From NCBI GenBank assembly GCA_021292165.1, contig CM037877.1, positions 303,742,063-303,806,062 of the forward strand: a DNA stretch of 64,000 nt. The letters are read 5' to 3'. The notes below the pieces were generated by a model. That model had not been told where the DNA came from and did not search any database. It saw only the letters and a program-made list of their open reading frames with translations. Both the position numbers and the translations under genes were made by a program. This DNA comes from Shinisaurus crocodilurus (lineage: Eukaryota > Chordata > Lepidosauria > Squamata > Shinisauridae). Below, piece by piece: positions 1 through 64,000 of this stretch (its first letter is position 1; the number at the start of each line of letters is the position of its first letter).

Positions 1-247
1 TGGAGGGGGGATTAGGATGCTAAAGCCATAAGTTTCTATTTAACTATTCAGGAAATAACTGAATGGTTATCTCTGCACAGACTAGCTAGAGCCATGACAA
101 GGCAGAGCAGCTGGCGGGGAAATTACTAGGTTGCATGGAGGGTGAAACAGTTCCGGCCATGCAGTCTTCGGTCTTGAGGCTGCGGGTCAGAAAAGAGGAT
201 GGAATTAAGGCTAATGCATTTCCTCTTTTGGGGCAGTGGGCAGAGGC

Positions 248-420
248 CACTGTACCGCGATCAGAGGCAGTATGCTACTGAATACCAGTTCTTAGGAAGC
301 AACAGTGAGGGCAGGTCACCTTCATATCCTTCTTGTGGGCCTCCCAGAGGCACCTGGCTTGCCACTGTGGGCTGCAGGATGGTGGCCTGATCCAGCAGGG
401 TTCTTCTTCTGTTCTTACCA
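248..420 (+). repeat. LINE 3'-end remnant (CR1/L3-like)
   Basis: Ends in the block 'gatccagcagggttcttctt', which recurs at about 24,830-25,022 and 48,180-48,355. All three share the same preceding text (column of 'cagtatgc..ccagtt', then 'cttgtggg'), so this is a dispersed LINE 3' untranslated end. Family assignment is from memory of squamate repeats and is tentative. Confidence 0.55.
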
Positions 421-1292
421 GGGTAGCTGTGAGCTCTTAGGCAGTAGTGAGTATGCACAGCTTCCAAAGAATTTTAAAAAGCAACAGACAGTGGGGTGTT
501 CCTATAAAAAGGAGGGAGAGGAGCGTTGCTGGTGTTTGCTGTTTATGCTAGATGAATATTCCTGGACTATGGTAGGAAACTGGAGCCTAATAATTACAAC
601 CACACTGCCAGTGAGACTCTCCTATCTGTGTTCTCCTTAATTTTTTTTAATGATTGTTAGGCTGCCTTTAAGTGTAGAACCCCCTCAAAGCAGTGTAGAA
701 GATTAAAAAACCCAATATGCAAAAAGGCAATAAATAAATATACAATAAAATACTATACAAGCACTATAAAAACAGATAGCACCCATAAGACCTGGAGCCC
801 GCAGATTAGGGGAAGGCCAGCAAAAACAGGTGGGTCATCATCAGAGCCTTCCCGAAGACCTGCAAAGACAGGGCCTGACGAACCCCTGACCTGATGGAAG
901 TTGATTCCAGAGGTGTGGTCCTCCTGACCTGCTTGCTTCACTGTAAGCATGGGAGGTACAGTCAGAACGAAGACTGGTAAGGGAAGGTAACAGATTGTGC
1001 TTAGGAAATTTATTATGTTTCATCTGCGAGAGACACCCCCCACACCTCCCCCTTCTACAAAAAGTAGTAAGGAAAAGAATCTCTCAATACAAAGTTTAAG
1101 GCTACTGTGACAACTCAAGCCAGCTGACCAATTGTCTCTCTCTACCGCCTGCCCAATTTTGAGTTCTCAATGACAAGCTGTCTCAATCATACTACAGATT
1201 TTTAAAAAATACTCCCATGATTGAAAGTGGCCCTAAGCATCTTTTTATAAATAATTTTTTTTAAAAACTTTGGAAAGGGCACCAAATAAAAT
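421..1292. other. Intergenic, no gene recognised
   Basis: Only short open frames without domain-like content are present. The sequence is AT-rich with A-tracts around 1,190-1,290. I see no RNA gene or convincing exon. Confidence 0.5.
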
Positions 1293-1294
1293 TA

Positions 1295-1546
1295 CAGTCA
1301 TGCCTTGGATTGAGAGCATAATTTGTTCCGGAAACGTGCTTGTAATCCAAAACACTTTTATATCAAAACGAAATCCCCCCCAAAAAAATTTGTACAGAGA
1401 TTTTTAATTTAAGCCGTACTACAGTACTTGTATTGCAAGGCGTCGCTTGTATATCAAGTAAAAAATAAATAAATAAATATTTAAAAATTTGCTTGTCTTG
1501 CAATCTTTTGTCTTGCAAAAGTTACTTGCAATCCAAGGTATGACTG
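1295..1546. mobile_element. TA-target foldback MITE, family 1 (Tc1/mariner-like)
   Basis: Inverted ends read CAGTCATGCCTTGGATT on the left and the complement of this on the right, flanked by TA dinucleotides at 1,293 and 1,547. The two halves are long inverted arms. Copies of the same family occur at 3,213, 9,379 and 27,455. TA duplication and length of about 250 bp fit a non-autonomous Tc1/mariner element. Confidence 0.75.
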
Positions 1547-1796
1547 TATAAGCAGGGGAAGTTCTGTCATTTGTCATCATTCACATGATAGGCCATAACC
1601 CACAGATGCTCATGATGTGACTCAGCAGCCGCAATAGCAATGTATGTGCTATTTGGGGGAAGGTACTATCTCCACAAACGAAGTACAACAGCCTTTAAAT
1701 GAGGTGGCAGGACTGCAAGAACTAAATGAGTAAGAACTGAACAAATACCTTTGGAGACTGGGTTGGGTAGTTGGACAAGTGCAATGGACTTGTATA

Positions 1797-2050
1797 CAGG
1801 CAGTCCCCGAGTTAAGAACGTCCGACTTACAGACAACCCATACTTAAGAGCGGACTTCTGGGTTATCCCCAGCGCTACGTCGTTTACGTAGAGTACATAG
1901 CGTAGTATACTGCGCAATTTGTGTAATTTACACAATTTGTGTAAATGCCGATTTTAATGTATAGAACGCTATGCTGTTCCGACTTACATACAAATTCGAC
2001 TTAAAGACATTCTTAAGAACGGAACTCGTTCATAACCTGGGGACTGCCTG
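1797..2050. mobile_element. TA-target foldback MITE, family 2
   Basis: Begins CAGGCAGTCCCCGAGTTAAG and ends with its near complement (GGGGACTGCCTG), flanked by TA at 1,795 and 2,051. Sister copies lie at 6,628 and 22,213. The centre contains nested GCAATTTGTG/AATTTACAC inverted words. A non-autonomous Tc1/mariner or pogo-like element is the best guess. Confidence 0.75.
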
Positions 2051-2419
2051 TATATGGTTCAGTTCATAGTAAGTATTGGTCCATTGACCAATATGCTGTC
2101 TAATGATCTTGTGGATGTAAAGTAAGAACACAGTACCGTGTGTGAGAGTGAACTGATATTGAAGAGGCTGTGGAACAACCACTAGTGGTTGGTGCCCTAC
2201 AAAATGGGGGTGTTCAACGCTTCATCCCTAGGCCCTCCAGTCTACCAAAGCCTTACCCAATAGGCAACTGAAGACAAATTCATGATCTGTCAATGACTCT
2301 TTGCCATAATAAATAGCCACATTCAAAAGTGGTAGCACACAACCACATGCATGAATACAAGTGCACGGAGAGGGGAGTGGGATTGTATCCATGGGCTCCA
2401 CCTTTGACCCCCATGTTTT

Positions 2420-2610
2420 CATTGGAAGGTTGCATCGAGAGCACATAATGCAGACCATATGCTGAAGCTAAGCAGGTATGAGCCGGGTCAGTGCTTGGAT
2501 GGGTGACTGCCTGGGCTGCCCACATCTGTTCTCCTGCATCGAGCAGGGGGTTGGACTCGATGGCCTTATAGGCCCCTTCCAACTCTGCTATTCTATGATT
2601 CTTCTATGAG
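2420..2610 (+). mobile_element. 5S-rRNA-derived SINE with CR1 tail
   Basis: The segment 2,461-2,516 resembles the internal control region of vertebrate 5S rRNA ('gaagctaagcagg' followed by 'gtgcttggatgggtgactgc'). Immediately downstream, 2,531-2,605 is nearly identical to the 3' end of the CR1 copy at 7,340-7,437, including the ATTCTATG tail. A 5S head joined to a LINE tail is the SINE3 design; CR1 would be the mobilising partner. The 5' boundary is uncertain. Confidence 0.7.
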
Positions 2611-2963
2611 TCTACAGCTGTAGAGGTCTCACCACATGATCAGGACCCCTGCATTTTGTAGGGTTCCCTTCCCAGTCACGCATACGGATTAAGCTTTGTT
2701 CTCTGATCTTCTGACATCAGGGGTGGGGGCAGAGGACACAATACTGCTTCCCCCCCCCTCACATTCATATCAACAGATATGGTTGTGTGAACAGAGCAAA
2801 TATATATCTGGGTACCAGAGGTTAAGCATAAGCATGACAAAAAATTAAGGTTGTCAAGCAAGCTATTAAATACTTTTTAGTTGATTGATCATCTACAGTT
2901 TAGCTCATTGTTTGAATGTCAGTATGCTTGCATATTACCAAAACCTCACTGAAGCAGTTTGAT

Positions 2964-3070
2964 AAATAAAATCTACCAGATTACTAAAAGAGAAGCCCCC
3001 TTTAATCTTTTCTTTTTATTCCGTAGTCCCATAACACACCAGGGGAACCAAATAATTAAAAGTTCACTAA
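2964..3070 (+). repeat. Tandem repeat unit 1 of 3 (interrupted)
   Basis: Shares 'gaagccccctttaatctttt' and flanking text with units at 3,551 and 3,699. The unit is cut after 'cactaa' by a TTAA-family element and resumes at about 3,498 ('aaaggggtatatctag'). Confidence 0.7.
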
Positions 3071-3497
3071 GGGCCCAATCCTATGCATGGATTGGGCCCT
3101 TAGTGCCCAACTCCCAACTCTCATGCTGGGAGTTGAAGTCCTACAACTCCCAGCATGCCCCAGCCAGCTATGCATATTTCTGTCTAAACATGCATAGGAT
3201 TTAACAGACTTACAGTATTACCTTGGATTGCAAGTAACTTGGTTCGAGAGCATTTTGCAAGACAAGCAAATTTTTAAATATTTATTTAAATGTTTTTGAC
3301 TTGATATACAAGCGACGTCTTGCAATACAAGTACTGTAGTACGGCTTAAATTAAAAATCTCTGCACAAATTTTTTTTGGGGGGGATTTCGTTTTGATATA
3401 AGAGTGTTTTGGATTACAAGCACGTTTCCTGGAACGAATTATGCTCTCAATCCAAGGCATGACTGTATTTCGGTTTAAACATGCATTAGATTACACC
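3071..3497. mobile_element. TTAA-family MITE (piggyBac-like) carrying a mariner-like insertion
   Basis: Left end GGGCCCAATCCTATGCATG and right end the complement of GGTGTAATCTAATGCATG, next to ctaa/ttaa. Relatives at 6,092 and 23,949 keep TTAA at one flank, the piggyBac target. The TA-family-1 MITE at 3,213-3,465 sits inside it. Interior contains palindromic 'ctacaactcccagcatg' arms. Confidence 0.6.
3213..3465. mobile_element. TA-target foldback MITE, family 1
   Basis: Same inverted ends as the copy at 1,295, flanked by TA at 3,211 and 3,466. It is nested in the TTAA-family element, so it is the younger insertion. Confidence 0.75.
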
Positions 3498-3800
3498 TTA
3501 AAGGGGTATATCTAGATACTGAAGGGAATGTGCAAACACTTAGAATTCAATAAATAAAACCTACCAAATTGCTAGGAAGCCCCCTTTAATCTTTTCTTTT
3601 TTTCCTTGTAGCACAATAACACACCAGAGAAACCAAATAACTAAAACCTCACTAAAGGGTCTTTTTAGATACCAAAGGAAATGTGGAAACACAATTTAAT
3701 AAATAAAATCTACCACATGGCTAGAAGGGAAGCCCCCTTTACCCTTTTCATTTTTTATTCTGTAGTACAGTAACACAGCAGAGAAACCAAATAATCTTTT
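3498..3800 (+). repeat. Tandem repeat, rest of unit 1 plus units 2 and 3 (period about 148 bp)
   Basis: Units start at 3,551 and 3,699, each with 'aataaataaaa.ctacca', then the 'agccccctttaa' block, then 'ac.cagagaaaccaaataa'. The spacing of 148 bp defines the period. No coding capacity is evident. Confidence 0.7.
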
Positions 3801-4113
3801 TTTAAAGTGTGTCTTTAACTCATTTGCCCTCTGATAATAAATGAATACCCATAAACTGATTGATCAAGCCCATCCTTTAGTTGATCAATCTGCTGGCTAA
3901 AGCTAGCAGACCCAATTCTGAAGTAAAAATATCCATCGTAATCTGTCCCGGGTGAATATTCTTTTCCAAAAGTGATAGATTTGCCATGTTCCATCTTCCA
4001 AACACTGCTGCTCTGCTGCATCGGGTTGGGTTTCTCTTTACAAGCAAATCAAGTATCCTTGGTTCTAGCTCAGACGCTCCTTTTTTTCCAAAGAATAACC
4101 CGGACGTACTTAC

Positions 4114-4154
4114 CAATAGGCAAAGAAATAGATGAGCAGTGACAGAGATTCCAT
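4114..4154 (-). CDS. Candidate signal-peptide first exon (tentative)
   Basis: On the minus strand an ATG in good context (CAAGGATGG) opens a 41-bp reading of hydrophobic residues, MESLSLLIYFFAY, directly followed by a consensus donor GTAAGT at 4,113. A TTTAAATA box lies about 90 bp upstream at 4,248-4,241. This looks like the first exon of a small secreted protein, but I find no convincing second exon downstream (3,815-4,100), and unspliced it stops at once. It could be a chance arrangement or a gene relic. Confidence 0.25.
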
Positions 4155-4240
4155 CCTTGGCTAAATGTTGGCAGTGGAGAAGCCTTGAGGAGTCTGGCTG
4201 GTGGTTAGCTGGATGGATCACACTTTCCAGAAGACGTCGG

Positions 4241-4248
4241 TATTTAAA
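4241..4248 (-). promoter_or_regulatory. Possible TATA box for the candidate exon at 4,154
   Basis: TTTAAATA on the minus strand, about 90 bp upstream of the candidate ATG. Only motif and position support it. Confidence 0.2.
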
Positions 4249-4534
4249 CCAGGGCACTGTATGTAACAGATGTGAAGTGAAGCAAGCATCAGTGACCTTT
4301 GCAAAATGTGAATGTGAAACGGGGCTAAAGAGGGAAGCTGAGTCAGGAGCAGTGTGTGGGATGTGCGGTTTTTATTTTGACCACAGGAAAAGCTGAAATA
4401 GATCAATTACGATTCCATCAACCCACACTGCTCAAAGAAATTAATAATCAAGCATTTTCTCTTTTATTCTATTGTCACTTTGTACACAATAAATATAATA
4501 AATAAATATAATAAATAAATTCAAGATGTGTTCT

Positions 4535-4765
4535 TCTTTATTATATTTCTTTATTATATTTATACCCTGCCTTTTTTCCTGCAAGGAACCCAAGGCGGCT
4601 TACATAATCCTCCTCCCCATTTTATCCTCACAACAACCCTGTGAGGTAGGTTAGGCTGAGAGTCAGTGACTGGCCCAAAGTCACCCAGTGAGTTTCATGG
4701 CTGAGCGGGGACTAGAACCCAGATCTCTGGAGTCCCAGTCCAACACTCACACCACTATAATAGTA
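4535..4765 (-). mobile_element. tRNA/CORE (MIR-like) SINE
   Basis: Read on the minus strand it has a tRNA-like head, a core with 'ctgggtgactttgggccagt' and the 3' block 'atgtaagccgccttgggttc' followed by an AATAAATAAA tail. Other copies: 12,090, 12,294, 12,606, 21,405, 27,740 and 32,700. Confidence 0.75.
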
Positions 4766-5105
4766 ATAATATTCCTTCAATATGTATGGCACTTGACGAT
4801 TTTGGCAAGAACTGATTTTGGCAAGAACAGATCAGGCAGACAAACCCAAAATAACCAGACAGGCAGAGGAGGCAGGGAACCCCAAAAAGGCAGGCAGAGG
4901 CCTTTGTCTTGGACAATTCAAACTGTGGAACTGGTTAAGAAGAGACCAAGCAGGCAGAGGAGGTGGGAACCCCAAACAGGCAGGCAGAGGCAGCCAAACC
5001 CAAAATGTCTGAAAGGTTGCATTTTAGGAAAATGATTTTAAAAAATAAACTTGCTGTACTTCCTAAAACCTATCCATGTTGCATTTGAGGAACACAATTT
5101 TGGAA

Positions 5106-5235
5106 CACGAGTCCTTGGTCTCGAGTCCCGAGTCGAGTCTCGAGTCCCGTTAAAAATATTGGGACTCGAGTCACAGGGGGGACTCAGTCCGACTCACGAG
5201 TCGAGTCCTGGAGTCCGAGTCCCCATCCCTGGTGA
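5106..5235. repeat. Degenerate GACTCGAGTC short repeat ending in a hAT-like terminus
   Basis: Irregular runs of 'gagtc', 'gactc' and 'ctcgag' words fill the block, which ends 'ccccatccctg', the complement of a CAGGGATGGGG hAT-type end. The left end is not identifiable. Confidence 0.45.
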
Positions 5236-6087
5236 CAGCCGTGCCAAAGTGCCCAAGCAGGAAGGGCTGGTAGCCGTAGCGGTGCGGGGGTGAGTGGGGG
5301 CATGCTCTCGAGGTGGCGGCCAATCTGAGTGCGTAGTTGCTGGGCGGCCACAATGGCTAGCGAGGTGGGGGCATGCTCCAATGGCTGGCCTCCTCAAGAG
5401 GAGGTGGCCCATTGGAGCACACCTTGTCCACCACCCCGACCCCACCGGCCGCTGTGAACAGAACTTGAGTGGGCGGCACGCGGTGGCCGGGGAACGAGCC
5501 ACTCTCCTTGCCTTCCTCTCACAGAAAGCAGGCAGAGCTGCTTGACACCCCCCGCCCCATTCCCCCCTCCCAGCAGCACCAGCACCAGGGAGAGGGGGAA
5601 ATGGGGCAGGGAGGCGAGCCACCTTTGCTTGGCTTCCTTGGGAATAAGCCAAGCAGAGTGGCCCATTCCAAATTGCCCAGGGCTGCTTGCAGCTGCTGCT
5701 GCGGTGGCTATTTGGAACGAGCTGCTCTGCTTGACTTACTACTCCCAGGGAAGCCAAGCGGAGCCGCTCATTCCACCCACCTTGTTTCCCCCCTCCCCAC
5801 CGTCGCTTAACAGCACCACCAGGCACCACCACCAGGCACTACCAGGCGGGGGGAGGACAAACAGAACCCCCCCCCAACTGGCAAGGCACCCTGCCCCCGC
5901 TGTGACGGATCGTCTGTCGGGCACAGGGGAATTTAAGCCACAGTGTGTGGCTTAATTTCCCAAGGGGTTTAGGGTGTCACATGCGAACCATCCCTGTGCC
6001 TTTTGTGTAGTGGTTGTGTCTAATAATAAATATGCAGTAAATATTAAGGTTGCAAGGTTTCATCAATTATTTGGTTGGCTTAACTGA
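5236..6087. other. GC-rich unrecognised stretch
   Basis: High GC with several overlapping open frames on both strands, all of low-complexity composition (Pro, Ala, Arg rich) and none with a recognisable domain. Probably the body of a repeat whose end is at 5,235, but this is unproven. Confidence 0.4.
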
Positions 6088-6091
6088 TTAA

Positions 6092-6225
6092 GGGTGTAAT
6101 CCTATGTATGTTTAGACTGGAAAAGGTCCTACAACTCCTAGCATTCCCCAGCCAGCATGGCTGGCTGGAGAGTGCTGGGAATTGTAGGACTTTTTTCTGT
6201 CTAAACATGCATAGGATTGTGCCTT
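6092..6225. mobile_element. TTAA-family MITE
   Basis: Starts GGGTGTAATCCTATGTATG directly after TTAA (6,088-6,091) and ends with the near complement CATGCATAGGATTGTGCC. The interior is a hairpin around 'ccagccagcatggctggctgg'. Confidence 0.65.
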
Positions 6226-6627
6226 TTCGCTTTTATCAAAAAGCATTTTGATAAACTAAAACGGTGCCTCCAGACCATCAATCCGTGTGTGAGAGAAAAA
6301 GGGGTTGCTGCTTCTCAGATGGCATGTGCTTCATCTAAAAACAAAAGGAAGTATGCTTCCCCCTCCCCCATAGAACAATCTCCTCCTATGCAAACTTATG
6401 CAGATATAATTGATTAATTAAATAACTGAAACATATATGATTGAGAGACTAATAGTGCAATCCTATGCATCTGTACTTGGAAGTAAGGGCCAAACTAGAT
6501 GTTACTTTTATTGCCTGGTTCAAGAGATTTTAAAAATTGGATAAATTGGGTCCAGAATGAATGGGGTGGGGGGAGGCTTACTTGGAGCCTCGGCCAATCA
6601 CGGATCCTGGGAGTGTGGTTTCAAATA

Positions 6628-6880
6628 CAGGCAGTCCCCGAGTTAAGAACGTTCGACTTACAGACGACCCATACTTAAGAACGGACTTCTGGGTTCCCCG
6701 GCGCTACGTCATTTATGTAGAGTACATAGCGTACTATACTACGCAATTTGCGTAATTTACGCAATTTGCGTAAATGCCGATTTTAACGTGTAGAACGCTA
6801 TGCTGTTCTGACTTACATACAAATTCGATTTAAAGACGTCCTTAAGAATGGATCTCGTTCGTAACCTGGGGACTGCCTTT
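6628..6880. mobile_element. TA-target foldback MITE, family 2
   Basis: Same ends as at 1,797, flanked by TA on the left (6,626). It abuts the CR1 copy that follows. Confidence 0.7.
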
Positions 6881-6882
6881 TA

Positions 6883-7437
6883 CACTGGTTAGGCCTCATC
6901 TTGAGTACTGCGTCCAGTTCTGGGCACCTCACTTTAAGAAGGACATAGACAAACTGGAGAGGGTTCAGAGGAGGGCAACAAGGATGATAAAGGGACTGGA
7001 AACAAGGCCCTATGAGGAGAGACTGAAAGAACTGGGCATGTTTAGCCTTCAGAAGAGGAGACTGAGGGGAGATATGATCGCACTCTTCCAGTATTTGAAG
7101 GGATGTCACACAGAGGAGGGCAAAGATCTCTTCTCGGTCATCCCAGTTTGCAGGACACGGAATAATGGGCTCAAGTTACAGGAACCTAGATTCCACCTAA
7201 ACATCAGGAAAAATTTCCTGACTGTCAGAGCAATAAGACAATGGAATCAACTACCTAGGGAGGTCGTGGGCTCTCCCACTCTGGAGGCATTCAAGGTGCA
7301 GCTGGACAGACATCTGTCAGAGATGCTTTGACCTAGATTCCTGCATTGAGCAGGGGGTTGGACTCGATGGCCTTGTAGGCCCCTTCCAACTCTACTTTTC
7401 TATGATTCTATGATTCTATGATTCTATGAATGACTTT
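6883..7437 (+). mobile_element. CR1 LINE, 3' end (ORF2 tail plus 3' UTR)
   Basis: A frame at 6,984-7,331 encodes the conserved CR1 ORF2 C-terminus (peptides '[12 protein letters not shown]', '[10 protein letters not shown]'). It continues into the CR1 3' UTR ('gggttggactcgatggcctt') and ends in ATTCTATG octamer repeats. The element is 5' truncated, as CR1 copies usually are. Confidence 0.9.
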
Positions 7438-8454
7438 TGCACATTTTTTCACCAGGGCAAAAACGGCCAAAGTACAAGGAATGTCCTTGCTGCTATCAGT
7501 CAGAATAAACTAATTTCTGTTGGTCAGACTGGTGTTCATAATCTTGCAGCAGACATTGTCTTAAAAAATGCTCTGGATGCTGCCTGACCAGTGACCACTG
7601 GAAATACTGGCCTTCCCCACATCCCAGCCTAGCTTTTGAGGTATCATTGGCATAACCCACAGATGTTGAAGCCTGCCTTTGCCACCTTAAGGACTAGGAA
7701 CGTGCTGCTGTTCAATCAAATGGAAACTGAGATGTCTTTAGAGTGCTGAATTTTGTGCTCCCTACCCACTCAGTGCACACGTGGCGTGATGGTGAAATGC
7801 CCACTGCCCTGACTCTATTACTGGACTACACTGGCCCAAACAAAAAGACTACCCTTCCCTTCCAAAACAGACCCTGTGTTTTGTTTTGCAACTTCTCATT
7901 CTGCTACTATAGGAGAGCGTCAAAGATGGAAAAAATTCAGTGTTGCAAGGAAGCAGATAAGGAAGATAAGCTATGACAGCTTGCCCACTTCCTCCCCTTT
8001 TCCTGCACTGAGCAAGTTTTGCAGCCCTGCCCCGTTTTGTTTCTTTTCTCTTCTCTTTCCTTCTGGCTCTCTGGTGAGCTGCAATTAGTGTTGCCTTTGC
8101 AGCAACTGCCTTGTGCTGGCTTCCAAAGCAGAGGGCACCAGTAAACAGATAATAACAGTTTAAGTTGATTAAATTAACTTTAAAGCTTAATAATGTTTAA
8201 TAGAATGTTTAATCTTGCAGTGGATCTGCTGGATCTCTGTGCACTGCAGAACTGCTGCAACTCAAAGCACATCCAACAACATTCACGTGCTGGATATAAA
8301 GTTAGTGTGTTGCGTAGTGGTGGTGGGTGGGTGGGTGGGAAGCAGGTCTCTGACCTGCTGAATGCTTAAACAGAAAAAAGGGATTAGCTAACAAGTCCGG
8401 TTTAACATTTTAAACCAAATTGAGGATGTGTGTGTTCCTTTTGGTTAAAGATGT
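7438..8454. other. Intergenic, no gene recognised
   Basis: Unique-looking sequence with short open frames only. A short GT-rich/GGTGGGTGGG run occurs near 8,320. No exon or RNA gene is supported. Confidence 0.45.
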
Positions 8455-8620
8455 GCTTCCCGCACTTTCCTGAGCGGTGAGATGTTTTAGAGGCAGTGCG
8501 TTCCTGGAATTGGCTTCTTTTGGAAAGAGAGATCACTGGAGACTTACAGGGTTTTTGTAATATTTGGATTTATTAACAAAGATACAAGGAGAGCATAGGT
8601 GAAGAGAAACAGCACAAACA
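8455..8620 (+). repeat. Dispersed repeat, copy a (empty site for the MITE at 9,379)
   Basis: Matches 9,248-9,378 plus 9,632-9,660 in order ('tttttgtaatatttggattt', then 'gagcataggt'). Here the two halves are continuous; in the second copy they are separated by a TA-family-1 MITE. Confidence 0.6.
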
Positions 8621-8689
8621 CTTCTACAAGCAGCAAAACCACTGCCTTCACGCCACATCCTGCAAAATACCTCTCTTTGTCTCAAAACT

Positions 8690-9247
8690 ATATTTCCCCC
8701 TTCATTTAAAAAAAAGAAAAAAAGGCCTTATTGGTACCTCTTCCACACAGACTTTTCCACAATGCCCTCCCCTCAGTTCATGGCTGGCCCAAGATACCTT
8801 ACTGCCTCTGGCAAAAGACAAGATGGCACCCTCCCCCCCATTCCACATACAGAAGCCAACTGAACTGGTTGTTGAGTCTTCTTTCAATAGCGGTGATGGA
8901 ACAGCATTTTCCACCACACCTGAGGGCAGCAGGCTGGCTTAGAGGGTGCAGGGAAGGCCATGTGGCACACATGGGTCTGTCCTCTAAGACAGGGGTCACC
9001 AACCTTTTTGGGCCCATGGGCACATTTGGCATTTTGAAAAAGTGCCCTGGGCACCGCCACGAATTGCCTGCTGTAGGGGCAATAAAAGAAATGTTTGTGT
9101 GTGTGCATGCATTTGCACCTGGTGTGTGTGCTACTCACTCTGACTTCTCTCTCTCTCTCCTCTCCCTCTCTCTCTCTCTTCTCTTTTCTCTCTCTGGCTC
9201 CAGGAAATAAGGAAGGCCCCCTGCAAAATAGGGCCCCATATAGCATT
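8690..9247. other. Unrecognised repeat-like sequence with a pyrimidine run
   Basis: Contains 'ggggtcaccaacctttttgg', resembling a hAT terminus, and a CT-rich microsatellite at about 9,140-9,195. Open frames here are low complexity. Confidence 0.35.
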
Positions 9248-9378
9248 GTTACGCTCACCCCACTTCTCTGAGCAATGAGAAATTCCAGAGCTGCAGTGCT
9301 TGCCTGGGTTAGTTTGTTTGGAAAGAGGTCACAGGAGGGCTAATAGCATTTTGTAATATTTGGATTTATTTACAAATA

Positions 9379-9631
9379 CAGTAATACCTTGGATTGCAAG
9401 TAACTTGGTTTGAGAGCGTTTTGCAAGACAAGCAAATGCTTTAAATATTTATTTTTAAAAAATGACTTGATATACAAGCGACGTCTTGCAATACAAGTAC
9501 TGTAGTACGGCTTAAATTAAAAATCTCTGTACAAATTTTTTTGGGGGGATTTTGTTTTGATATAAGAGTGTTTTGGATTACAAGCACTGTTTCCGGAACG
9601 AATTATGCTCTCAATCCAAGGCATGAGTCTG
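9379..9631. mobile_element. TA-target foldback MITE, family 1
   Basis: Flanked by TA at 9,377 and 9,632 and inserted into dispersed repeat copy b (9,248-9,660). The uninterrupted relative at 8,455 confirms the boundaries. Confidence 0.8.
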
Positions 9632-9874
9632 TATACAGGTTGAGCATAGGTAGAAGTACAGCTTACTTAAACCCTCCAGTAGACTGCCAAAGTACATTGC
9701 TCCCAGGGCAGACTCCTTAGGAGACAGCCAGCAAGATGCTTACGGAGCCCGAAACTCAGCTTCTGCCTCTGACTTTCATCTCTCACTGACACTAGTCCGA
9801 TTCAAAGGAATTATTCAGAAACTTAAGCTGGCTTCAGCCTCATTCCCTCCCTGCCAGAAACTGCAATTCTGCAG

Positions 9875-9877
<3 letters not shown>

Positions 9878-9932
<55 letters not shown>

Positions 9933-9954
9933 TACACACACACACACACACACA
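9878..9954. repeat. (CT)n-(CA)n compound microsatellite
   Basis: About 17 CT units run directly into about 20 CA units with one T interruption. Confidence 0.95.
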
Positions 9955-11210
9955 GCATGCTCATCAATCAAACTACAATTCCCAGGAATCTTTTGGGGGG
10001 GGGCACGATACTTAAAGTGGTATCAAATCAATATACTTTTGCAATTTAGATATGCCCCTGCAGAAATAAAGAGGAACATAATGTATTGTGTGACTGAGAG
10101 CAAACTTCATTCCGAATACATCTTGGAACCATTCTGTAGATGCTAAGAACGAGAAAAACAGTTGCGGACGTATCGGTGGGAAATAAAGAACCGAGACCAT
10201 CAGTTGGTGTTTAACTGGGCCACGTTTATTTACATATTTACATACAAAGACCTGCAAAGGGATCGAGTGCGGGTTATTCTATTCTGGCCTGGTAGGCCGC
10301 TCTGTTATGCACTTGGGCGGAGCATCCAAAACCGGGAGGTGGCGAGGAATTCCGCCGCCTCCCCCTTTTTGCACTTTCCAGTGTTGGGAGCCTTTGTTGC
10401 GTCGCACCCTCTCAGAGTCTCACGACAACAAGCTTGGCGAGAACAAAGGCCTCACAGGCGTTCTTGACCCCCAGCTGTCTGAGCCTACTGACCCATCCAA
10501 CTGAGGCATCCTAAAACCGCCTGTCACCTGAATGGTGCCAGGGATGCTCACCTCACCCTATCCATACCCTAACCCGCACTTACCTGCCAACTATCTATCT
10601 GTGACCATTTTTCTTGCTATGTGCCCTAACTAAAAAATTCTCCCAACCCTGCAGTAGTATAGAGTAGGCGAAACGCGCCCACCCCTCTAAAAGGGATAAG
10701 CCAAAATTCCTACTCGGCCCCTTAACGGCGACCAGAGGAGCCCATACTGAATACAGGGCGGGAGGGAGGGAGCTGCGAAGAACAAAGAGGGTGTGGGGTG
10801 GTGCTGCAGGTCCTAATATTGGCTCCTGTAACCCCGCCCTCCCTACCTGAGGCGTACCTGCGAGAACTGGTAAGTCTCGCTTCTCCTCCCCCCACGTCCG
10901 CAAAATTTCTCCCCGCCCACAGCTGCACGTGATGCGGGGGAAGGTCATTATATTGAAACAAGAAGAGAGGTCGTTACCAACTTATTTCCTGAGAAATTTG
11001 TCTCTTTTACAAAGAAAATGCCCATTCCACCACCTTCTGGAGACAGATAGTTGTGGTTTTGTTTTGTTTTTTTAAAAAAGAGAGTTGAAAGCAGTCATCT
11101 CACTTTCATGTCTTGTCTTGACAAGCTGTTTTGTGTTTGTGTGTGGTGGCGGTGGTGTGTTCTCAAAACTGCTGAAACTTATTTGGTCAGAGATGATAGT
11201 GGAATAAAAG
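9955..11210. other. Intergenic, no gene recognised
   Basis: 10,150-10,970 is moderately GC-rich with a minus-strand AATAAA-like site near 10,230 and scattered CpG, perhaps an old LTR or repeat. No domain is encoded by its open frames. Confidence 0.4.
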
Positions 11211-11211
11211 A

Positions 11212-11213
<2 letters not shown>

Positions 11214-11254
<41 letters not shown>
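11214..11254. repeat. (GT)n microsatellite
   Basis: About 20 uninterrupted GT units. Confidence 0.95.
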
Positions 11255-11256
<2 letters not shown>

Positions 11257-12089
11257 GGGGCTTCCAGATGAGGCTTTTATGGAGCTATCACCTTGCCTCA
11301 TTCAATGGAAGTTTGTTTTTTTGGGGGGTGGGGCAGACGTCTTCAACCTGTAACACTCCCTCTTCTTCCGTCTTTTCTCTTACCACAGAGATACCACAAA
11401 ATGTGAACACCACAGACTCACTTTAGTCCGTTTGACATTCCCTCATCTCATTGAATCCTGGGAATTTTAGTTCTGTGAAGGATTTTTAGGAATCTTTAAC
11501 AGAATTCTCAGCATTGTTGGAGAAGCAATAATACCCTAGATTCTTGGGTGAAGGGGAATGGCATAAGATCAGTATATATTGGTAGCATGTGTGAGCGAGT
11601 GTATGTGCAAAACTTTCCAGAGGTGTCCTCACATGAAACTTCTGTGTCCTTAATATATTCAGGATTAAGTGATGTTCTTTACTGTGGCGTATAGGTTCAT
11701 ACAGGTGCCTCAGGGATAAATTCCCACACCCCACTATTAATAGCAGCACTCTGGCAGTGTTTGAATGTTGCTGCTAGATGAAATAGTTAGGATTATTTTA
11801 GGCCCTGAGGCTCCAAGAGGATTTTTCGGGAATTAGCCATAGAGATTTCTAGGTGATTTTACTTTCCATCTGGCTTTTCACTGCCTCATAACCTAACTAA
11901 GGATGCTTCCTGATGGAGGGCTTTTAGCGGTTCCAAGCAGAGGGCATTGTGCAGCCATTCTGTCTTTTTTCCTTAATGTATTTTCTGCGGTAAGAAAAAA
12001 GACGGAAGAAGCACTGCGGAAACATGGGAGGCTTATGAGTGGAAGATGTTGGTGACTAGGACCCCCTGTACAATTATGTGACTGAGGCA

Positions 12090-12218
12090 CGCTACCTCAC
12101 AGGGTTGTTGTGAGGATAAAAATGGAGGGGAGGATGATGATTATGTAAGCCGCCTTGGGTTCCTTGCAGGAAAAAAGGCGGTGTATAAATATAATAAATA
12201 AATAAATAAATAAATAAA
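12090..12218 (+). mobile_element. CORE/MIR-like SINE, 3' part
   Basis: From 'cctcacagggttgttgtgag' through 'gccgccttgggttccttgca' to an AATAAATAAA tail. Confidence 0.7.
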
Positions 12219-12293
12219 GGCCTCACCTGGAAGCACCCTAAGACTGTTGACCCTCTGCTGGTTGTCAGGCACTCAGTTCCTCAATGCCACTAT

Positions 12294-12500
12294 ATTTATT
12301 TATTATTACATTTATATCCTGCCTTTTCCCCCCCCCCCAAGGAACCCCACAGCAGCTTACATGATACTCCTCCTCCTCCTGTGCATTTTATCCTCAGCAA
12401 CAACCCTGTGAGGTGTGTTAGGCTGAGAGTCAGTGACTGACCCGAACAGTGAGGTTCATAGCCTGAGTGGGGACCAGAACCTGGATCTGCCAAGTCCCTG
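12294..12500 (-). mobile_element. CORE/MIR-like SINE
   Basis: Minus-strand copy in the order tail, 3' block, core, part of the head; a nine-C run interrupts the 3' block. Confidence 0.7.
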
Positions 12501-12605
12501 GAGAGGCTGAAGGTAACCAAAGAGGAAACGGTATGAGTCTTGAAACCCCAGACAGGAAGTAAATGCCACTTTCCCTGTGGTTGAGGGGGGCATGGCAGGA
12601 TTCAA

Positions 12606-12790
12606 TATTTATTTATTGCACTTTTTAAAAAATCCTACCCTTCTTCCAAGAAACACACAGCAGCATACATCGTCCTCCTTGTTTTATTCTCACAATAACT
12701 TTGTGATTAGGTTCGGCTGAGGGAGAATGACTGGTCCAAGGTCACCCACCAGGTTTGTGGCTGAGCGGGGAATTGAAGCTCAGCTGCCTC
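12606..12790 (-). mobile_element. CORE/MIR-like SINE, diverged
   Basis: Same order as the neighbouring copy but more mutated ('tcacaataactttgtgattag', 'ggtcacccaccaggtttgtg'). Confidence 0.55.
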
Positions 12791-13299
12791 AACTCACAAG
12801 TCCAGGCGACCAGGCAGGTATACACTCTTGGTTGGCAGCCATGGCCTACCCAGCCTGACGGCACCGACTACAGCAGGCAGGCATTGGAGCTACGTAGCAG
12901 GTAGTGCCGTGAGATTGGTTCCGCTAGACCACCTGACTGCCAGAACCAGGAGGATTCTGGGCTATGGTGCGTAGGGCAGTGATCTTCACTGTTTTCCAAG
13001 CAGGAGCCACTTTTGCTGTAGGCACTGCCACCAGGGCCGTGTGTGTGTGTGTGTGGGCTTTCACTGATGTCAGTCAGTCACATTGCTCTTCGTCTCGTGG
13101 GCTCCTCCTCCCCTAGCAGTTAATTATCTGATTGCTCCTGCATTCTCCGCTTCCCCCAGCTCAGCCACCTTACAGCTGACAAACAGTGGATCTGACTCCC
13201 CACCCCTGAAGGCTCCCCTGGCAGCCCAGATCGCAGCAGTCAACTCGTCACTAAACAAGGTGAGGCTAGAAAGCCCCTGCTGAGAGTGTGAGCGGCTAC

Positions 13300-13301
<2 letters not shown>

Positions 13302-13343
<42 letters not shown>
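13302..13343. repeat. (GA)n microsatellite
   Basis: About 21 GA units. Confidence 0.95.
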
Positions 13344-13347
<4 letters not shown>

Positions 13348-13849
13348 TAAGAGACAGAGAGGCAGAGTCCTACCCTTGAGGTGACTGGGAGCTGCCAGTG
13401 GCCCTTGGGCCTTGCAGTGAATATATCGGGCGTTGGTGCCAGAGCTACCTGATTTCAGCCGCGTGGTACATACCTCCTAGAAAATCAGGAGTTTCCCTGG
13501 TTCTGTTTTATCCAGCCCATTTTGGATGTTTAGTAAGCTGTTAACTTTTTCCTTTTGAGGATTTTCTGTCTCTGAACCTTCCGAACAGAGAGAGAGCGAG
13601 AGAGAGAGAGCGGGAGAACTGCACCTCCAGGGGTGGGAGAAGGGAGAGGACCCGAGGGGGCACCTCTGGCTGTGAGATGCAACAGGAGAGAAAGGTGGGG
13701 TCCCAGTGAAGCTGCTGATGACTCTCCTCCGATGTTCTTTTTCTGGTTGCTGCTGGAAACATGGTAGGTCAAAAGCTGATTTGTACGTTGAATGTGCTAT
13801 TTAGGTTGGGCTTCCAGGTATTCACCACTACAAAATGAGTACTTAAAAA

Positions 13850-14215
13850 GAGCCCTGTTGGATCAGACCAAGATTGGTCCAGCATCGTAGGAATACAGGA
13901 ACTTGCCTCCTACTGAGTCAGACCATGGGTCTATCTAGCCCAGGGCTCTCCAACCTTGGGTCCCCAGATGTTTTTGGCCTACAACTCCCAGCATGCCCCA
14001 GCCAGCGTAGCTGGCTGGGGCATGCTGGGGAGTTGTAGGCCAAAAACATCTGGGGACCCAAGGTTGGAGAACACTGATCTAGCCCTTTATTGTCGACACT
14101 GACTGACAGCAGCACTCCGGGGTTTCAGGGAGGAGTTTTTCCTGCCCTACCTGGAGATGTCGGGGATTGAACCTGGGGCCTTCTGCCGGTGCTCTCCCCC
14201 GCTGAGCTATGTGGT
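13850..14215 (-). mobile_element. tRNA-derived SINE interrupted by a hAT foldback
   Basis: On the minus strand it starts with a tRNA-like head (A-box-like 'tagctcagcgg', B-box-like 'aggttcaatcc'), then 'ctgctgtcagtcagtgt', then 'tggtctgactcagtaggagg'. The palindromic MITE at 13,941-14,076 splits its 3' half. Confidence 0.7.
13941..14076. mobile_element. hAT palindromic MITE, copy 1
   Basis: Ends CAGGGCTCTCC/CAGTGTTCTCC in inverted orientation, flanked by the 8-bp duplication ATCTAGCC (13,933-13,940 and 14,077-14,084). The arms are almost perfectly complementary. Eight-base duplications are the hAT hallmark. Confidence 0.85.
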
Positions 14216-14866
14216 TTGCCACAGCAGTGGCCAGGCAGATGCTGCTGAAAAGTCTGCAAACGGGGCATGAAGGCACCAGCCCACCCCTGCTGTTTGTCCC
14301 CCAGCAACTGATAAGAGAGGTTCCAGAAGTAGTACACTGCCTCTGAACATGGAGATGCTATTTAGCTATCATGGCTAATAGCCATTGATAGACCTGTCCT
14401 CAAAAGGGCAGGCCAAACTCCAGCTACGCTTGTAAAAGGGGTCTGCTGGCCAGTAGTATAGTGACTGTTTTGTACATACTTTTGCCTCAAGGTTAGCAAC
14501 TGGGTGTGGGGTGTGTGTGTGTGTCACATGGTCACTGTAAGAGGGCCAGATTTTGGCTTTTGGGGCTGCCAGTTACTGACTGTTAGGGTATATAGAGGTC
14601 CTCTTTGCCCACCTTGGGTCTGTATGTTAAACAAAAAAGGCAAGTAAGAATGTGATAATGATAATCCATGGTGATATTTGACCAGCAGTAAGAGGGTTGT
14701 TCTTATAAACTCACTGGGCAGAGGGTTGTATTTGTGAGTGTGAATGTGTAGGGGAATGTGTCCTGTTTTGTGAATAATTACGGTGACCCCCATCCTAATA
14801 AATTCTTGGGATAGGGCTGTGTGTGAATCCAGGTAACTAGATACATTCTCTTTTCCTCTGCCTCAG
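14216..14866. other. Intergenic, no gene recognised
   Basis: No repeat or exon I can name until the splice-acceptor-like tract at 14,850-14,866. Confidence 0.4.
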
Positions 14867-16380
14867 GGGCTGCTGGGACAAAGAGTGAGAAAGAAGAGGC
14901 AGATCCTTAGCAGGAAAAGGGTGCAGAAGGAGAGCTGGGCTGGGTGCCCCCAGGAAGACACCGAGGCTGCAGTCAGCTGACAGAAAATGTGAGTGGGAGA
15001 GAGAGAGTAAACAGCTGGGAGACCCTGTGGGCAAACATCCCTTGCAGAATGGAAAAGGCAACTCTCACAAATGGCTTGAATGTGGGAAAGTCAGAGCGCC
15101 CATCCTGCTGAGCATCAGAGAATCCACACCAAGAAGAATGTACGGTAGCTCTTCCTGAACATCTCTTAACTCTCATTGGGGGGAGAACATATCCCTTGCT
15201 GAACTCTGCACAATTCTTCTGGGGAAGAGCACTGCCCTGCCTAAACATCAGAGACTTCAGAAAGAGGACATGTCCTCTGAATGCCGGAGAATCTGCACTG
15301 AGGACAGCACTGCCAAACCTCAGAGAATCCACCCTGTGGAGAAGCGTCATCAGTGCCTAGAGTGCACCAGAGCCTTCAAAACAGGAGGCAGCAGCCTTTC
15401 GCAGGCACCCGAGGCTCCATGCTGCCGAGAAGCTATACAGCTGCCTGGACTGTGGGGAAGCGTTCAGCTGGCGCTCACATACCTCAACATCCATCATCGA
15501 AAGCATCCGCGGCCTTACAGATGCACCGACTGCGGGAAAAGCTTTCACCAGAGCACAACGCTGTTGCAGCACCGGTTAAGCCACACAGGTGAAAAGCCCT
15601 ATGGATGTGCTGATTGTGGGGAAACCTTTGGGCAAAATTCTCACTTCAGCCACCACCAGATCCACATCCGGGAGCACCTGTACCAGTGCACCAAGTGTGG
15701 CAAGAGGTTTCGGCGGTGCGCCCTTCTGGTGCAACATCAGAGCACCCACATTGGGAAAATGGACAATGTGTGCCAGAATGTCAACTTCACTGGCCCAGCC
15801 CTTATTCCTGCCCTGAATGTGGGAAAATGTTCCAGCGGCGGTCCACATTCTACCAGCACTGCCAGATCCACACGGGAGAAGCCGTTCGAATGCAGGGAAT
15901 GTGGCAAATGGTTTGGACGCAGTTCCAGCCTCACCAAACACTCTGGTATCCATGTGGGTGAGCAGCCTTACATGTGTGCATGCAGTGTGGGTGTTGCTTC
16001 TGGCAAAACTCAAACCACACCCGTCACCTGAACACTCACCGTGCAACAGCTGTGGCCTGTTCCTGCTGCGGCCAGGCCTTCCAGAGCCTGGACGATTTGG
16101 CTGTGCACCACCGTGCCACCCACTCTGAGGAAAAGTCCCACCAGCGTGAGGACTGTGGTAAGGCCTTCCGCTGGATGTCACATCTCCGAATGCACCAACG
16201 TAGCCACTCAGGCGAGCGACCCTATGTCTGTGTGGAATGTGGGCATGGCTTCGGTCAGGGTGCCACCCTCTTTCAGCACCAGCACAGCCACTCTGGGGAA
16301 GGCCCTTCTGCTGTCAAGAGTGTGGGAAACGTTTTGGTCGGAGCTCTGTATTAGTTAAGCACCAGCGTCTGCATATAGCT
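14867..16380 (+). pseudogene. C2H2 zinc-finger gene relic (KRAB-type ZNF last exon)
   Basis: A pyrimidine tract ending in CAG precedes 14,867, giving an exon-like start as in the last exon of poly-zinc-finger genes. From about 15,340 fingers follow at the usual 28-codon spacing: at least ten keep most of the Cys2-His2 ligands and TGEKP-like linkers (for example 'CTDCGKSFHQSTTLLQHRLSH'). They are spread over two reading frames with repeated switches (near 15,770, 15,870 and 15,975) and in-frame stops; fingers before 15,340 are badly eroded. The relic would have been a sequence-specific nuclear DNA-binding repressor. Retention of an acceptor suggests an unprocessed duplicate rather than a retrocopy. 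No KRAB or SCAN exon was found upstream. Assembly indels are an alternative to decay. Confidence 0.75.
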
Positions 16381-16734
16381 ACAGTGTCGCAAGACAAAAT
16401 GGCAGTGAGGTGAGGGCACTTTCCTGTTTGCAGCCGGTTCTTTTCCTGGGGTTCACTTAGGGCCAGTGTACATGATCAGCAGATTCATATGGTAAAGACT
16501 GTACCACTTCAAACTGCAGGTGAAGGTAGGCATAATGAATGTTTGAAAGTCTCCCTTGGGGGAAAAACACACTCCGTGTATATATAGAGAAAAGTATGTC
16601 CGGGGGAACAGTTCAACCTTGCCTGTTTCATGACATGCTGTTTTTCTATGTGCAAGGCATCCCCTCTCCCATTTAAAACTGGTTTCCTCTTCCCTACTCC
16701 CCCCTTTTTCCTTTTGTGTCATGTATTTTAGACT

Positions 16735-16840
16735 GTAAGCCTGTGGGCAGAGACGGTCTTGTTTTTATTAACCTTATGTAAGCCACTGCAGGAGCTTTGG
16801 GGCTGAAGAGCAGGGTACAGATCCTTTAAATAAATATTCA
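16735..16840 (+). repeat. LINE 3'-end-like fragment
   Basis: 'gactgtaagcctgtgggcag' followed by AATAAA at 16,829 resembles the common L2/CR1 3' UTR end. Confidence 0.45.
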
Positions 16841-18450
16841 CTTCCACCCCCACCTGCAGCCTGAAGTGGTACAGCCCAGGAATAGCTTTACCTCTTGTTT
16901 CTGCTGATTTTGTAAAACTTTAGCTGGGATAGTCGCTGCTTTTTCTCTATGTGTAGACGCTGTGATACTCACCCAAAGATGTAACTCACGTAAATTCTAC
17001 ACCATGAGGACTCTCTGTCTTCCACAAAAAAGAAATATGGTGGGGAAAGCAACAGTGTTTCTGTCTTGTTTACATTACAGCCATGAGTAATAAATAAATA
17101 AATAAATAAATAAAATGAGGCACAGAAAGCCAGTTTAAATTCAAATTGTCCTCTACTCCCTGAAAGAAGACATTTTTATTCCCTTCTACTTTCGGTGTAA
17201 AGCTAGTTCTGATGTTACTAGCCATGAGTGGCACAAGTCATTGTCCCTCCTGAGAGTGGGGTGGAGGAAAATATTCTATTGGCTTGGAATATTTCATAGC
17301 TGCTAACCTAGTCACCTGTGCTAAATAAAAACCACCTTTAGGTGACCAGGCAGGGACATTTTATGGGAAATTTTTATTCTAGGCCCAAAACAATTTACAT
17401 GTAAGCAAGCAGGCTAGTAATGTTTTTAGACTTATTTACAAGGCTAATTTTAGACTTTTTTTTGCAAGTCAAATGTTTTTAGACTTATTTGCAAGGTCCT
17501 AGTTCTTGGTTTTGGTGCAGGTTTTGTTCATAGGAAATAAACATCTGGAGCAAATGCCTGCATCTTTCTATGTGCTTTACAATCTAGCATTATGAGAAGC
17601 CTGGATTCATCTACCCTGGTATCCTAAATCAGCTCATGGGGGTTGTGTATCCCACATATTCTGCCTTTGGACGTGAGGCAGGTGAGCAAGTTCACTAGTC
17701 TGGCTTGGACATGGCAGTTTCTGAGTGTTTATTAGCAGCAGTAGCTCCAGCCTTGATTGGGGCTGAAGGGAGCTGTTTTTCTTAACACAGAGCTAAGTGT
17801 ATCAAACAAGATCGAAGTTTGGTAAGATGCAGAATGGAATTCTGTGCTCAGTGAGGAAAAAAAAAAAAGATGCCTTGAAGGTAAATTTGCACAAACATGC
17901 TTATTTCTACACGATTTATTCTGCTTTGAAGGTTTGTGCTTTAAAATAATGGACTCTTTTTGATGAGGATTATGATAACAGAGAGAAATGTACAGAAGGA
18001 AGGACATGGAGTTCAGGTTAAAATGGCCAGTATAGTGGGAGAGTCTGGGGAATAGAGAACTGTCTAGGCCACCAGAGCCCCATCCCCTGGCCACTCTGGA
18101 GGCGTGCCCAGGCCTCCCTCTTCTTTCTGAGTCTGCAGACACTGCCCACACGTGTTTCTCAGTTCGACTTTGCAAACTACGGGGGCAGGAAAAGTTTCAT
18201 TTTTAAACCAACAAGGTTCCAAACTTGGTGCCAGATTCTCTGTGTACGCTGAGCATAGTGATGCTTCTGTTCAGGGCCAGGCAGATCATAGGTGGACACA
18301 ATTTGGGTGCCGTAGAGAGTATGGAGTGGAGTTAAAATTGCTGGTGATTGTGGGGGAGAAGGGCTCAGTCTGGAGCTAGCCACTCTGTCTGCACACTTTG
18401 GGGCTTCTAAGCAGGGGCTGTGGCTGGCTGGGTGTGTCTATACGCTAAAC
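16841..18450. other. Intergenic, with TRIM72 3' flank
   Basis: Includes an AATA microsatellite at about 17,091-17,116 and two minus-strand AATAAA sites (17,920-17,915 and 17,733-17,728) that could serve TRIM72. No other exon is recognised. Confidence 0.4.
17915..17920 (-). terminator. TRIM72: Possible TRIM72 polyadenylation signal
   Basis: AATAAA on the minus strand about 710 bp past the stop codon; the first canonical hexamer I find downstream. Position only. Confidence 0.3.
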
Positions 18451-18571
18451 CAGTGTTCTCCAACCTTGGGTCCCCAGATGTTTTTGGCCTACAACTCCCA
18501 GCATGCCCCAGCCAGCGTAGCTGGGAGTTGTAGGCCAAAAACATCTGGGGACCCAAGGTTGGAGAACACTG
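18451..18571. mobile_element. hAT palindromic MITE, copy 2, in the TRIM72 3' flank/UTR
   Basis: Flanked by the 8-bp duplication CGCTAAAC (18,443-18,450 and 18,572-18,579). Two 50-nt arms are perfectly complementary around a 21-nt loop. It lies 60 bp past the TRIM72 stop codon, so it is probably transcribed as a long hairpin in the 3' UTR. Confidence 0.9.
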
Positions 18572-18631
18572 CGCTAAACTGTGAGTGGGTGCTGTGAAGA
18601 CCATCCCCTCCACCCGCAGGGCAGGGGCTGA

Positions 18632-19203
18632 TTATTGCCCTTCTGGTTCTGGAGTGTAGATGACCAAAGGCTGGCTGTTCTTGCCCTTATCGTGCCAGCA
18701 GGCATCAAAGAAGGGGTAGACGGTGCCCGTGAAGCGCTCATGGAAGGCAAAGATCTGCACCAGGTTGTCTTCGTCACTGGCGTCGAAGAAAGCAAGGATG
18801 CCGTCCTCAAAGCTGAGGTAGATGCCAATACGGCTGGGCTTCGCCTCCAACTTCAGCGGCCGCGGCTCCTTATGCTCTATGTGGGCCTCGTAGCTCTTGC
18901 CATCCTTGCAGCCCAACAGCCAGAATCCATTGGATGGGATGGGATGCAAGCGGCCCCTGCGCCCGGTTTCGGCCGAGATGAGGCCCAAGGCCCAGCGGGG
19001 CTTGTCGCTCACCGTCACCTCCCAGTAATGCTCGCCCTTCGAGAAGCTCTGGTGTGTCACCAGGCAGTTGCCCTTGTCGAAGCGCTGCGGGTCATCCGTG
19101 CTCACGGCTTGCTTGTGCTCCACACACTCCACCCGCTTGCCATCCTCTGACACCACGAGATTGGCTTGTGCAGTGTCTGGGTCAAGGGTCAGGTTCGCCA
19201 AGC
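18632..19203 (-). CDS. TRIM72: TRIM72 exon 6: PRY-SPRY and stop
   Basis: 572 bp. Contains LDP ('LTLDPDTA'), WEV ('HYWEVTVSD') and the C-terminal '[12 protein letters not shown]' of the SPRY fold. Acceptor CCCAG; stop TAA at 18,634-18,632. Confidence 0.95.
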
Positions 19204-22200
19204 CTGGGGAGGAGAAAAGAGAAGATATAAGGGAGACCGTGTGGATCACTATGAAGATCTGTTTCTCTTCTTCCTTTTTAAGGCAAGGACTTAACCCATA
19301 GATGGACTTTACTTTAAAAACAAACAAACAAACTTTGGGGGTTGATTCAGAATCATATGACAATTTTTAATGTGCTGTCTTAATTACACAGTGAAATCAT
19401 CAGTGGTTGCTTTTCAGGATTGGGTGGGGGATTTGACCAGTCCTATGGTCACTTTAAAACATCTCATTTCTTCTGCATTGTTTGCCTGATCAATAGCATA
19501 CTCCCTCCCTATTGAGATCATGTGAGAAACCCATATATTCTGATGTAGCTCAACAGTGCCCCCTAAAGCATCTGGTATGTTGGCAGCATGCCAGGATGCC
19601 TAGCTAGGCTTATCTCACCTTCTTGTTCTCCAATATGCATCCAAAAACTTAAGCGCTTTCTTAGAATAGGCTAACTGATTCAAACTGTCTGCATCCTTTG
19701 AGATGTAAGTGCGTTCTTAGGAACATGAGTCAAACCACTAGTAATTTTCTGATTTTCTGACTAGACCACCGATAGCAGAAATGGAGACTATTGCATGCTT
19801 GCACAAAACAACAGTTATCTCTGCTAAGGGGCCGGCTTTTACTGAACTCAGATTCCCATAAAAGAGTTTGTTCAGTCCTGGAGAGCCTTCCATATAACAT
19901 CTAACTGGAGGCCAAGAGACTCTCTCTCAGACCATCCTCTCTGTAATGGACTCTGCATATGCTCTGGAACCCCAGACTCTATTCAAGTAACATTCAGGTA
20001 ACATGTAATGATGAGATACTTTAGATTGACTTTTTTTAATTTGGAATTCTCTGTGTGTGTGATTGTTGCCTTCCCTTGTTTGGTTTTTTCCTATCCACCT
20101 CCCCAAATAAACTTTTTAAAAAATATATTTGGACATTTAGCTGTGTTATTTTAAAAGGGAATTCTCACTAAACTCTTCCCCATATGAAAAACCAAACAGT
20201 TAGAAAACTACCATTTGTGTTTTCATAATTCTCACAAGGTTTATTATGTTGAGTCTTCTGTGTCTAGGCTTTGGGCTAGAAAATCCAAACCACTTTTCTT
20301 GTTATATATTTTTTTCCCTAGGGCTGGGCTGAATTGAGGGACCCTTGGCAATAGGGCTTAGAAACGCCCTAAGCAGCCAGACAGACTACTGTGTGTTGGG
20401 AGGTTCATCCTGACTGGTGGCAGCCTATGTGTAATTCTTTTTGGGAGGAACCCTTGTAAGGAAGGGGTCCACCAGGAAAAAAATACCATCCTCTCCTCCC
20501 AGTCCGTAACAGATCTCTACCTGGCATCAATGCACGGTACATCTTCCTCCACACCTGGAACTTGAACTCATCTGAAATGATGGGGAGCTGGATGTCCATG
20601 CGAGCAATGGGTGGGGACTCTCCAAGAATCTTCTGCAATCTACAGCAAGGAAGAGACGGTTGGCATTGTGGGAAAGAAAGGAGAGGAGCAATACACTTTG
20701 CCACATCCCAAGAAATGTGTGGGCATCTTTTTTCCTTTTGATCCTTTAAATTTCTATTTTAAAAACAATTCAATTTTTGAAGATGTTAAAGAGAAGCAAT
20801 GCTGGCTGTGAGTTTATAAAGGGACAATTGCTCACCTGCTGGCCACTAGGCAGTATTTCTGTGGAGAAAGAAAAAGAAGTTAGAGCAGAATAAAAGGCGG
20901 TCATCCCTACATCCTATACCAAGCATCTCACACCAGGTGCCCTCATGAAAAACATTAAACCAGGAAAAGTGAGGGATCGGATTGACTTGAGGATGCATAT
21001 ATTTCAGGGAGGCAAAGGGGTGGGGTCAGACACTAAAATGGGGTTTGGAGGGTGCTAGGATAGGGGAAAAATAAATATATGAGCAAGTTTTAGAACAGTA
21101 TGAATTCTACGGCCCACAAATCCTTTGTGCCCTGGTTCCAATACTGCAAGCTTCATGCTCTAAACATGACACTAAGACAACGAACAGGGACCTTTGGATG
21201 GCTTGTGGGGAATGGAAAGCAAAATGAGACAGTGTTTCATTCCTGTTAAACATTTTAACTGAAGGCTTTGTTTGGTAGAAATGTTGTTCCTCCAACCTGC
21301 AAATGGTACAAAACTGTGAGGAGCTGCAAACATCATGAGGACACGATGTAATGTTCAAGAAGAGTCTTGATATCGGATCAAATGAACAATTTATGTATTT
21401 ATTTGTTATATTTATATGTATTTATTATATTTATACCCTGCCTTTTTTCCTTCAAGGAACCCAAGGCGGCTTACATAATCTTCCTCCTTCTCTCAGTTTG
21501 CATAAATATTGTGGTCAAAATGGGTCATTCTTGAGCTCCATCGAGAAGGGTATGAAATACCATCATATGTATATATGTAGTGACTCATAAGCATTCTGTA
21601 ATGTGATTCATAAGTACCATGAGTGTGCTGGTACAAAAATAGACAAACGCTGTATTGTGTAATATTGTACACAAAACACAGGAGCTTAATAGTACCGTTC
21701 TTTTGGGATCTTAGCTAGACTGAAGAGTGAAAAGGACCAGAAAGATGGGGGTAGAACAGGGGTGCCTCACCCTGAGAAACTCGGTCTGTGGTTCGTCTTG
21801 CACCTCCCCCAGAACAGTCTCCATCTGCTTGAGTTGGTCCAGGTAGCGGGTCATGGTCTTGCGCTCATTTTGCAAGGCGTCTGTGGCCTGGTGCTGCACA
21901 CGCTCAGCCTCCCGGCCCAGAGAAGCCTCCAACGCCCCCAGGTAGGCGCGCATTATACCCAGCTGCTCAGACACTTGATGCTTGAACCGGGACACTGTCT
22001 CCTGGGAAGGGAGAAACAGACAGATGGAACCTGGGATGACTTCTGTGCTTCTTGTCCCTGGTCTCCTGCGTTTTCTTCCCACCGAACAGCTTCCCCACTT
22101 TATTTTACTTTCTCTGACCCTCCGCTTGCTGTTTGACTTTCCCGGCAGCGAAGCCTACTGTGTATCAAATACTAGCTTGCGAGCATTTCCTCCCTTCCCT

Positions 22201-25200
22201 TTGCAAATACAGCAGGCAGTCCCCAGGTTATGAACGAGTCCTGTTCTTAAGAATGTCTTTAAGTTGAATTTGTATGTAAGTCGGAACAGCATGGCGTTCT
22301 GTACGTTAAAATCGGCATTTATGCAAATTGTGTAAATTACGCAAATTGCGTAGTATACTACGCTATGTACTCTACGTAAACGACGTAGCACCGGGGGAAC
22401 CCAGAAGTCCGTTCTTCAGTATGGGTTGTCTGTAAGTTGGGCGTTCTTAACTTGGGGACTGCCTGTGTACTGGAATATTTAGACTGGAGCAGTTTCCTCA
22501 GGAGGAGAGAGCTCTGAAAAACTTAATTGTCTTTCTTCATTAACACCTGTTCATTTGAAAATTCATAGGCTTGCAATAAATGTTAAATGGCTTGCCTGTC
22601 AGGGCTTTTCTACATGAGGCATTTATCGTGCGCTCATCATTCCTTGCTCATGGTTGTTTACGAGCTCTTTAGATGAAGTCATGACCCTCCAGTTTTGCTT
22701 TTGTAAAGAGCACATTCAGTGAGTTTTTTAGAGTAGGGAAAATGTATTTAATTGTTAAAGTGAAAGAACCTGTTTTCTTCTCTTGTGCATTTGTGCTATT
22801 CTGCTATACCACAGTGCCACCTAGAGGTTATGCAGTGGAAAAGCAGGAAAGGGAACTCCTTGCATGGTGCTCTGATCTCAATTTTGCAATGAAACTGAAA
22901 GTAGATACACTGGATTAACACAGCCTCATGGTGGTGTTCCTCAGGTTTTTTTTTAATTTATTTATCAATAACTAGCTTTTCTAAAACCATAACAAAAAAG
23001 ACTTATATGTTCTTTGGGCATATCTACACTACAGACTTAAACTAGCTTCATAGTCATTCCCTCTTCCCTGGGGACCCTGGGAATCATAGTTCTATGAGGA
23101 GGAGTTAGGTATCTCCAACAGAATCATCAGCACATATCCCATACTACAGTTCCCAAGCTTTTTTGGGGGGAAATCATCATGGCAATTAAACCGGGGTAAA
23201 ACTTATATATATGACTCACCTCCACTTCGGCTATTTGCCGGTTTAGCAGGGCGATAGTTTTCTCCTTGCGCACTTGGGCCTCTTGCAGCTGGACTTGCTG
23301 CTGGGGAAGTTGCTTCTATAATTATACCAAGGAGGGGGGGGAGGAAAGGGGGTATACATCTAATTCAGAATGAGACTGATAAGGAGAGAGTGTACTGTGA
23401 CTACACTTATAATTTAAAACAAATATTTACCCAGTGCCCTGATCCTGAGGGCTCAGGGTGGACTTGATGGGTAAATGCCAAACTTTCAGTAAAGCCAATA
23501 AATACCCAAAATATTTGCAGACCTTAGCTCAGTGGTGGTGAAGCACATACTTTGCATGTAAAAGGTCCCAAGTTCAATCCTGCGCATCTCCAGGGAGTGT
23601 GGGAAGAGACTCCTGTCCGAAAACCTGGCGATCTGCTGCCAGTCAGTGTAGACAATTACAAGCTGGATGGAACCAGTGATCTGATTTGGTGTAAGGTAGC
23701 TTCCGATATTCCTCATGTGATAATCCATGCGTTTGGTTGAATTCCTGTCTAGTGGGCTTACCTTCCTGTCCTGTCTGCAATAAACAGACAGGACAGGGAG
23801 GGGGTGGGAGGAAACTTGAAGGAGGAAATTACTAGTCTGACAAATGAAATGAGTACAGAGGATGGGAAAAGGCAAGAGCCCAAGGGCAAGCATGATGAAT
23901 TTAGGGAGGTCTGCTCTGCTGAACAAATGGTTCTATGGGAGGGACTTGGGGCACAATCCTATGGCCCCTAGATATTGTCTGAGGGGCCATACTGGGGATT
24001 CCCCCCTCCAAGGTTAGAGAAAGCACTCCAACCTCAGTAGGGGGAGTTGGAGGTCTGACCCCCCTCCCCCTCCCAGCCGGCATGGAAAGAACCGTGCTGG
24101 TTGGCCTCCAAAGTTGGAAAATTGACCTCGGAGAGGGGGAAAGGGGGGCATTCTGGTGGGCAGGGAGGGGAAGAGACCGGCCAGGCCAAGATACGAGCTC
24201 TCCTGAGCCTCTTCCAGCCTCCTTCCCCCCCCCCCCGAAGCACCCTTGCTAGACAGGCTAAAAAGCCTATCTAGTGAAATATGCAGGGCGGAAGGATGGG
24301 GAGGTGAAGATCGCCTCCGCCACTCCTCCCGCCTTGCATAGGATGATCGGAAGCCTCCGGGTTCAGGGGCTTCTGATCATCGAGGGCAGAATTGATAGGA
24401 TTGCACCCTTAATTACTGAACAAAGGGGGAGATTGTTCCAACATTCCAAGTATATGAAGCAGCATGGCAGAAAGCATGGAGATAGATTTGGGAGGAGGAA
24501 AAAGGGAGCAGTAGCAAATGAGGTGTGAGAAAAAAGAGAATAGAATCATAGAATCATAGAAAGGTCGAGTTGGAAGGGGCCTACCAGGCCATCGAGTCCA
24601 ACCACCTGCTCAATGCAGGAATCCAGGTTCAAAGCATCCCTGACAAATGGCCGTCCAGCTTCACCTTGAATGCCTCCAGAGTGGGAGAGCTCACCACCTC
24701 CCTAGGTAATTGGTTCCATTGTCTTATTAGGTTTATTTAGGCCTAGTATGGATAAATAGCTCTTAAATTGTTTCTGGACTGAACCAGGTCAGACTTCAGG
24801 CGGCGGTGCGGATGCAGTTGCATGACTTAATGCTTCCTCTTATGAGTATCAGAGGTGGTATGCCTATGTACACCAGTTGCTGGGGAACATGGGCAGGAGG
24901 GTGCTGTTGCACTCATGTCCTGCTTGTGGGTTCCTGTGGGCAGCTGGTTGGCAACTGTGTGGACAGAATGCCGGACTAGATGGACCCTTGGTCTGATCCA
25001 GCAGGGCTCTTCTTATGTTCCTTATGAGGAACTCCCTGCATGCAGACAACTAGATGTCTGGGAGAAGAATTCTAGCCTAGCCTTTTCTCCCTGACATGTT
25101 AGTTTTCTAAGTGGAGGGATTTCCCCCCCTTTAGGAAACATTCAAATAGGTGAGCCCCCACTGCATGCTGAAATAGTGCCCACAAAGAGCTTTTATTACA

Positions 25201-25739
25201 TGATAAGCTGTTTGCTTAGACTGGGCAGTATTCAGAAGTAAAGAGACCAGGTTTGCCCATTGGAGTCAGATGGCACAGTGGGGAGAAATGGGGAATGTTG
25301 TTGATGCCAGGTTCAAAGGGGCTTGTATCCTGATACCTACCTTCATCCTCTGGTGGGCCTCGGCTGCAGTGATGATGTTGTGCCCCTTGTGCTTGCCCAG
25401 GGAAGCGCACACCCCACAGATGACCTGCCGGTCCTGCTCGCAGTAGACGCTCAGGGGGTCGAGGTGCTCCTCGCAGTGGTCACGGGGGACCTGCCGGAAG
25501 GACTCCACCAGGTGCTCCATCTGCTGGTTGATGCGCAGCTGCTCCACCTTGGTGAGGGCCTGGCAGGTGGGGCACGAGGTGGCCTTGCCGTCCTCTTCCT
25601 TGGACACTTGGGACAGGCAGTCCTGGCAGAAGGTGTGCCCGCATTCTGCTGTCACGGGAGACTGGAACAGCTTGAGGCAGATGGGGCAGCTGAGGTCCTG
25701 GTGCATGCCCTGGATGAGGCGCTGCTTGGAACTCGACAT
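18632..25739 (-). CDS. TRIM72: TRIM72 (MG53), tripartite-motif E3 ligase / membrane repair protein, six coding exons
   Basis: Coding exons 25,739-25,341, 23,315-23,220, 22,001-21,771, 20,858-20,836, 20,639-20,521 and 19,203-18,632 add to 1,440 bp, a 479-residue protein, against 477 in human. All introns have GT-AG ends and the phases fit. Order: RING (Cys18-Cys59), B-box (Cys89-His120), coiled coil (about 134-245), linker, PRY-SPRY (about 290-479). Peptides such as '[10 protein letters not shown]', '[19 protein letters not shown]' and '[14 protein letters not shown]' identify TRIM72 rather than another class-IV TRIM. In mammals it is a muscle protein that nucleates vesicle patches at damaged sarcolemma and ubiquitinates substrates such as IRS1. 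Cys245 in 'KYC' matches the redox-sensing cysteine of human MG53. The start has a perfect GCCGCC-ATG context. The gene appears intact. Confidence 0.95.
19204..20520 (-). other. TRIM72 intron 5
   Basis: 1.3 kb between GTAGAG and CCCAG. No repeat recognised; a polypyrimidine-rich stretch occurs around 20,080-20,110. Confidence 0.8.
20521..20639 (-). CDS. TRIM72: TRIM72 exon 5: linker
   Basis: 119 bp, entered in phase 2 and left in phase 1; carries '[10 protein letters not shown]' and '[15 protein letters not shown]', characteristic of TRIM72. Acceptor CTGTAG, donor GTAGAG. Confidence 0.93.
20836..20858 (-). CDS. TRIM72: TRIM72 exon 4: 23-bp microexon
   Basis: Encodes KYCLVAS plus two bases of an Arg codon completed in exon 5. 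Acceptor CCACAG, donor GTGAGC. A 23-bp exon here is a class-wide TRIM feature, and skipping it would shift the frame. Confidence 0.92.
21405..21490 (-). repeat. CORE/MIR-like SINE 3' fragment in TRIM72 intron 3
   Basis: Tail plus 'aaggaacccaaggcggctta' block only. Confidence 0.6.
21771..22001 (-). CDS. TRIM72: TRIM72 exon 3: coiled coil
   Basis: 231 bp, 77 residues, the standard TRIM coiled-coil exon size. Contains '[19 protein letters not shown]', in the region where human MG53 has its leucine zipper. Acceptor CCCAG, donor GTGAGG, phase 0. Confidence 0.94.
22213..22465. mobile_element. TA-target foldback MITE, family 2, in TRIM72 intron 2
   Basis: Starts CAGGCAGTCCCCAGGTTATG and ends GGGGACTGCCTG. 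Confidence 0.7.
23220..23315 (-). CDS. TRIM72: TRIM72 exon 2: coiled coil start
   Basis: 96 bp, 32 residues, Gln/Leu-rich heptads; acceptor TATAG, donor GTGAGT, both phase 0. 96 bp is the standard size of this exon in TRIM genes. Confidence 0.93.
23525..23712 (+). mobile_element. tRNA-derived SINE in TRIM72 intron 1
   Basis: Head 'tagctcagtggtggtgaagc' (A box), 'agttcaatcctg' (B box), then 'gctgccagtcagtgtagaca' as in the copy at 14,215. Confidence 0.7.
23949..24410. mobile_element. TTAA-family element, 0.46 kb, in TRIM72 intron 1
   Basis: Left end GGGCACAATCCTATGG, right end TAGGATTGCACCC followed by TTAA. Its left 300 bp are related to 35,344-35,645. Confidence 0.55.
24541..24740 (-). mobile_element. 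CR1 LINE 3' end in TRIM72 intron 1
   Basis: Minus-strand copy starting with CATAGAAT tail repeats and reading back through 'ggcctaccaggccatcgagt' into the ORF2 end. Confidence 0.85.
24830..25022 (+). repeat. LINE 3'-end remnant (CR1/L3-like) in TRIM72 intron 1
   Basis: Same block as at 248 and 48,180, ending 'cagcagggctcttcttatgt'. Confidence 0.6.
25341..25739 (-). CDS. TRIM72: TRIM72 exon 1: RING and B-box
   Basis: Codes 133 residues. RING ligands C18/C21, C33/H35, C38/C41 and C56/C59; B-box ligands C89/H92, C100/D103, C108/C111 and H117/H120 are all present. Ends AAG|GTAGGT, phase 0. An in-frame upstream ATG at 25,859 exists but lies outside the family's usual start and lacks the strong context. 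Confidence 0.95.
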
Positions 25740-26337
25740 GGCGGCGGCGGCGGGCAAAAAGCTGGGGAGACCGGAAATGCTGCTCTTGATATTTTGAACC
25801 CATAGCCTGCCTTTTCTGCTACACAGACACATTTTCAGATAGGGTGGCCAATTACACATTGGGCGGGTTCGGGTGACACTTTAAGCCCAGAGTGGCTCTG
25901 TATGTAGCCACTTTGGACTTAAAGTTGCCTGGGGCCCCTGCTGTGCCCGACTAACCATCGGGCACAGTGGGGGTCCTGAGGCACCTCCTTGCCCCTCAGC
26001 CCTCCCGCAGGAAACTTGGGACACTGAAAGTGCTGAAGGGGCACTTTAACTGCTGTCATCCACTGCCCCTCCCTGTGCTCTTGCCAATGCTGGGAGAACG
26101 GGATTGCTCGCAAGCAATCCCGCTCTCCTGGCTTCAGCAGGAGAGCGGGGCGGTAACTTGTCGTCGTCGTCCCCCCACACACACCTGCCCCCTATCTGCT
26201 TGGCGAGCTCCTTACCAGGCAGAGTGGGGAAGAGGGTGCTTCTCTTTGTCATTGCCACGCGTGTGCCTGGTGATGCCAAAGAGAAGCACACACTGCACTG
26301 TTTCGCTAAGCCACGGAGGGTTTTCTTAACCCTAAAA

Positions 26338-26472
26338 CAGTGTTTCTCAACCTTGGGTCCCCAGATGTTTTTGGCCTACAACTCCCAGCATGCCCCAGCC
26401 AGCATAGCTGGCTGGGGCATGCTGGGAGTTGTAGGCCAAAAACATCTGGGGACCCAAGGTTGAGAAACACTG
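26338..26472. mobile_element. hAT palindromic MITE, copy 3
   Basis: 8-bp duplication CCCTAAAA (26,330-26,337 and 26,473-26,480). Two perfectly complementary 66-nt arms surround a 3-nt loop, so the element is essentially one hairpin. It is inserted into an unnamed repeat whose halves continue on both sides. Confidence 0.92.
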
Positions 26473-26480
26473 CCCTAAAA

Positions 26481-26988
26481 CAAGCCACGGCTTTTAGCAG
26501 GGTGGTTACGGAGAGACTCTCTTTAACCACCCCGACTAACTCTTGCCAGGTTTGGATGACAGGCTAAGCCACCATGGCTTCAAAGCCATGGTGACTTTGT
26601 GTGTCGTGTGAACCCAGCCATTGTGAAAAAGAGGAGACACGTTGCCAAAGAAGAGGACACAGGGTTGCACCAAAAATGTATATGCTAATTTATATGTAGA
26701 GATGCAAATTTAGAAATCACCATAACTTAAATAGAAATACAGTACATCTCACCATAGTGGGGAAAACTGACCAGGTAACCTGTGTGCCTGCTTAGTCTGC
26801 AGGCCAGGCGCTAACAGTTGACGGGCAACTTCAAGGTCCCTCCTCTCCCTACTTCATGGTTTCTTATGGTTTTTTTTTTTAATAATCTTGAAACTAGACT
26901 TTGACTTGACAGCCCTTCAAACAGAGGGTGTCTTCAAACAGAGGACTGGCCTCTGTAAAGTAGGCCACCTGGGACAACTACCCACCAG

Positions 26989-26989
<1 letters not shown>
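26481..26989. other. Repeat-like and unrecognised sequence
   Basis: The first 150 bp look like the continuation of the repeat split by the MITE. Nothing gene-like is seen. Confidence 0.4.

Positions 26990-27040
<51 letters not shown>
26990..27040. repeat. (ATC)n microsatellite
   Basis: 17 uninterrupted trinucleotides; poly-Met, poly-Asp or poly-Ile open frames here are artefacts of it. Confidence 0.95.
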
Positions 27041-27041
<1 letters not shown>

Positions 27042-27416
27042 CTGTGCAGTTCAGCCCCCTGTGGGATGCCTGGAGCACTGAGCACAGCCCTTTTTGACCC
27101 TTCAGAGCTGCAGGGGACTGAGGAGTTTTGGTGCGAGGAGATGGGAGAGAGGTCTGTGGAGATTCTGAGGAGGATTGAAGACTGGGAGAGGACGGAGAGA
27201 CTGAGGGGAGATTGCAGACAGCCAGGAAGGGAGTCAAAAAGGAACCATCCAGAGAAGGCCACGGAGGAGCGCGCAGCTGCTGCTTTCTGTCCTCACACAG
27301 GAACATTTATTTGGCAGCAGCTCCACCATTTATTCGGCAGCTGAGGCCTAGCATCGCAGGACTGCAGTCAGGAGACAGGTTTACTCTTGCTTTCTCCCCT
27401 CTATCCCCCCCCCCGT

Positions 27417-27417
27417 C

Positions 27418-27454
<37 letters not shown>
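27417..27454. repeat. (GT)n(AT)n microsatellite
   Basis: GT run passing into AT run directly before a TA-target MITE. Confidence 0.9.
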
Positions 27455-27455
<1 letters not shown>

Positions 27456-27683
27456 GTAATACCTTGGATTGCAAGTAACTTGGTTTGAGAGCGTTTTGCA
27501 AGACAAGCAAATTTTTAAATATTTATTTAATTATTTATTTTACTTGATATACAAGCGACGTCTTGCAATACAAGTACTGTAGTACGGCTTAAATTAAAAA
27601 TCTCTGTACAAATTTTTTTGGGGCGATTTCGTTTTGATATAAGAGTGTTTTGGATTACAAGCATGTTTCCTGAACGATGACTG
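27455..27683. mobile_element. TA-target foldback MITE, family 1, right end deleted
   Basis: Same left arm as the copy at 9,379. The right terminus is shortened ('cctgaacgatgactg'). It sits within an AT microsatellite, as expected for TA targeting. Confidence 0.7.
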
Positions 27684-27739
27684 TATATATATAGGTATAT
27701 ATATATATATGCTAGGATATATCTATATCTACATATTTA

Positions 27740-27968
27740 TTTATTTATTACTTTTATACCCCACCTTTTTTCCTGCAAGGAACCCAAGGCGGCTTACATA
27801 ATCCTCCTCCTCCTCCTCTCCATTTTATCCTCACACAACAACCCTGTGAGGTAGGTTAGGCTGAAAGTCAGTGACTGCCCAAAGTCACCCATAGCCGAGC
27901 GGGGACTAGAACCTGGATCTCCTGACTCCCAGTCCAACACACTAACCACTACGCCACACTGGCTCTAT
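27740..27968 (-). mobile_element. CORE/MIR-like SINE
   Basis: Nearly complete minus-strand copy from tail to tRNA-like head ('aaccactacgccacactggc'). Confidence 0.75.
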
Positions 27969-28214
27969 ATCTTTATCATTTAATCATTATTACGCTACTA
28001 TATCTATAGATATATAGATATGGATGCCCAGTGGTTGTTCCCCTACCTCCTTTCAGGGAACGTCAGGGCCAGTGATCTGCAGGCGCCATGCAGTATTTGG
28101 AGGCCCTGGCACTCTTTCCCCTCATTCCTCCCACTACAGTTGAACCCAGGTCCCCTAGTTCCCTCTGCAAAAAGGAGCTGCTGCTGGTAGGGTTACTTAC
28201 TGGGGCTACATGCT

Positions 28215-28460
28215 AGAACTCAATACCTGTATAGCGCTTTCAAGTGTTCAAAGTGCTTCATGCATTATCTAGTTGTACTCCTTACAACAACCCTGTATGG
28301 TAAAACTCAGTATTATTATCTCCTTTATTGCAGTTGGGCGACTGAGGCTGAGCGAGAGTGGCTTGCCTAAGGCCACCCAGTGAGTTCCTGGCACAGGTGA
28401 GATTCAAACTAGGGACGTCCAGATTCACAGCTCAATCTCTTCGTTGCTGCACTGCACCAT
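28215..28460 (-). repeat. Old MIR-type SINE
   Basis: Diverged MIR layout on the minus strand: 'agcgctttcaagtgttcaaa', 'acaacaaccctgtatggtaa' and 'ttgcctaaggccacccagtg' in order. Confidence 0.55.
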
Positions 28461-28475
28461 AGTAATGAACTAGAA

Positions 28476-29386
28476 CAGTGATGGCGAACCTATGGCACGG
28501 GTGCCACAGCTGGCATGCAGGGCCCTCTCTGTGGGCACTTGAGCCATTGGTCACCAGATCGCGAAAAGACCGTCCCCGTCTGCAAAACACTAATGATTTT
28601 GTTCTTTCTCACAGCGTGGAACAGAATGATTTTATTCTAGAATTCCTGTTACACAATGCTTTTCTACATTGTTATCACATTTAAAAGATTTTGAAGAATG
28701 ATGCACAGAGCATGGCTTGGATGTAAAGCCCTAACAGTTGACCTGAGTGCTGCATGTGTTGCTCTCAAACTAACGGAGTATGAGCCAAGGTTTGACAAAT
28801 TATCAGCATGCATGCAACAGCAAAAATCACATTAATTGTGCAAAAGCATGCCCAATGCAAACTTTTACCTAATGCAGTGTTTGCAGTCCAAGACATAAAG
28901 TGTTTAAAATGTGTTAAGCACGTTTAGTTTTCTTGTTTATCTTGCTCATTCTAGTACAGGTTGACTTTTACTTTTACTAATCCGACACCTGTAGAAGCAG
29001 GGAAAGGACCCGGGCTAAAGCTTGCCCCATACAATTTCAGTCTGGCATATAATCATATTACAAGTTGAGAATCCCTTATCCAAAAATACATGTGCCTAAT
29101 TATTTAAAAAGTTTGTATAAATTCCCTTCAGGCTATGTGTATAATGTAGTACTATAATAATTTTTTGAGTTGATTTCAACAAAAAACTGTATCATTGAAA
29201 ACTCTGTTATTGTGTTTTTCTTTTAAGACAAAAGATGTTAATTAGTTCGGACAACTGTATGAGTTGTTTTTCTAAAACTAAAACCTCGGTATTCAGTTTT
29301 AATTGCAGTGTTGGCACTTTGAAATAAATAAGTTGGTTTTGTGTTGCAGTTTGGGCACTCGGGCTCAAAAAGGTTCGCCATCACTG
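28476..29386. mobile_element. hAT element, 911 bp
   Basis: Inverted ends CAGTGATGGCGAACCT / AGGTTCGCCATCACTG with a perfect 8-bp duplication AACTAGAA (28,468-28,475 and 29,387-29,394). About 107 bp at the left and 75 bp at the right match the shorter copy at 62,995. Near 28,735-28,830 one frame reads 'CVALKLTEYEPRFDKL', which resembles the C-terminus of hAT transposases, so this may be an internally deleted autonomous copy. Ends recall the OC1-type hAT group. Confidence 0.88.
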
Positions 29387-29394
29387 AACTAGAA

Positions 29395-30937
29395 GCTGCT
29401 GCCTTTCCCAAAGGGGAAAAATGGCTGAGTTCCAATAGAGTAGAACAGCTTTGTGCATGCACAGAATGCAAGAGGCCTTTGAATATGTGCAGGTTATGGG
29501 TGCAAAAGACAAATCAGGTCCCACTCCCACCCCTCCATTTGTGCATCACTGGCAGCATGCACAAATGCACACGCAAACTGTGTCTCCTCAGGCTCAGAAA
29601 AACAGTTATTTTGGTCATTCCTGATGGAAGTTGTTTCCTTAGGGTGGTAATCACTCAGGTTTTAGTGCTTTAGTGCAATTAGCCTTGCTGGAGGTGGGTC
29701 TGGCTAACTTTGTTGCTAACGCAACATTTTTTTACAGTTAGACAGTGCTCCCCCCTCCCCATATTGACAGAGATGTGAGTATAATGAGCACACAACAGAT
29801 TCTAAAGAACTTTTAAAAGTCAGAAATATATTTTATTAACAGTAGTGACAGAGATGGGGGAGAGACTTGTGACGTGCTTTGCAGCAATGTCACTGGCACT
29901 GTCCAATAGGAGCCTGTTTTCCCCACAGCACAATGGGCCACCAGCTGCATTTACTGTTACCAGTATTGCTGATTTCCAGAAACTGCACTTAACTGTTTCA
30001 GTGCTGGGCAATGACCATTTCTGCACCATGAAGTGTTTGCTGGGGTGGTATCAACCGGAGAGGTTAGGAACACTGCAGAATCCCCCTGGGAAAAACCACA
30101 GTGTCTAGAAAGTGTCTCAGAATTTCTTCATATAGGCAAAGCTCAGATTATTTGACAAGCATATTGTTGAAGAAGTGCATTTCTTAAAAAAAAAAATATT
30201 GATGGTTTTGCTTCTGCTCGATTTTATCACTCTGTGGGACTTCAATTTCTGTTATTTTTTAACCACTGAGTTTTATTGCATGGCTATTTTATACTGTTGC
30301 TTCTGATTGTGTGAGCCACCCTGGGAGTTTATAAACTGACAGGTGGCACGGAAGTATTTCAAACAAGCAAATATTGAAAATCGTTTCTGGGGGTTGCTAA
30401 GCAATAGAAACCTAGCTTTATTTATGTATTTAGAAGATTTCTATTCCGCCTTTTGGTCAAATGATCCTCATGTCAGTTTACAGTGGAATATCACACACGC
30501 ACCAGCAGCCCTTAACCCCCAGGCTAATGGATGCGGCCAGAGTGTCCTTTCCCGTTGCTTCTGCAGTCTGAGGACAAGTGGTAGTTGGAGCGGAGTGAGT
30601 GTTTTTTCTGTCAGAGAAGGGGAAGCAAAGATCCCTGCAGTGGCTTCTCCTTTGGCCGATGGATGGTGCCAGGCTGGGCTCCCTCTTGCCATGATGTTCT
30701 CCCTGGGAGGCTGGGGGTGCAAGCGCTCAGTGGCCCTTGGTCCCCTGGCTGATGATAGAGTGTGCTTCCTTCCTGCTCTGCTTAGGAGTCCCAGGGCAAC
30801 CGCAGATTCAGAAGTTCTCACAATGCCTTTCTTTTGGATATGGCCAATGCAGGGACAGGACAACTAGAGATAATTTGGTGCCTGAAGAGGAAAATACAAA
30901 TGGCACACATTTTTCTATTAACCACTCTAGTTAACTT
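29395..30937. other. Intergenic, no gene recognised
   Basis: Several open frames up to 174 codons (30,343-30,867) have no domain-like content. 30,240-30,340 resembles a LINE 3' end. Confidence 0.4.
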
Positions 30938-31054
30938 AGGGACACCATGCAGCAGGAAGTCCTCCTGCACAAGTCCCATTGAAATGAACGGGAACTCCCT
31001 TCATTTCAGTGAGGCTTTGTGCTGAAAACTTCCTGGCGGGTTGTGTCCCCATGA
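30938..31054. repeat. Foldback element
   Basis: Left arm 'ggacaccatgcagcaggaag' and right arm 'cttcctggcgggttgtgtcc' are imperfect complements, with 'tcattgaaatga'-like words meeting at the centre. Confidence 0.5.
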
Positions 31055-31247
31055 TCTTAATGGCACTCCAAATCCAGCAGCACAAGGATTTGGCCTCATA
31101 GGGTAGGCCAGCCTCTGAGCCAGGGTGCTTCTGCAGGGATCCAGATGGAGAGTTTGCTCTGTAAGGGTGAAGAATCTTTCGATCCCAATTACTCCCAAAC
31201 GAGTTTGCCCTGCCCAGACTTTGGGAGAGGTGGTGTTCTTGCTTTCA

Positions 31248-31294
31248 TCTCCTCCTCCTCCTCCTCCTCCTCCTCCTCCTCCTCCTCCTCCTCC
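31248..31294. repeat. (TCC)n microsatellite
   Basis: About 15 trinucleotides. Confidence 0.95.
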
Positions 31295-31610
31295 GTGAAA
31301 TCACACTCAGGGCTGTCTCAGTTTGACCTATTGCAAGTAGAAGAGGAATGTTAAGCCCGCAAAGCAGCTGCTGGGCTCTCTGCTGGGCACGGTGACAAAC
31401 GCCCTATAAATAGTTCAGAAGGGGAAACCAGATATGTAGCCAAGAGTGTGATGCCTGCCTACTTCATTCTGCCCCTTCTGTGTGTGCAGTTAATAGGGTT
31501 GTATTTCACTATAACGTGCCTTTATGGAGCTCTGCAGGGTTAGCTATGAAGGTTATTTGCACTACTTTGCACTGCACGGCATTGTAAATTTTACACAATG
31601 TAGTTTACGG

Positions 31611-32668
31611 GCTTCTCTACATGAGGCTTTTAACCCGCCACTTTACTGAGGCTTCTGCTTCCGGATTCTTTGCAGGATTAAGATCTTACATGTGTTTTTC
31701 CCCCTGGGGTTTTCTTTCTCTGCCTTCCTATATGTTCCATTACACAGCCACAAGGTGGTGCTTTGGTATAGCACAATTGCGGAAATACACGTGTTTGTTT
31801 TAGCACAATTTAGCGTGATAGCCAGAAAATAGCTCATTTTCCTTGCTCTAAAAAAAAAGCACGGCAATGCTTCGAAAGAGTGGGAGAGGCCCTGGAGGAT
31901 GGCAACATCCTGTAAAGCATGAGCATCCACAAACTACCATGCACAATAAATGCAGGGGCGGATTAAGAGCATTATGGGCCTGGTGCTGAGGAGGGCACGT
32001 GGCTGAAGAGGGCGCAGAAACGCTGCGCTCCTCTTCGCTGCCGCTGCGCCGCCCCCGCCAGGCCTCTGCCTCCGCTGCGCCGCCCCCGCCAGGCCTCCGC
32101 CTCCCCACCCGCCCGCCCGCCCGCCGCCGCCACGGCCGCCGCCGCACCCTCCCGTCCCGCTCGCCGCTGCGCCTCCCCCCGCCCTCCCGCTCGCTGCCGC
32201 TGCACCTCCCTCACCACCACCCCGACCCCCCCCGCCACCTACCTTCTCCGTGTCGTGTCGCTTCCGGAGCCCCGCCCGCGTTGTTTTGGCGGGAGGAACC
32301 AGGGCAACAGGGCTTAAACAGCCCTGTTGCCATGGTTTCCCCGGCAAAAAACAGCGCGGGGGTCCCGTCGCGTCACTTCCTCCTCCTCCTTGGTGGTGGC
32401 GGCAGCGGTGGCAGCAGCAGCAGCAGCAGCAGCAGCCGCCAGGGCAGGGGGGAAGGTAGGTTGGTGGTGGCGGCGCAGGGTTGTTGTTTTTTTGCAGAGC
32501 AGGGCTGCTTTGGAGAGGGGGGGGCGCTAAATATTATTTCGCCTGGGGCGCCAAAGTGCCCTGCACCGGTCCTGATTGTGGGCCTATTTTGGGGTAGGGG
32601 CCTGGAGCTGCAGGTCCAATAGCCCCTATCTTAATCCGGCCCTGAATAAATGCCTCATGTAGAGAAGT
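31611..32668. mobile_element. Outer inverted-repeat element containing a hAT insertion
   Basis: GGGCTTCTCTACATGAGGC at 31,611 is matched by its complement ending at about 32,668; the first part resembles 22,613-22,640. The hAT element at 31,953-32,644 is nested within it. Target duplication unclear. Confidence 0.5.
31953..32644. mobile_element. hAT element with GC-rich interior, 692 bp
   Basis: Ends CAGGGGCGGATTAAGA / CTTAATCCGGCCCTG with 8-bp duplication AATAAATG (31,945-31,952 and 32,645-32,652). The interior is very GC- and CpG-rich, with tandem 'cgctgcgccgcccccgccag' units and a GCA run. It would mimic a CpG island but is transposon cargo. Confidence 0.85.
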
Positions 32669-32699
32669 CCTACATCAGCAGTTCAAACTTTTCAGATAT

Positions 32700-32910
32700 G
32701 GGACCTGCCTTTATTTATTCATATCCTGCCCTTCCTGCACGAAGTTTAGGGCAGCATACATGGTTCTTCACTCCCAACAACTATGTGAGGCTAAGCAGTA
32801 GGGAGTGGCCCAAGGTCACCCAGTGAGCTTCATGGCTGAATGGGGATTTGAACGTGCGTTTTCCTAGTCCTAGTCGGACATTGTAACCACTGTACCACAC
32901 CGCTTCTCAA
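32700..32910 (-). repeat. CORE/MIR-like SINE, old copy
   Basis: 'ccctggcccaaggtcacccagt'-type core and tRNA-like head ('ttgtaaccactgtaccacac') on the minus strand. Confidence 0.55.
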
Positions 32911-33489
32911 TCCCAATCTAAAACATGGGGCCCACTTTTAATTTTGGGTTTGTTTGTTTTTCTTGGGGGGGTGGGATATGTCTTTCCTTCTATTTCTTCA
33001 ATAACCATATGCAAAGTTGCTCCTGCACTTTTAACAGTTGTATATTAAAGGAGCCCTAGGCACTGTAGTAAGGCAGGTTTCACCTTTTGAGTTTTAAAAG
33101 TGTTCAGATATTATTCTCACATTTCTAGCAATCAGTGCATCTTAGATTATATGTGTACCAGATTTCAGCTTTCTGTCAGTTTTTTGAAGCTAATCTAGCC
33201 ATTTTGAATGACTGAGTGCAATCTTATGCACATTTACTTGGCAGTTTGGTCCACTGAATTCTGCAGGACCTACTTCTGAGTAAGCATGCATAGAGCTGCA
33301 CTATCAGTTGTCTAATCTAATGAGTTTTGATTAATAAGCAGTAAAATTTGCATATGTCTGTATTTTACTAAAACAATAGTTTTGAATTGTGCTTACGAAG
33401 AAGGCACAGCGATAAATACAGAAATGGATGCCAATGTTCGATAGGTCTTTGCTGCCTACAAAATACTGCAGGCAGGACAGGTCTGTGAC

Positions 33490-33690
33490 TCAGATTTCAT
33501 AGATTTCATAGATCATAGAGTTGGAAGGAGCCTACAAGGCTATCGAGTCCTTGAGGAGGGGTCTCTGCCCAACTGAACTGTTTAACACCGGCCTTTCTCT
33601 CTAAGATGGAGTTTCCACTGTTACTCCCCCATGCATTTGAAGAGGTTGGAAGAACACCCATCAGGTTCTTTTAAAAAATATGTCTAACCC
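33490..33690 (-). repeat. CR1 3'-end fragment, diverged
   Basis: 'catagagttggaaggagcct' followed by 'caaggctatcgagtcc' matches the CR1 3' end in reverse. Confidence 0.6.
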
Positions 33691-35343
33691 ACCCTTAAAA
33701 CATCGGCCTGACCTTCCCACCATTTGGGATGTATCTACAACATGGTTAAAGGCATAAACTGTGAACTTAGAGAAGCAAAAAGAAATAAAGAAAAGAAAGC
33801 AAGATGGGAAAAACCTTACTAGATCAGATGACTGTTCAAGGGAGGCAGCAGTGCTCCGACAGTGAGTAGCCAGAGATCAGATAGGCACCAAGGAGACACC
33901 GACCATCCTGGGACAGGCACAGCAGCCAAGTGAATGACCCTTGGTCCCGCCCCAGGACTTCCTATATATAGCTCAATAATGCGCCATAATTCTGGGAAGG
34001 CTAGGATGTCATCCAGTTTTGTGTGTGTGCCTCTGAAGGAGGCTGGTTTGGGAGAGAAGTTATCCCCCACACAAAAGATTCCAGTTAAGTATCTTGGTCC
34101 CTTGATGCAGCTTTCTATCCAGGCCCTAGAGAGTCCTCTAGGGGCAAATACTTGTCATTTTTTTGGTGAATTCTTGAGTGCTTGGAGCAGCTGAGGACCC
34201 GCCAGGGTGGAGAGAAGGAAACTCTCGAGTATCCAATTTCCCAGCAAAGGATATTGCAGAGTGACGGTCTGCACATAATTATATCTGGCATTCATGAGGT
34301 TTTGGGAATAGGCAGAGGAAAGTGAGTGGGTGGGATAGTGCATGAGGTGGGAGATAATGCTGGATCTTTTGGATGATACATCAAGTGGGTGGTGCTGGGG
34401 ATGAAGTTGCTTTCCAGGAGAATATGAGGTGGTAAGCCTGCACCTTGACTGCACTCCTTCAGACTGCAGAGAGACGCTCACATGACTGAAAGCTCATCCA
34501 TTCGAAAAAATAAAATAAAAATCCCTGCACAGAGAAAACTAGCATGTCAGGGAGAAGATTACTAGCCTAGCCATCTCCCTGACATGTAAGTTTTACGTAT
34601 ATGTGTGAGATACAAATTTATTTATTGCATGTTACATGTCATTCTTCTTCCAAGGAGCTCAGGGTGGCATAATATCCTCACAACTAGGGATGTGCAGTCC
34701 TGGGGAATTCAGATCCATCAGATCCTGATGGAATTCCCCAGTGTTTCTGTTCTGATAAGTAGAAGCGGATCATAGCTGATTCCCCCCCCCCCCCGATTCT
34801 GGAAAAGAAATGTGCAATTTTTTTGTTTCAGGTTCCAAAATATGCACAAATTTTAATTTGCACAAATTGTATTTTTTATTCCCCACTCGGTCTTTCGCAA
34901 GTGCACACCTGCACATTTAGGGGGTCCGAAATGAAAAGCCTTGCCTGGTCAATGTGCTCGTAAGTGTCTGCTCTCAAAGTGCAGTAGATACCAACCATGG
35001 ACATTGACCAAGGGAAGCTGCAAATAGGTTATTTTGTAACTTTGCACTCACTTGACAGCTGTCAAATAGTGAGCTGTCAAATGAAAGCGAAGCCGTCAAT
35101 GTACTTTATTCATGAAAGTGGGTGGCACATTGTGCCCTCCAAATGTTTTGGACTATAATTCCCAGCATTCCTGACCATTGGCCATGGTGGCTGTGGCTGA
35201 TGGGAGTTGAAGTCTGAAACATCTGGAGCGCACCAGGTTGGGGAGGGCTGATGCAGGATTTCTCAGGCTCTCAGCCAGTCCCGACTGGAAGGTTGTAACC
35301 CGACTGGAGTTATTTAATATGCATTCTTAAAGATACACTAAGA
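33691..35343. other. Intergenic, no gene recognised
   Basis: Includes a short palindrome around the two 'ggaattc' words at 34,715-34,740 and a LINE-like end near 35,130-35,250. No exon is supported. Confidence 0.4.
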
Positions 35344-35645
35344 GAGCAATCCTATGACCCCAGACAGCCTCTGAGGAGCCATAGGATTTTTCGGATTTCC
35401 AGATCCAAGGTTGGACACAACACTCCAACCCCCTTCGCCCAGCCCCTTGCAGCCGGTGAGGAAAGAACTGCACCGGTTGCTCTCCGAGGTTGGGAAAGCA
35501 ACCTCAGAGAGGGGGAGGAGTGGGCGTTTCTGCAGGTGGGGAGGGGAGGAGACTGGAGACGCCAGAATATGAGGTATCCTGAGGCCTCTCCAGCTTCCTT
35601 CCTTCCCTCCTCCTCCAAGACACTCCAGCTAGACGGGCAAAAAAG
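35344..35645. repeat. Truncated TTAA-family element
   Basis: Resembles the left 300 bp of 23,949-24,410 ('gcaatcctatgaccccagac', later 'agctagacgggcaaaaaag'). Confidence 0.5.
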
Positions 35646-36188
35646 AACGAAGCAGGACTTGAAAGAATGGAGCTACAGAAGCAAAACTCTTCAATTAACT
35701 GCCAAATAGGTCATTCTCACAGAAGCAGTCCCACTCATCTTCTGTGTGCCCAGAATTTGAGAAGAAAATATGTAGGGATTTCCTCATCTCTCTGCACCTT
35801 CCTTTTCTGGGTCCTCTGGAGCATCCACACAATGAGGAGACACACCTGAAGGTCAAAGGCAAGAAAATGGTGCCTCCTCTAGAGTCTGCAGTCCAAAGCA
35901 ACTGCATCACATCCCATTGCTTTATGGGAAGGCATGCCATTTTCACATTAAAGGCTGTCTTACAGGGTTGTTGTGAGGATTTCTGAGCGCATGTACATGG
36001 ATGGAAGTTCTTTGGATACTCTAAATTGCTATCTGAATGCTTAAACATAACAGAATAAGAAAAAGAGATGCCACTGATGAGGCCTTTTGGATACTGAGCC
36101 GCAAATGTTTCCATTGAAGAAAAACACACATAAAAATATTGAAAAGTAACAAACCCCCACTTCCCATGGCAGCACCCACCCACCCCAG

Positions 36189-36189
<1 letters not shown>

Positions 36190-36223
<34 letters not shown>
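36190..36223. repeat. (CT)n microsatellite
   Basis: About 17 CT units. Confidence 0.95.
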
Positions 36224-36224
<1 letters not shown>

Positions 36225-36229
<5 letters not shown>

Positions 36230-36875
36230 TCACTTGTGACCGAGTAAGATTGTCTTCCAGGATATATATATATATATTTTTACAAAAAGGAGATTTTAAA
36301 AGAAGGAAAATTCTAAAGAAAATTGTGTAGACTCTAGCGATGGGTCCGTAAGTGACTGTGGAGGCCAATTCTAGATCCACACAGCTTCCCACAGTGAGGT
36401 TACCAGATGGAAGATGGTCCTGTAAAGGATTCATTTGATGTGCGTTTCACTTAGCACGTTTCTCCCTTTCACCTTGCACTCGGGCTTCTTCAAAGTCCAT
36501 AGAACCTTTGTGAAAGGCCAACCTCCAGTTAGATCGTTCATGGGCCAGAGCTTCCCAGGTTTTGATGTTTATATTGCATTTTTTTTAGATTAGCCTTAAG
36601 AACATCTTTAAACCTCTTATATTGACCACTGATATTCCGCTTTCCATCCTTGAGTTGGGAATAAAGTAACTGCTTTGGGAGACGGCAGTCAGGCATTCGA
36701 ACAACATGACCGGTCCACTGAAGTTGGCGTTGAAGGATCATTTTTTCAATGCTAGTAGTCTTTGCTTCTTCCAGTACACTGACATTTGTTCGCCTATCTT
36801 CCCAAGTAATCCCAAGGGGAAAAAAAAATCCCAGATGTAGCCCAGACCTCTCTTGAGCATCCTCCAAGAGCATCC
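36225..36875 (-). mobile_element. Non-LTR retrotransposon (LINE) 3' fragment
   Basis: The minus frame at 36,873-36,538 encodes 'IEKMILQRQLQWTGHVVRM' and 'LPKQLLYSQLKDGKR', a motif set at the C-terminus of LINE reverse-transcriptase polyproteins. Downstream is a 3' UTR. 5' truncated; the clade is not identifiable by eye. Confidence 0.7.
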
Positions 36876-38944
36876 CAGGAGATGCTTTTCAGGGAGCACA
36901 GGAGCTAAAGTGGGAGGTGGGGGCGGGAAAGCCCTATTGAGCAAGCAGCCTTATATACTTTCTGAGTGAAACCCTATGAATTAAACTATGCCTGCAATCC
37001 TACACCCAGACCTGGAAATAAGTCATAGGCTTGTGCTGTATGTCAGCACCACACAGTACCCTCAAGATGAAAGCAAGTGCCCAAAGCTGAGAAGGGTTTA
37101 CTCACTTCAAGGAAACGTCTTCGTTTTTTAAAAAAGTATTTCTTTCACATATAAACATTCAGTGCATTAAAGTAAACGGTACATTCACTAAGAATAAGAG
37201 ACAGTGAGAATTATGTATTAAAATATTTTAATAGGTATAATAATAATGATAGTTAAAGAAATTGGTGTTTTAGTTTTAAAAAGGTGCTGTGCAGGAAAAA
37301 TGAAGCGAGCAAGGGGGTGCCCACAGCTTTCTCCCACAACTCTTCCCAAGGAAAGGAAGCCCCCGGAGTGAACCATTTCTGCGCGTGTACCAGACGCCGC
37401 ATAGCTCGCCCTGCTGCCAGGAGAAAGGAATAGCGTCAACTACCCATTTCCTAAGCGTCGATGAAGCAATGCCCTTCTCTTGGCAACAAGGCAAGGAATG
37501 CTGGGGAACATCCGGGAATTTGGTTTGTAATAAGGAAACTAACGCGAGAGAGCTTTCCTTTTAACGCCTGTACAAGTTTACGTGAGCGCGCCCCTCCTAC
37601 ACACTTCGGGGTATGCTTAAATTGAGCATGTGTCACTGAACACGTGAACGAGTCACGCTATGATGCTTCCTGGGAAAGTGAAAGCATCTGAGGGAAAAAA
37701 GAATCAGGAATCAGGCTTGGGAGAGAGCAGTAAGGACACTTCAGAAGAAAATAAAGAAGTGGAAAGGAGAAAATCCAAGCTGTCTTGGATAAACTAGATC
37801 GTCAGCAGTTCGAGACACTAAAGTTCCGTCTAGACGCCTTGTTTGGATGCCTTCCTGATTTCATTCTCATCTCAAGATCACCCTGAGCGTTTGATCAGGG
37901 GGACAATAATATATCCCCAGTACTAAATTAATTTTGGGGCCTGGTATTGTCACCCACAGGGATTCCGTGGAGAAGTCTGCCCCCTTTTAAGGTTTCTGGT
38001 TTGACACTGTGCCCTCTTTGATGTACAAAATGTAAGTGGGTGCAGTGTAAAAGTTGCTCTGCCACTTTTAATGTTAAAATTTAAATATATTTGGATTCAT
38101 TTAATTTGCCACAATCTGTGTCACAACATTTGGAGAAATGCAAAAATGTGATTAGCAAAGTTTGAATCTGCACAGTAGTCTGAGAGGTCATTTTGTATCA
38201 GAATTTGTAGAGGTGGAATTCATCCAGCATCCCTAGCAGAAAGCAGCGTTGCTTCTGCAAAATCCCTTGGAAGGAGCATTTTGCGGCAGTCCATCACCCA
38301 AAATGATTGGGAATATTTTCTGATTCCCAAGGCTGAGGCTTCGAAAGGCAAGTTTTAAAACACAGAAGGGGAACTTCATGCATTTAGACAGTATCGTTTT
38401 ATCCAGACTGATGCATCCAACTGAATCCCAGTATCCGTGATTATGACTGTTGGATGTATGTATGTACAATCTGCATTATATAAAATAGCAACCTGGTCCA
38501 GCAAACTACCAGTGCTGATATTACTGAATATACTGTAAGGATCTGCTATCCTGGATTTAGAGCAATACCAAGATGTCTTCAAGAATCAGCAAGGAAAAAA
38601 TGTGGGATCTGTAACTGTTTGTGTAAAGCTAGAACTGCATTTGCAAGGATCAACTCCATGAAGATCTGAAAATTAAGGACAAGCTCCTCAGCAAAGATCC
38701 TGAGAGGAGATGAAGAAGAAAGAGCAATACCTTTCTGGGGCATGAAAAATCCACCTCCAGACAATCCTCTTCTGGAGAAGATTTATAAATCAATGACAGG
38801 CATGCATCACTTCGAGAGGAGCCTATTGTGCCGCTTCGTGCATGAATCACATGGTGGGGAATCATGTGTAGAATGCATATGGGGGACTACACCTCTGGCC
38901 CCACCTCTGAGATGGTTCAGCACCCCAATATCCATGCATTAGGC
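36876..38944. other. Intergenic, no gene recognised
   Basis: 37,280-37,640 has several CpGs and short open frames, but no domain or splice pattern I can support. Confidence 0.4.
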
Positions 38945-39068
38945 CTGAATGTCTGCCAGGTAAAGCCTATGCACATAGACTTCCCCTGTGTTCTGGAACC
39001 CCGCATGACCAAGGTTCCAGAATACAGGGAAAGCTACATGCATAGGTTTTCCCTTGCAGACATCCATG
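38945..39068. repeat. Foldback element, about 124 bp
   Basis: Left arm runs 'tgtctgccaggtaaagccta' to 'tgttctggaacc'; the right arm is its imperfect complement, from 'ggttccagaataca' to 'cccttgcagaca'. Confidence 0.6.
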
Positions 39069-39552
39069 CATAACATGTGGACAACATGACGGGCCAGCAG
39101 CATCATGGCTGAGATGTGGGCCTGCAGTCCCATTCTATATGTGATTCCCCTTCAGATGTATATATGGACCTTACATCTCTCCCCCCCCCCCCCCTCAGAT
39201 GAACAAAAGCAGTTCTGTTTGAGTATGTGGCCATTTTCACTGAGCTTGGATCTAAGCGACAGAGTTTCCTCTCAGAATCTCAGATAGAGAGGTCTGTACC
39301 TCTTCTACCTTGGCAATAGTGTTGCTTATATTTCCTGCTGCACACCTATTACTGCTCCTCAACCTGTACATTTGTAAATAACTTTTTTAAAAAATCAGAA
39401 TTATATAAGCCTCTAATCCTTTCTCCCCAAAGGAGCTGACCCTGTAAAGCAGAGGTGGGCAGCTTCAGCTTTTGCACTGCCCTGAGGGCCGCATGTGGTG
39501 TTGGGTGGGGAGCCAGGGGCCTCACACGTTTGTTTGTTTGTTTGCATGCATG

Positions 39553-39591
<39 letters not shown>

Positions 39592-39926
39592 CTGATCCAC
39601 ATAGCTGCATGTGAAGTTACTATCAATCTAATATGGGCACTGACCTCTTGGTGCCCCAAGTGCAAAAGTTCCGTTTCCCCAAGGCTGGGCTTGCCATGCT
39701 CCACTCTCATGCTGCTGGTGCAGTTCTCAGGGCTTCAACAGAGACTGGGGGGTGGGGGTGGGTGGTAGTTACTCTCTTCCCCTGTGCTCTGGATGTTTCT
39801 GCTGATGTTTCAGTTGGGCAAAACACAAGTCCCCACAACAAGTCCTCCACAGCTCCATAACATTTAGAAGTGCTCGCCACATGGGATGCTGTGCCACACA
39901 CATCACATTTTGAATTTTCACATTAT
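39069..39926. other. Intergenic with a (CA)n microsatellite
   Basis: A 15-C run at 39,180-39,195 and about 20 CA units at 39,554-39,590. No gene seen. Confidence 0.5.
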
Positions 39927-40312
39927 TGGCACCTGCTGAAGTGGTCACCCCTTAACTCAGATAAGGACAACGAGGACCAACTCGGGTTATTGGAAAAAGG
40001 TTTATTGTGCACAATTGGTCCTGCGGACTGTGTCGCAAAGCAGAACCCCGGGCGGGGCTTTTACAACCACTTTTATAGCATACCTAAGTCTGGTCATTTG
40101 GCAACAGTTCTTTACATTGGTCAGCAAGGTCAAGACAAAAGGGGGGTTTGCTTTAGGGGAGGGGGATTTCCTTACAAGGAGACAGGAAGATGATCTTACA
40201 ATCAAGTAGCTGGTAGGTATTATCTTATCTTGGTCACGTAGGCAGGGTGAGACAGCAAAACACCTCAACCTTTGTGAATCAACAACAGCCATTGACGGCC
40301 ATTGTCAGTCAT
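39927..40312 (-). mobile_element. Retroviral-type solo LTR, R-U5 and promoter part
   Basis: On the minus strand this shows CCAAT-like, TATAAAAG (40,077-40,070) and AATAAA (40,004-39,999) signals in LTR order and ends in CA at 39,927. Its other part is at 45,861-46,012. The outer flanks cattat/gattat could be a 6-bp target duplication with one change. No internal retroviral genes accompany it. Confidence 0.7.
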
Positions 40313-40673
40313 TGTCGTAAATCCGCCCAGTGTCAAGATAAGCCGTCCTCGTTATAACAGTCCGAGTGTCCAAGCCAAGATATATTAGTCCAAAACCGAG
40401 CAAACGTAAACCAGTTAGGGGTCAGGCACAAGCGTAGTCAGGGTCGTTCCGAAGATCAAAGGTACAGGGGTCCGAGGTCAGGAATATCAAGAGCGTCTGG
40501 TGGTAGCTGTAACAAACAATTGCTTCCAGCATCTGAGTGTGTTTGGGACCTGCCTTTTGAGCAGGTGCTGATTGGTAAGGCTGCCCAGCTGGGTCAGGCT
40601 GCAGTTAGCCTGACCCTACCCCAAACACACTCCGGCACGGCTGGTCTCTGTCTGACCTACTGGAGGCACAACA
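40313..40673 (-). repeat. Ty3 3' LTR
   Basis: 361 bp, four transitions from the 5' LTR. One of them changes the ATG present at 45,528 of the 5' LTR. Confidence 0.95.
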
Positions 40674-40690
40674 CTACCCCCATCCCTAGG
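40674..40690 (-). other. Ty3 polypurine tract
   Basis: AGGGATGGGGGTAG directly abuts the 3' LTR and overlaps the pol stop codon (40,688-40,686); this would prime plus-strand DNA. Confidence 0.75.
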
Positions 40691-43600
40691 ACAGACCCCC
40701 TCCGGCCTCTCCCCCGGGACAGGTGTTGGCTGGGGGAGCAGAGAGAAATCCAAGGGGTGGCTTCCGAAGGCCCCCAAGCTCCTCCCGGACAGACCTTTGT
40801 TGCAGCCGCACACTCCTCCGGGTGGCCTCTTGCTGGATCTTCCGCTTCCACCGCCGGCGGTCCTGCAGGGGCAAAGGAGGTTCAGAGTCCAAATCGAGAG
40901 CTGGGTCGGTGGAGGGCACCACCACCGTGCCCGGGTCCAGTTGCCTAGATGTCCCAGGACGCGGAGGGGAGTCCGGCACAGCCCTGGGTGGAACAGGATC
41001 CCCCAGGGTAGGGTCCGCTGGCTGCTCGGTGGTGGTAGATGGTCCAGACTGCCCTGCTGGAAGTTCCCCGGAGGTATCTGGGTCAGGCCACTCCGAATCG
41101 TCCTCTTCGTCTGAGGACTCCATAGAGGAGCTGTCTGTGGGACCCGCAGGCGGTGGCAAGGGACCTGGCTTAGTCGGGTAGTGTGCATGGAAACGGCGGA
41201 CGAGACGTGGGGCATGCACCTGGGATGCATCCTCCCAGGAGCGGTCTTCTGGGGCATACCCCCTCCAGTCGATCAGGTACTGGAGCCGGCCCCGAAACTT
41301 GCGGGAGTCGAGAACCTGGGCGACTTCATACTCCTCCTCCCCATCAACCTCGATCGGCGGTGGGGGCCTGGAGCGGGTGCGCAAGGGGTGCGGCGGAGCA
41401 GCAGGGACCAACAGGGACCGGTGGAAGACAGGATGCACATGGAGCGACGCTGGGAGCTGCAACTGGAATGCCACGGGGTTGACCTGGCGGGAGATGGTGA
41501 AGGGACCGACATGGCGTGCATCCAATTTCCGGGATGGCCTCTGGGAACGGAGGAACCTTGTAGATAGCCAGACCCGGTCCCCAACTCGCAAGGGAGGACC
41601 CTCCTGGCGGTGGCGGTCAGCCGCCTTCTTATACGCTTCCTTGGCCAGGTCTAGTTGATCTTTCAAAACGGCCTTTACGGCATGCAACTCCTGGGCAGCA
41701 AGATTCGCGGCAGGAACTGCTGACGGGGGCAGGACTGAAGGGAAGAACCTGGGGTGATAACCGTACGTGGCGAAGAACGGAGTTAGCCGCGTGGAGACAT
41801 GCGTCGAGTTGTTATAAGCGAACTCCGCAAGGGGTAGGAGATCCACCCAGTCATCCTGCTGGAAGCTGGTGTAGCAGCGCAAGTACTGTTCCAGTGTCGC
41901 ATTTGTTCGTTCTGTCTGGCCATCAGACTGGGGATGATGGGCCGATGATAGATGTACTTCGACATCCAAAGACCGGAACAAGGCGTGCCAGAACCGGGAA
42001 GTAAATTGGGGCCCCCGATCCGAGATCAGGCAGTCAGGAAGGCCGTGGAGATGAAAGATCTGGGCAATGAACAGCTGAGCTGTCTCTCGAGCTGAGGGGA
42101 GTCCTGCACATCTTGCTGAACAGGTCCACCACTACCAGCACGGAAGTCTGGCCCCGGGACACGGGCAAGTCAGTGATAAAGTCCAGTGACACAGACCGCC
42201 AAGGTCCCTGGGGAGTTGGGAGCGGGACTAAGAGCCCCTGTGGGCGCCCCGGGTGTGCCTTCGCCCGGCGGCAGGTATCAGAGGCTGCCACATAGGCCTT
42301 GGCATCCGCCTGAAGTCGTGGCCACCAGAAGTCCCGGAACAGCAGGTGGAGGGTCTTGTAGGTCCCAAAATGCCCCGCCGGCCGACTGTCGTGGCATAGA
42401 TGCAGCGCCTCACCCCGGAGAGCACCTGGAGGGAGGTAGAGACGGTCCCGGTGATACAAGAGCCCCTCCAGCAAGGAGAACGGAGTGTCTAAGTCCGAGT
42501 TCCCAGCACGCAGGGCAAGGATGTGCTTCTGAGCAAACGAGTCCTGCTGTTGTTGCACGCGTGCTCGGTCCGCCAAGGACTGGGACGGTAGGGTGGCAGC
42601 AAAGTTCTCAGAAGGTAGGATGGAACGCAAAGGGGTCTCGTCTTTCCCCGCCAGGTACTCGGGCTTCCGGGACAGCGCATCCGCCTGTTTGTTGTGCCGC
42701 CCGGGTAAGTATGTCACGGTGAACTGGAACCGGGAGAAGAAGATGGACCACCGGACCTGTCGCTGGTTGAGGCGCCGGGCCGTCTGCAGATGTTCGAGGT
42801 TCCGGTGGTCCGTGCGCACCTGTACTGGGTATCGGGCCCTTTCCAGTAGATGGCGCCAAACCTCAAAGGCCACTTTAATGGCCAGCAACTCCTTCTCCCA
42901 CACGGTGTAATTCTGCTCGGAAGTCGTTGAGTTTCCGGGAGTGAAATGCACATGGGAGAAGGGTCTGGTCCCCCTCTACTGGTTGCAACAGTACAGCGGC
43001 CACGGCTTTGTCAGACGCATCTGCTTCCACGATGAAGGGTCGGGCCGGATCAGGCTGCTGTAAGATAGGCTCCGACGTGAAGGCCTGCTTCAGGTGCTGG
43101 AACGCCCGTTGGGCGGCCTCCGTCCACTGGAAGGGCCCTTTGGTGCGGAGCAGGTCCGAGATGGGTACAGTGAGCTGTGAAAAGTGGGAGATGAACCGGC
43201 GATAGTAGTTTGCGAAGCCCAGGAGACGTTGAACGTCCTTGATACTCCTTGGGGCCTGCCACTGTAGGACGGTCTGTACTTTGGCGGGATCCATCTGAAG
43301 TCCCGAGGGGGAAATGCGGTGGCCTAAGAAATCCACGGTGGTGAGGTCAAATTCGCACTTCTCGAGCTTGGCGAACAACTGGGACTCTCGCAGCCGCTGC
43401 AGGACAGTGCGTACATGCTGGACATGTTCCTGCGGGTTTTGGGAGTAAATTAAAATGTCGTCCAGGTAGACAATCACGAAGTGGTCTAGACAATCCTGGA
43501 AGAGGTCGTTCATCAGATGCTGGAAGACCGCGGGCGCATTACATAGCCCAAACGGCATTACGGTATATTCAAAGTGGCCGTACCTTGTACGGAACGCGGT

Positions 43601-44566
43601 CTTCCATTCGTCCCCTGCTCGAATGCGGACCAGATTATATGCTCCCTGGAGGTCCAGCTTGGTGAAGATTTGAGCGGCACGGAGCCTTTCCAGTAGTTCG
43701 GGGATCAAGGGCAGAGGGTACCTATTCCGCACAGTGATGCGGTTCAGGGCCCGGTAGTCATTGCACAGGCGGAGCTCCCCACATTTTTTCCTGACGAACA
43801 AGACGGGTGCAGCTGCTGGTGAAGTGGAGGGTTGGATAAACCCCCGCTGGAGGTTCTTCTCGATGAAGTCCCGCAGGGCTGCTAACTCTGGTTCCGACAG
43901 GGAGTAGATTCGACCCACCGGAATCTTGGCATCCGGAAGCAGGTCAATGGGACAGTCGTAGGGCCGACGGGGCGGCAATTGGTCGGCCTCCTTCTTCCCA
44001 AAGATGTCCCGGAAGTCCTGATACTTGAGGGGTAGCCCCTCCAGAAGTCCTTCCCCTTCAACGGACGAGCAAGCCTGCACTGTCTGGGTCAAGCAGCAGC
44101 CTCGGCAATGGTGTGAGGGAAATGTGATATGACCTGTTGACCACTGGATCAAAGGATCATGGCGCTGGAGCCAAGGCAACCCAAGGACCACCGGAAAATG
44201 GGGAGCGGCGGCCAGATACAACTGGAGGGTTTCCCGGTGCCCTTCCAAGTCCATGGTCAAGGGTTCTGTCTGTTGAACCACCGGCCCGGAGGACAACAGC
44301 CGCCCGTCGATAGTTTCCACAAGGACGGGGTGCTCCAGGAGTCGGCGTGGGACACGGTGCAGATCTGCGAAAGAGGCATCCATGAAGTTGCTGCTAGCGC
44401 CCGAGTCCAGCATGGCCTGGACTCGCAGGATCCCTTGCCCTGGAACTGTCAGGAGTATGGGCACCGTCACATGGCTGGCGGGAGAGGCTGGTGGGCATTG
44501 GGCTTCTGTGGAGTTGGTCTCACCCCGGCCTAGGGGCCCTTCAGGGCCGGGGCCTGGCAGTTTTCC
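40686..44566 (-). pseudogene. pol: Ty3 pol (protease, RT, RNase H, integrase, chromodomain), broken
   Basis: Three successive frames: to 42,875 (protease DSGA, RT with YLDD, start of RNase H), 42,951-42,034 (rest of RNase H, integrase zinc region, first catalytic Asp), and from about 42,090 to 40,686 (second Asp, Glu in 'DGQTER', chromodomain). Breaks lie near 42,930 (one extra base by eye) and near 42,100. The integrase HHCC motif has Ser in place of its first Cys ('AASDTC'). The chromodomain ('YLIDWRGYAPEDRSWE') is complete and would target integration to modified chromatin. About 160 further residues follow it, first acidic then basic, unusual because the chromodomain normally ends pol. 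The product is not expected to be functional. Confidence 0.9.
44523..44566 (-). promoter_or_regulatory. -1 ribosomal frameshift signal at the gag/pol junction
   Basis: GGAAAAC (44,566-44,560) in the gag frame G-GAA-AAC, a 7-nt spacer, then the 8-bp stem CCCCGGCC / GGCCGGGG (44,552-44,545 with 44,530-44,523) around a 14-nt loop. Pol is in the -1 frame relative to gag and overlaps it, so this is where a shift is needed. The heptamer is close to, not identical with, the classic X-XXY-YYZ form. Confidence 0.75.
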
Positions 44567-45435
44567 GGAAGCGTGCTGGCTCGGACCTTGGCGGGGCAAT
44601 GAGCGGCAAAATGTCCCTTCTGCCCGCAATACGGGCAGAAGCTGAGTTGCCGACGCCGTTGTTTCTCCTCAGGCGACAAGCGGGGGTGAGCTCCCCCCAA
44701 TTGCATGGGTTCTTCGGGTGAGGCGGGTTTCGGAATGGGTACCTCTCCCAGCAGGTTTCTGGGAGCGGGACCCCCAAGGCTGTGTCTGGAGCGGGAAAGG
44801 GCCCGCCGGCTCTCCACTCTCCCTTCTATTTTGAGGCAGAGGTGTATCAGGTCCTGCAATGTGGAAGGCCGGTCCGCATAAGTGAGCCCATCCAGTATTT
44901 CCCCAGACAGCCCCTCCTGGAATTGGTCTATGTAGGCCTCCTCATTCCACTGCAAGTCCTGCTGGAGCAGGCGGAATTCTGTCACATAGTCCACTAGGGG
45001 GCGCCGGGCTTGCCGTAGCTCACGGATGCGTTGATTGGCAGTGACTGCCTTCACAGGGTCCTCATACATGGCCTTGAGCTGCCGAGTAAAAGCAGCCAAG
45101 TCTCCCAACACCGGGCTCTGTTCCAGCAGCAGGGGAGTCGCCCATTTGGCCGCAGAGCCCGTGAGCAGGCTGATAAGAAACCCCACCTTGGTCTTATCAT
45201 CAGGGAAAGCCTCGGCCTTCAAGCTCATGAACAGCTGGCTCTGAGCCAAAAACACCAGGAGCTGAGCAGGTGTGCCATCAAACTTCTCTGGCACAGCTAA
45301 GGGGCATTTCTGCTTTCTCACTGGGACGGGGGGAGCGGCAGCAGGGGCCGGCTGGGCCTGCAAAGCCTGAACGGCTGCTATGAGTTGGGTTACCTGCCCC
45401 TGCAACAGCAGGTTGTCCTGAACAAGCTTTTCCAT
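44530..45435 (-). CDS. gag: Ty3 gag (capsid and nucleocapsid)
   Basis: Structural protein that would assemble the cytoplasmic particle around element RNA. From the ATG at 45,435 it gives 301 residues: an N-terminal helix-rich part with Gln/Ala/Pro stretch, a retrotransposon capsid region (residues of type 'PEKFDG', 'YVTEFRLL'), and a CCHC zinc knuckle CPYCGQKGHFAAHC near the C-terminus. The frame is open further upstream into the LTR (ATG at 45,528 or 45,585), so the exact start is uncertain. It ends at TAG 44,532-44,530, just past a -1 frameshift signal leading into pol. The layout is that of sushi-ichi and the domesticated PEG10/RTL family. This gag frame has no visible break. Confidence 0.88.
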   Translation of the reverse strand: MEKLVQDNLLLQGQVTQLIAAVQALQAQPAPAAAPPVPVRKQKCPLAVPEKFDGTPAQLLVFLAQSQLFMSLKAEAFPDDKTKVGFLISLLTGSAAKWATPLLLEQSPVLGDLAAFTRQLKAMYEDPVKAVTANQRIRELRQARRPLVDYVTEFRLLQQDLQWNEEAYIDQFQEGLSGEILDGLTYADRPSTLQDLIHLCLKIEGRVESRRALSRSRHSLGGPAPRNLLGEVPIPKPASPEEPMQLGGAHPRLSPEEKQRRRQLSFCPYCGQKGHFAAHCPAKVRASTLPENCQAPALKGP

Positions 45436-45481
45436 CTGGGGTGGCTGCTGCTGCTCCTTTCCGTTTTTATTTTGGTAAGTG

Positions 45482-45492
45482 GCTGGAAGCAA
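45482..45492 (-). other. Ty3 primer-binding site (self-priming type)
   Basis: TTGCTTCCAGC, two bases inside the 5' LTR, is not the 3' end complement of a tRNA (no TGG start). It is the exact 11-nt complement of GCTGGAAGCAA in the LTR at 45,712-45,702. Tf1 and sushi-type elements prime from the folded-back 5' end of their own RNA in this way. Confidence 0.75.
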
Positions 45493-45494
45493 GC

Positions 45495-45855
45495 TGTCGT
45501 AAATCCGCCCAGTGTCAAGATAAGCCATCCTCGTTATAACAGTCCGAGTGTCCAAGCCAAGATGTATTAGTCCAAAACCGAGCAAACGTAAACCAGTTAG
45601 GGGTCAGGCACAAGCGTAGTCAGGGTCGTTCCAAAGATCAAAGGTACAGGGGTCCGAGGTCAGGAATATCAAGAGCGTCTGGTGGTAGCTGTAACAAACA
45701 ATTGCTTCCAGCATCTGAGTGTGTTTGGGACCTGCCTTTTGAGCAGGTGCTGATTGGTAAGGCTGCCCAGCTGGGTCAGGCTGCAGTTAGCCTGACCCCA
45801 CCCCAAACACACTCCGGCACGGCTGGTCTCTGTCTGACCTACTGGAGGCACAACA
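45495..45855 (-). repeat. Ty3 5' LTR
   Basis: 361 bp; a CCAAT box lies at 45,757-45,753 on the minus strand. The predicted RNA start is near 45,714, judged from the self-priming complement at 45,712-45,702. Confidence 0.95.
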
Positions 45856-45860
45856 GTCAT

Positions 45861-46012
45861 TGCCACAGTCATCACCAGCCACTGACTACATTCTTTTAGT
45901 ATTAGTCAGGACCCTGGCAATCTGTCCACATGCCTGGCTAGAAAATCTTGTAAGGTTTTCTTTTAACTATTTCGTTTCCTTCACTCCTCCCCTTGAAACT
46001 TCAACATCAACA
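45861..46012 (-). mobile_element. Retroviral-type solo LTR, U3 part
   Basis: Begins TGTTGATG on the minus strand at 46,012. It is separated from the rest of the LTR only by the Ty3 insertion and its GTCAT duplication. Confidence 0.65.
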
Positions 46013-46499
46013 GATTATTGGGGTATTTTATGCCCCAGGTGTGTGTGTCCCCCCCTCGAAAGACAAGGACAAGTGTCTGAAATTTGAGGACATTATGCAG
46101 GTGACAGAATACAGGTGACATTATGGGAGGACTTTGTGGGTCTATTTCTGTGTAAATTCTGCAATGTAAAGTGCACTTAGGTTAAGTTTGTCACCCTGCC
46201 TTATTGGACAAGGGGCTTTGGGTTGTTTTTTTAAAAACCTGGTTACAGTAATGACAACAAGAAGGTAGGGAAAGCACTGCCTCTGGCTGAGGGAAAATCC
46301 CAAGTCCTGACTGAGGGTTCTTTTTGGCTTCCAGTTGCACAGAGGCTGTATGGACATGCAGTTCTTTTCCTTTATGATGCGCTCCAGACCAGAACACTCT
46401 TAGGGAGCTGCTCGTATCGGCAGCTAGACATTGGTCGGGAACTCCAGGCACTGTTCGCAGTGTGTTCTTGAATGTCTGTTACTATGATGGGGATGACTT

Positions 46500-46505
46500 T
46501 ATATA
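46500..46505 (+). promoter_or_regulatory. Possible TATA box of the SPATA31-like gene
   Basis: TATATA, 51 bp before the ATG at 46,556. Alternatively the pyrimidine tract ending CAG at 46,548 is a splice acceptor and the promoter is further upstream. Confidence 0.3.
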
Positions 46506-46555
46506 GTTGCCTCCTTTCCCTTTGGGAATCTCGTTTTCTCCTTTTCAGAGAACTC

Positions 46556-46702
46556 ATGTTCACCCTGGTTCTCTATCTCATATGGAAACTCTTGCAACAT
46601 TTCCCTAAGTGGAGTGAAGCGCTTGACTGGTTCCACAGAAACTGCAGGTGTCCCTCTGCCTTACTTGAAATGTTATCAATGCTTTCCCCAAGCATAGGAT
46701 GG
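46556..46702 (+). CDS. SPATA31/FAM205-like gene, first recognised coding exon
   Basis: ATG opens 49 codons ending exactly at a consensus donor (GG|GTAAGT), phase 0. The first 16 residues (MFTLVLYLIWKLLQHF) form a short hydrophobic, membrane-spanning-like segment, and a Cys pair (RNCRC) follows. Members of the SPATA31/FAM205 family begin with a small exon that encodes a hydrophobic N-terminus, which fits. The frame remains open upstream to an ATG at 46,472, so the start is not certain; a pyrimidine tract and AG just before 46,549 could make this an internal exon. Confidence 0.6.
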
Positions 46703-46759
46703 GTAAGTACTGTATCAGTCTCCTCCTGTAACTATGCAAACAACCCTCATATTTGAGGA

Positions 46760-47830
46760 GAGGATCTAACGTGACACTTCTCAATACTGAGTTGAATTCA
46801 TATGACTCATGGAATTTGCCAAGACTTGCTCCAGAGTCCAGAGTTCCCTATCACCGGTAAAGGAAATCTCAGTGACTTGGAAGGGAAGGGAAGCTCCCTC
46901 ATCCAATCCTGCCCACAAGAATAACCCTTTGGCTACAAAGCACAGAAATGGACCTGGCCAGTCCACCACCACTAGATTCAGCTACAAAAGGGGAGGGTAT
47001 CTACTGGTCAGATTAAAACTCTCAATTGCATTTCTGATGGTTGGCACTGAAGGGAGAAAAGATGTTGCTCCTTAATTTTGTGAGAATCTTTATGAATGTG
47101 GTCGTGAACAGAGTGCCATAAGCACAGGGCAGGTATATTCTGTTTGGGAAGATAGAGAAGAATCATATGCTCTGTTTAGGAAGTCTGTTATGACTGACCT
47201 AATTCAATGGGTCTACATTTCATTTCAATGGGTCTACTCTAAGTATGACTAAGTCTGGGTTCAACCTATTATCTTTGCAATTTTTTTGCTTAGTTTCAGA
47301 TCATTCATCGTGCTAATTCTGTTATTTTGTTTTCTTGTTTGTTTGTTTGAATAATTTGGACCAGTTTTCCAAAGAAGGGAGAAATGAGAGAAGGAAAGGA
47401 CATTGCAACATTGTCCAACTTTGCTGTGTTCTCAAACTTTCCTTGAGTTATTCATGAGAACTAGAAACTTGATCTTAAAAATAATAATGCAGCAGGGGAT
47501 GTATTGCTATGAGCAAAAGGAACAGTGAAAGATGGATTTGATAAGCAATGTATTGGTGATTTTAACACCTGCACATGGAGATGCAGTAGGCTTGACATAT
47601 GATTCTAGCAAGGAAACATGAAGGCCTCATAAGGGGTGGCTCTGGTGACAATAAAGCTTAGCTGGTGGTAGGTGGGTATGAAATATTGAGGTAAGAAGGT
47701 GGCACACAGTCACTTGGGATGTGGCTGCTTCGAGGGGCATTTGCTTAGTTATGCAATCCCATTCCATTATTTTCTGTTCACCCACACATCTTTTTCTCTT
47801 CTTCTTCTTTCTTCATGGTGGGTTCATCAG
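46760..47830 (+). other. Intron 1 of the SPATA31-like gene
   Basis: No named repeat seen; ends in a long TTCTTC pyrimidine tract before the acceptor at 47,829-47,830. Confidence 0.5.
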
Positions 47831-47873
47831 AAAAGCAGGCCGCGACAGCAGGAGACTGCCGAAGAGAGAGCAG
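47831..47873 (+). CDS. SPATA31/FAM205-like gene, 43-bp exon
   Basis: Acceptor TTCATCAG, donor GTAACC. Encodes KSRPRQQETAEERA plus the first base of a Gly codon completed by exon 3, so both junction phases agree. A short basic segment after the hydrophobic one is what this family shows at this position. Confidence 0.6.
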
Positions 47874-47897
47874 GTAACCATCGCTTTCTGACCCCCC

Positions 47898-47980
47898 CGA
47901 TGTCTAAGCTCAGTGGCAAAGCACCTGCTTTGCATGGAGAAGATCCCAGGTCCCATCCATGTTATCTCAGTCCCCAAAAG
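47898..47980 (+). repeat. tRNA-derived SINE head in intron 2
   Basis: 'taagctcagtggcaaagcac' and 'cccaggtcccatcc' match the A and B boxes of the SINE at 23,525. Confidence 0.55.
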
Positions 47981-48079
47981 CTTCTGTCACTTTGTCAAGT
48001 GACAAAGATGGACCCAGGAGCACCCCCAAGCTACGAACCTTCTACTTCAAGGGGAGTGCAACCCCATCCAGAACAGTGA

Positions 48080-48355
48080 TGGCCACCCATTCAGATGGCT
48101 TTAAAAGAGGACTGGACAAATTCCTGGAGGAGAAGGCTATAAATGGCTCTTAGTCCTGATGGCTTTATGCTTCATTCAGTATGAGAGGCAGTATGCCTAT
48201 GTACACCAGTTGCTGGGGAACATGGGTGGGAGGGTGCTGTTGCAATCATGTCCTGCTTGTGGATTTCCCACAGGCAGCTAGTTGCCACTGCGTGAACTGA
48301 ATGCTGGACAAGATGGACCTTGGTCTGTTCCAGCATGGCTCTTCTTATGTTCTTA
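48080..48355 (+). repeat. LINE 3'-end remnant (CR1/L3-like) in intron 2
   Basis: Longest of the three copies of this block in the window, ending 'catggctcttcttatgttct'. Confidence 0.6.
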
Positions 48356-48396
48356 ATTAATTGATAATTAATTGGAGGCGTCCCTTTCCATTGCAG

Positions 48397-51300
48397 GTTT
48401 CAAGAGGCAGCTTTCTGCCAGGCCAGAAGATGGTGCTCCCCAGAGTACTTGTGTCAGCTCCATTCGTCAACTGCTGTGTGACAACGAGGGCTGCAAGGTG
48501 TGTGAGCAGGCAGCCCAGGAGGCCGCACGACTGATTTACTCCAACGGAGCACATGGTCATCATCCTGCTGGCCCGAGGTTCCCGCTCTCCCCCATGTCAT
48601 GCATGGAGTGCCACATCCTGCCTGTCGTCCCTAAAGAGAGAGGCCATGATTCCTTCCCACGGAGTGCCAGTGAGCCTGCTCCCGCCTCAGGCCATATTCT
48701 CCTTGACCCAGAGAGACCAACCTCATCAAGCACATCAACATATGTCCCCAGCTTTCCCATGGAGGAAAAAGAGAAAATCTTCCATGAGCCAAAGCACGAT
48801 CTTGATGCCTGGGAGGAGCACAGTGACTTTTCTGGTAACCAAGTTGATACCACATCTTCTTCGAGCACATATGAGACGTCTCTCATTAGCTGCATGGAAT
48901 CCTCTTCTGGCCTGTCTGAGTTCTCTGGCAGTAGCTTGAGGGAGTACAGTTCTATGAAGCACCTAACAATTGCCCATAAACAGCAGAGGCGCTATAGAGA
49001 CTCCTCCCGGGCTGACAGTGAGGCCTTTCCAGAGTCCCAGACGAGTGAAAACCAGAGTGAGAGGTTCTTTTTCCAGCGGTCACTACGAGAGGCCAACCAT
49101 GGCATACTACATAAGAGAAAGGCACAGAGAGCACAGAGAGAAGCCGTGCACAGGGCAATGACTCTTTCACTGCCAGCTGGAACCAGCTGGGACCAGAACA
49201 TAGAATTTACACCTATGGATCTTCCCTTTGTGGAAGAGACTGTGATTGCGAGCTTGGAGTTACACTTGGTGTCAAAGAGAGTGCAGCATCTCATGGGGCT
49301 GCCCTCAGCACTCCTCAGGTCTCTCAGAAGCTTCGTGCCCTCTGCTCCATATTCAGCTCCCAAGAGGCGCCTGTGTGAAGTTGTGGTGGCTGACAAGGCC
49401 TGAGGCCCTCTCCTTTGTGCTTGTGCACACCAGGAAGAATCTGGAGCGGCACCTGAAGAAAATGGTTCAGCTCAAGCACTGGCAACTACCCAGGAGGATG
49501 CAAGAGACCCTCAGGCACATGGAGCCTTCCTTTCAGTCAAGGCAGGAGATGCCTCCTTCAGCAGCCCAACAGCAGAGGCCCAGGGACACAAGTCATGCAA
49601 GAAGAGAAAGAAAGATGCAGAGAACCATCACAAGGCTGCCCACCAAAGCTGAGGTCTTGGACTCCAAAACCACTGCAGGCTCCCAAGCAAAACTCCAGCT
49701 CCACTTTAGAAAGAAATCCTTAGAGATGAGGCTGGAGACCTTCCCTGCAATTGTGCGGCATTCTCAGAAGATGACTAGTGAAATGCCCAGGAGAAGGCCT
49801 CTGCCGAAACTTATCCCCCCTGGTCGAGTCTATCCTCAGTTGAGGAACAGTCTGTGCTTGAGCCTTCGGGGGAAGGCAGACACTGTGGAGATGAACATTA
49901 AGTCCAAATGTATCCACTTCCTGTGGGGGCTTCCAACACTGCACATGCAGTCCCTGCGCAGGTTTGCCCCCAGTGCCCCTCCATTGCCAGTTTCTCCTTC
50001 CTGGCCACATGTCTTTGCTGAATGTGGCTATGCAGAGCCTCCTATCTTCGCACAGAGTGATGGGAAGTACCTGGAGAACCATGTCCTCAGGAAGAGGCTT
50101 CAGCACCAGTGGGGCCTGCCTGGCCTGGTACAAGCGGTCCTTGAAAAAGTTCCTCTTGCCTGCCCCACCACCATCAACTCGCCTTGGCCCTGTGCTCCAT
50201 GACCAACTTGAAGTTCAGATGTCCATTGACATCAGCAAGTTCTTTTTCATCAGCTCAGAGATAAAGCAGCAGCTGGAGAGCCACCTCAGGAGCAAGATCG
50301 CAGAGAGGCGGTGGGGTCTCCCCAGACGTGTATTTGAGTCCCTGCAGGTATTCATTCCAATGTCTCCCCCACTGATCAAGAGAGACAAAGAGGATGGGAA
50401 GGCCTTTCCATTACCTCTGATAGAGAAAATGAAGAAGCAGACACCTTCCACAGTGTTGCTAAGCTCTTCCAAGAATCCTGCTATCTCTTCAGGGGTTAAT
50501 TCCCCAGAGCTGAGCTGGGATTGGAAGCGGCAGGTCCTGCAAGCCAAGCTGGCCAAGAGATCTCTTCAGATCCAGATGGGCACGGTTGTTCCTGTGGCTC
50601 AGCAGTCTTGGGAAACTGCTTATGGCATGTCAACACACAAGCTCCCCAGACTAATTCCATCTGGGTCGAGATATGTAAAGCCAAGATCCCAGCAGCTCCT
50701 CTTTGTGGATCAGGATGTTCTTGGTCACATCCAACTAAACATCATCCACAAAGTCCTGACCTACAGGTGGGGGCTATCCACTATATTCAATAAGTCCCTC
50801 ACCCAGCTATTTCAGGATATTGCACCACCAGTCACCACTGACCACTTGCCCCGCAAATCTGCCGTGTCCAGCTTCCCTGAAAGAGAGACCCTGTTTCTTG
50901 ACCAGAAAACTCGAGAGGCAATGGAGTGGCATGTGAGGAGGAAAGCTGTGCAACACACCTGGGGGCTCCCTGGCCTCATTCAGAGATCCCTCCAGTACCT
51001 TCTGCCAGCCACACCCCATACTCATCTCCAGAAGACAAGACACAGGGAGGTGGCTGTTTTCCCCGTGGAGCTCACCTTCCTCAGTAATGCCACCAAATGG
51101 GCCCTAGAGAGAAATGTGCAGAGAATTGTAATCCATCGGCAATGGCTACTGCCTATGAGAGCCCTTGAGCCTATGAGGCTGTTCTATCGAAAATATGGTC
51201 TTGGCCACAGGAAAGCCCCAGAGCCCTGGCATGCAGGTGCTGAAAGTGAAGAGCTGAATAGCAAGACGTCCAAAAGGAAGGTTGCTGCAGCCCCGGCCCC

Positions 51301-54300
51301 ACATCTGCTTTTCTCTCCGCAGACAGAGGTCCGGGACAAGCTGAAGCTTCACCTGGCTAAAAAATGTTTGGAGATGCACTTGGAAGCTTTACCTGTGGCC
51401 GTTACAGTTTCCAGGCAGTGCATGTTGTCCTTTTTGAGATGGCCGCTCCCCAAGATGATCCTTCCAGGCCACAAGCCTTTGCTGCCCCGCAGGACTTTGT
51501 TGCCATTTGCGTGCAGAGAGGATGTGGATCGGATTGACTTAGCTGTGCTACGCAGCCACTTGGCATCCTTGTGGGACCTGGGCACCCACTATGTGGAGGT
51601 GCTTAGAGGAATGAGGCCCAGGCCACTGTCCCAGCCTCCCAGACGGAGAGGGACCGCCTTCATCTTCACTGATGTTCAGAAGCCACTCCCTCCAGGAATC
51701 GATAGAGACATTTTAGAACTTCATATCCAAAAGAAGACAATCCAGCACATGTGGGGCTTTCCAGTCCTTATCCAAAGGTCACTCAGGGGCTTCATTTGTG
51801 AGCCACCTTTGCTGCCTTCCTCAACCAAGACAAAAGACTGTGTCCATATCCTGGCAGAGGAGCTATTGTTCCTTCCCCGGTGCATCTGCAACCAACTGGA
51901 ACTCCATGTGCAGAAGATGAAACTGCTCCGCCTTTGGGGATTGCCAGGAAGGGTTCTTGAGTCCCTGAGGATGCTACAGCCAGGTGGTCCCAGGCAAAAA
52001 TTACCCTTTGAACAAATGAGGAAAAGTGTGTCCAGCAGAGCTGTCTCCAAGAACCTCCCTGGACCCCCATTTATGGGTGCTCTATGCTCCGACTGCATAG
52101 GATCCAAGAACCTGGTGAAGATTCAGCTCCACTTGGCTAAGAAATGTCTGGAGGTACACTTGGGGGTTTTCCCTGCTGTTGTCATGCACTCTTGGAGATG
52201 TACAGTATTGACCTCCAGACAACCTCTCCCCAAGTTGCTCCCCCGTGGCCACAAGTCCTTGCAGCCTCGAAAGTTATTTCTACCCTTTCTACACAGTGAG
52301 GAGGCGGAACGGCTGGAGGTGTCTGTGCAGCGTTGCCACTTGAGTTCCCTCTGGGGACTGGGCAAACGGTATGTGGAGACCATAAATGCAATGACACCTG
52401 GGACACACGCCCAACATCTCCAGTGTGGGAGGGCTGCCCCTGAGTTCTCGCAGGTGCATATACTGTTTCTGCAGCGACCGGACCAAGAGTTCTTGGAACT
52501 GCATGTTAAGAAGAAAAGGCTTCAGCATCACTGGGGCTTCCCAGCCATCATCCAGAGTTCTCTCAAGGCCTTCATGCAAGGTTTCCTCCCAGACCCTGTC
52601 TTCTGCAACACCAAGATCCATGTCCAAACCCTGCAGCAGGAGCTCTTGTTCCTTCCTCCAGGCACCAGGAGCCACCTGGAGCATCACGTCCAGAGGCTGA
52701 AGGTGCGGCGGCGGTGGGGGCTGCCCAGAAGGGTCCTTGAATCCCTGAGGTCGCTGTTCCCAGAAAATGAAGGTGGTGGCCCTTATGAAAGGAAGAAGAC
52801 GCCGTCAGTGACATGCTTTTCTCAAGAGCTTGGCTTCAGGATAAAACCTTGGGCCATGGATGCCATAAGTACCAAGCAGGACAGGATGAGAGCCAGAAGA
52901 ATGGGGGATGAATCTCTACATCAGGATCGGCTACACCTCAGACTAATATCTGAGGCCATGGAGAAGATACAGCTCCACCTGACTAAAAAATTTTTGGAGA
53001 TAAAACTGGAAGCTTTCCCTGCTGCCCCAAGACTCTCTCAGAGACTTGCTTTGTTGTCACCCCACCAGACCCTCCCAAAGCTAATCCATCCTGGTGTGAG
53101 GCTGCCAAAACCCCGTAGTGCCTCCTTCTCATTTGGCCTGGTGGAAATGGGTCAGATTGAACTGGCCTTGCGGCGTAGCCACTTGGCCTGTCTGTGGGGA
53201 CTCGGGACACGCTATGTGGAGGGTCTTACTGGGATAGGACCCAGGCAGCCCTTCCCTCCAGTCAGATTCAGAAGGGCTCCCATATTTGAATTTTCAGAAG
53301 TGAAGGCACCATTCTTCCAGGGGTGGGCCAGAAAGGTCTTGGACCTGCATGTCAGGAAAAAAAGGATACAACATGAGTGGGGGATTCCTGCCCTTGTGCA
53401 GAGGTCACTCCAGGGCTTTATGTGGGAAACACCCACACTGCCTGGTCATTCCAAGACTGTGATTGAGATCTACGTGCTGCATCAAGTGTTGACGTTCCTT
53501 CCCCAGGACATCTGTGGCCACCTAGAGCTCCACATTCAGAGGATGAAGCTGCAGCGGCGATGGGGCTTGCCAAGCAGAGTCCTCGAGTCCTTGAAAATCT
53601 TCCTCCCCTCTCCTCCTCCCTGGAAAGGGACTCTGCTTCCTCAGAGTGACAAGGAAAATAAATTTGCAAAGGCAGGATACGGCACTGGAGAAGCTCTAAA
53701 GATTTATGCGAGGGGGATGAAGACCAGTGTGCCCCCCCCAAAGAAAGATGCCTTGGAGGAACACCTCAGGAGAAAATATCTTCAAATATGCCTGCAGGCA
53801 CACCCTGGCCTATGGCATCAATCTCAACGAGCAGCCAGTGAACAGGAATGGAAATTCCTCCCCAAACTGGTCCATGCTGGACAAAAACCTCCTAAAAGCA
53901 GAGCTGTTTCCATGTTCTTTTTGCCACCAGGTAGCATGGATATGTTGGAACTGAATGTGAAGCATAAACATTTGGCTTTCCTGTGGGGGCTGCCGAGCAA
54001 ACACATGGAAGCACTGTCTATGGTGGTCCAAGCAAGATGTTCCCCGATGCAAATCAGTCAGCTGAGCACTGGATTCCAGCAGCTGGAGACTCCTTTCATG
54101 CAGGAGAAGGCAAGACAAATGTTGGAGCATCACATTCAGAAGAAGAGACTTCACCATTTCTGGGGCTTGCCCTCTGCAATCCAACGGTCCATTCAAGCCT
54201 TTTCACCCCCCTCATCCATTTACACCCATCTACCACAGAGAATAGGCCAGGAAATAACCATTCGGGTAGAGGATCTGCTATTTGTTTCTGAGCACGTTCA

Positions 54301-57300
54301 GAAGAACCTGGAAATCAGCGTGAAGAAGATGATCTTTCGTGGCCAATGGGGGCTCCCCAAAAGATTGCATAAGTCTCTACGTAGTTTTGCTCCCTCTCCT
54401 GTAGGAGGCAGAGAACGGCAAGAGGAAGAACCAATGGGCAGGGACACTCTTGCCCGTGGTCCTGAGTTGAAAAGAGCACAACATATCACTAGGTCTCCAC
54501 AGGCAATGTGCCTCAATACTGCGTGCAGGAAGGCTTCTTTAGAGCCGTCAGTGAGCCCTTCTCCCATTGCAGGACATCTCAAAGATCCAAAGAGGAGTAA
54601 TCTGGAAACCCATCTCAAGAAAAAGTCTCTGGAAATTAAATTCCAATTGATGGCGAGTTATAAGGTATTTGCCATGTCAGTCAAACTCCCTAAACTCCCT
54701 AAACCTCTCTCCCTTTCTTCCATGGTAAAATCCAGAAGTTCTTTTCTGCTTTTTGTGGAGCAGCAGGCTCTAGTAAAGATTCAGGTGAACATCCATCACA
54801 AGTATCTAACATACCTTTGGGGCTTCCCCAGTTTGCACACAGAATCCCTGAAAAAGATGTTTGGAAAGGTTCCAGAACAGACACTGTCTAGAAAAGCTAT
54901 GGTAGTAAGAGGATCGCTGTTCCAAAAAGCAGCTCTAGAAAAGGCAACCCACCAAGAGTGTCTGGCAGCAAAATCCACCGGTGTTGGAGAAACAGGATGC
55001 AAATACTCTAAGCTGCCATCATCTTTCCTCACAGATGCAGCCTTGGATCTTCTGGAAATGCATGTTCGACGCAAGAAACTGCAGCATGAGTGGGGCTTGC
55101 CATCAGCCATTCAGAAATCCCTTCATGCATTTGCTCCATTCCCCTCAGAATCACAAACATCTTCAGCAGGAATGGGCATTGCTGCCACCACATGCCCATG
55201 GAGTGAAGTAGATGTCAGGGTCAAAATAACCCAGGACCTGCTGTTCTTGGATCCAGTCAAAATGGGGCAACTAGAGGCACATGTGAAAAGACAAACTGCA
55301 GTACACCGGTGGGGCCTTCCCAAACAGGTTCGGGAGTCGCTGAAGAGGTTTCTGCCCCCTGTGTCCCTTTCCCAGGTGGATGGAAGCAAGGGTCAAGACC
55401 AAATGCCACCATGCACTTGTGACCAAGTCCTCCAAGCAGAAGGCTTACAGCACAAAGTCAGGGCTGGAAGAGTTCCTCAGAGGAGGGGCCCAGTAGAGGA
55501 GGATGGTGATTGGCAGATCCTCCCCAGATCAGGAGGACATCCTGTGAAGCCATCTCCAGGAGAAAGGAACCAAGATAAGACAATGAGGCCTGGGCAAGAG
55601 ACTCCAAAGATGAAGTTTTGCCAGGGGACAGTGGTTGGAACCTGCCATACAAAAGAGGCCTGGGACCATTTAGAATTCCACATGAGGCGCAAAAGGATCC
55701 AGCATGAGTGGGGGCTGTCATCCATTGTGCGGAAATCCCTACATGCCTTTGCCTCGCAGCCACCTGAGCCACAGAGCACAAAGGCCAGAGCAGCAACCTG
55801 TGTCACCCCTGAGAAATTGAGGGGCCAAGGGAAAGCGAGTGGTGCTGTCCAGATACCACAGACTTTAGCGGAGGTGATGATCCCCCACCAGCTCCTCCGT
55901 TTTTTGCGTACAGATGCCAAGAATTGTCTGGAGTCCCACTTGAGGAGTTGGGCCACAGAGCACAAGTGGGGACTTCCCAAACGGATTCAAGACTCCCTGA
56001 GAGCAATTGCTCCATCCCAACTCAAGACCTATCACAAAGCCCACCACCAGCAGTGTGAAATCCATTCCCATTCCAAGGGAGAAGAGTCACTGAAGCTGTC
56101 CCTGCCCAGAAAAGGAGCCAAACAAAATCCGAAGGAGATGATCCAACAAGGGCAACGGACGACAGTGACACACGCGTGCCCTGAAGTATCTCTTGAGGTA
56201 AAGCTGCGTTACCTCACAAACAAGGAATGGAATCTTCTGGAATTCCACATCATACACAAGAGAATCCAGCATGCGTGGGGCCTGCCCTCCATTGTGCGGA
56301 AGTCCTTGCATGACTTTACCTTGTTTCGCCTTGATTCCAAGAAGCACATGCAGGAAAGGATAACTAAGGCTCATCCATGGAACAGGGGAGAAGTGAAAAC
56401 CACTGTCCAGAGACTTTTGCTCCTCAGTTCAGATACAAAGGAGTGCCTGGAGGCCCACATGAGGAGAATGATTGTAAAGCACCGGTGGGGAATGCCAAAA
56501 CAGGTTCAGCTATCACTGAGGGGGTTTCTGCCCCCCAGACAGCTTTCCCAATCTGAACAGTATCATAAACGGCCTCTACAGCTTTGTCAGGACAAAACTT
56601 TCCAGGGGGCAGCAGATGGTCCCCAAACTGGAGATGCCATTGACAGCTCATTGGAAGGGGCCAAGGCAAGGAGCTTTAAAATGACTGCTTCTGTATGGCC
56701 TGAGGTGAAGCTGAGGTTTCTCACAGATGTGGCCAGGGGTTACCTGGAATTCCATGTCCAACATAAGAAGATCCAGCATACGTGGGGTTTTCCCTCCATT
56801 GTGCTGAAGTCCTTGAAAGCCTTCAGGAACTTTCCCCTTGACATGCAGAAGCACATGCAAAGCTCAGGAGAGAGCATGACCAAGACACATCATCAGTGGG
56901 ATAGGGGAGAAGTGCAAATCGTCGTCCAGGGTCTCTTATTCCTGAGTTCAGACACAAAAAGGGATCTGGAAGCTCACCTAAGGAGGAGGACAGTGGAGCA
57001 CAGATGGGGTCTTCCTAAACGTGTTCAGGAGTCACTGGGGGGATTTCTGCCTCCCAGTCTGCCTTCCCAATCTGAAGAGTGTCATGGACAGCCTCTATTG
57101 CTTCGTCAGCGCAAGTCCTCCCAGATGGCTACAGATGATTCCCAGGCTGAAGATGACAATGAAGATGCACTGGAAGAGGTTGAGGCCAAGAGAAAGACAA
57201 TAAGGAGAGAAGAGTTTTTCCATCCAGGGGAACAGGGAGCAACTACGCCTGCGAGCTTCAAAGGATGTGTTTTCTTAGGGCCTGAGGTGAAGCTGCTCTT

Positions 57301-60300
57301 CCTCCCAGATGAGGCCAAGAGTTACCTGGAATTCCACATCCAACGTAAGAAGATCCAGCATACATGGGGTTTGCCAGCCACTGTGCTGAAGTCCTTGAAT
57401 GCTTCCCCCTCCTTTCCCCTGGAGATGCACGAGCACGGGCAAACTACAGGAAAGAGCATGGCCAAGTGGGATAGTAGTGGAGAAGTGCAACCCGTTGTCC
57501 AGAGTCTCTTATTCTTGAGTGCAGACAGAAAACAGGATCTGGAAGTTCACATAAGGAGGAGGACTGCAGAGCACAGGTGGGGTCTTCCGAAATGGGTTCA
57601 GCGGTTACTGGGGGGATTTCTGCCACCCAGACCCCTTTCCCGATCTGAAGAGGATCATGCACAGCCTCTATTGCTTGGTCAGTGCAAATCCTTCCAGATG
57701 GCTACAGATGATTCCCAGGCCGAAGATGACAAGGAAGATGCTGAGGCCAGGAGAAGGATAACAGGGGAAAAACAGATCTTCCACCCAGGGAAACCAGGAG
57801 CAACTACAGCTGAGAGCTTCAAAGCAGGTGTTTTATTATGTCCTGAGGTGAAGCTGCCATTCCTCACAGATGAGGCCAGGGGCAATCTGGAATTCCACAT
57901 CCAGCATAAGAGGATCCAGCATGCATGGGGCAAGCCCTACACTGTGCTGATGTCCCTGGGCGCCTTTGCCCCCTGGACCCTTGAGACGCAGAAGCACCTA
58001 CATGGCACGGGAGAGAGCACTGCTGAGAAATGCCCGTGGGATAGAGGAGAAGTGCGTATTGTTATTCAGAGTCCCTTGTTCCTCAGCCCGGACATAAAAG
58101 AGCGCCTGGATGCCCATGTGAGGCATGTGACTGCGGAGCACAGGTGGGGCCTTCCAGAACGGGTTCAGCAATCGCTGAGGGCTTTTCTTTCTCTGAGGCC
58201 TCCTTTGCGATCTGAGCTGGATCGAGCACAGCCTCTATTGCCAAGTCTGTGTGAGTCCGTACAGGTGCCTGCAGCTGATTCCCAGACTGACGATGACAAT
58301 ACGGACTCACTGGAAGAGGCCATGCCCAGAAGAGAGGAACTGGAGTGCCAAGATTGCCGTGTGAGAAAGGTGATAGCAATAACACCTGTACGCACTGAGG
58401 CACCTAATTTCCTATGGCCTGAGGTGACGCTGCCTTTCCTCATGGATGAGGCCTGGAAGCTTCTTGAATTCCATATCCAACGCAAGAAACTCCACCATAC
58501 ATGGGGCCTGCCCTCCTCTATTTTGAGGTCTCTGCGTGCCTTTGCCCCATTTCCCCTTGAGCTACGGAAGCACCCACCGGCCAGAGAAGGAGAGATTACA
58601 GCCCATAAGCTTCCACGGGATAGGGAAGTACACATTATTACTCAGAGCCCTTCATCCCTTTGCCCAGGCACAAAAGATCACCTAGAAGCTCATCTGAGGA
58701 GTAAGACTGCAGAACATAGATGGGGCCTTCCAAAACAGGCTCGAGAAACACTGAGGACAATTCTGCTTCCTGTGCCACCTTGCCACTCTAGAGAAATCAG
58801 GCCCCAAACTCAGCCCCGTGATGATAAATCTCATGAGGTCTCTTTTGCCCAAGGCCAGCTAAAGGCTAGCTGCTCATTGAAGAAATCCCAGGACAGGAAA
58901 GAAGCACCAGAGAAGCTGGAGGAGTGGGAACTGGTGGCAACAGACCCATCTGAAACCTTAGCCATGACCCATTTTACAGACTGTGCAATGGAGTTGCCTT
59001 TCCTTGCTGATGGCGCCTGGAAGCTCCTGGAATCCCACATCCAACGCAAAAAGATCCAGCATGAATGGGGCCTACCAGCCACTGTTCAGAAATCCATGCA
59101 TGCCTTTGCTCCCGTTCCCAAGGAACTGCAGGAGAGGCCAAAATCTGCAGCAGGAGCGAGCACTGAAGCAGGGAGACCCAAGGGCATTGGTGTTGCAGGA
59201 ATGAGAGATGGTGCCCATAAATGGTTGAGACTGAGAGTAAAGGAAGTCAGTGTCGCTGTCCAGCACCTGCAATTCTTGCATACAGGCACACAGAGACATC
59301 TGGAAACCCACATCAGAAATCTGACCCTGGAGCACAGGTGGCGCCTCCCTAAACTGGTTCAGGAGTCAATGAGGGCATTTATTCCTCCAGCTGAAGAGGA
59401 GGAGGAGGAGGAGGAGGAGGAGGAGGAACAGCATTCAGTGAGTTACTGTGGTCAGGCTTTTGAAGGTTCAGGTGCCCCGTTTCAGAGAGAAACAGAAAAG
59501 AAACCCAGCTCAGGCTCAGAGAACCCACCTATATACCGCTCAGAACTGTTTTATAAAGTCAGCCAAGATAGGGGAACAGCTTCTTGGCTTGATACTGAAG
59601 AGCCATCTTTCTGTCCGGTTACAAAAACCCGGCATTACACAGCGATCCAAAGGACAAGTGGGAGCCAGGAAGCCAAGAGAGATGCACCCCAAATGAGCCC
59701 CCTGCAGAAGAAACCTTTGCAGATATCGATGGTGAAGTTACATCTGAAGAAAGACATACAAATGCAGAGTTCAGGGATTCCGTTTTCTTCCAAGGTGTCA
59801 CTTAAGAAGAGAATTCCACAGCAGCTGAAATGCAGCTCCAAGACAAAGGCAGACAAGAGCCCCCAACGGGTTGGGCTGAAGCAGCCTCAGTCTCCAGTTG
59901 CTTCAGATGTTGGCTGGAAGCTGGCAGGGACTTGTAATATAGCCACGTGTGCTTGTAAATGCCATTTTCCACCACCATCTAGGAAAGACTCAGTGCCCTC
60001 ATTGCAATCAGTTGCAGAGCAAAGACAGAGACAAGAAGGAGTCCAGGGAAGGGGAAAAGAGGTGAAGAAGGCAGGGTCCTCTTCTCTGCCATCAGAAGAT
60101 AGCGAACCCCAAAACTCTGGCTCGGCAAAGGAGAAAGATGCAAGTTCCTCTTCTCTGCTATCGGAAGATAGTGAACCCCAAAAGTCTGGTTCAGCAAAAG
60201 AGGTGGAGCCAGAATCCTCTTCTCTGCCATCAGATCATGAACCCCCAAAGTTTGCTTTGGGAAAGGAGATAGAGGTAGGATCATCTTCTACATCATCAGA

Positions 60301-62758
60301 AGATAATGAACCCCAAAAGTCTGGTTCAGCAAAGGAGGCGGAGCCAGGATCCTCTTCTCTGCTATCAGCAGGTATTGAACCCCAAAACTCTGCTTCAGGG
60401 AAGGAGGGAGATCCAGGATCCTCTTCTCCATCATCAGCGGGCAGTGAACCCCAAAACTCTGCCTCAGCAAAGGAGATGGAGCCAGGATCCTCTTCTCTGC
60501 CATCGGAAGACAGTCAATCCCAAAACTTTGATTCAGCAAAGGAGATGGAGCCAGGATCCTCTTCTCTGCCATCGGAAGACAGTCAACCCCAAAACTCTGC
60601 TTCAGCAAAGGAGACAGAGGCAGGTTCTTCTTCCCTGCGGTCAGAGGATAACTTACCCCCTAGCTCTGATTCATCTTCAGGAGAAAACATGAGCGACAAT
60701 GCTTGCTTCCCAGAACACGAAACTACCCAGGTATATCCAAGGCCTTTGGAAGCAGATGTTGCTCAACAGTACAACACTCTCACCTTCCAGCAAGCCTTGG
60801 ACTCCTCCATTCAGCCATCCCATGCCACTGAATCGCATTCTTCCTATGAGGACATTGTGGCCAGGCATTACAGCCAGGCAGGTAGAGAGGGCCAGGCAAA
60901 ACTGAACAGCAGGCTGCAAAGAAAAGGAAGCAAACTTGGCTGGAGCAGGAAGAAGAGAAAGGAACTGACCTTCCAAATTCTGGGAGATGCACCTTCTGAC
61001 ATCTATGACACAGGGCACCAGGCATCTTCTACAGTTGGACACCTAAAGGGATGGTCCTCTGAGTTCCGGTTTGAGAAATGCCATAGCCCCAAACCTCCAC
61101 TACTCCCGAAAAGAAGTGAGGAGGACCCTATGGAGCATACAGTCCACCAAAGTAGCCAAGCCTCTGAAGGGAGCAAAGAAACGTCAACTGAGGAATCAAG
61201 TCAGTCCTACCAACAGGTGTCTCTTGTGTCTCAAAATCGAGATTCCATGGATGTAGAAGGTGCACTCCAAACGCATCTGGAACATGGTTTGCTGATGCCG
61301 ACAGATGATGACATGGCAAAGGCAAAGGAGGATGGTGGCGCCTGCATAACCTCCAAGAAGTTGGGGGGCCTGCCTCAATTCAGCACAAAATGTGTGTGGG
61401 AGAGAGCTGGAAACCAGGACAGTCACAAGGAAGCTATCACAGGAAGCAAGTGGGTGGGAAAGGAGACGGGCAGCAGCAGCAAAGATGCAGACGAGATGCC
61501 CAACGAAGAGTTTGCAAGGCCGAGATGTGCAGATTCCCTGACAGCTAATCCATTGCAAACATCTCGAAATCACATGGCTCCTACCCCTACCTCAGCTGTC
61601 TTATTTAGGGAAGCAAGAGCCATCCTTGGCAATATGAAACTACACATCATGACAGCTTCCAAACCACCTGAGCATCTAACTGCACCTCAGTCAGCCAAAA
61701 ATAAAATGACAGAAGCCCCGCTGCCCCCAAGGCAAAGCTCAGCATTGTCCAGGAGTGTGCTTTGCCAGGAGAAAATGCATGCTTCAGTAGCTGTAGAGCA
61801 GAAACAGATCTTGGTGTATGGTGGCAAGAGAGAAGGAGCTGTTCTTGGAGAGGCATCCACAATAGAGCCTGAAGGTGGCAGGCACCCAAGAGCTGAGAAG
61901 AAGAAGGAGAAAGAACAAATGTTGAGTTGGGGAACAGAGGTATCCCCAAAAGAACCCCTTGCTGGCAAAGGACCATTAAGGGATCATGAGCGCAGCCAGG
62001 TATTTAGGACGCCAAAAGGAGAAGAGGTCCTTTGGTCAGAACAAGCCCAGCTCAGCAAGGAGCCTAGCGCTGAGAGATTCTCCATCCTTAGTAGCATCCT
62101 GGAGAGGAAACTGTATCTGCAGCAGGGGCTGAAAATCTGGAAGCAGAGCCGTGGAGGTGCAGGGCTCGCTTCCGAAGAGAAGAGCAAGAAAGGGGGCTCC
62201 GGCAAAGAGTGGCGTGGAACGAGCGGCATGGAAAGCCAAACCAGAGAAAGTCATAGAAAGAGAAGTGAGTTGGCCCTGTCGAGGTCCAGGGACAGGCAAG
62301 GAAGGATGAGGGTCCCAGGTGTGTTGTTTGGGAGCAGGGAGAGGGGGGCTGTCAGTGAAAGAAGCCAGCCTGAGAGAAGACAGGGGGCATCGTTCAGAAG
62401 GGATGAGAAATCTATCAGCAGGAAAGGGAGATCATCCCTCACGACACTGAGGTCGAGCAGCAGGTCAAGAGACAGAGGGAGCAGCAGGGCAACCAGCCGG
62501 GACCAGCGATCGAGCAGCAGATCAAGGAGCAGGACGAGGCGCGGATCAAGGAGCAGGGCAAGCAGCAGGTATCCTCGATCCAGCACCGGGGAGAGCAGTA
62601 AAGTGAGCAGCAGGGAGAGAAGCTCAAGGAGCACGGCAAGCAGCAGCAGAGATCCTAGATCGAGCAGCAGGGACCGGAGTCGAAAGAGCAGTGGGAGCAG
62701 AGGATCCAGGAGCAGGGCCGGAAGCAAAAGCAGTGAGATCCCACGGGGGGACACCTGA
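48397..62758 (+). CDS. Giant SPATA31/FAM205-like protein, last exon (44 WGLP-type modules)
   Basis: Acceptor CCATTGCAG at 48,396; stop TGA at 62,756. It begins with a family-typical Cys motif ('IRQLLCDNEGCKVCEQA'), then a Ser-rich stretch, then 44 modules of pattern LExHIxxKxxQHxWGLPxxVxxSLxxF to about 59,390, a Glu run, nine Ser/acidic repeats and an RS-rich tail. Mammalian SPATA31 proteins carry only a few such motifs and act in spermatogenesis, with suggested DNA-repair roles; the function of this large form is unknown. The frame runs 48,397-49,403, then shifts near 49,395-49,405 and again near 50,130, each equal to one surplus base. From 49,964 to the end it is uninterrupted for 4,264 codons, so selection has kept it open. 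If the breaks are errors the protein has about 4,850 residues; otherwise it is a recently damaged gene or starts downstream. Confidence 0.85.
49205..54890 (+). repeat. Coding repeat: seven A-B-C-D module quartets
   Basis: Period about 780-930 bp. A: 'LELHIQKKTIQHMWGFPVLI'. B: 'LELHVQRMKLRRWGLP'-like, preceded by 'LLFLP'. C lacks WGLP and reads 'IQLHLAKKCLEVHLGVFPAV'. D reads 'IDLAVLRSHLASLWDLGTHY' and mostly lacks the Pro. A modules begin near 49,210, 50,040, 50,890, 51,665, 52,445, 53,285 and 54,085. The first quartet and the start of the second span the two frame breaks. Confidence 0.85.
55010..59393 (+). repeat. Coding repeat: eight A-B module pairs
   Basis: Period about 505-605 bp; A starts near 55,015, 55,620, 56,190, 56,695, 57,285, 57,840, 58,420 and 58,985. 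A is 'LEFHIQRKKIQHTWGLP', B is 'LEAHLRRRTVEHRWGLPKRV'. Linkers of pairs 4-6 share 'FQMATDDSQAEDD', showing recent duplication. C and D modules are absent from this half. Confidence 0.88.
59394..59430 (+). repeat. Poly-Glu codon run
   Basis: GAG/GAA triplets encode 13-14 Glu directly after the last module, marking the end of the array. Confidence 0.9.
60071..60691 (+). repeat. Coding repeat: nine 22-residue Ser/acidic units
   Basis: Period about 66-69 bp; unit 'GSSSLPSEDSEPQNSASAKE'. The Ser-Ser-x-x-Ser-Glu-Asp core matches casein kinase 2 sites by pattern. Units 7 and 8 are nearly identical over 80 bp. Confidence 0.9.
62430..62755 (+). repeat. C-terminal RS-rich domain
   Basis: About 109 residues dominated by Ser and Arg ('RSSSRSRDRGSS', 'SRSRSRTRRGSRSRASSR'), ending shortly before the stop codon. 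Such domains are SR-protein-kinase substrates and favour nuclear or ribonucleoprotein locations, which contrasts with the hydrophobic N-terminus. Confidence 0.85.
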
Positions 62759-62994
62759 TGGTCATATAACTCATAACTGCGACTTCTAGACCCTGTGACA
62801 AATAGGCCAAGAGGAAGCAACGCGGACCACTCGAAGAAGAGAATGTTAAAATGCAGCCTCACATGAACACAGAGGTCGACAAATTGTGCCAGACACAGCA
62901 AGGTAGCCAAGTATGATTTTCTACTAGCCAGTCGAACCCCGTCACAATGCTACTGTAACAATAAGATAATTTATAGATTATGTATACCTTAGAC

Positions 62995-63425
62995 CAGTGA
63001 TGGCGAACCTATGGCACGGGTGCCACAGCTGGCATGCAGGGACCTCTCTGTGGGCACTCGAGCCATTGGTCGCCAGATCGCGAAAAGACCGTCCCCTTCT
63101 GCATTCAGCGTCGGGTTTCCATAGTAACTCCTCTCCACTCATTCCTCGCTGGCCTCCACAGGCAGGCACACTCCAACATCTCCACCCCCAGAAGCGGACT
63201 GCGCAGGCACCCAGCCCTCCTTCCAGCTGAACAGACAGCTCAGAAGCACAGCGCCCGCGCGCCCGAATCTTTGCACGCCCGGTGAAGAGCCATGCCCTGA
63301 GACAGAGCGGGGCGCGATTAGCTAGTGCCCCTTCCTCCTTGCCAAATTTAAGGCACTTTGAAATAAATAAGTTTGTTTTGTGTTGCAGTTTGGGCACTTG
63401 GGCTCAAAAAGGTTCGCCATCACTG
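62995..63425. mobile_element. hAT MITE, 431 bp, in the 3' flank/UTR of the SPATA31-like gene
   Basis: Same ends as the element at 28,476, with the 8-bp duplication CCTTAGAC (62,987-62,994 and 63,426-63,433). The interior differs from the longer copy. Confidence 0.9.
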
Positions 63426-63446
63426 CCTTAGACACAGAACTATCAT

Positions 63447-63452
63447 AATAAA
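63447..63452 (+). terminator. Probable polyadenylation signal of the SPATA31-like gene
   Basis: AATAAA, the first canonical plus-strand hexamer outside the MITE, about 690 bp past the stop. If used, the hAT MITE is part of the 3' UTR. The MITE itself contains AATAAA at 63,361-63,366. Confidence 0.4.
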
Positions 63453-64000
63453 AAGTATTTTTAAAAGAAAAGAAGAAGGGAAAATGTAATTTTATTTTTT
63501 TGTTTTGTTTTTCCTGAAAGGTTGATTACGTGGGACTTATTTCTGAGCAAATGTGCATACAGTCAGAATGCCCATCACTGATAACTCTGTAGCCAATGGA
63601 TCTGGCAAACCTTTTTAGTAGCAACTCAGGCTCAAGTTACACATTGCTTTAGTTGTATAACATGTGGCCAAGGCTTCTCTCTCTCTCTCTCCCTCTCTTT
63701 TACTCTAGAGAAAGTGTGTGGCCCTGATTTGGATCAGGACCACTGTGCACCAGGAGGAGAGGAAATCCACCCCATGTGGGGGGTTTTAAAAAAAAGAAAA
63801 GAAAAAGTTTCCATTGGCATCAGAGGAGGCTTTCCCCCATCCTTTCTTTCAACACTGAGGAGGGGAGGCTTAGTACTCACCTCCCAGTGCATGGTGTTCC
63901 CAATCTGAATTGAAGCCACATGCTCTTACTCTTGAGAAAAAAAAGAAAAAAAAATACGCCTCAGCTACATGCTATGCAATTAACATAAAATGTCATTTGC
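63453..64000. other. 3' flank, no gene recognised
   Basis: Contains a short CT run at 63,676-63,700. No exon seen. Confidence 0.5.

What the first reader, a model, noticed from the sequence alone, without database searches (positions are those of the whole stretch)
49205..59393. A 44-module protein with a strict seven-quartet plus eight-pair grammar
Reading the translation module by module gives A-B-C-D repeated seven times, then A-B repeated eight times, with no exception in order. A and B carry HxWGLP; C and D are diverged relatives. Such an array in a SPATA31/FAM205-like protein is far larger than the few motifs I know in mammals. It implies two phases of growth: an old four-module unit multiplied, then a two-module unit multiplied. 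Regular length suggests a repeat-solenoid or scaffold rather than an enzyme.
Basis: partly seen in the sequence, partly recalled or inferred. Interest (0 to 1): 0.95.

Follow-up and report, generated by a model that had tools for sequence, protein, structure and literature searches.

The report
Ancient patterned repeats in SPATA31-family protein
A reptile gene of a sperm-protein family encodes 44 small repeat units in a strict order and, within blocks of four, at a near-constant spacing that turtles and a coelacanth share, which suggests that the few motifs in mammalian relatives are remnants of a large ancient repeat protein.

Summary
Forty-four ~41-residue modules lie at 49224-59392 (+) in the order (ABCD)7(AB)8; leave-one-out class HMMs assign 44 of 44 to their own class. 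The gene is SPATA31/FAM75 family (PF14650, E to 9.5e-73). Two corrections. The array is not one frame: breaks near 49390-49397 and 50130-50135 leave 39 modules in the 4287-aa frame and 5 outside. And it is not unique: HMMs trained on the window alone find the same order in the four squamate proteins, one turtle protein and one of two coelacanth models tested (0 of 10,000 label shuffles). Nine mammalian SPATA31F1-type proteins keep 6-7 modules. New here: a near-fixed pitch outside mammals. C-D, D-A and A-B steps have medians of 58-63 residues; B-C steps are longer and variable (0 of 239 within 55-66). I read the natural block as C-D-A-B and the layout as AB(CDAB)7(AB)7. Two-phase growth is supported: quartets are collinear with skink and gecko proteins, pairs turn over faster, though some pair order is kept. 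Structure models are poor. Best reading: a membrane-anchored multivalent scaffold. Expression, partners and integrity are untested.

The parts
46556..46702 (+). candidate first coding exon: 49 codons with a hydrophobic stretch (MFTLVLYLIWKLL...), ending at a GTAAGT donor
   Evidence: read by eye; resembles by eye the N-termini of P0003, P0007, P0011 printed, where no tblastn row shown reached it (that output was cut); splice sites and membrane segment not tested by a predictor
47831..47873 (+). candidate second coding exon, 43 nt, basic
   Evidence: read by eye: CAG acceptor, GTAACC donor, phase agrees with exons 1 and 3; not tested
48397..62758 (+). candidate last exon, about 14.4 kb, carrying the Cys motif, the array and the C-terminal tail
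   Evidence: start read by eye; homologue N-termini match from 48372-48426 on and tails up to 62203
48456..48539 (+). DUF4599-like cysteine motif (SIRQLLCDNEGCKVCEQAAQEA)
   Evidence: Pfam PF15371 E 0.0017, 19.1 bits, below the gathering score 34; turtle P0023 52% identical over 48456-48599
49390..49397 (+). first frame break (between modules A1 and B1)
   Evidence: homologue proteins P0003, P0004, P0008, P0045 continue from one frame to the next
50130..50135 (+). second frame break (inside module A2)
   Evidence: same four homologues
49224..49980 (+). quartet 1, A1 B1 C1 D1 (frame changes after A1)
50041..50821 (+). quartet 2, A2 B2 C2 D2 (frame changes inside A2)
50891..51625 (+). quartet 3, A3-D3
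51683..52405 (+). quartet 4, A4-D4
52463..53248 (+). quartet 5, A5-D5
53309..54037 (+). quartet 6, A6-D6
54092..54871 (+). quartet 7, A7-D7
55022..55363 (+). pair A8 B8; possible counterpart of the terminal AB of turtle proteins (would close the seventh CDAB block)
   Evidence: for: the D-to-A step before it is long here (91 aa), as is the last one in P0008 (97), P0003 (85), P0004 (87) and the turtles shown (82-94); against: its A-to-B step is 73 aa, as in the pair zone, while the turtles shown have 62
55637..59392 (+). seven further pairs A9 B9 to A15 B15 (amplified zone)
59396..59427 (+). GAG microsatellite coding a poly-Glu run just after the last module
59393..62758 (+). C-terminal tail, about 1120 aa, Ser-rich with an SR-like end, short patches shared with homologues (YEDIVARHYSQAG; RFSILSSILERKLYLQQGL)
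60072..60650 (+). 69-nt tandem repeat, 8.4 copies, in frame in the tail

Best explanation
The window holds a squamate gene (by its nearest relatives) of the SPATA31 (FAM75) family whose last exon encodes an ancient modular array. Shown: four related module classes in fixed order; C-D-A-B runs with a pitch of about 60 residues, joined by a longer, variable B-to-C linker; the same order and spacing in turtle proteins and one coelacanth model; quartets older and positionally stable, pairs turned over more since. Inferred: the block is C-D-A-B and the layout AB(CDAB)7(AB)7; each module is a short helical hairpin (helix of about 19 residues, WGLP turn, helix of about 10) that offers one docking surface; A/B-type and C/D-type modules offer different surfaces; the constant pitch sets them at regular distances, so the protein acts as a membrane-anchored, multivalent scaffold or ruler in developing sperm, holding many copies of its partners (beta-actin and syntaxin are the partners reported for mouse Spata31) along one chain, while the N-terminal hydrophobic segment fixes it to a membrane and the Ser-rich tail stays flexible. 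Copy number would then set length and valency.
For: Family: PF14650 E 9.5e-73, 3.2e-45 and 2.1e-11 on three of four pieces. Order and classes. Same order with HMMs trained on the window alone, ten proteins tested: turtle P0023 21 of 21 cyclic steps, coelacanth P0022 27 of 37, squamates P0016 33 of 34, P0008 31 of 34, P0001 31 of 37, P0003 30 of 39, each 0 of 10,000 shuffles; salamander P0035 and P0037 10 of 14 (5 and 12 of 10,000). Pitch: C-D medians 58-61 and D-A medians 60-63 in squamates, turtles, coelacanth and salamander; A-B followed by C median 61, quartiles 60-62, n=159 in squamates; B-C medians 87-100 in all five groups, 0 of 239 within 55-66. A-B linkers from steps of 60-63 residues carry a weak common pattern v.v..qeL.FL, the 26 residues before C modules next to nothing. 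Constraint: between copies mean pS 0.69-0.75, pN 0.35-0.47. Hairpins. Partners and mouse knock-out infertility: PMC5338094, passages.
Against: Structure models are poor (pLDDT 58.6 and 40.0, pTM 0.28 and 0.20), and no solved relative was found. No expression or binding data for any reptile. The partners were reported for mouse Spata31, not this array, and are not mapped to modules here. The frame is broken twice near the 5' end. Mammalian P0041 and the second coelacanth model P0034 do not follow the order better than shuffles (8307 and 2654 of 10,000); mammalian C-D steps have a median of 91 residues; several squamate proteins are irregular.
Confidence: 0.55

Rival explanations
1. The window copy is a recent pseudogene: the two frame breaks end translation early, and the long open frame is a leftover.
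For: Two frame changes within about 0.75 kb, neither an intron, in the part that joins the array to the N-terminal exons.
Against: The remaining 12.9 kb is open over 4287 codons; copies show pN well under pS; the four homologue proteins compared run across both places. Annotated snake and cordylid models also begin late or skip the first quartets (P0005, P0010, P0007), so the first quartets may be dispensable, or assembly error may be common there.
Confidence: 0.25
2. The array is a continuous alpha-solenoid: modules stack on one another as in TPR or HEAT proteins (recalled).
For: Near-constant pitch of about 60 residues along C-D-A-B in squamates, turtles, coelacanth and salamander; helical modules.
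Against: Linkers of about 20 residues, often with Pro just after the A and D modules; models of low confidence (pTM 0.20 and 0.28); longer and variable B-C step.
Confidence: 0.2
3. The array is a slackly constrained, mostly disordered protein whose copy number drifts by unequal crossing-over, without a counting function.
For: Low identity to homologues (28-44% in the squamate rows); pair number differs between species; low pLDDT.
Against: Order and spacing kept in lizards, turtles and one coelacanth model; near-invariant positions, e.g. H 97%, K 98%, P 97% in 351 A modules; pN below pS.
Confidence: 0.2
4. A nuclear DNA-damage role, as proposed for primate SPATA31A.
For: Primate SPATA31 relocalises from nucleolus to nucleus after UV (PMC5338094, abstract and passages); SR-like tail here.
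Against: The authors describe this as a primate acquisition of other domains; the N-terminal hydrophobic segment points to a membrane (by eye). Pfam found no photolyase or topoisomerase domain in the four pieces scanned.
Confidence: 0.07

Closest known systems
Squamate proteins annotated SPATA31F1, FAM205A, hypothetical or uncharacterized (P0008 Lerista, P0003 Paroedura, P0004 Gekko, P0007 Hemicordylus, P0001 Podarcis)
   Same: Same class order; similar spacing in P0008, P0003, P0004; N-terminal Cys motif and C-terminal patches in those compared; P0008 has 25 of 28 quartet modules best matched at the same index
   Different: Quartet and pair numbers differ: (ABCD)6(AB)8 in P0003, (ABCD)6(AB)7 in P0001, (ABCD)7 then ABAABAB in P0008; the window frame is broken twice
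Turtle proteins with PF14650 (P0023-P0026, P0030-P0033)
   Same: Order and pitch; (ABCD)5AB or (ABCD)4AB, i.e. AB(CDAB)n
   Different: No amplified pair zone in these eight
Mammalian SPATA31F1/FAM205A and SPATA31D1 (P0041, P0065-P0074)
   Same: PF14650 and DUF4599 in the three scanned here, P0065, P0066, P0073; modules BABCDC in seven of the nine F1-type proteins, BAABCDC and BDABCDC in the other two, hits of 3 bits or more
   Different: 6-9 modules; spacing relaxed (C-D median 91); P0041 irregular
Alpha-solenoid repeat proteins (TPR, HEAT; recalled)
   Same: Short helical repeats in long arrays
   Different: No sequence match to any solved structure; linkers of about 20 residues; four classes in alternation

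Membership tests
SPATA31/FAM75 (PF14650) | Pfam PF14650 match above the gathering score 24 | tested here: met
   246.3, 155.7 and 44.4 bits on three of four pieces
SPATA31/FAM75 (PF14650) | N-terminal DUF4599 (PF15371), seen in mammalian members P0065, P0066, P0073 | tested here: inconclusive
   19.1 bits, gathering score 34; but tblastn with P0001, P0003, P0011, P0019, P0023 N-termini matches there; mammals
SPATA31/FAM75 (PF14650) | short first exon with a membrane segment, long last exon (recalled) | tested here: inconclusive
   read by eye, N-termini of homologues alike by eye; no splice or membrane predictor used
SPATA31/FAM75 (PF14650) | testis expression | not testable with these tools
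   no transcript data on hand
SPATA31 subfamily F (SPATA31F1/FAM205A) | one-to-one orthology with the mammalian gene | tested here: inconclusive
   mammalian F1 module order fits a remnant of this array, but the nearest full-array relatives bear several names and several squamates have more than one such protein; synteny not tested
alpha-solenoid repeat proteins | repeats stack into a continuous superhelix | tested here: inconclusive
   models of pLDDT 58.6 and 40.0; no Foldseek match at E 10 or better for the better model

The most novel reading that the evidence does not exclude
The SPATA31 family descends from a giant fixed-pitch ruler protein of early lobe-finned vertebrates or older, built of CDAB blocks of four different docking modules at 60-residue steps with a hinge between blocks. 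Coelacanth, turtles and squamates keep it; squamates added a second growth zone of AB pairs; mammals reduced it to a remnant that Pfam calls one FAM75 domain. Module number would be a dial for the length or valency of a sperm scaffold, changing between species while order and pitch stay fixed.
Probability: 0.4. Interest if true: 0.82.

Novelty: new variant of a known kind. Interest (0 to 1): 0.64.

Why it matters
SPATA31 genes show strong positive selection in hominoids, and mouse Spata31 is needed for male fertility (PMC5338094, abstract and passages); no solved structure matched the array here. If the 'FAM75 domain' is a remnant of a class-ordered, near-fixed-pitch array, its unit of structure and binding becomes clear (one 60-residue module, or one CDAB block), and it can be made and tested. 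It also gives a case in which module order and spacing are kept between coelacanth, turtles and lizards while sequence and copy number change fast.

Tried and rejected
Intron instead of frame break: rejected, the four homologue proteins compared continue across both places with at most a residue or two unaligned. A 45th, decayed C module in the tail (VKLHLKKDIQMQ..., near 59732), suggested by eye and by the last C of mammalian SPATA31F1-type proteins: best window scores -2.0 and below, not supported. C or D remnants in the pair linkers: none above -3 bits. Origin of the pair zone from the terminal AB of turtles, tested with HMMs of terminal, first and internal turtle modules: mixed, inconclusive; inside the window the pair A modules are on average nearest to A7 and the pair B modules to B2. 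Solved relatives: none by sequence, single or profile, none by Foldseek (weak model; the six-module model was not searched). NCBIfam, a prokaryote library: none. The third homologue search (alignment of five proteins) added only P0075 and P0076, which were not put through the module scans. Among the named rows no bird, crocodile, shark or ray-finned fish came up, but the searches were bounded by length, shared words and candidate number, so absence is not shown. Species not identified. Part of the output was cut and not seen.
Full report
What is there. The window (64,000 bases, no N) holds on the + strand a 4287-aa open frame, 49895-62758, preceded by two overlapping open frames, 48372-49403 and 49246-50202. 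Pfam finds FAM75/SPATA31 (PF14650) on three of the four pieces scanned, at E 2.1e-11, 9.5e-73 and 3.2e-45, and a weak DUF4599 match (E 0.0017, below its gathering score) on the first piece. By eye a coding exon 46556-46702 with a hydrophobic stretch and a 43-nt exon 47831-47873 join in phase to a last exon starting at 48397. This model was not tested by a predictor, and no tblastn row seen reached the first exon (that output was cut). N-termini of homologues match within 48372-49397 and their tails within 59435-62203.

Check of the observation. Forty-four modules were placed by exact match: order ABCD seven times, then AB eight times, without exception, 49224-59392. Because I had given the labels by position, I tested them by leave-one-out: 44 of 44 modules scored best with the HMM of their own class. 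The narrowest are A3 (55.7 against 52.5 for B), C7 (15.7 against 10.6) and D1 (32.9 against 27.5). No class HMM scored 10 bits or more anywhere else in the six frames of the window (best -2.2). Profile comparison supports common descent of A, B and D (probability 97-99) and, less firmly, of A and C (64.5 with window profiles, 94.5 with wider ones; column-shuffled controls 0.2-3.1 in five trials); C against D alone is not significant.

Correction: frames. Module A1; modules B1, C1, D1 and A2; and modules B2 onward lie in three different frames. Proteins of four homologues (P0003, P0004, P0008, P0045) run on from frame to frame at about 49390-49397 and 50130-50135. So these are breaks, not introns; whether they are assembly errors or mutations cannot be told here. 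The unbroken frame holds 39 of 44 modules.

Homologues. A search with the array gave 41 proteins: squamates, turtles, coelacanth (P0022, P0034), the salamander Pleurodeles (P0035-P0040), one mammal (P0041) and two without a name. A second search gave 33 more, ten of them mammalian, SPATA31F1/FAM205A-like or D1. HMMs trained on the window alone were tested for order on ten proteins: P0016 33 of 34 cyclic steps, P0023 21 of 21, P0008 31 of 34, P0001 31 of 37, P0003 30 of 39, P0022 27 of 37, each 0 of 10,000 label shuffles; P0035 and P0037 10 of 14 each (5 and 12 of 10,000). Against: P0034, another gene model under the same coelacanth locus name (5 of 14; 2654 of 10,000), and mammalian P0041 (1 of 5; 8307 of 10,000). 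Some squamate proteins are irregular (P0006, P0009, P0018, P0028) or lack some C modules (P0012, P0015). Of nine mammalian SPATA31F1-type proteins, seven read BABCDC, the others BAABCDC and BDABCDC, at 3 bits or more; rabbit D1-type P0073 reads BAABCB. The F1 order fits a remnant of one to two quartets.

Near-fixed pitch. Distances between module starts (modules of 8 bits or more; steps outside 30-250 residues dropped; 74 proteins) are: C to D within 55-66 residues in 142 of 155 squamate, 51 of 51 turtle, 10 of 10 coelacanth and 16 of 16 salamander steps, but 0 of 9 mammalian; D to A 138 of 160, 37 of 52, 10 of 10 and 12 of 12; A to B 202 of 323, 61 of 61, 8 of 8 and 22 of 23, mammals 5 of 11; B to C 0 of 239 over all five groups, medians 87-100. 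In squamates A to B followed by C has quartiles 60-62 (n=159), and A to B followed by A a median of 70 (n=120). The 41 proteins of the squamate group include three without a name. Related sequences are not independent (the two coelacanth models, the turtle set), but the same values in lizards, turtles and coelacanth are hard to explain without constraint. The residues before a B module after A (steps of 60-63 chosen) show a weak common pattern v.v..qe|L.FL, and D-to-A and C-to-D linkers other patterns; B-to-C linkers show next to none. I therefore read the natural block as C-D-A-B with a hinge between B and C. The layout AB(CDAB)n also explains why the eight turtle proteins P0023-P0026 and P0030-P0033 end in AB: (ABCD)5AB is AB(CDAB)5. 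In the window it would be AB(CDAB)7(AB)7. The last D-to-A step is long in the window (91), in 11 of 37 squamate proteins (80 or more; ten of these carry pairs after the last D) and in all 12 turtle proteins counted (82-94); it is 59-62 in P0005, P0007 and P0010 and 59 in P0022. This makes A8 B8 a likely counterpart of the turtle terminal pair. Against that, the A8-to-B8 step (73) is of the pair-zone kind, while the turtles shown have 62.

Two phases of growth. Against skink P0008, 25 of 28 quartet modules find their best match at the same index; against Gekko P0004, 20 of 28; pair modules 3 of 16 in each. Against P0003 (one quartet fewer) 12 of 28, order correlation 0.94; against lacertids P0001 and P0002 15 and 18 of 28, correlation 0.54 and 0.45; against Anolis P0012 13 of 28, 0.59; against P0007 and P0005, whose models lack the first quartets, no significant correlation. 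Pair modules are not without order: their correlation is 0.85 with P0003, 0.77 with P0001, 0.71 with P0002, 0.70 with P0005 and 0.59 with P0008, but not significant with P0004, P0007 and P0012. In eight squamate proteins (seven homologues and the window), the nearest relative of an A or B module lies in another species for 73 of 85 quartet modules and 61 of 111 pair modules (49 own, one tie; Fisher p 5e-6). The exceptions among quartets are 6 of 12 in P0001, 4 of 14 in P0004 and 2 of 14 in P0008. All 14 window quartet A/B modules are nearest to another species, and 11 of 16 window pair modules too. So the quartets seem older than the split of these lizard families, while pairs have turned over more since. 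Where the pairs came from is unresolved.

Selection. Nei-Gojobori comparison of copies within the window gives mean pS 0.74, 0.69, 0.75, 0.73 and pN 0.35, 0.39, 0.43, 0.47 for A, B, C, D (105, 105, 21, 21 comparisons). The youngest copy is A11B11/A12B12 (Ks about 0.3, Ka/Ks 0.67 and 0.49). This speaks for long coding constraint, not for the present state of this copy.

Structure. AlphaFold2 with 13 pair sequences gave pLDDT 58.6, pTM 0.28: per module a helix of about 18-20 and one of about 8-10 residues with WGLP at the turn. A six-module stretch with 11 sequences gave similar helices at pLDDT 40.0, pTM 0.20. These are hints only. No match in the PDB by sequence or fold.

Mechanism. [quoted passage not shown] From another's passages (PMC7436996): SPATA31D1, D3 and D4 are testis-specific in humans. 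From a passage of PMC12807706: SPATA31G1 and H1 were named after a PF14650 match. I infer a membrane-anchored, multivalent scaffold in developing sperm, with modules as docking sites at regular steps. The order, pitch and history are shown; anchoring, binding and the counting role are inferred.

In print. Searches naming SPATA31, FAM75, FAM205 and single members, SPATA31 with lizard (two papers, by title on pig semen traits and on repeats in the human genome), with squamate, reptile and tandem repeat (10 of 3,171 listed, none holding SPATA31), with coelacanth or turtle (8 of 423 listed, none holding SPATA31), and for the domain names (four papers) showed no title or abstract start on such an array. 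Only listings were seen for these, apart from passages of PMC5338094, PMC7436996, PMC12807706 and PMC4254261; the library lacks most subscription journals.

One search was added to recount last D-to-A steps and mammalian strings.

Noticed in passing
18632-19366 and 25266-25880, - strand: Pieces of a TRIM gene: PRY-SPRY exon and RING plus B-box exon; another open frame at 21711-22154 lies between and looks coiled-coil-like by eye.
   Followed up: partly
15159-16354, + strand: C2H2 zinc-finger coding stretch spread over three overlapping open frames (two of them scanned): either decayed or with frame errors, like the array's 5' end.
   Followed up: partly
40686-45603, - strand: Ty3/gypsy-type element with gag, protease, reverse transcriptase, RNase H, chromodomain and a sub-threshold integrase match, about 1 kb upstream of the candidate first exon.
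   Followed up: partly
60072-60650, + strand: In-frame 69-nt tandem repeat (8.4 copies) coding a Ser/Glu-rich tail repeat; a second kind of repeat in the same protein, less diverged at DNA level.
   Followed up: no
P0022 and P0034 (coelacanth): Two models under the same locus name differ by about 24 modules (40 against 16): copy number depends on assembly or annotation.
   Followed up: no
P0005, P0007, P0010: Snake and cordylid models start at, or skip to, modules of the second or third quartet; the first quartets may be unstable or hard to annotate in several lineages.
   Followed up: partly
P0006, P0009, P0061: Squamate proteins made mostly of AB pairs, for which PF15856 (DUF4727) is listed, as it is for turtles P0023, P0024, P0026, P0047; a Pfam scan of P0006 put DUF4727 below its gathering score and P0023 gave none. 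May be another subfamily.
   Followed up: partly
P0024, P0075: Turtle entries with PF14650 that are fused or named as receptors (7tm domains listed for P0024; 'EGF-like module-containing mucin-like hormone receptor' for P0075): likely annotation errors.
   Followed up: no
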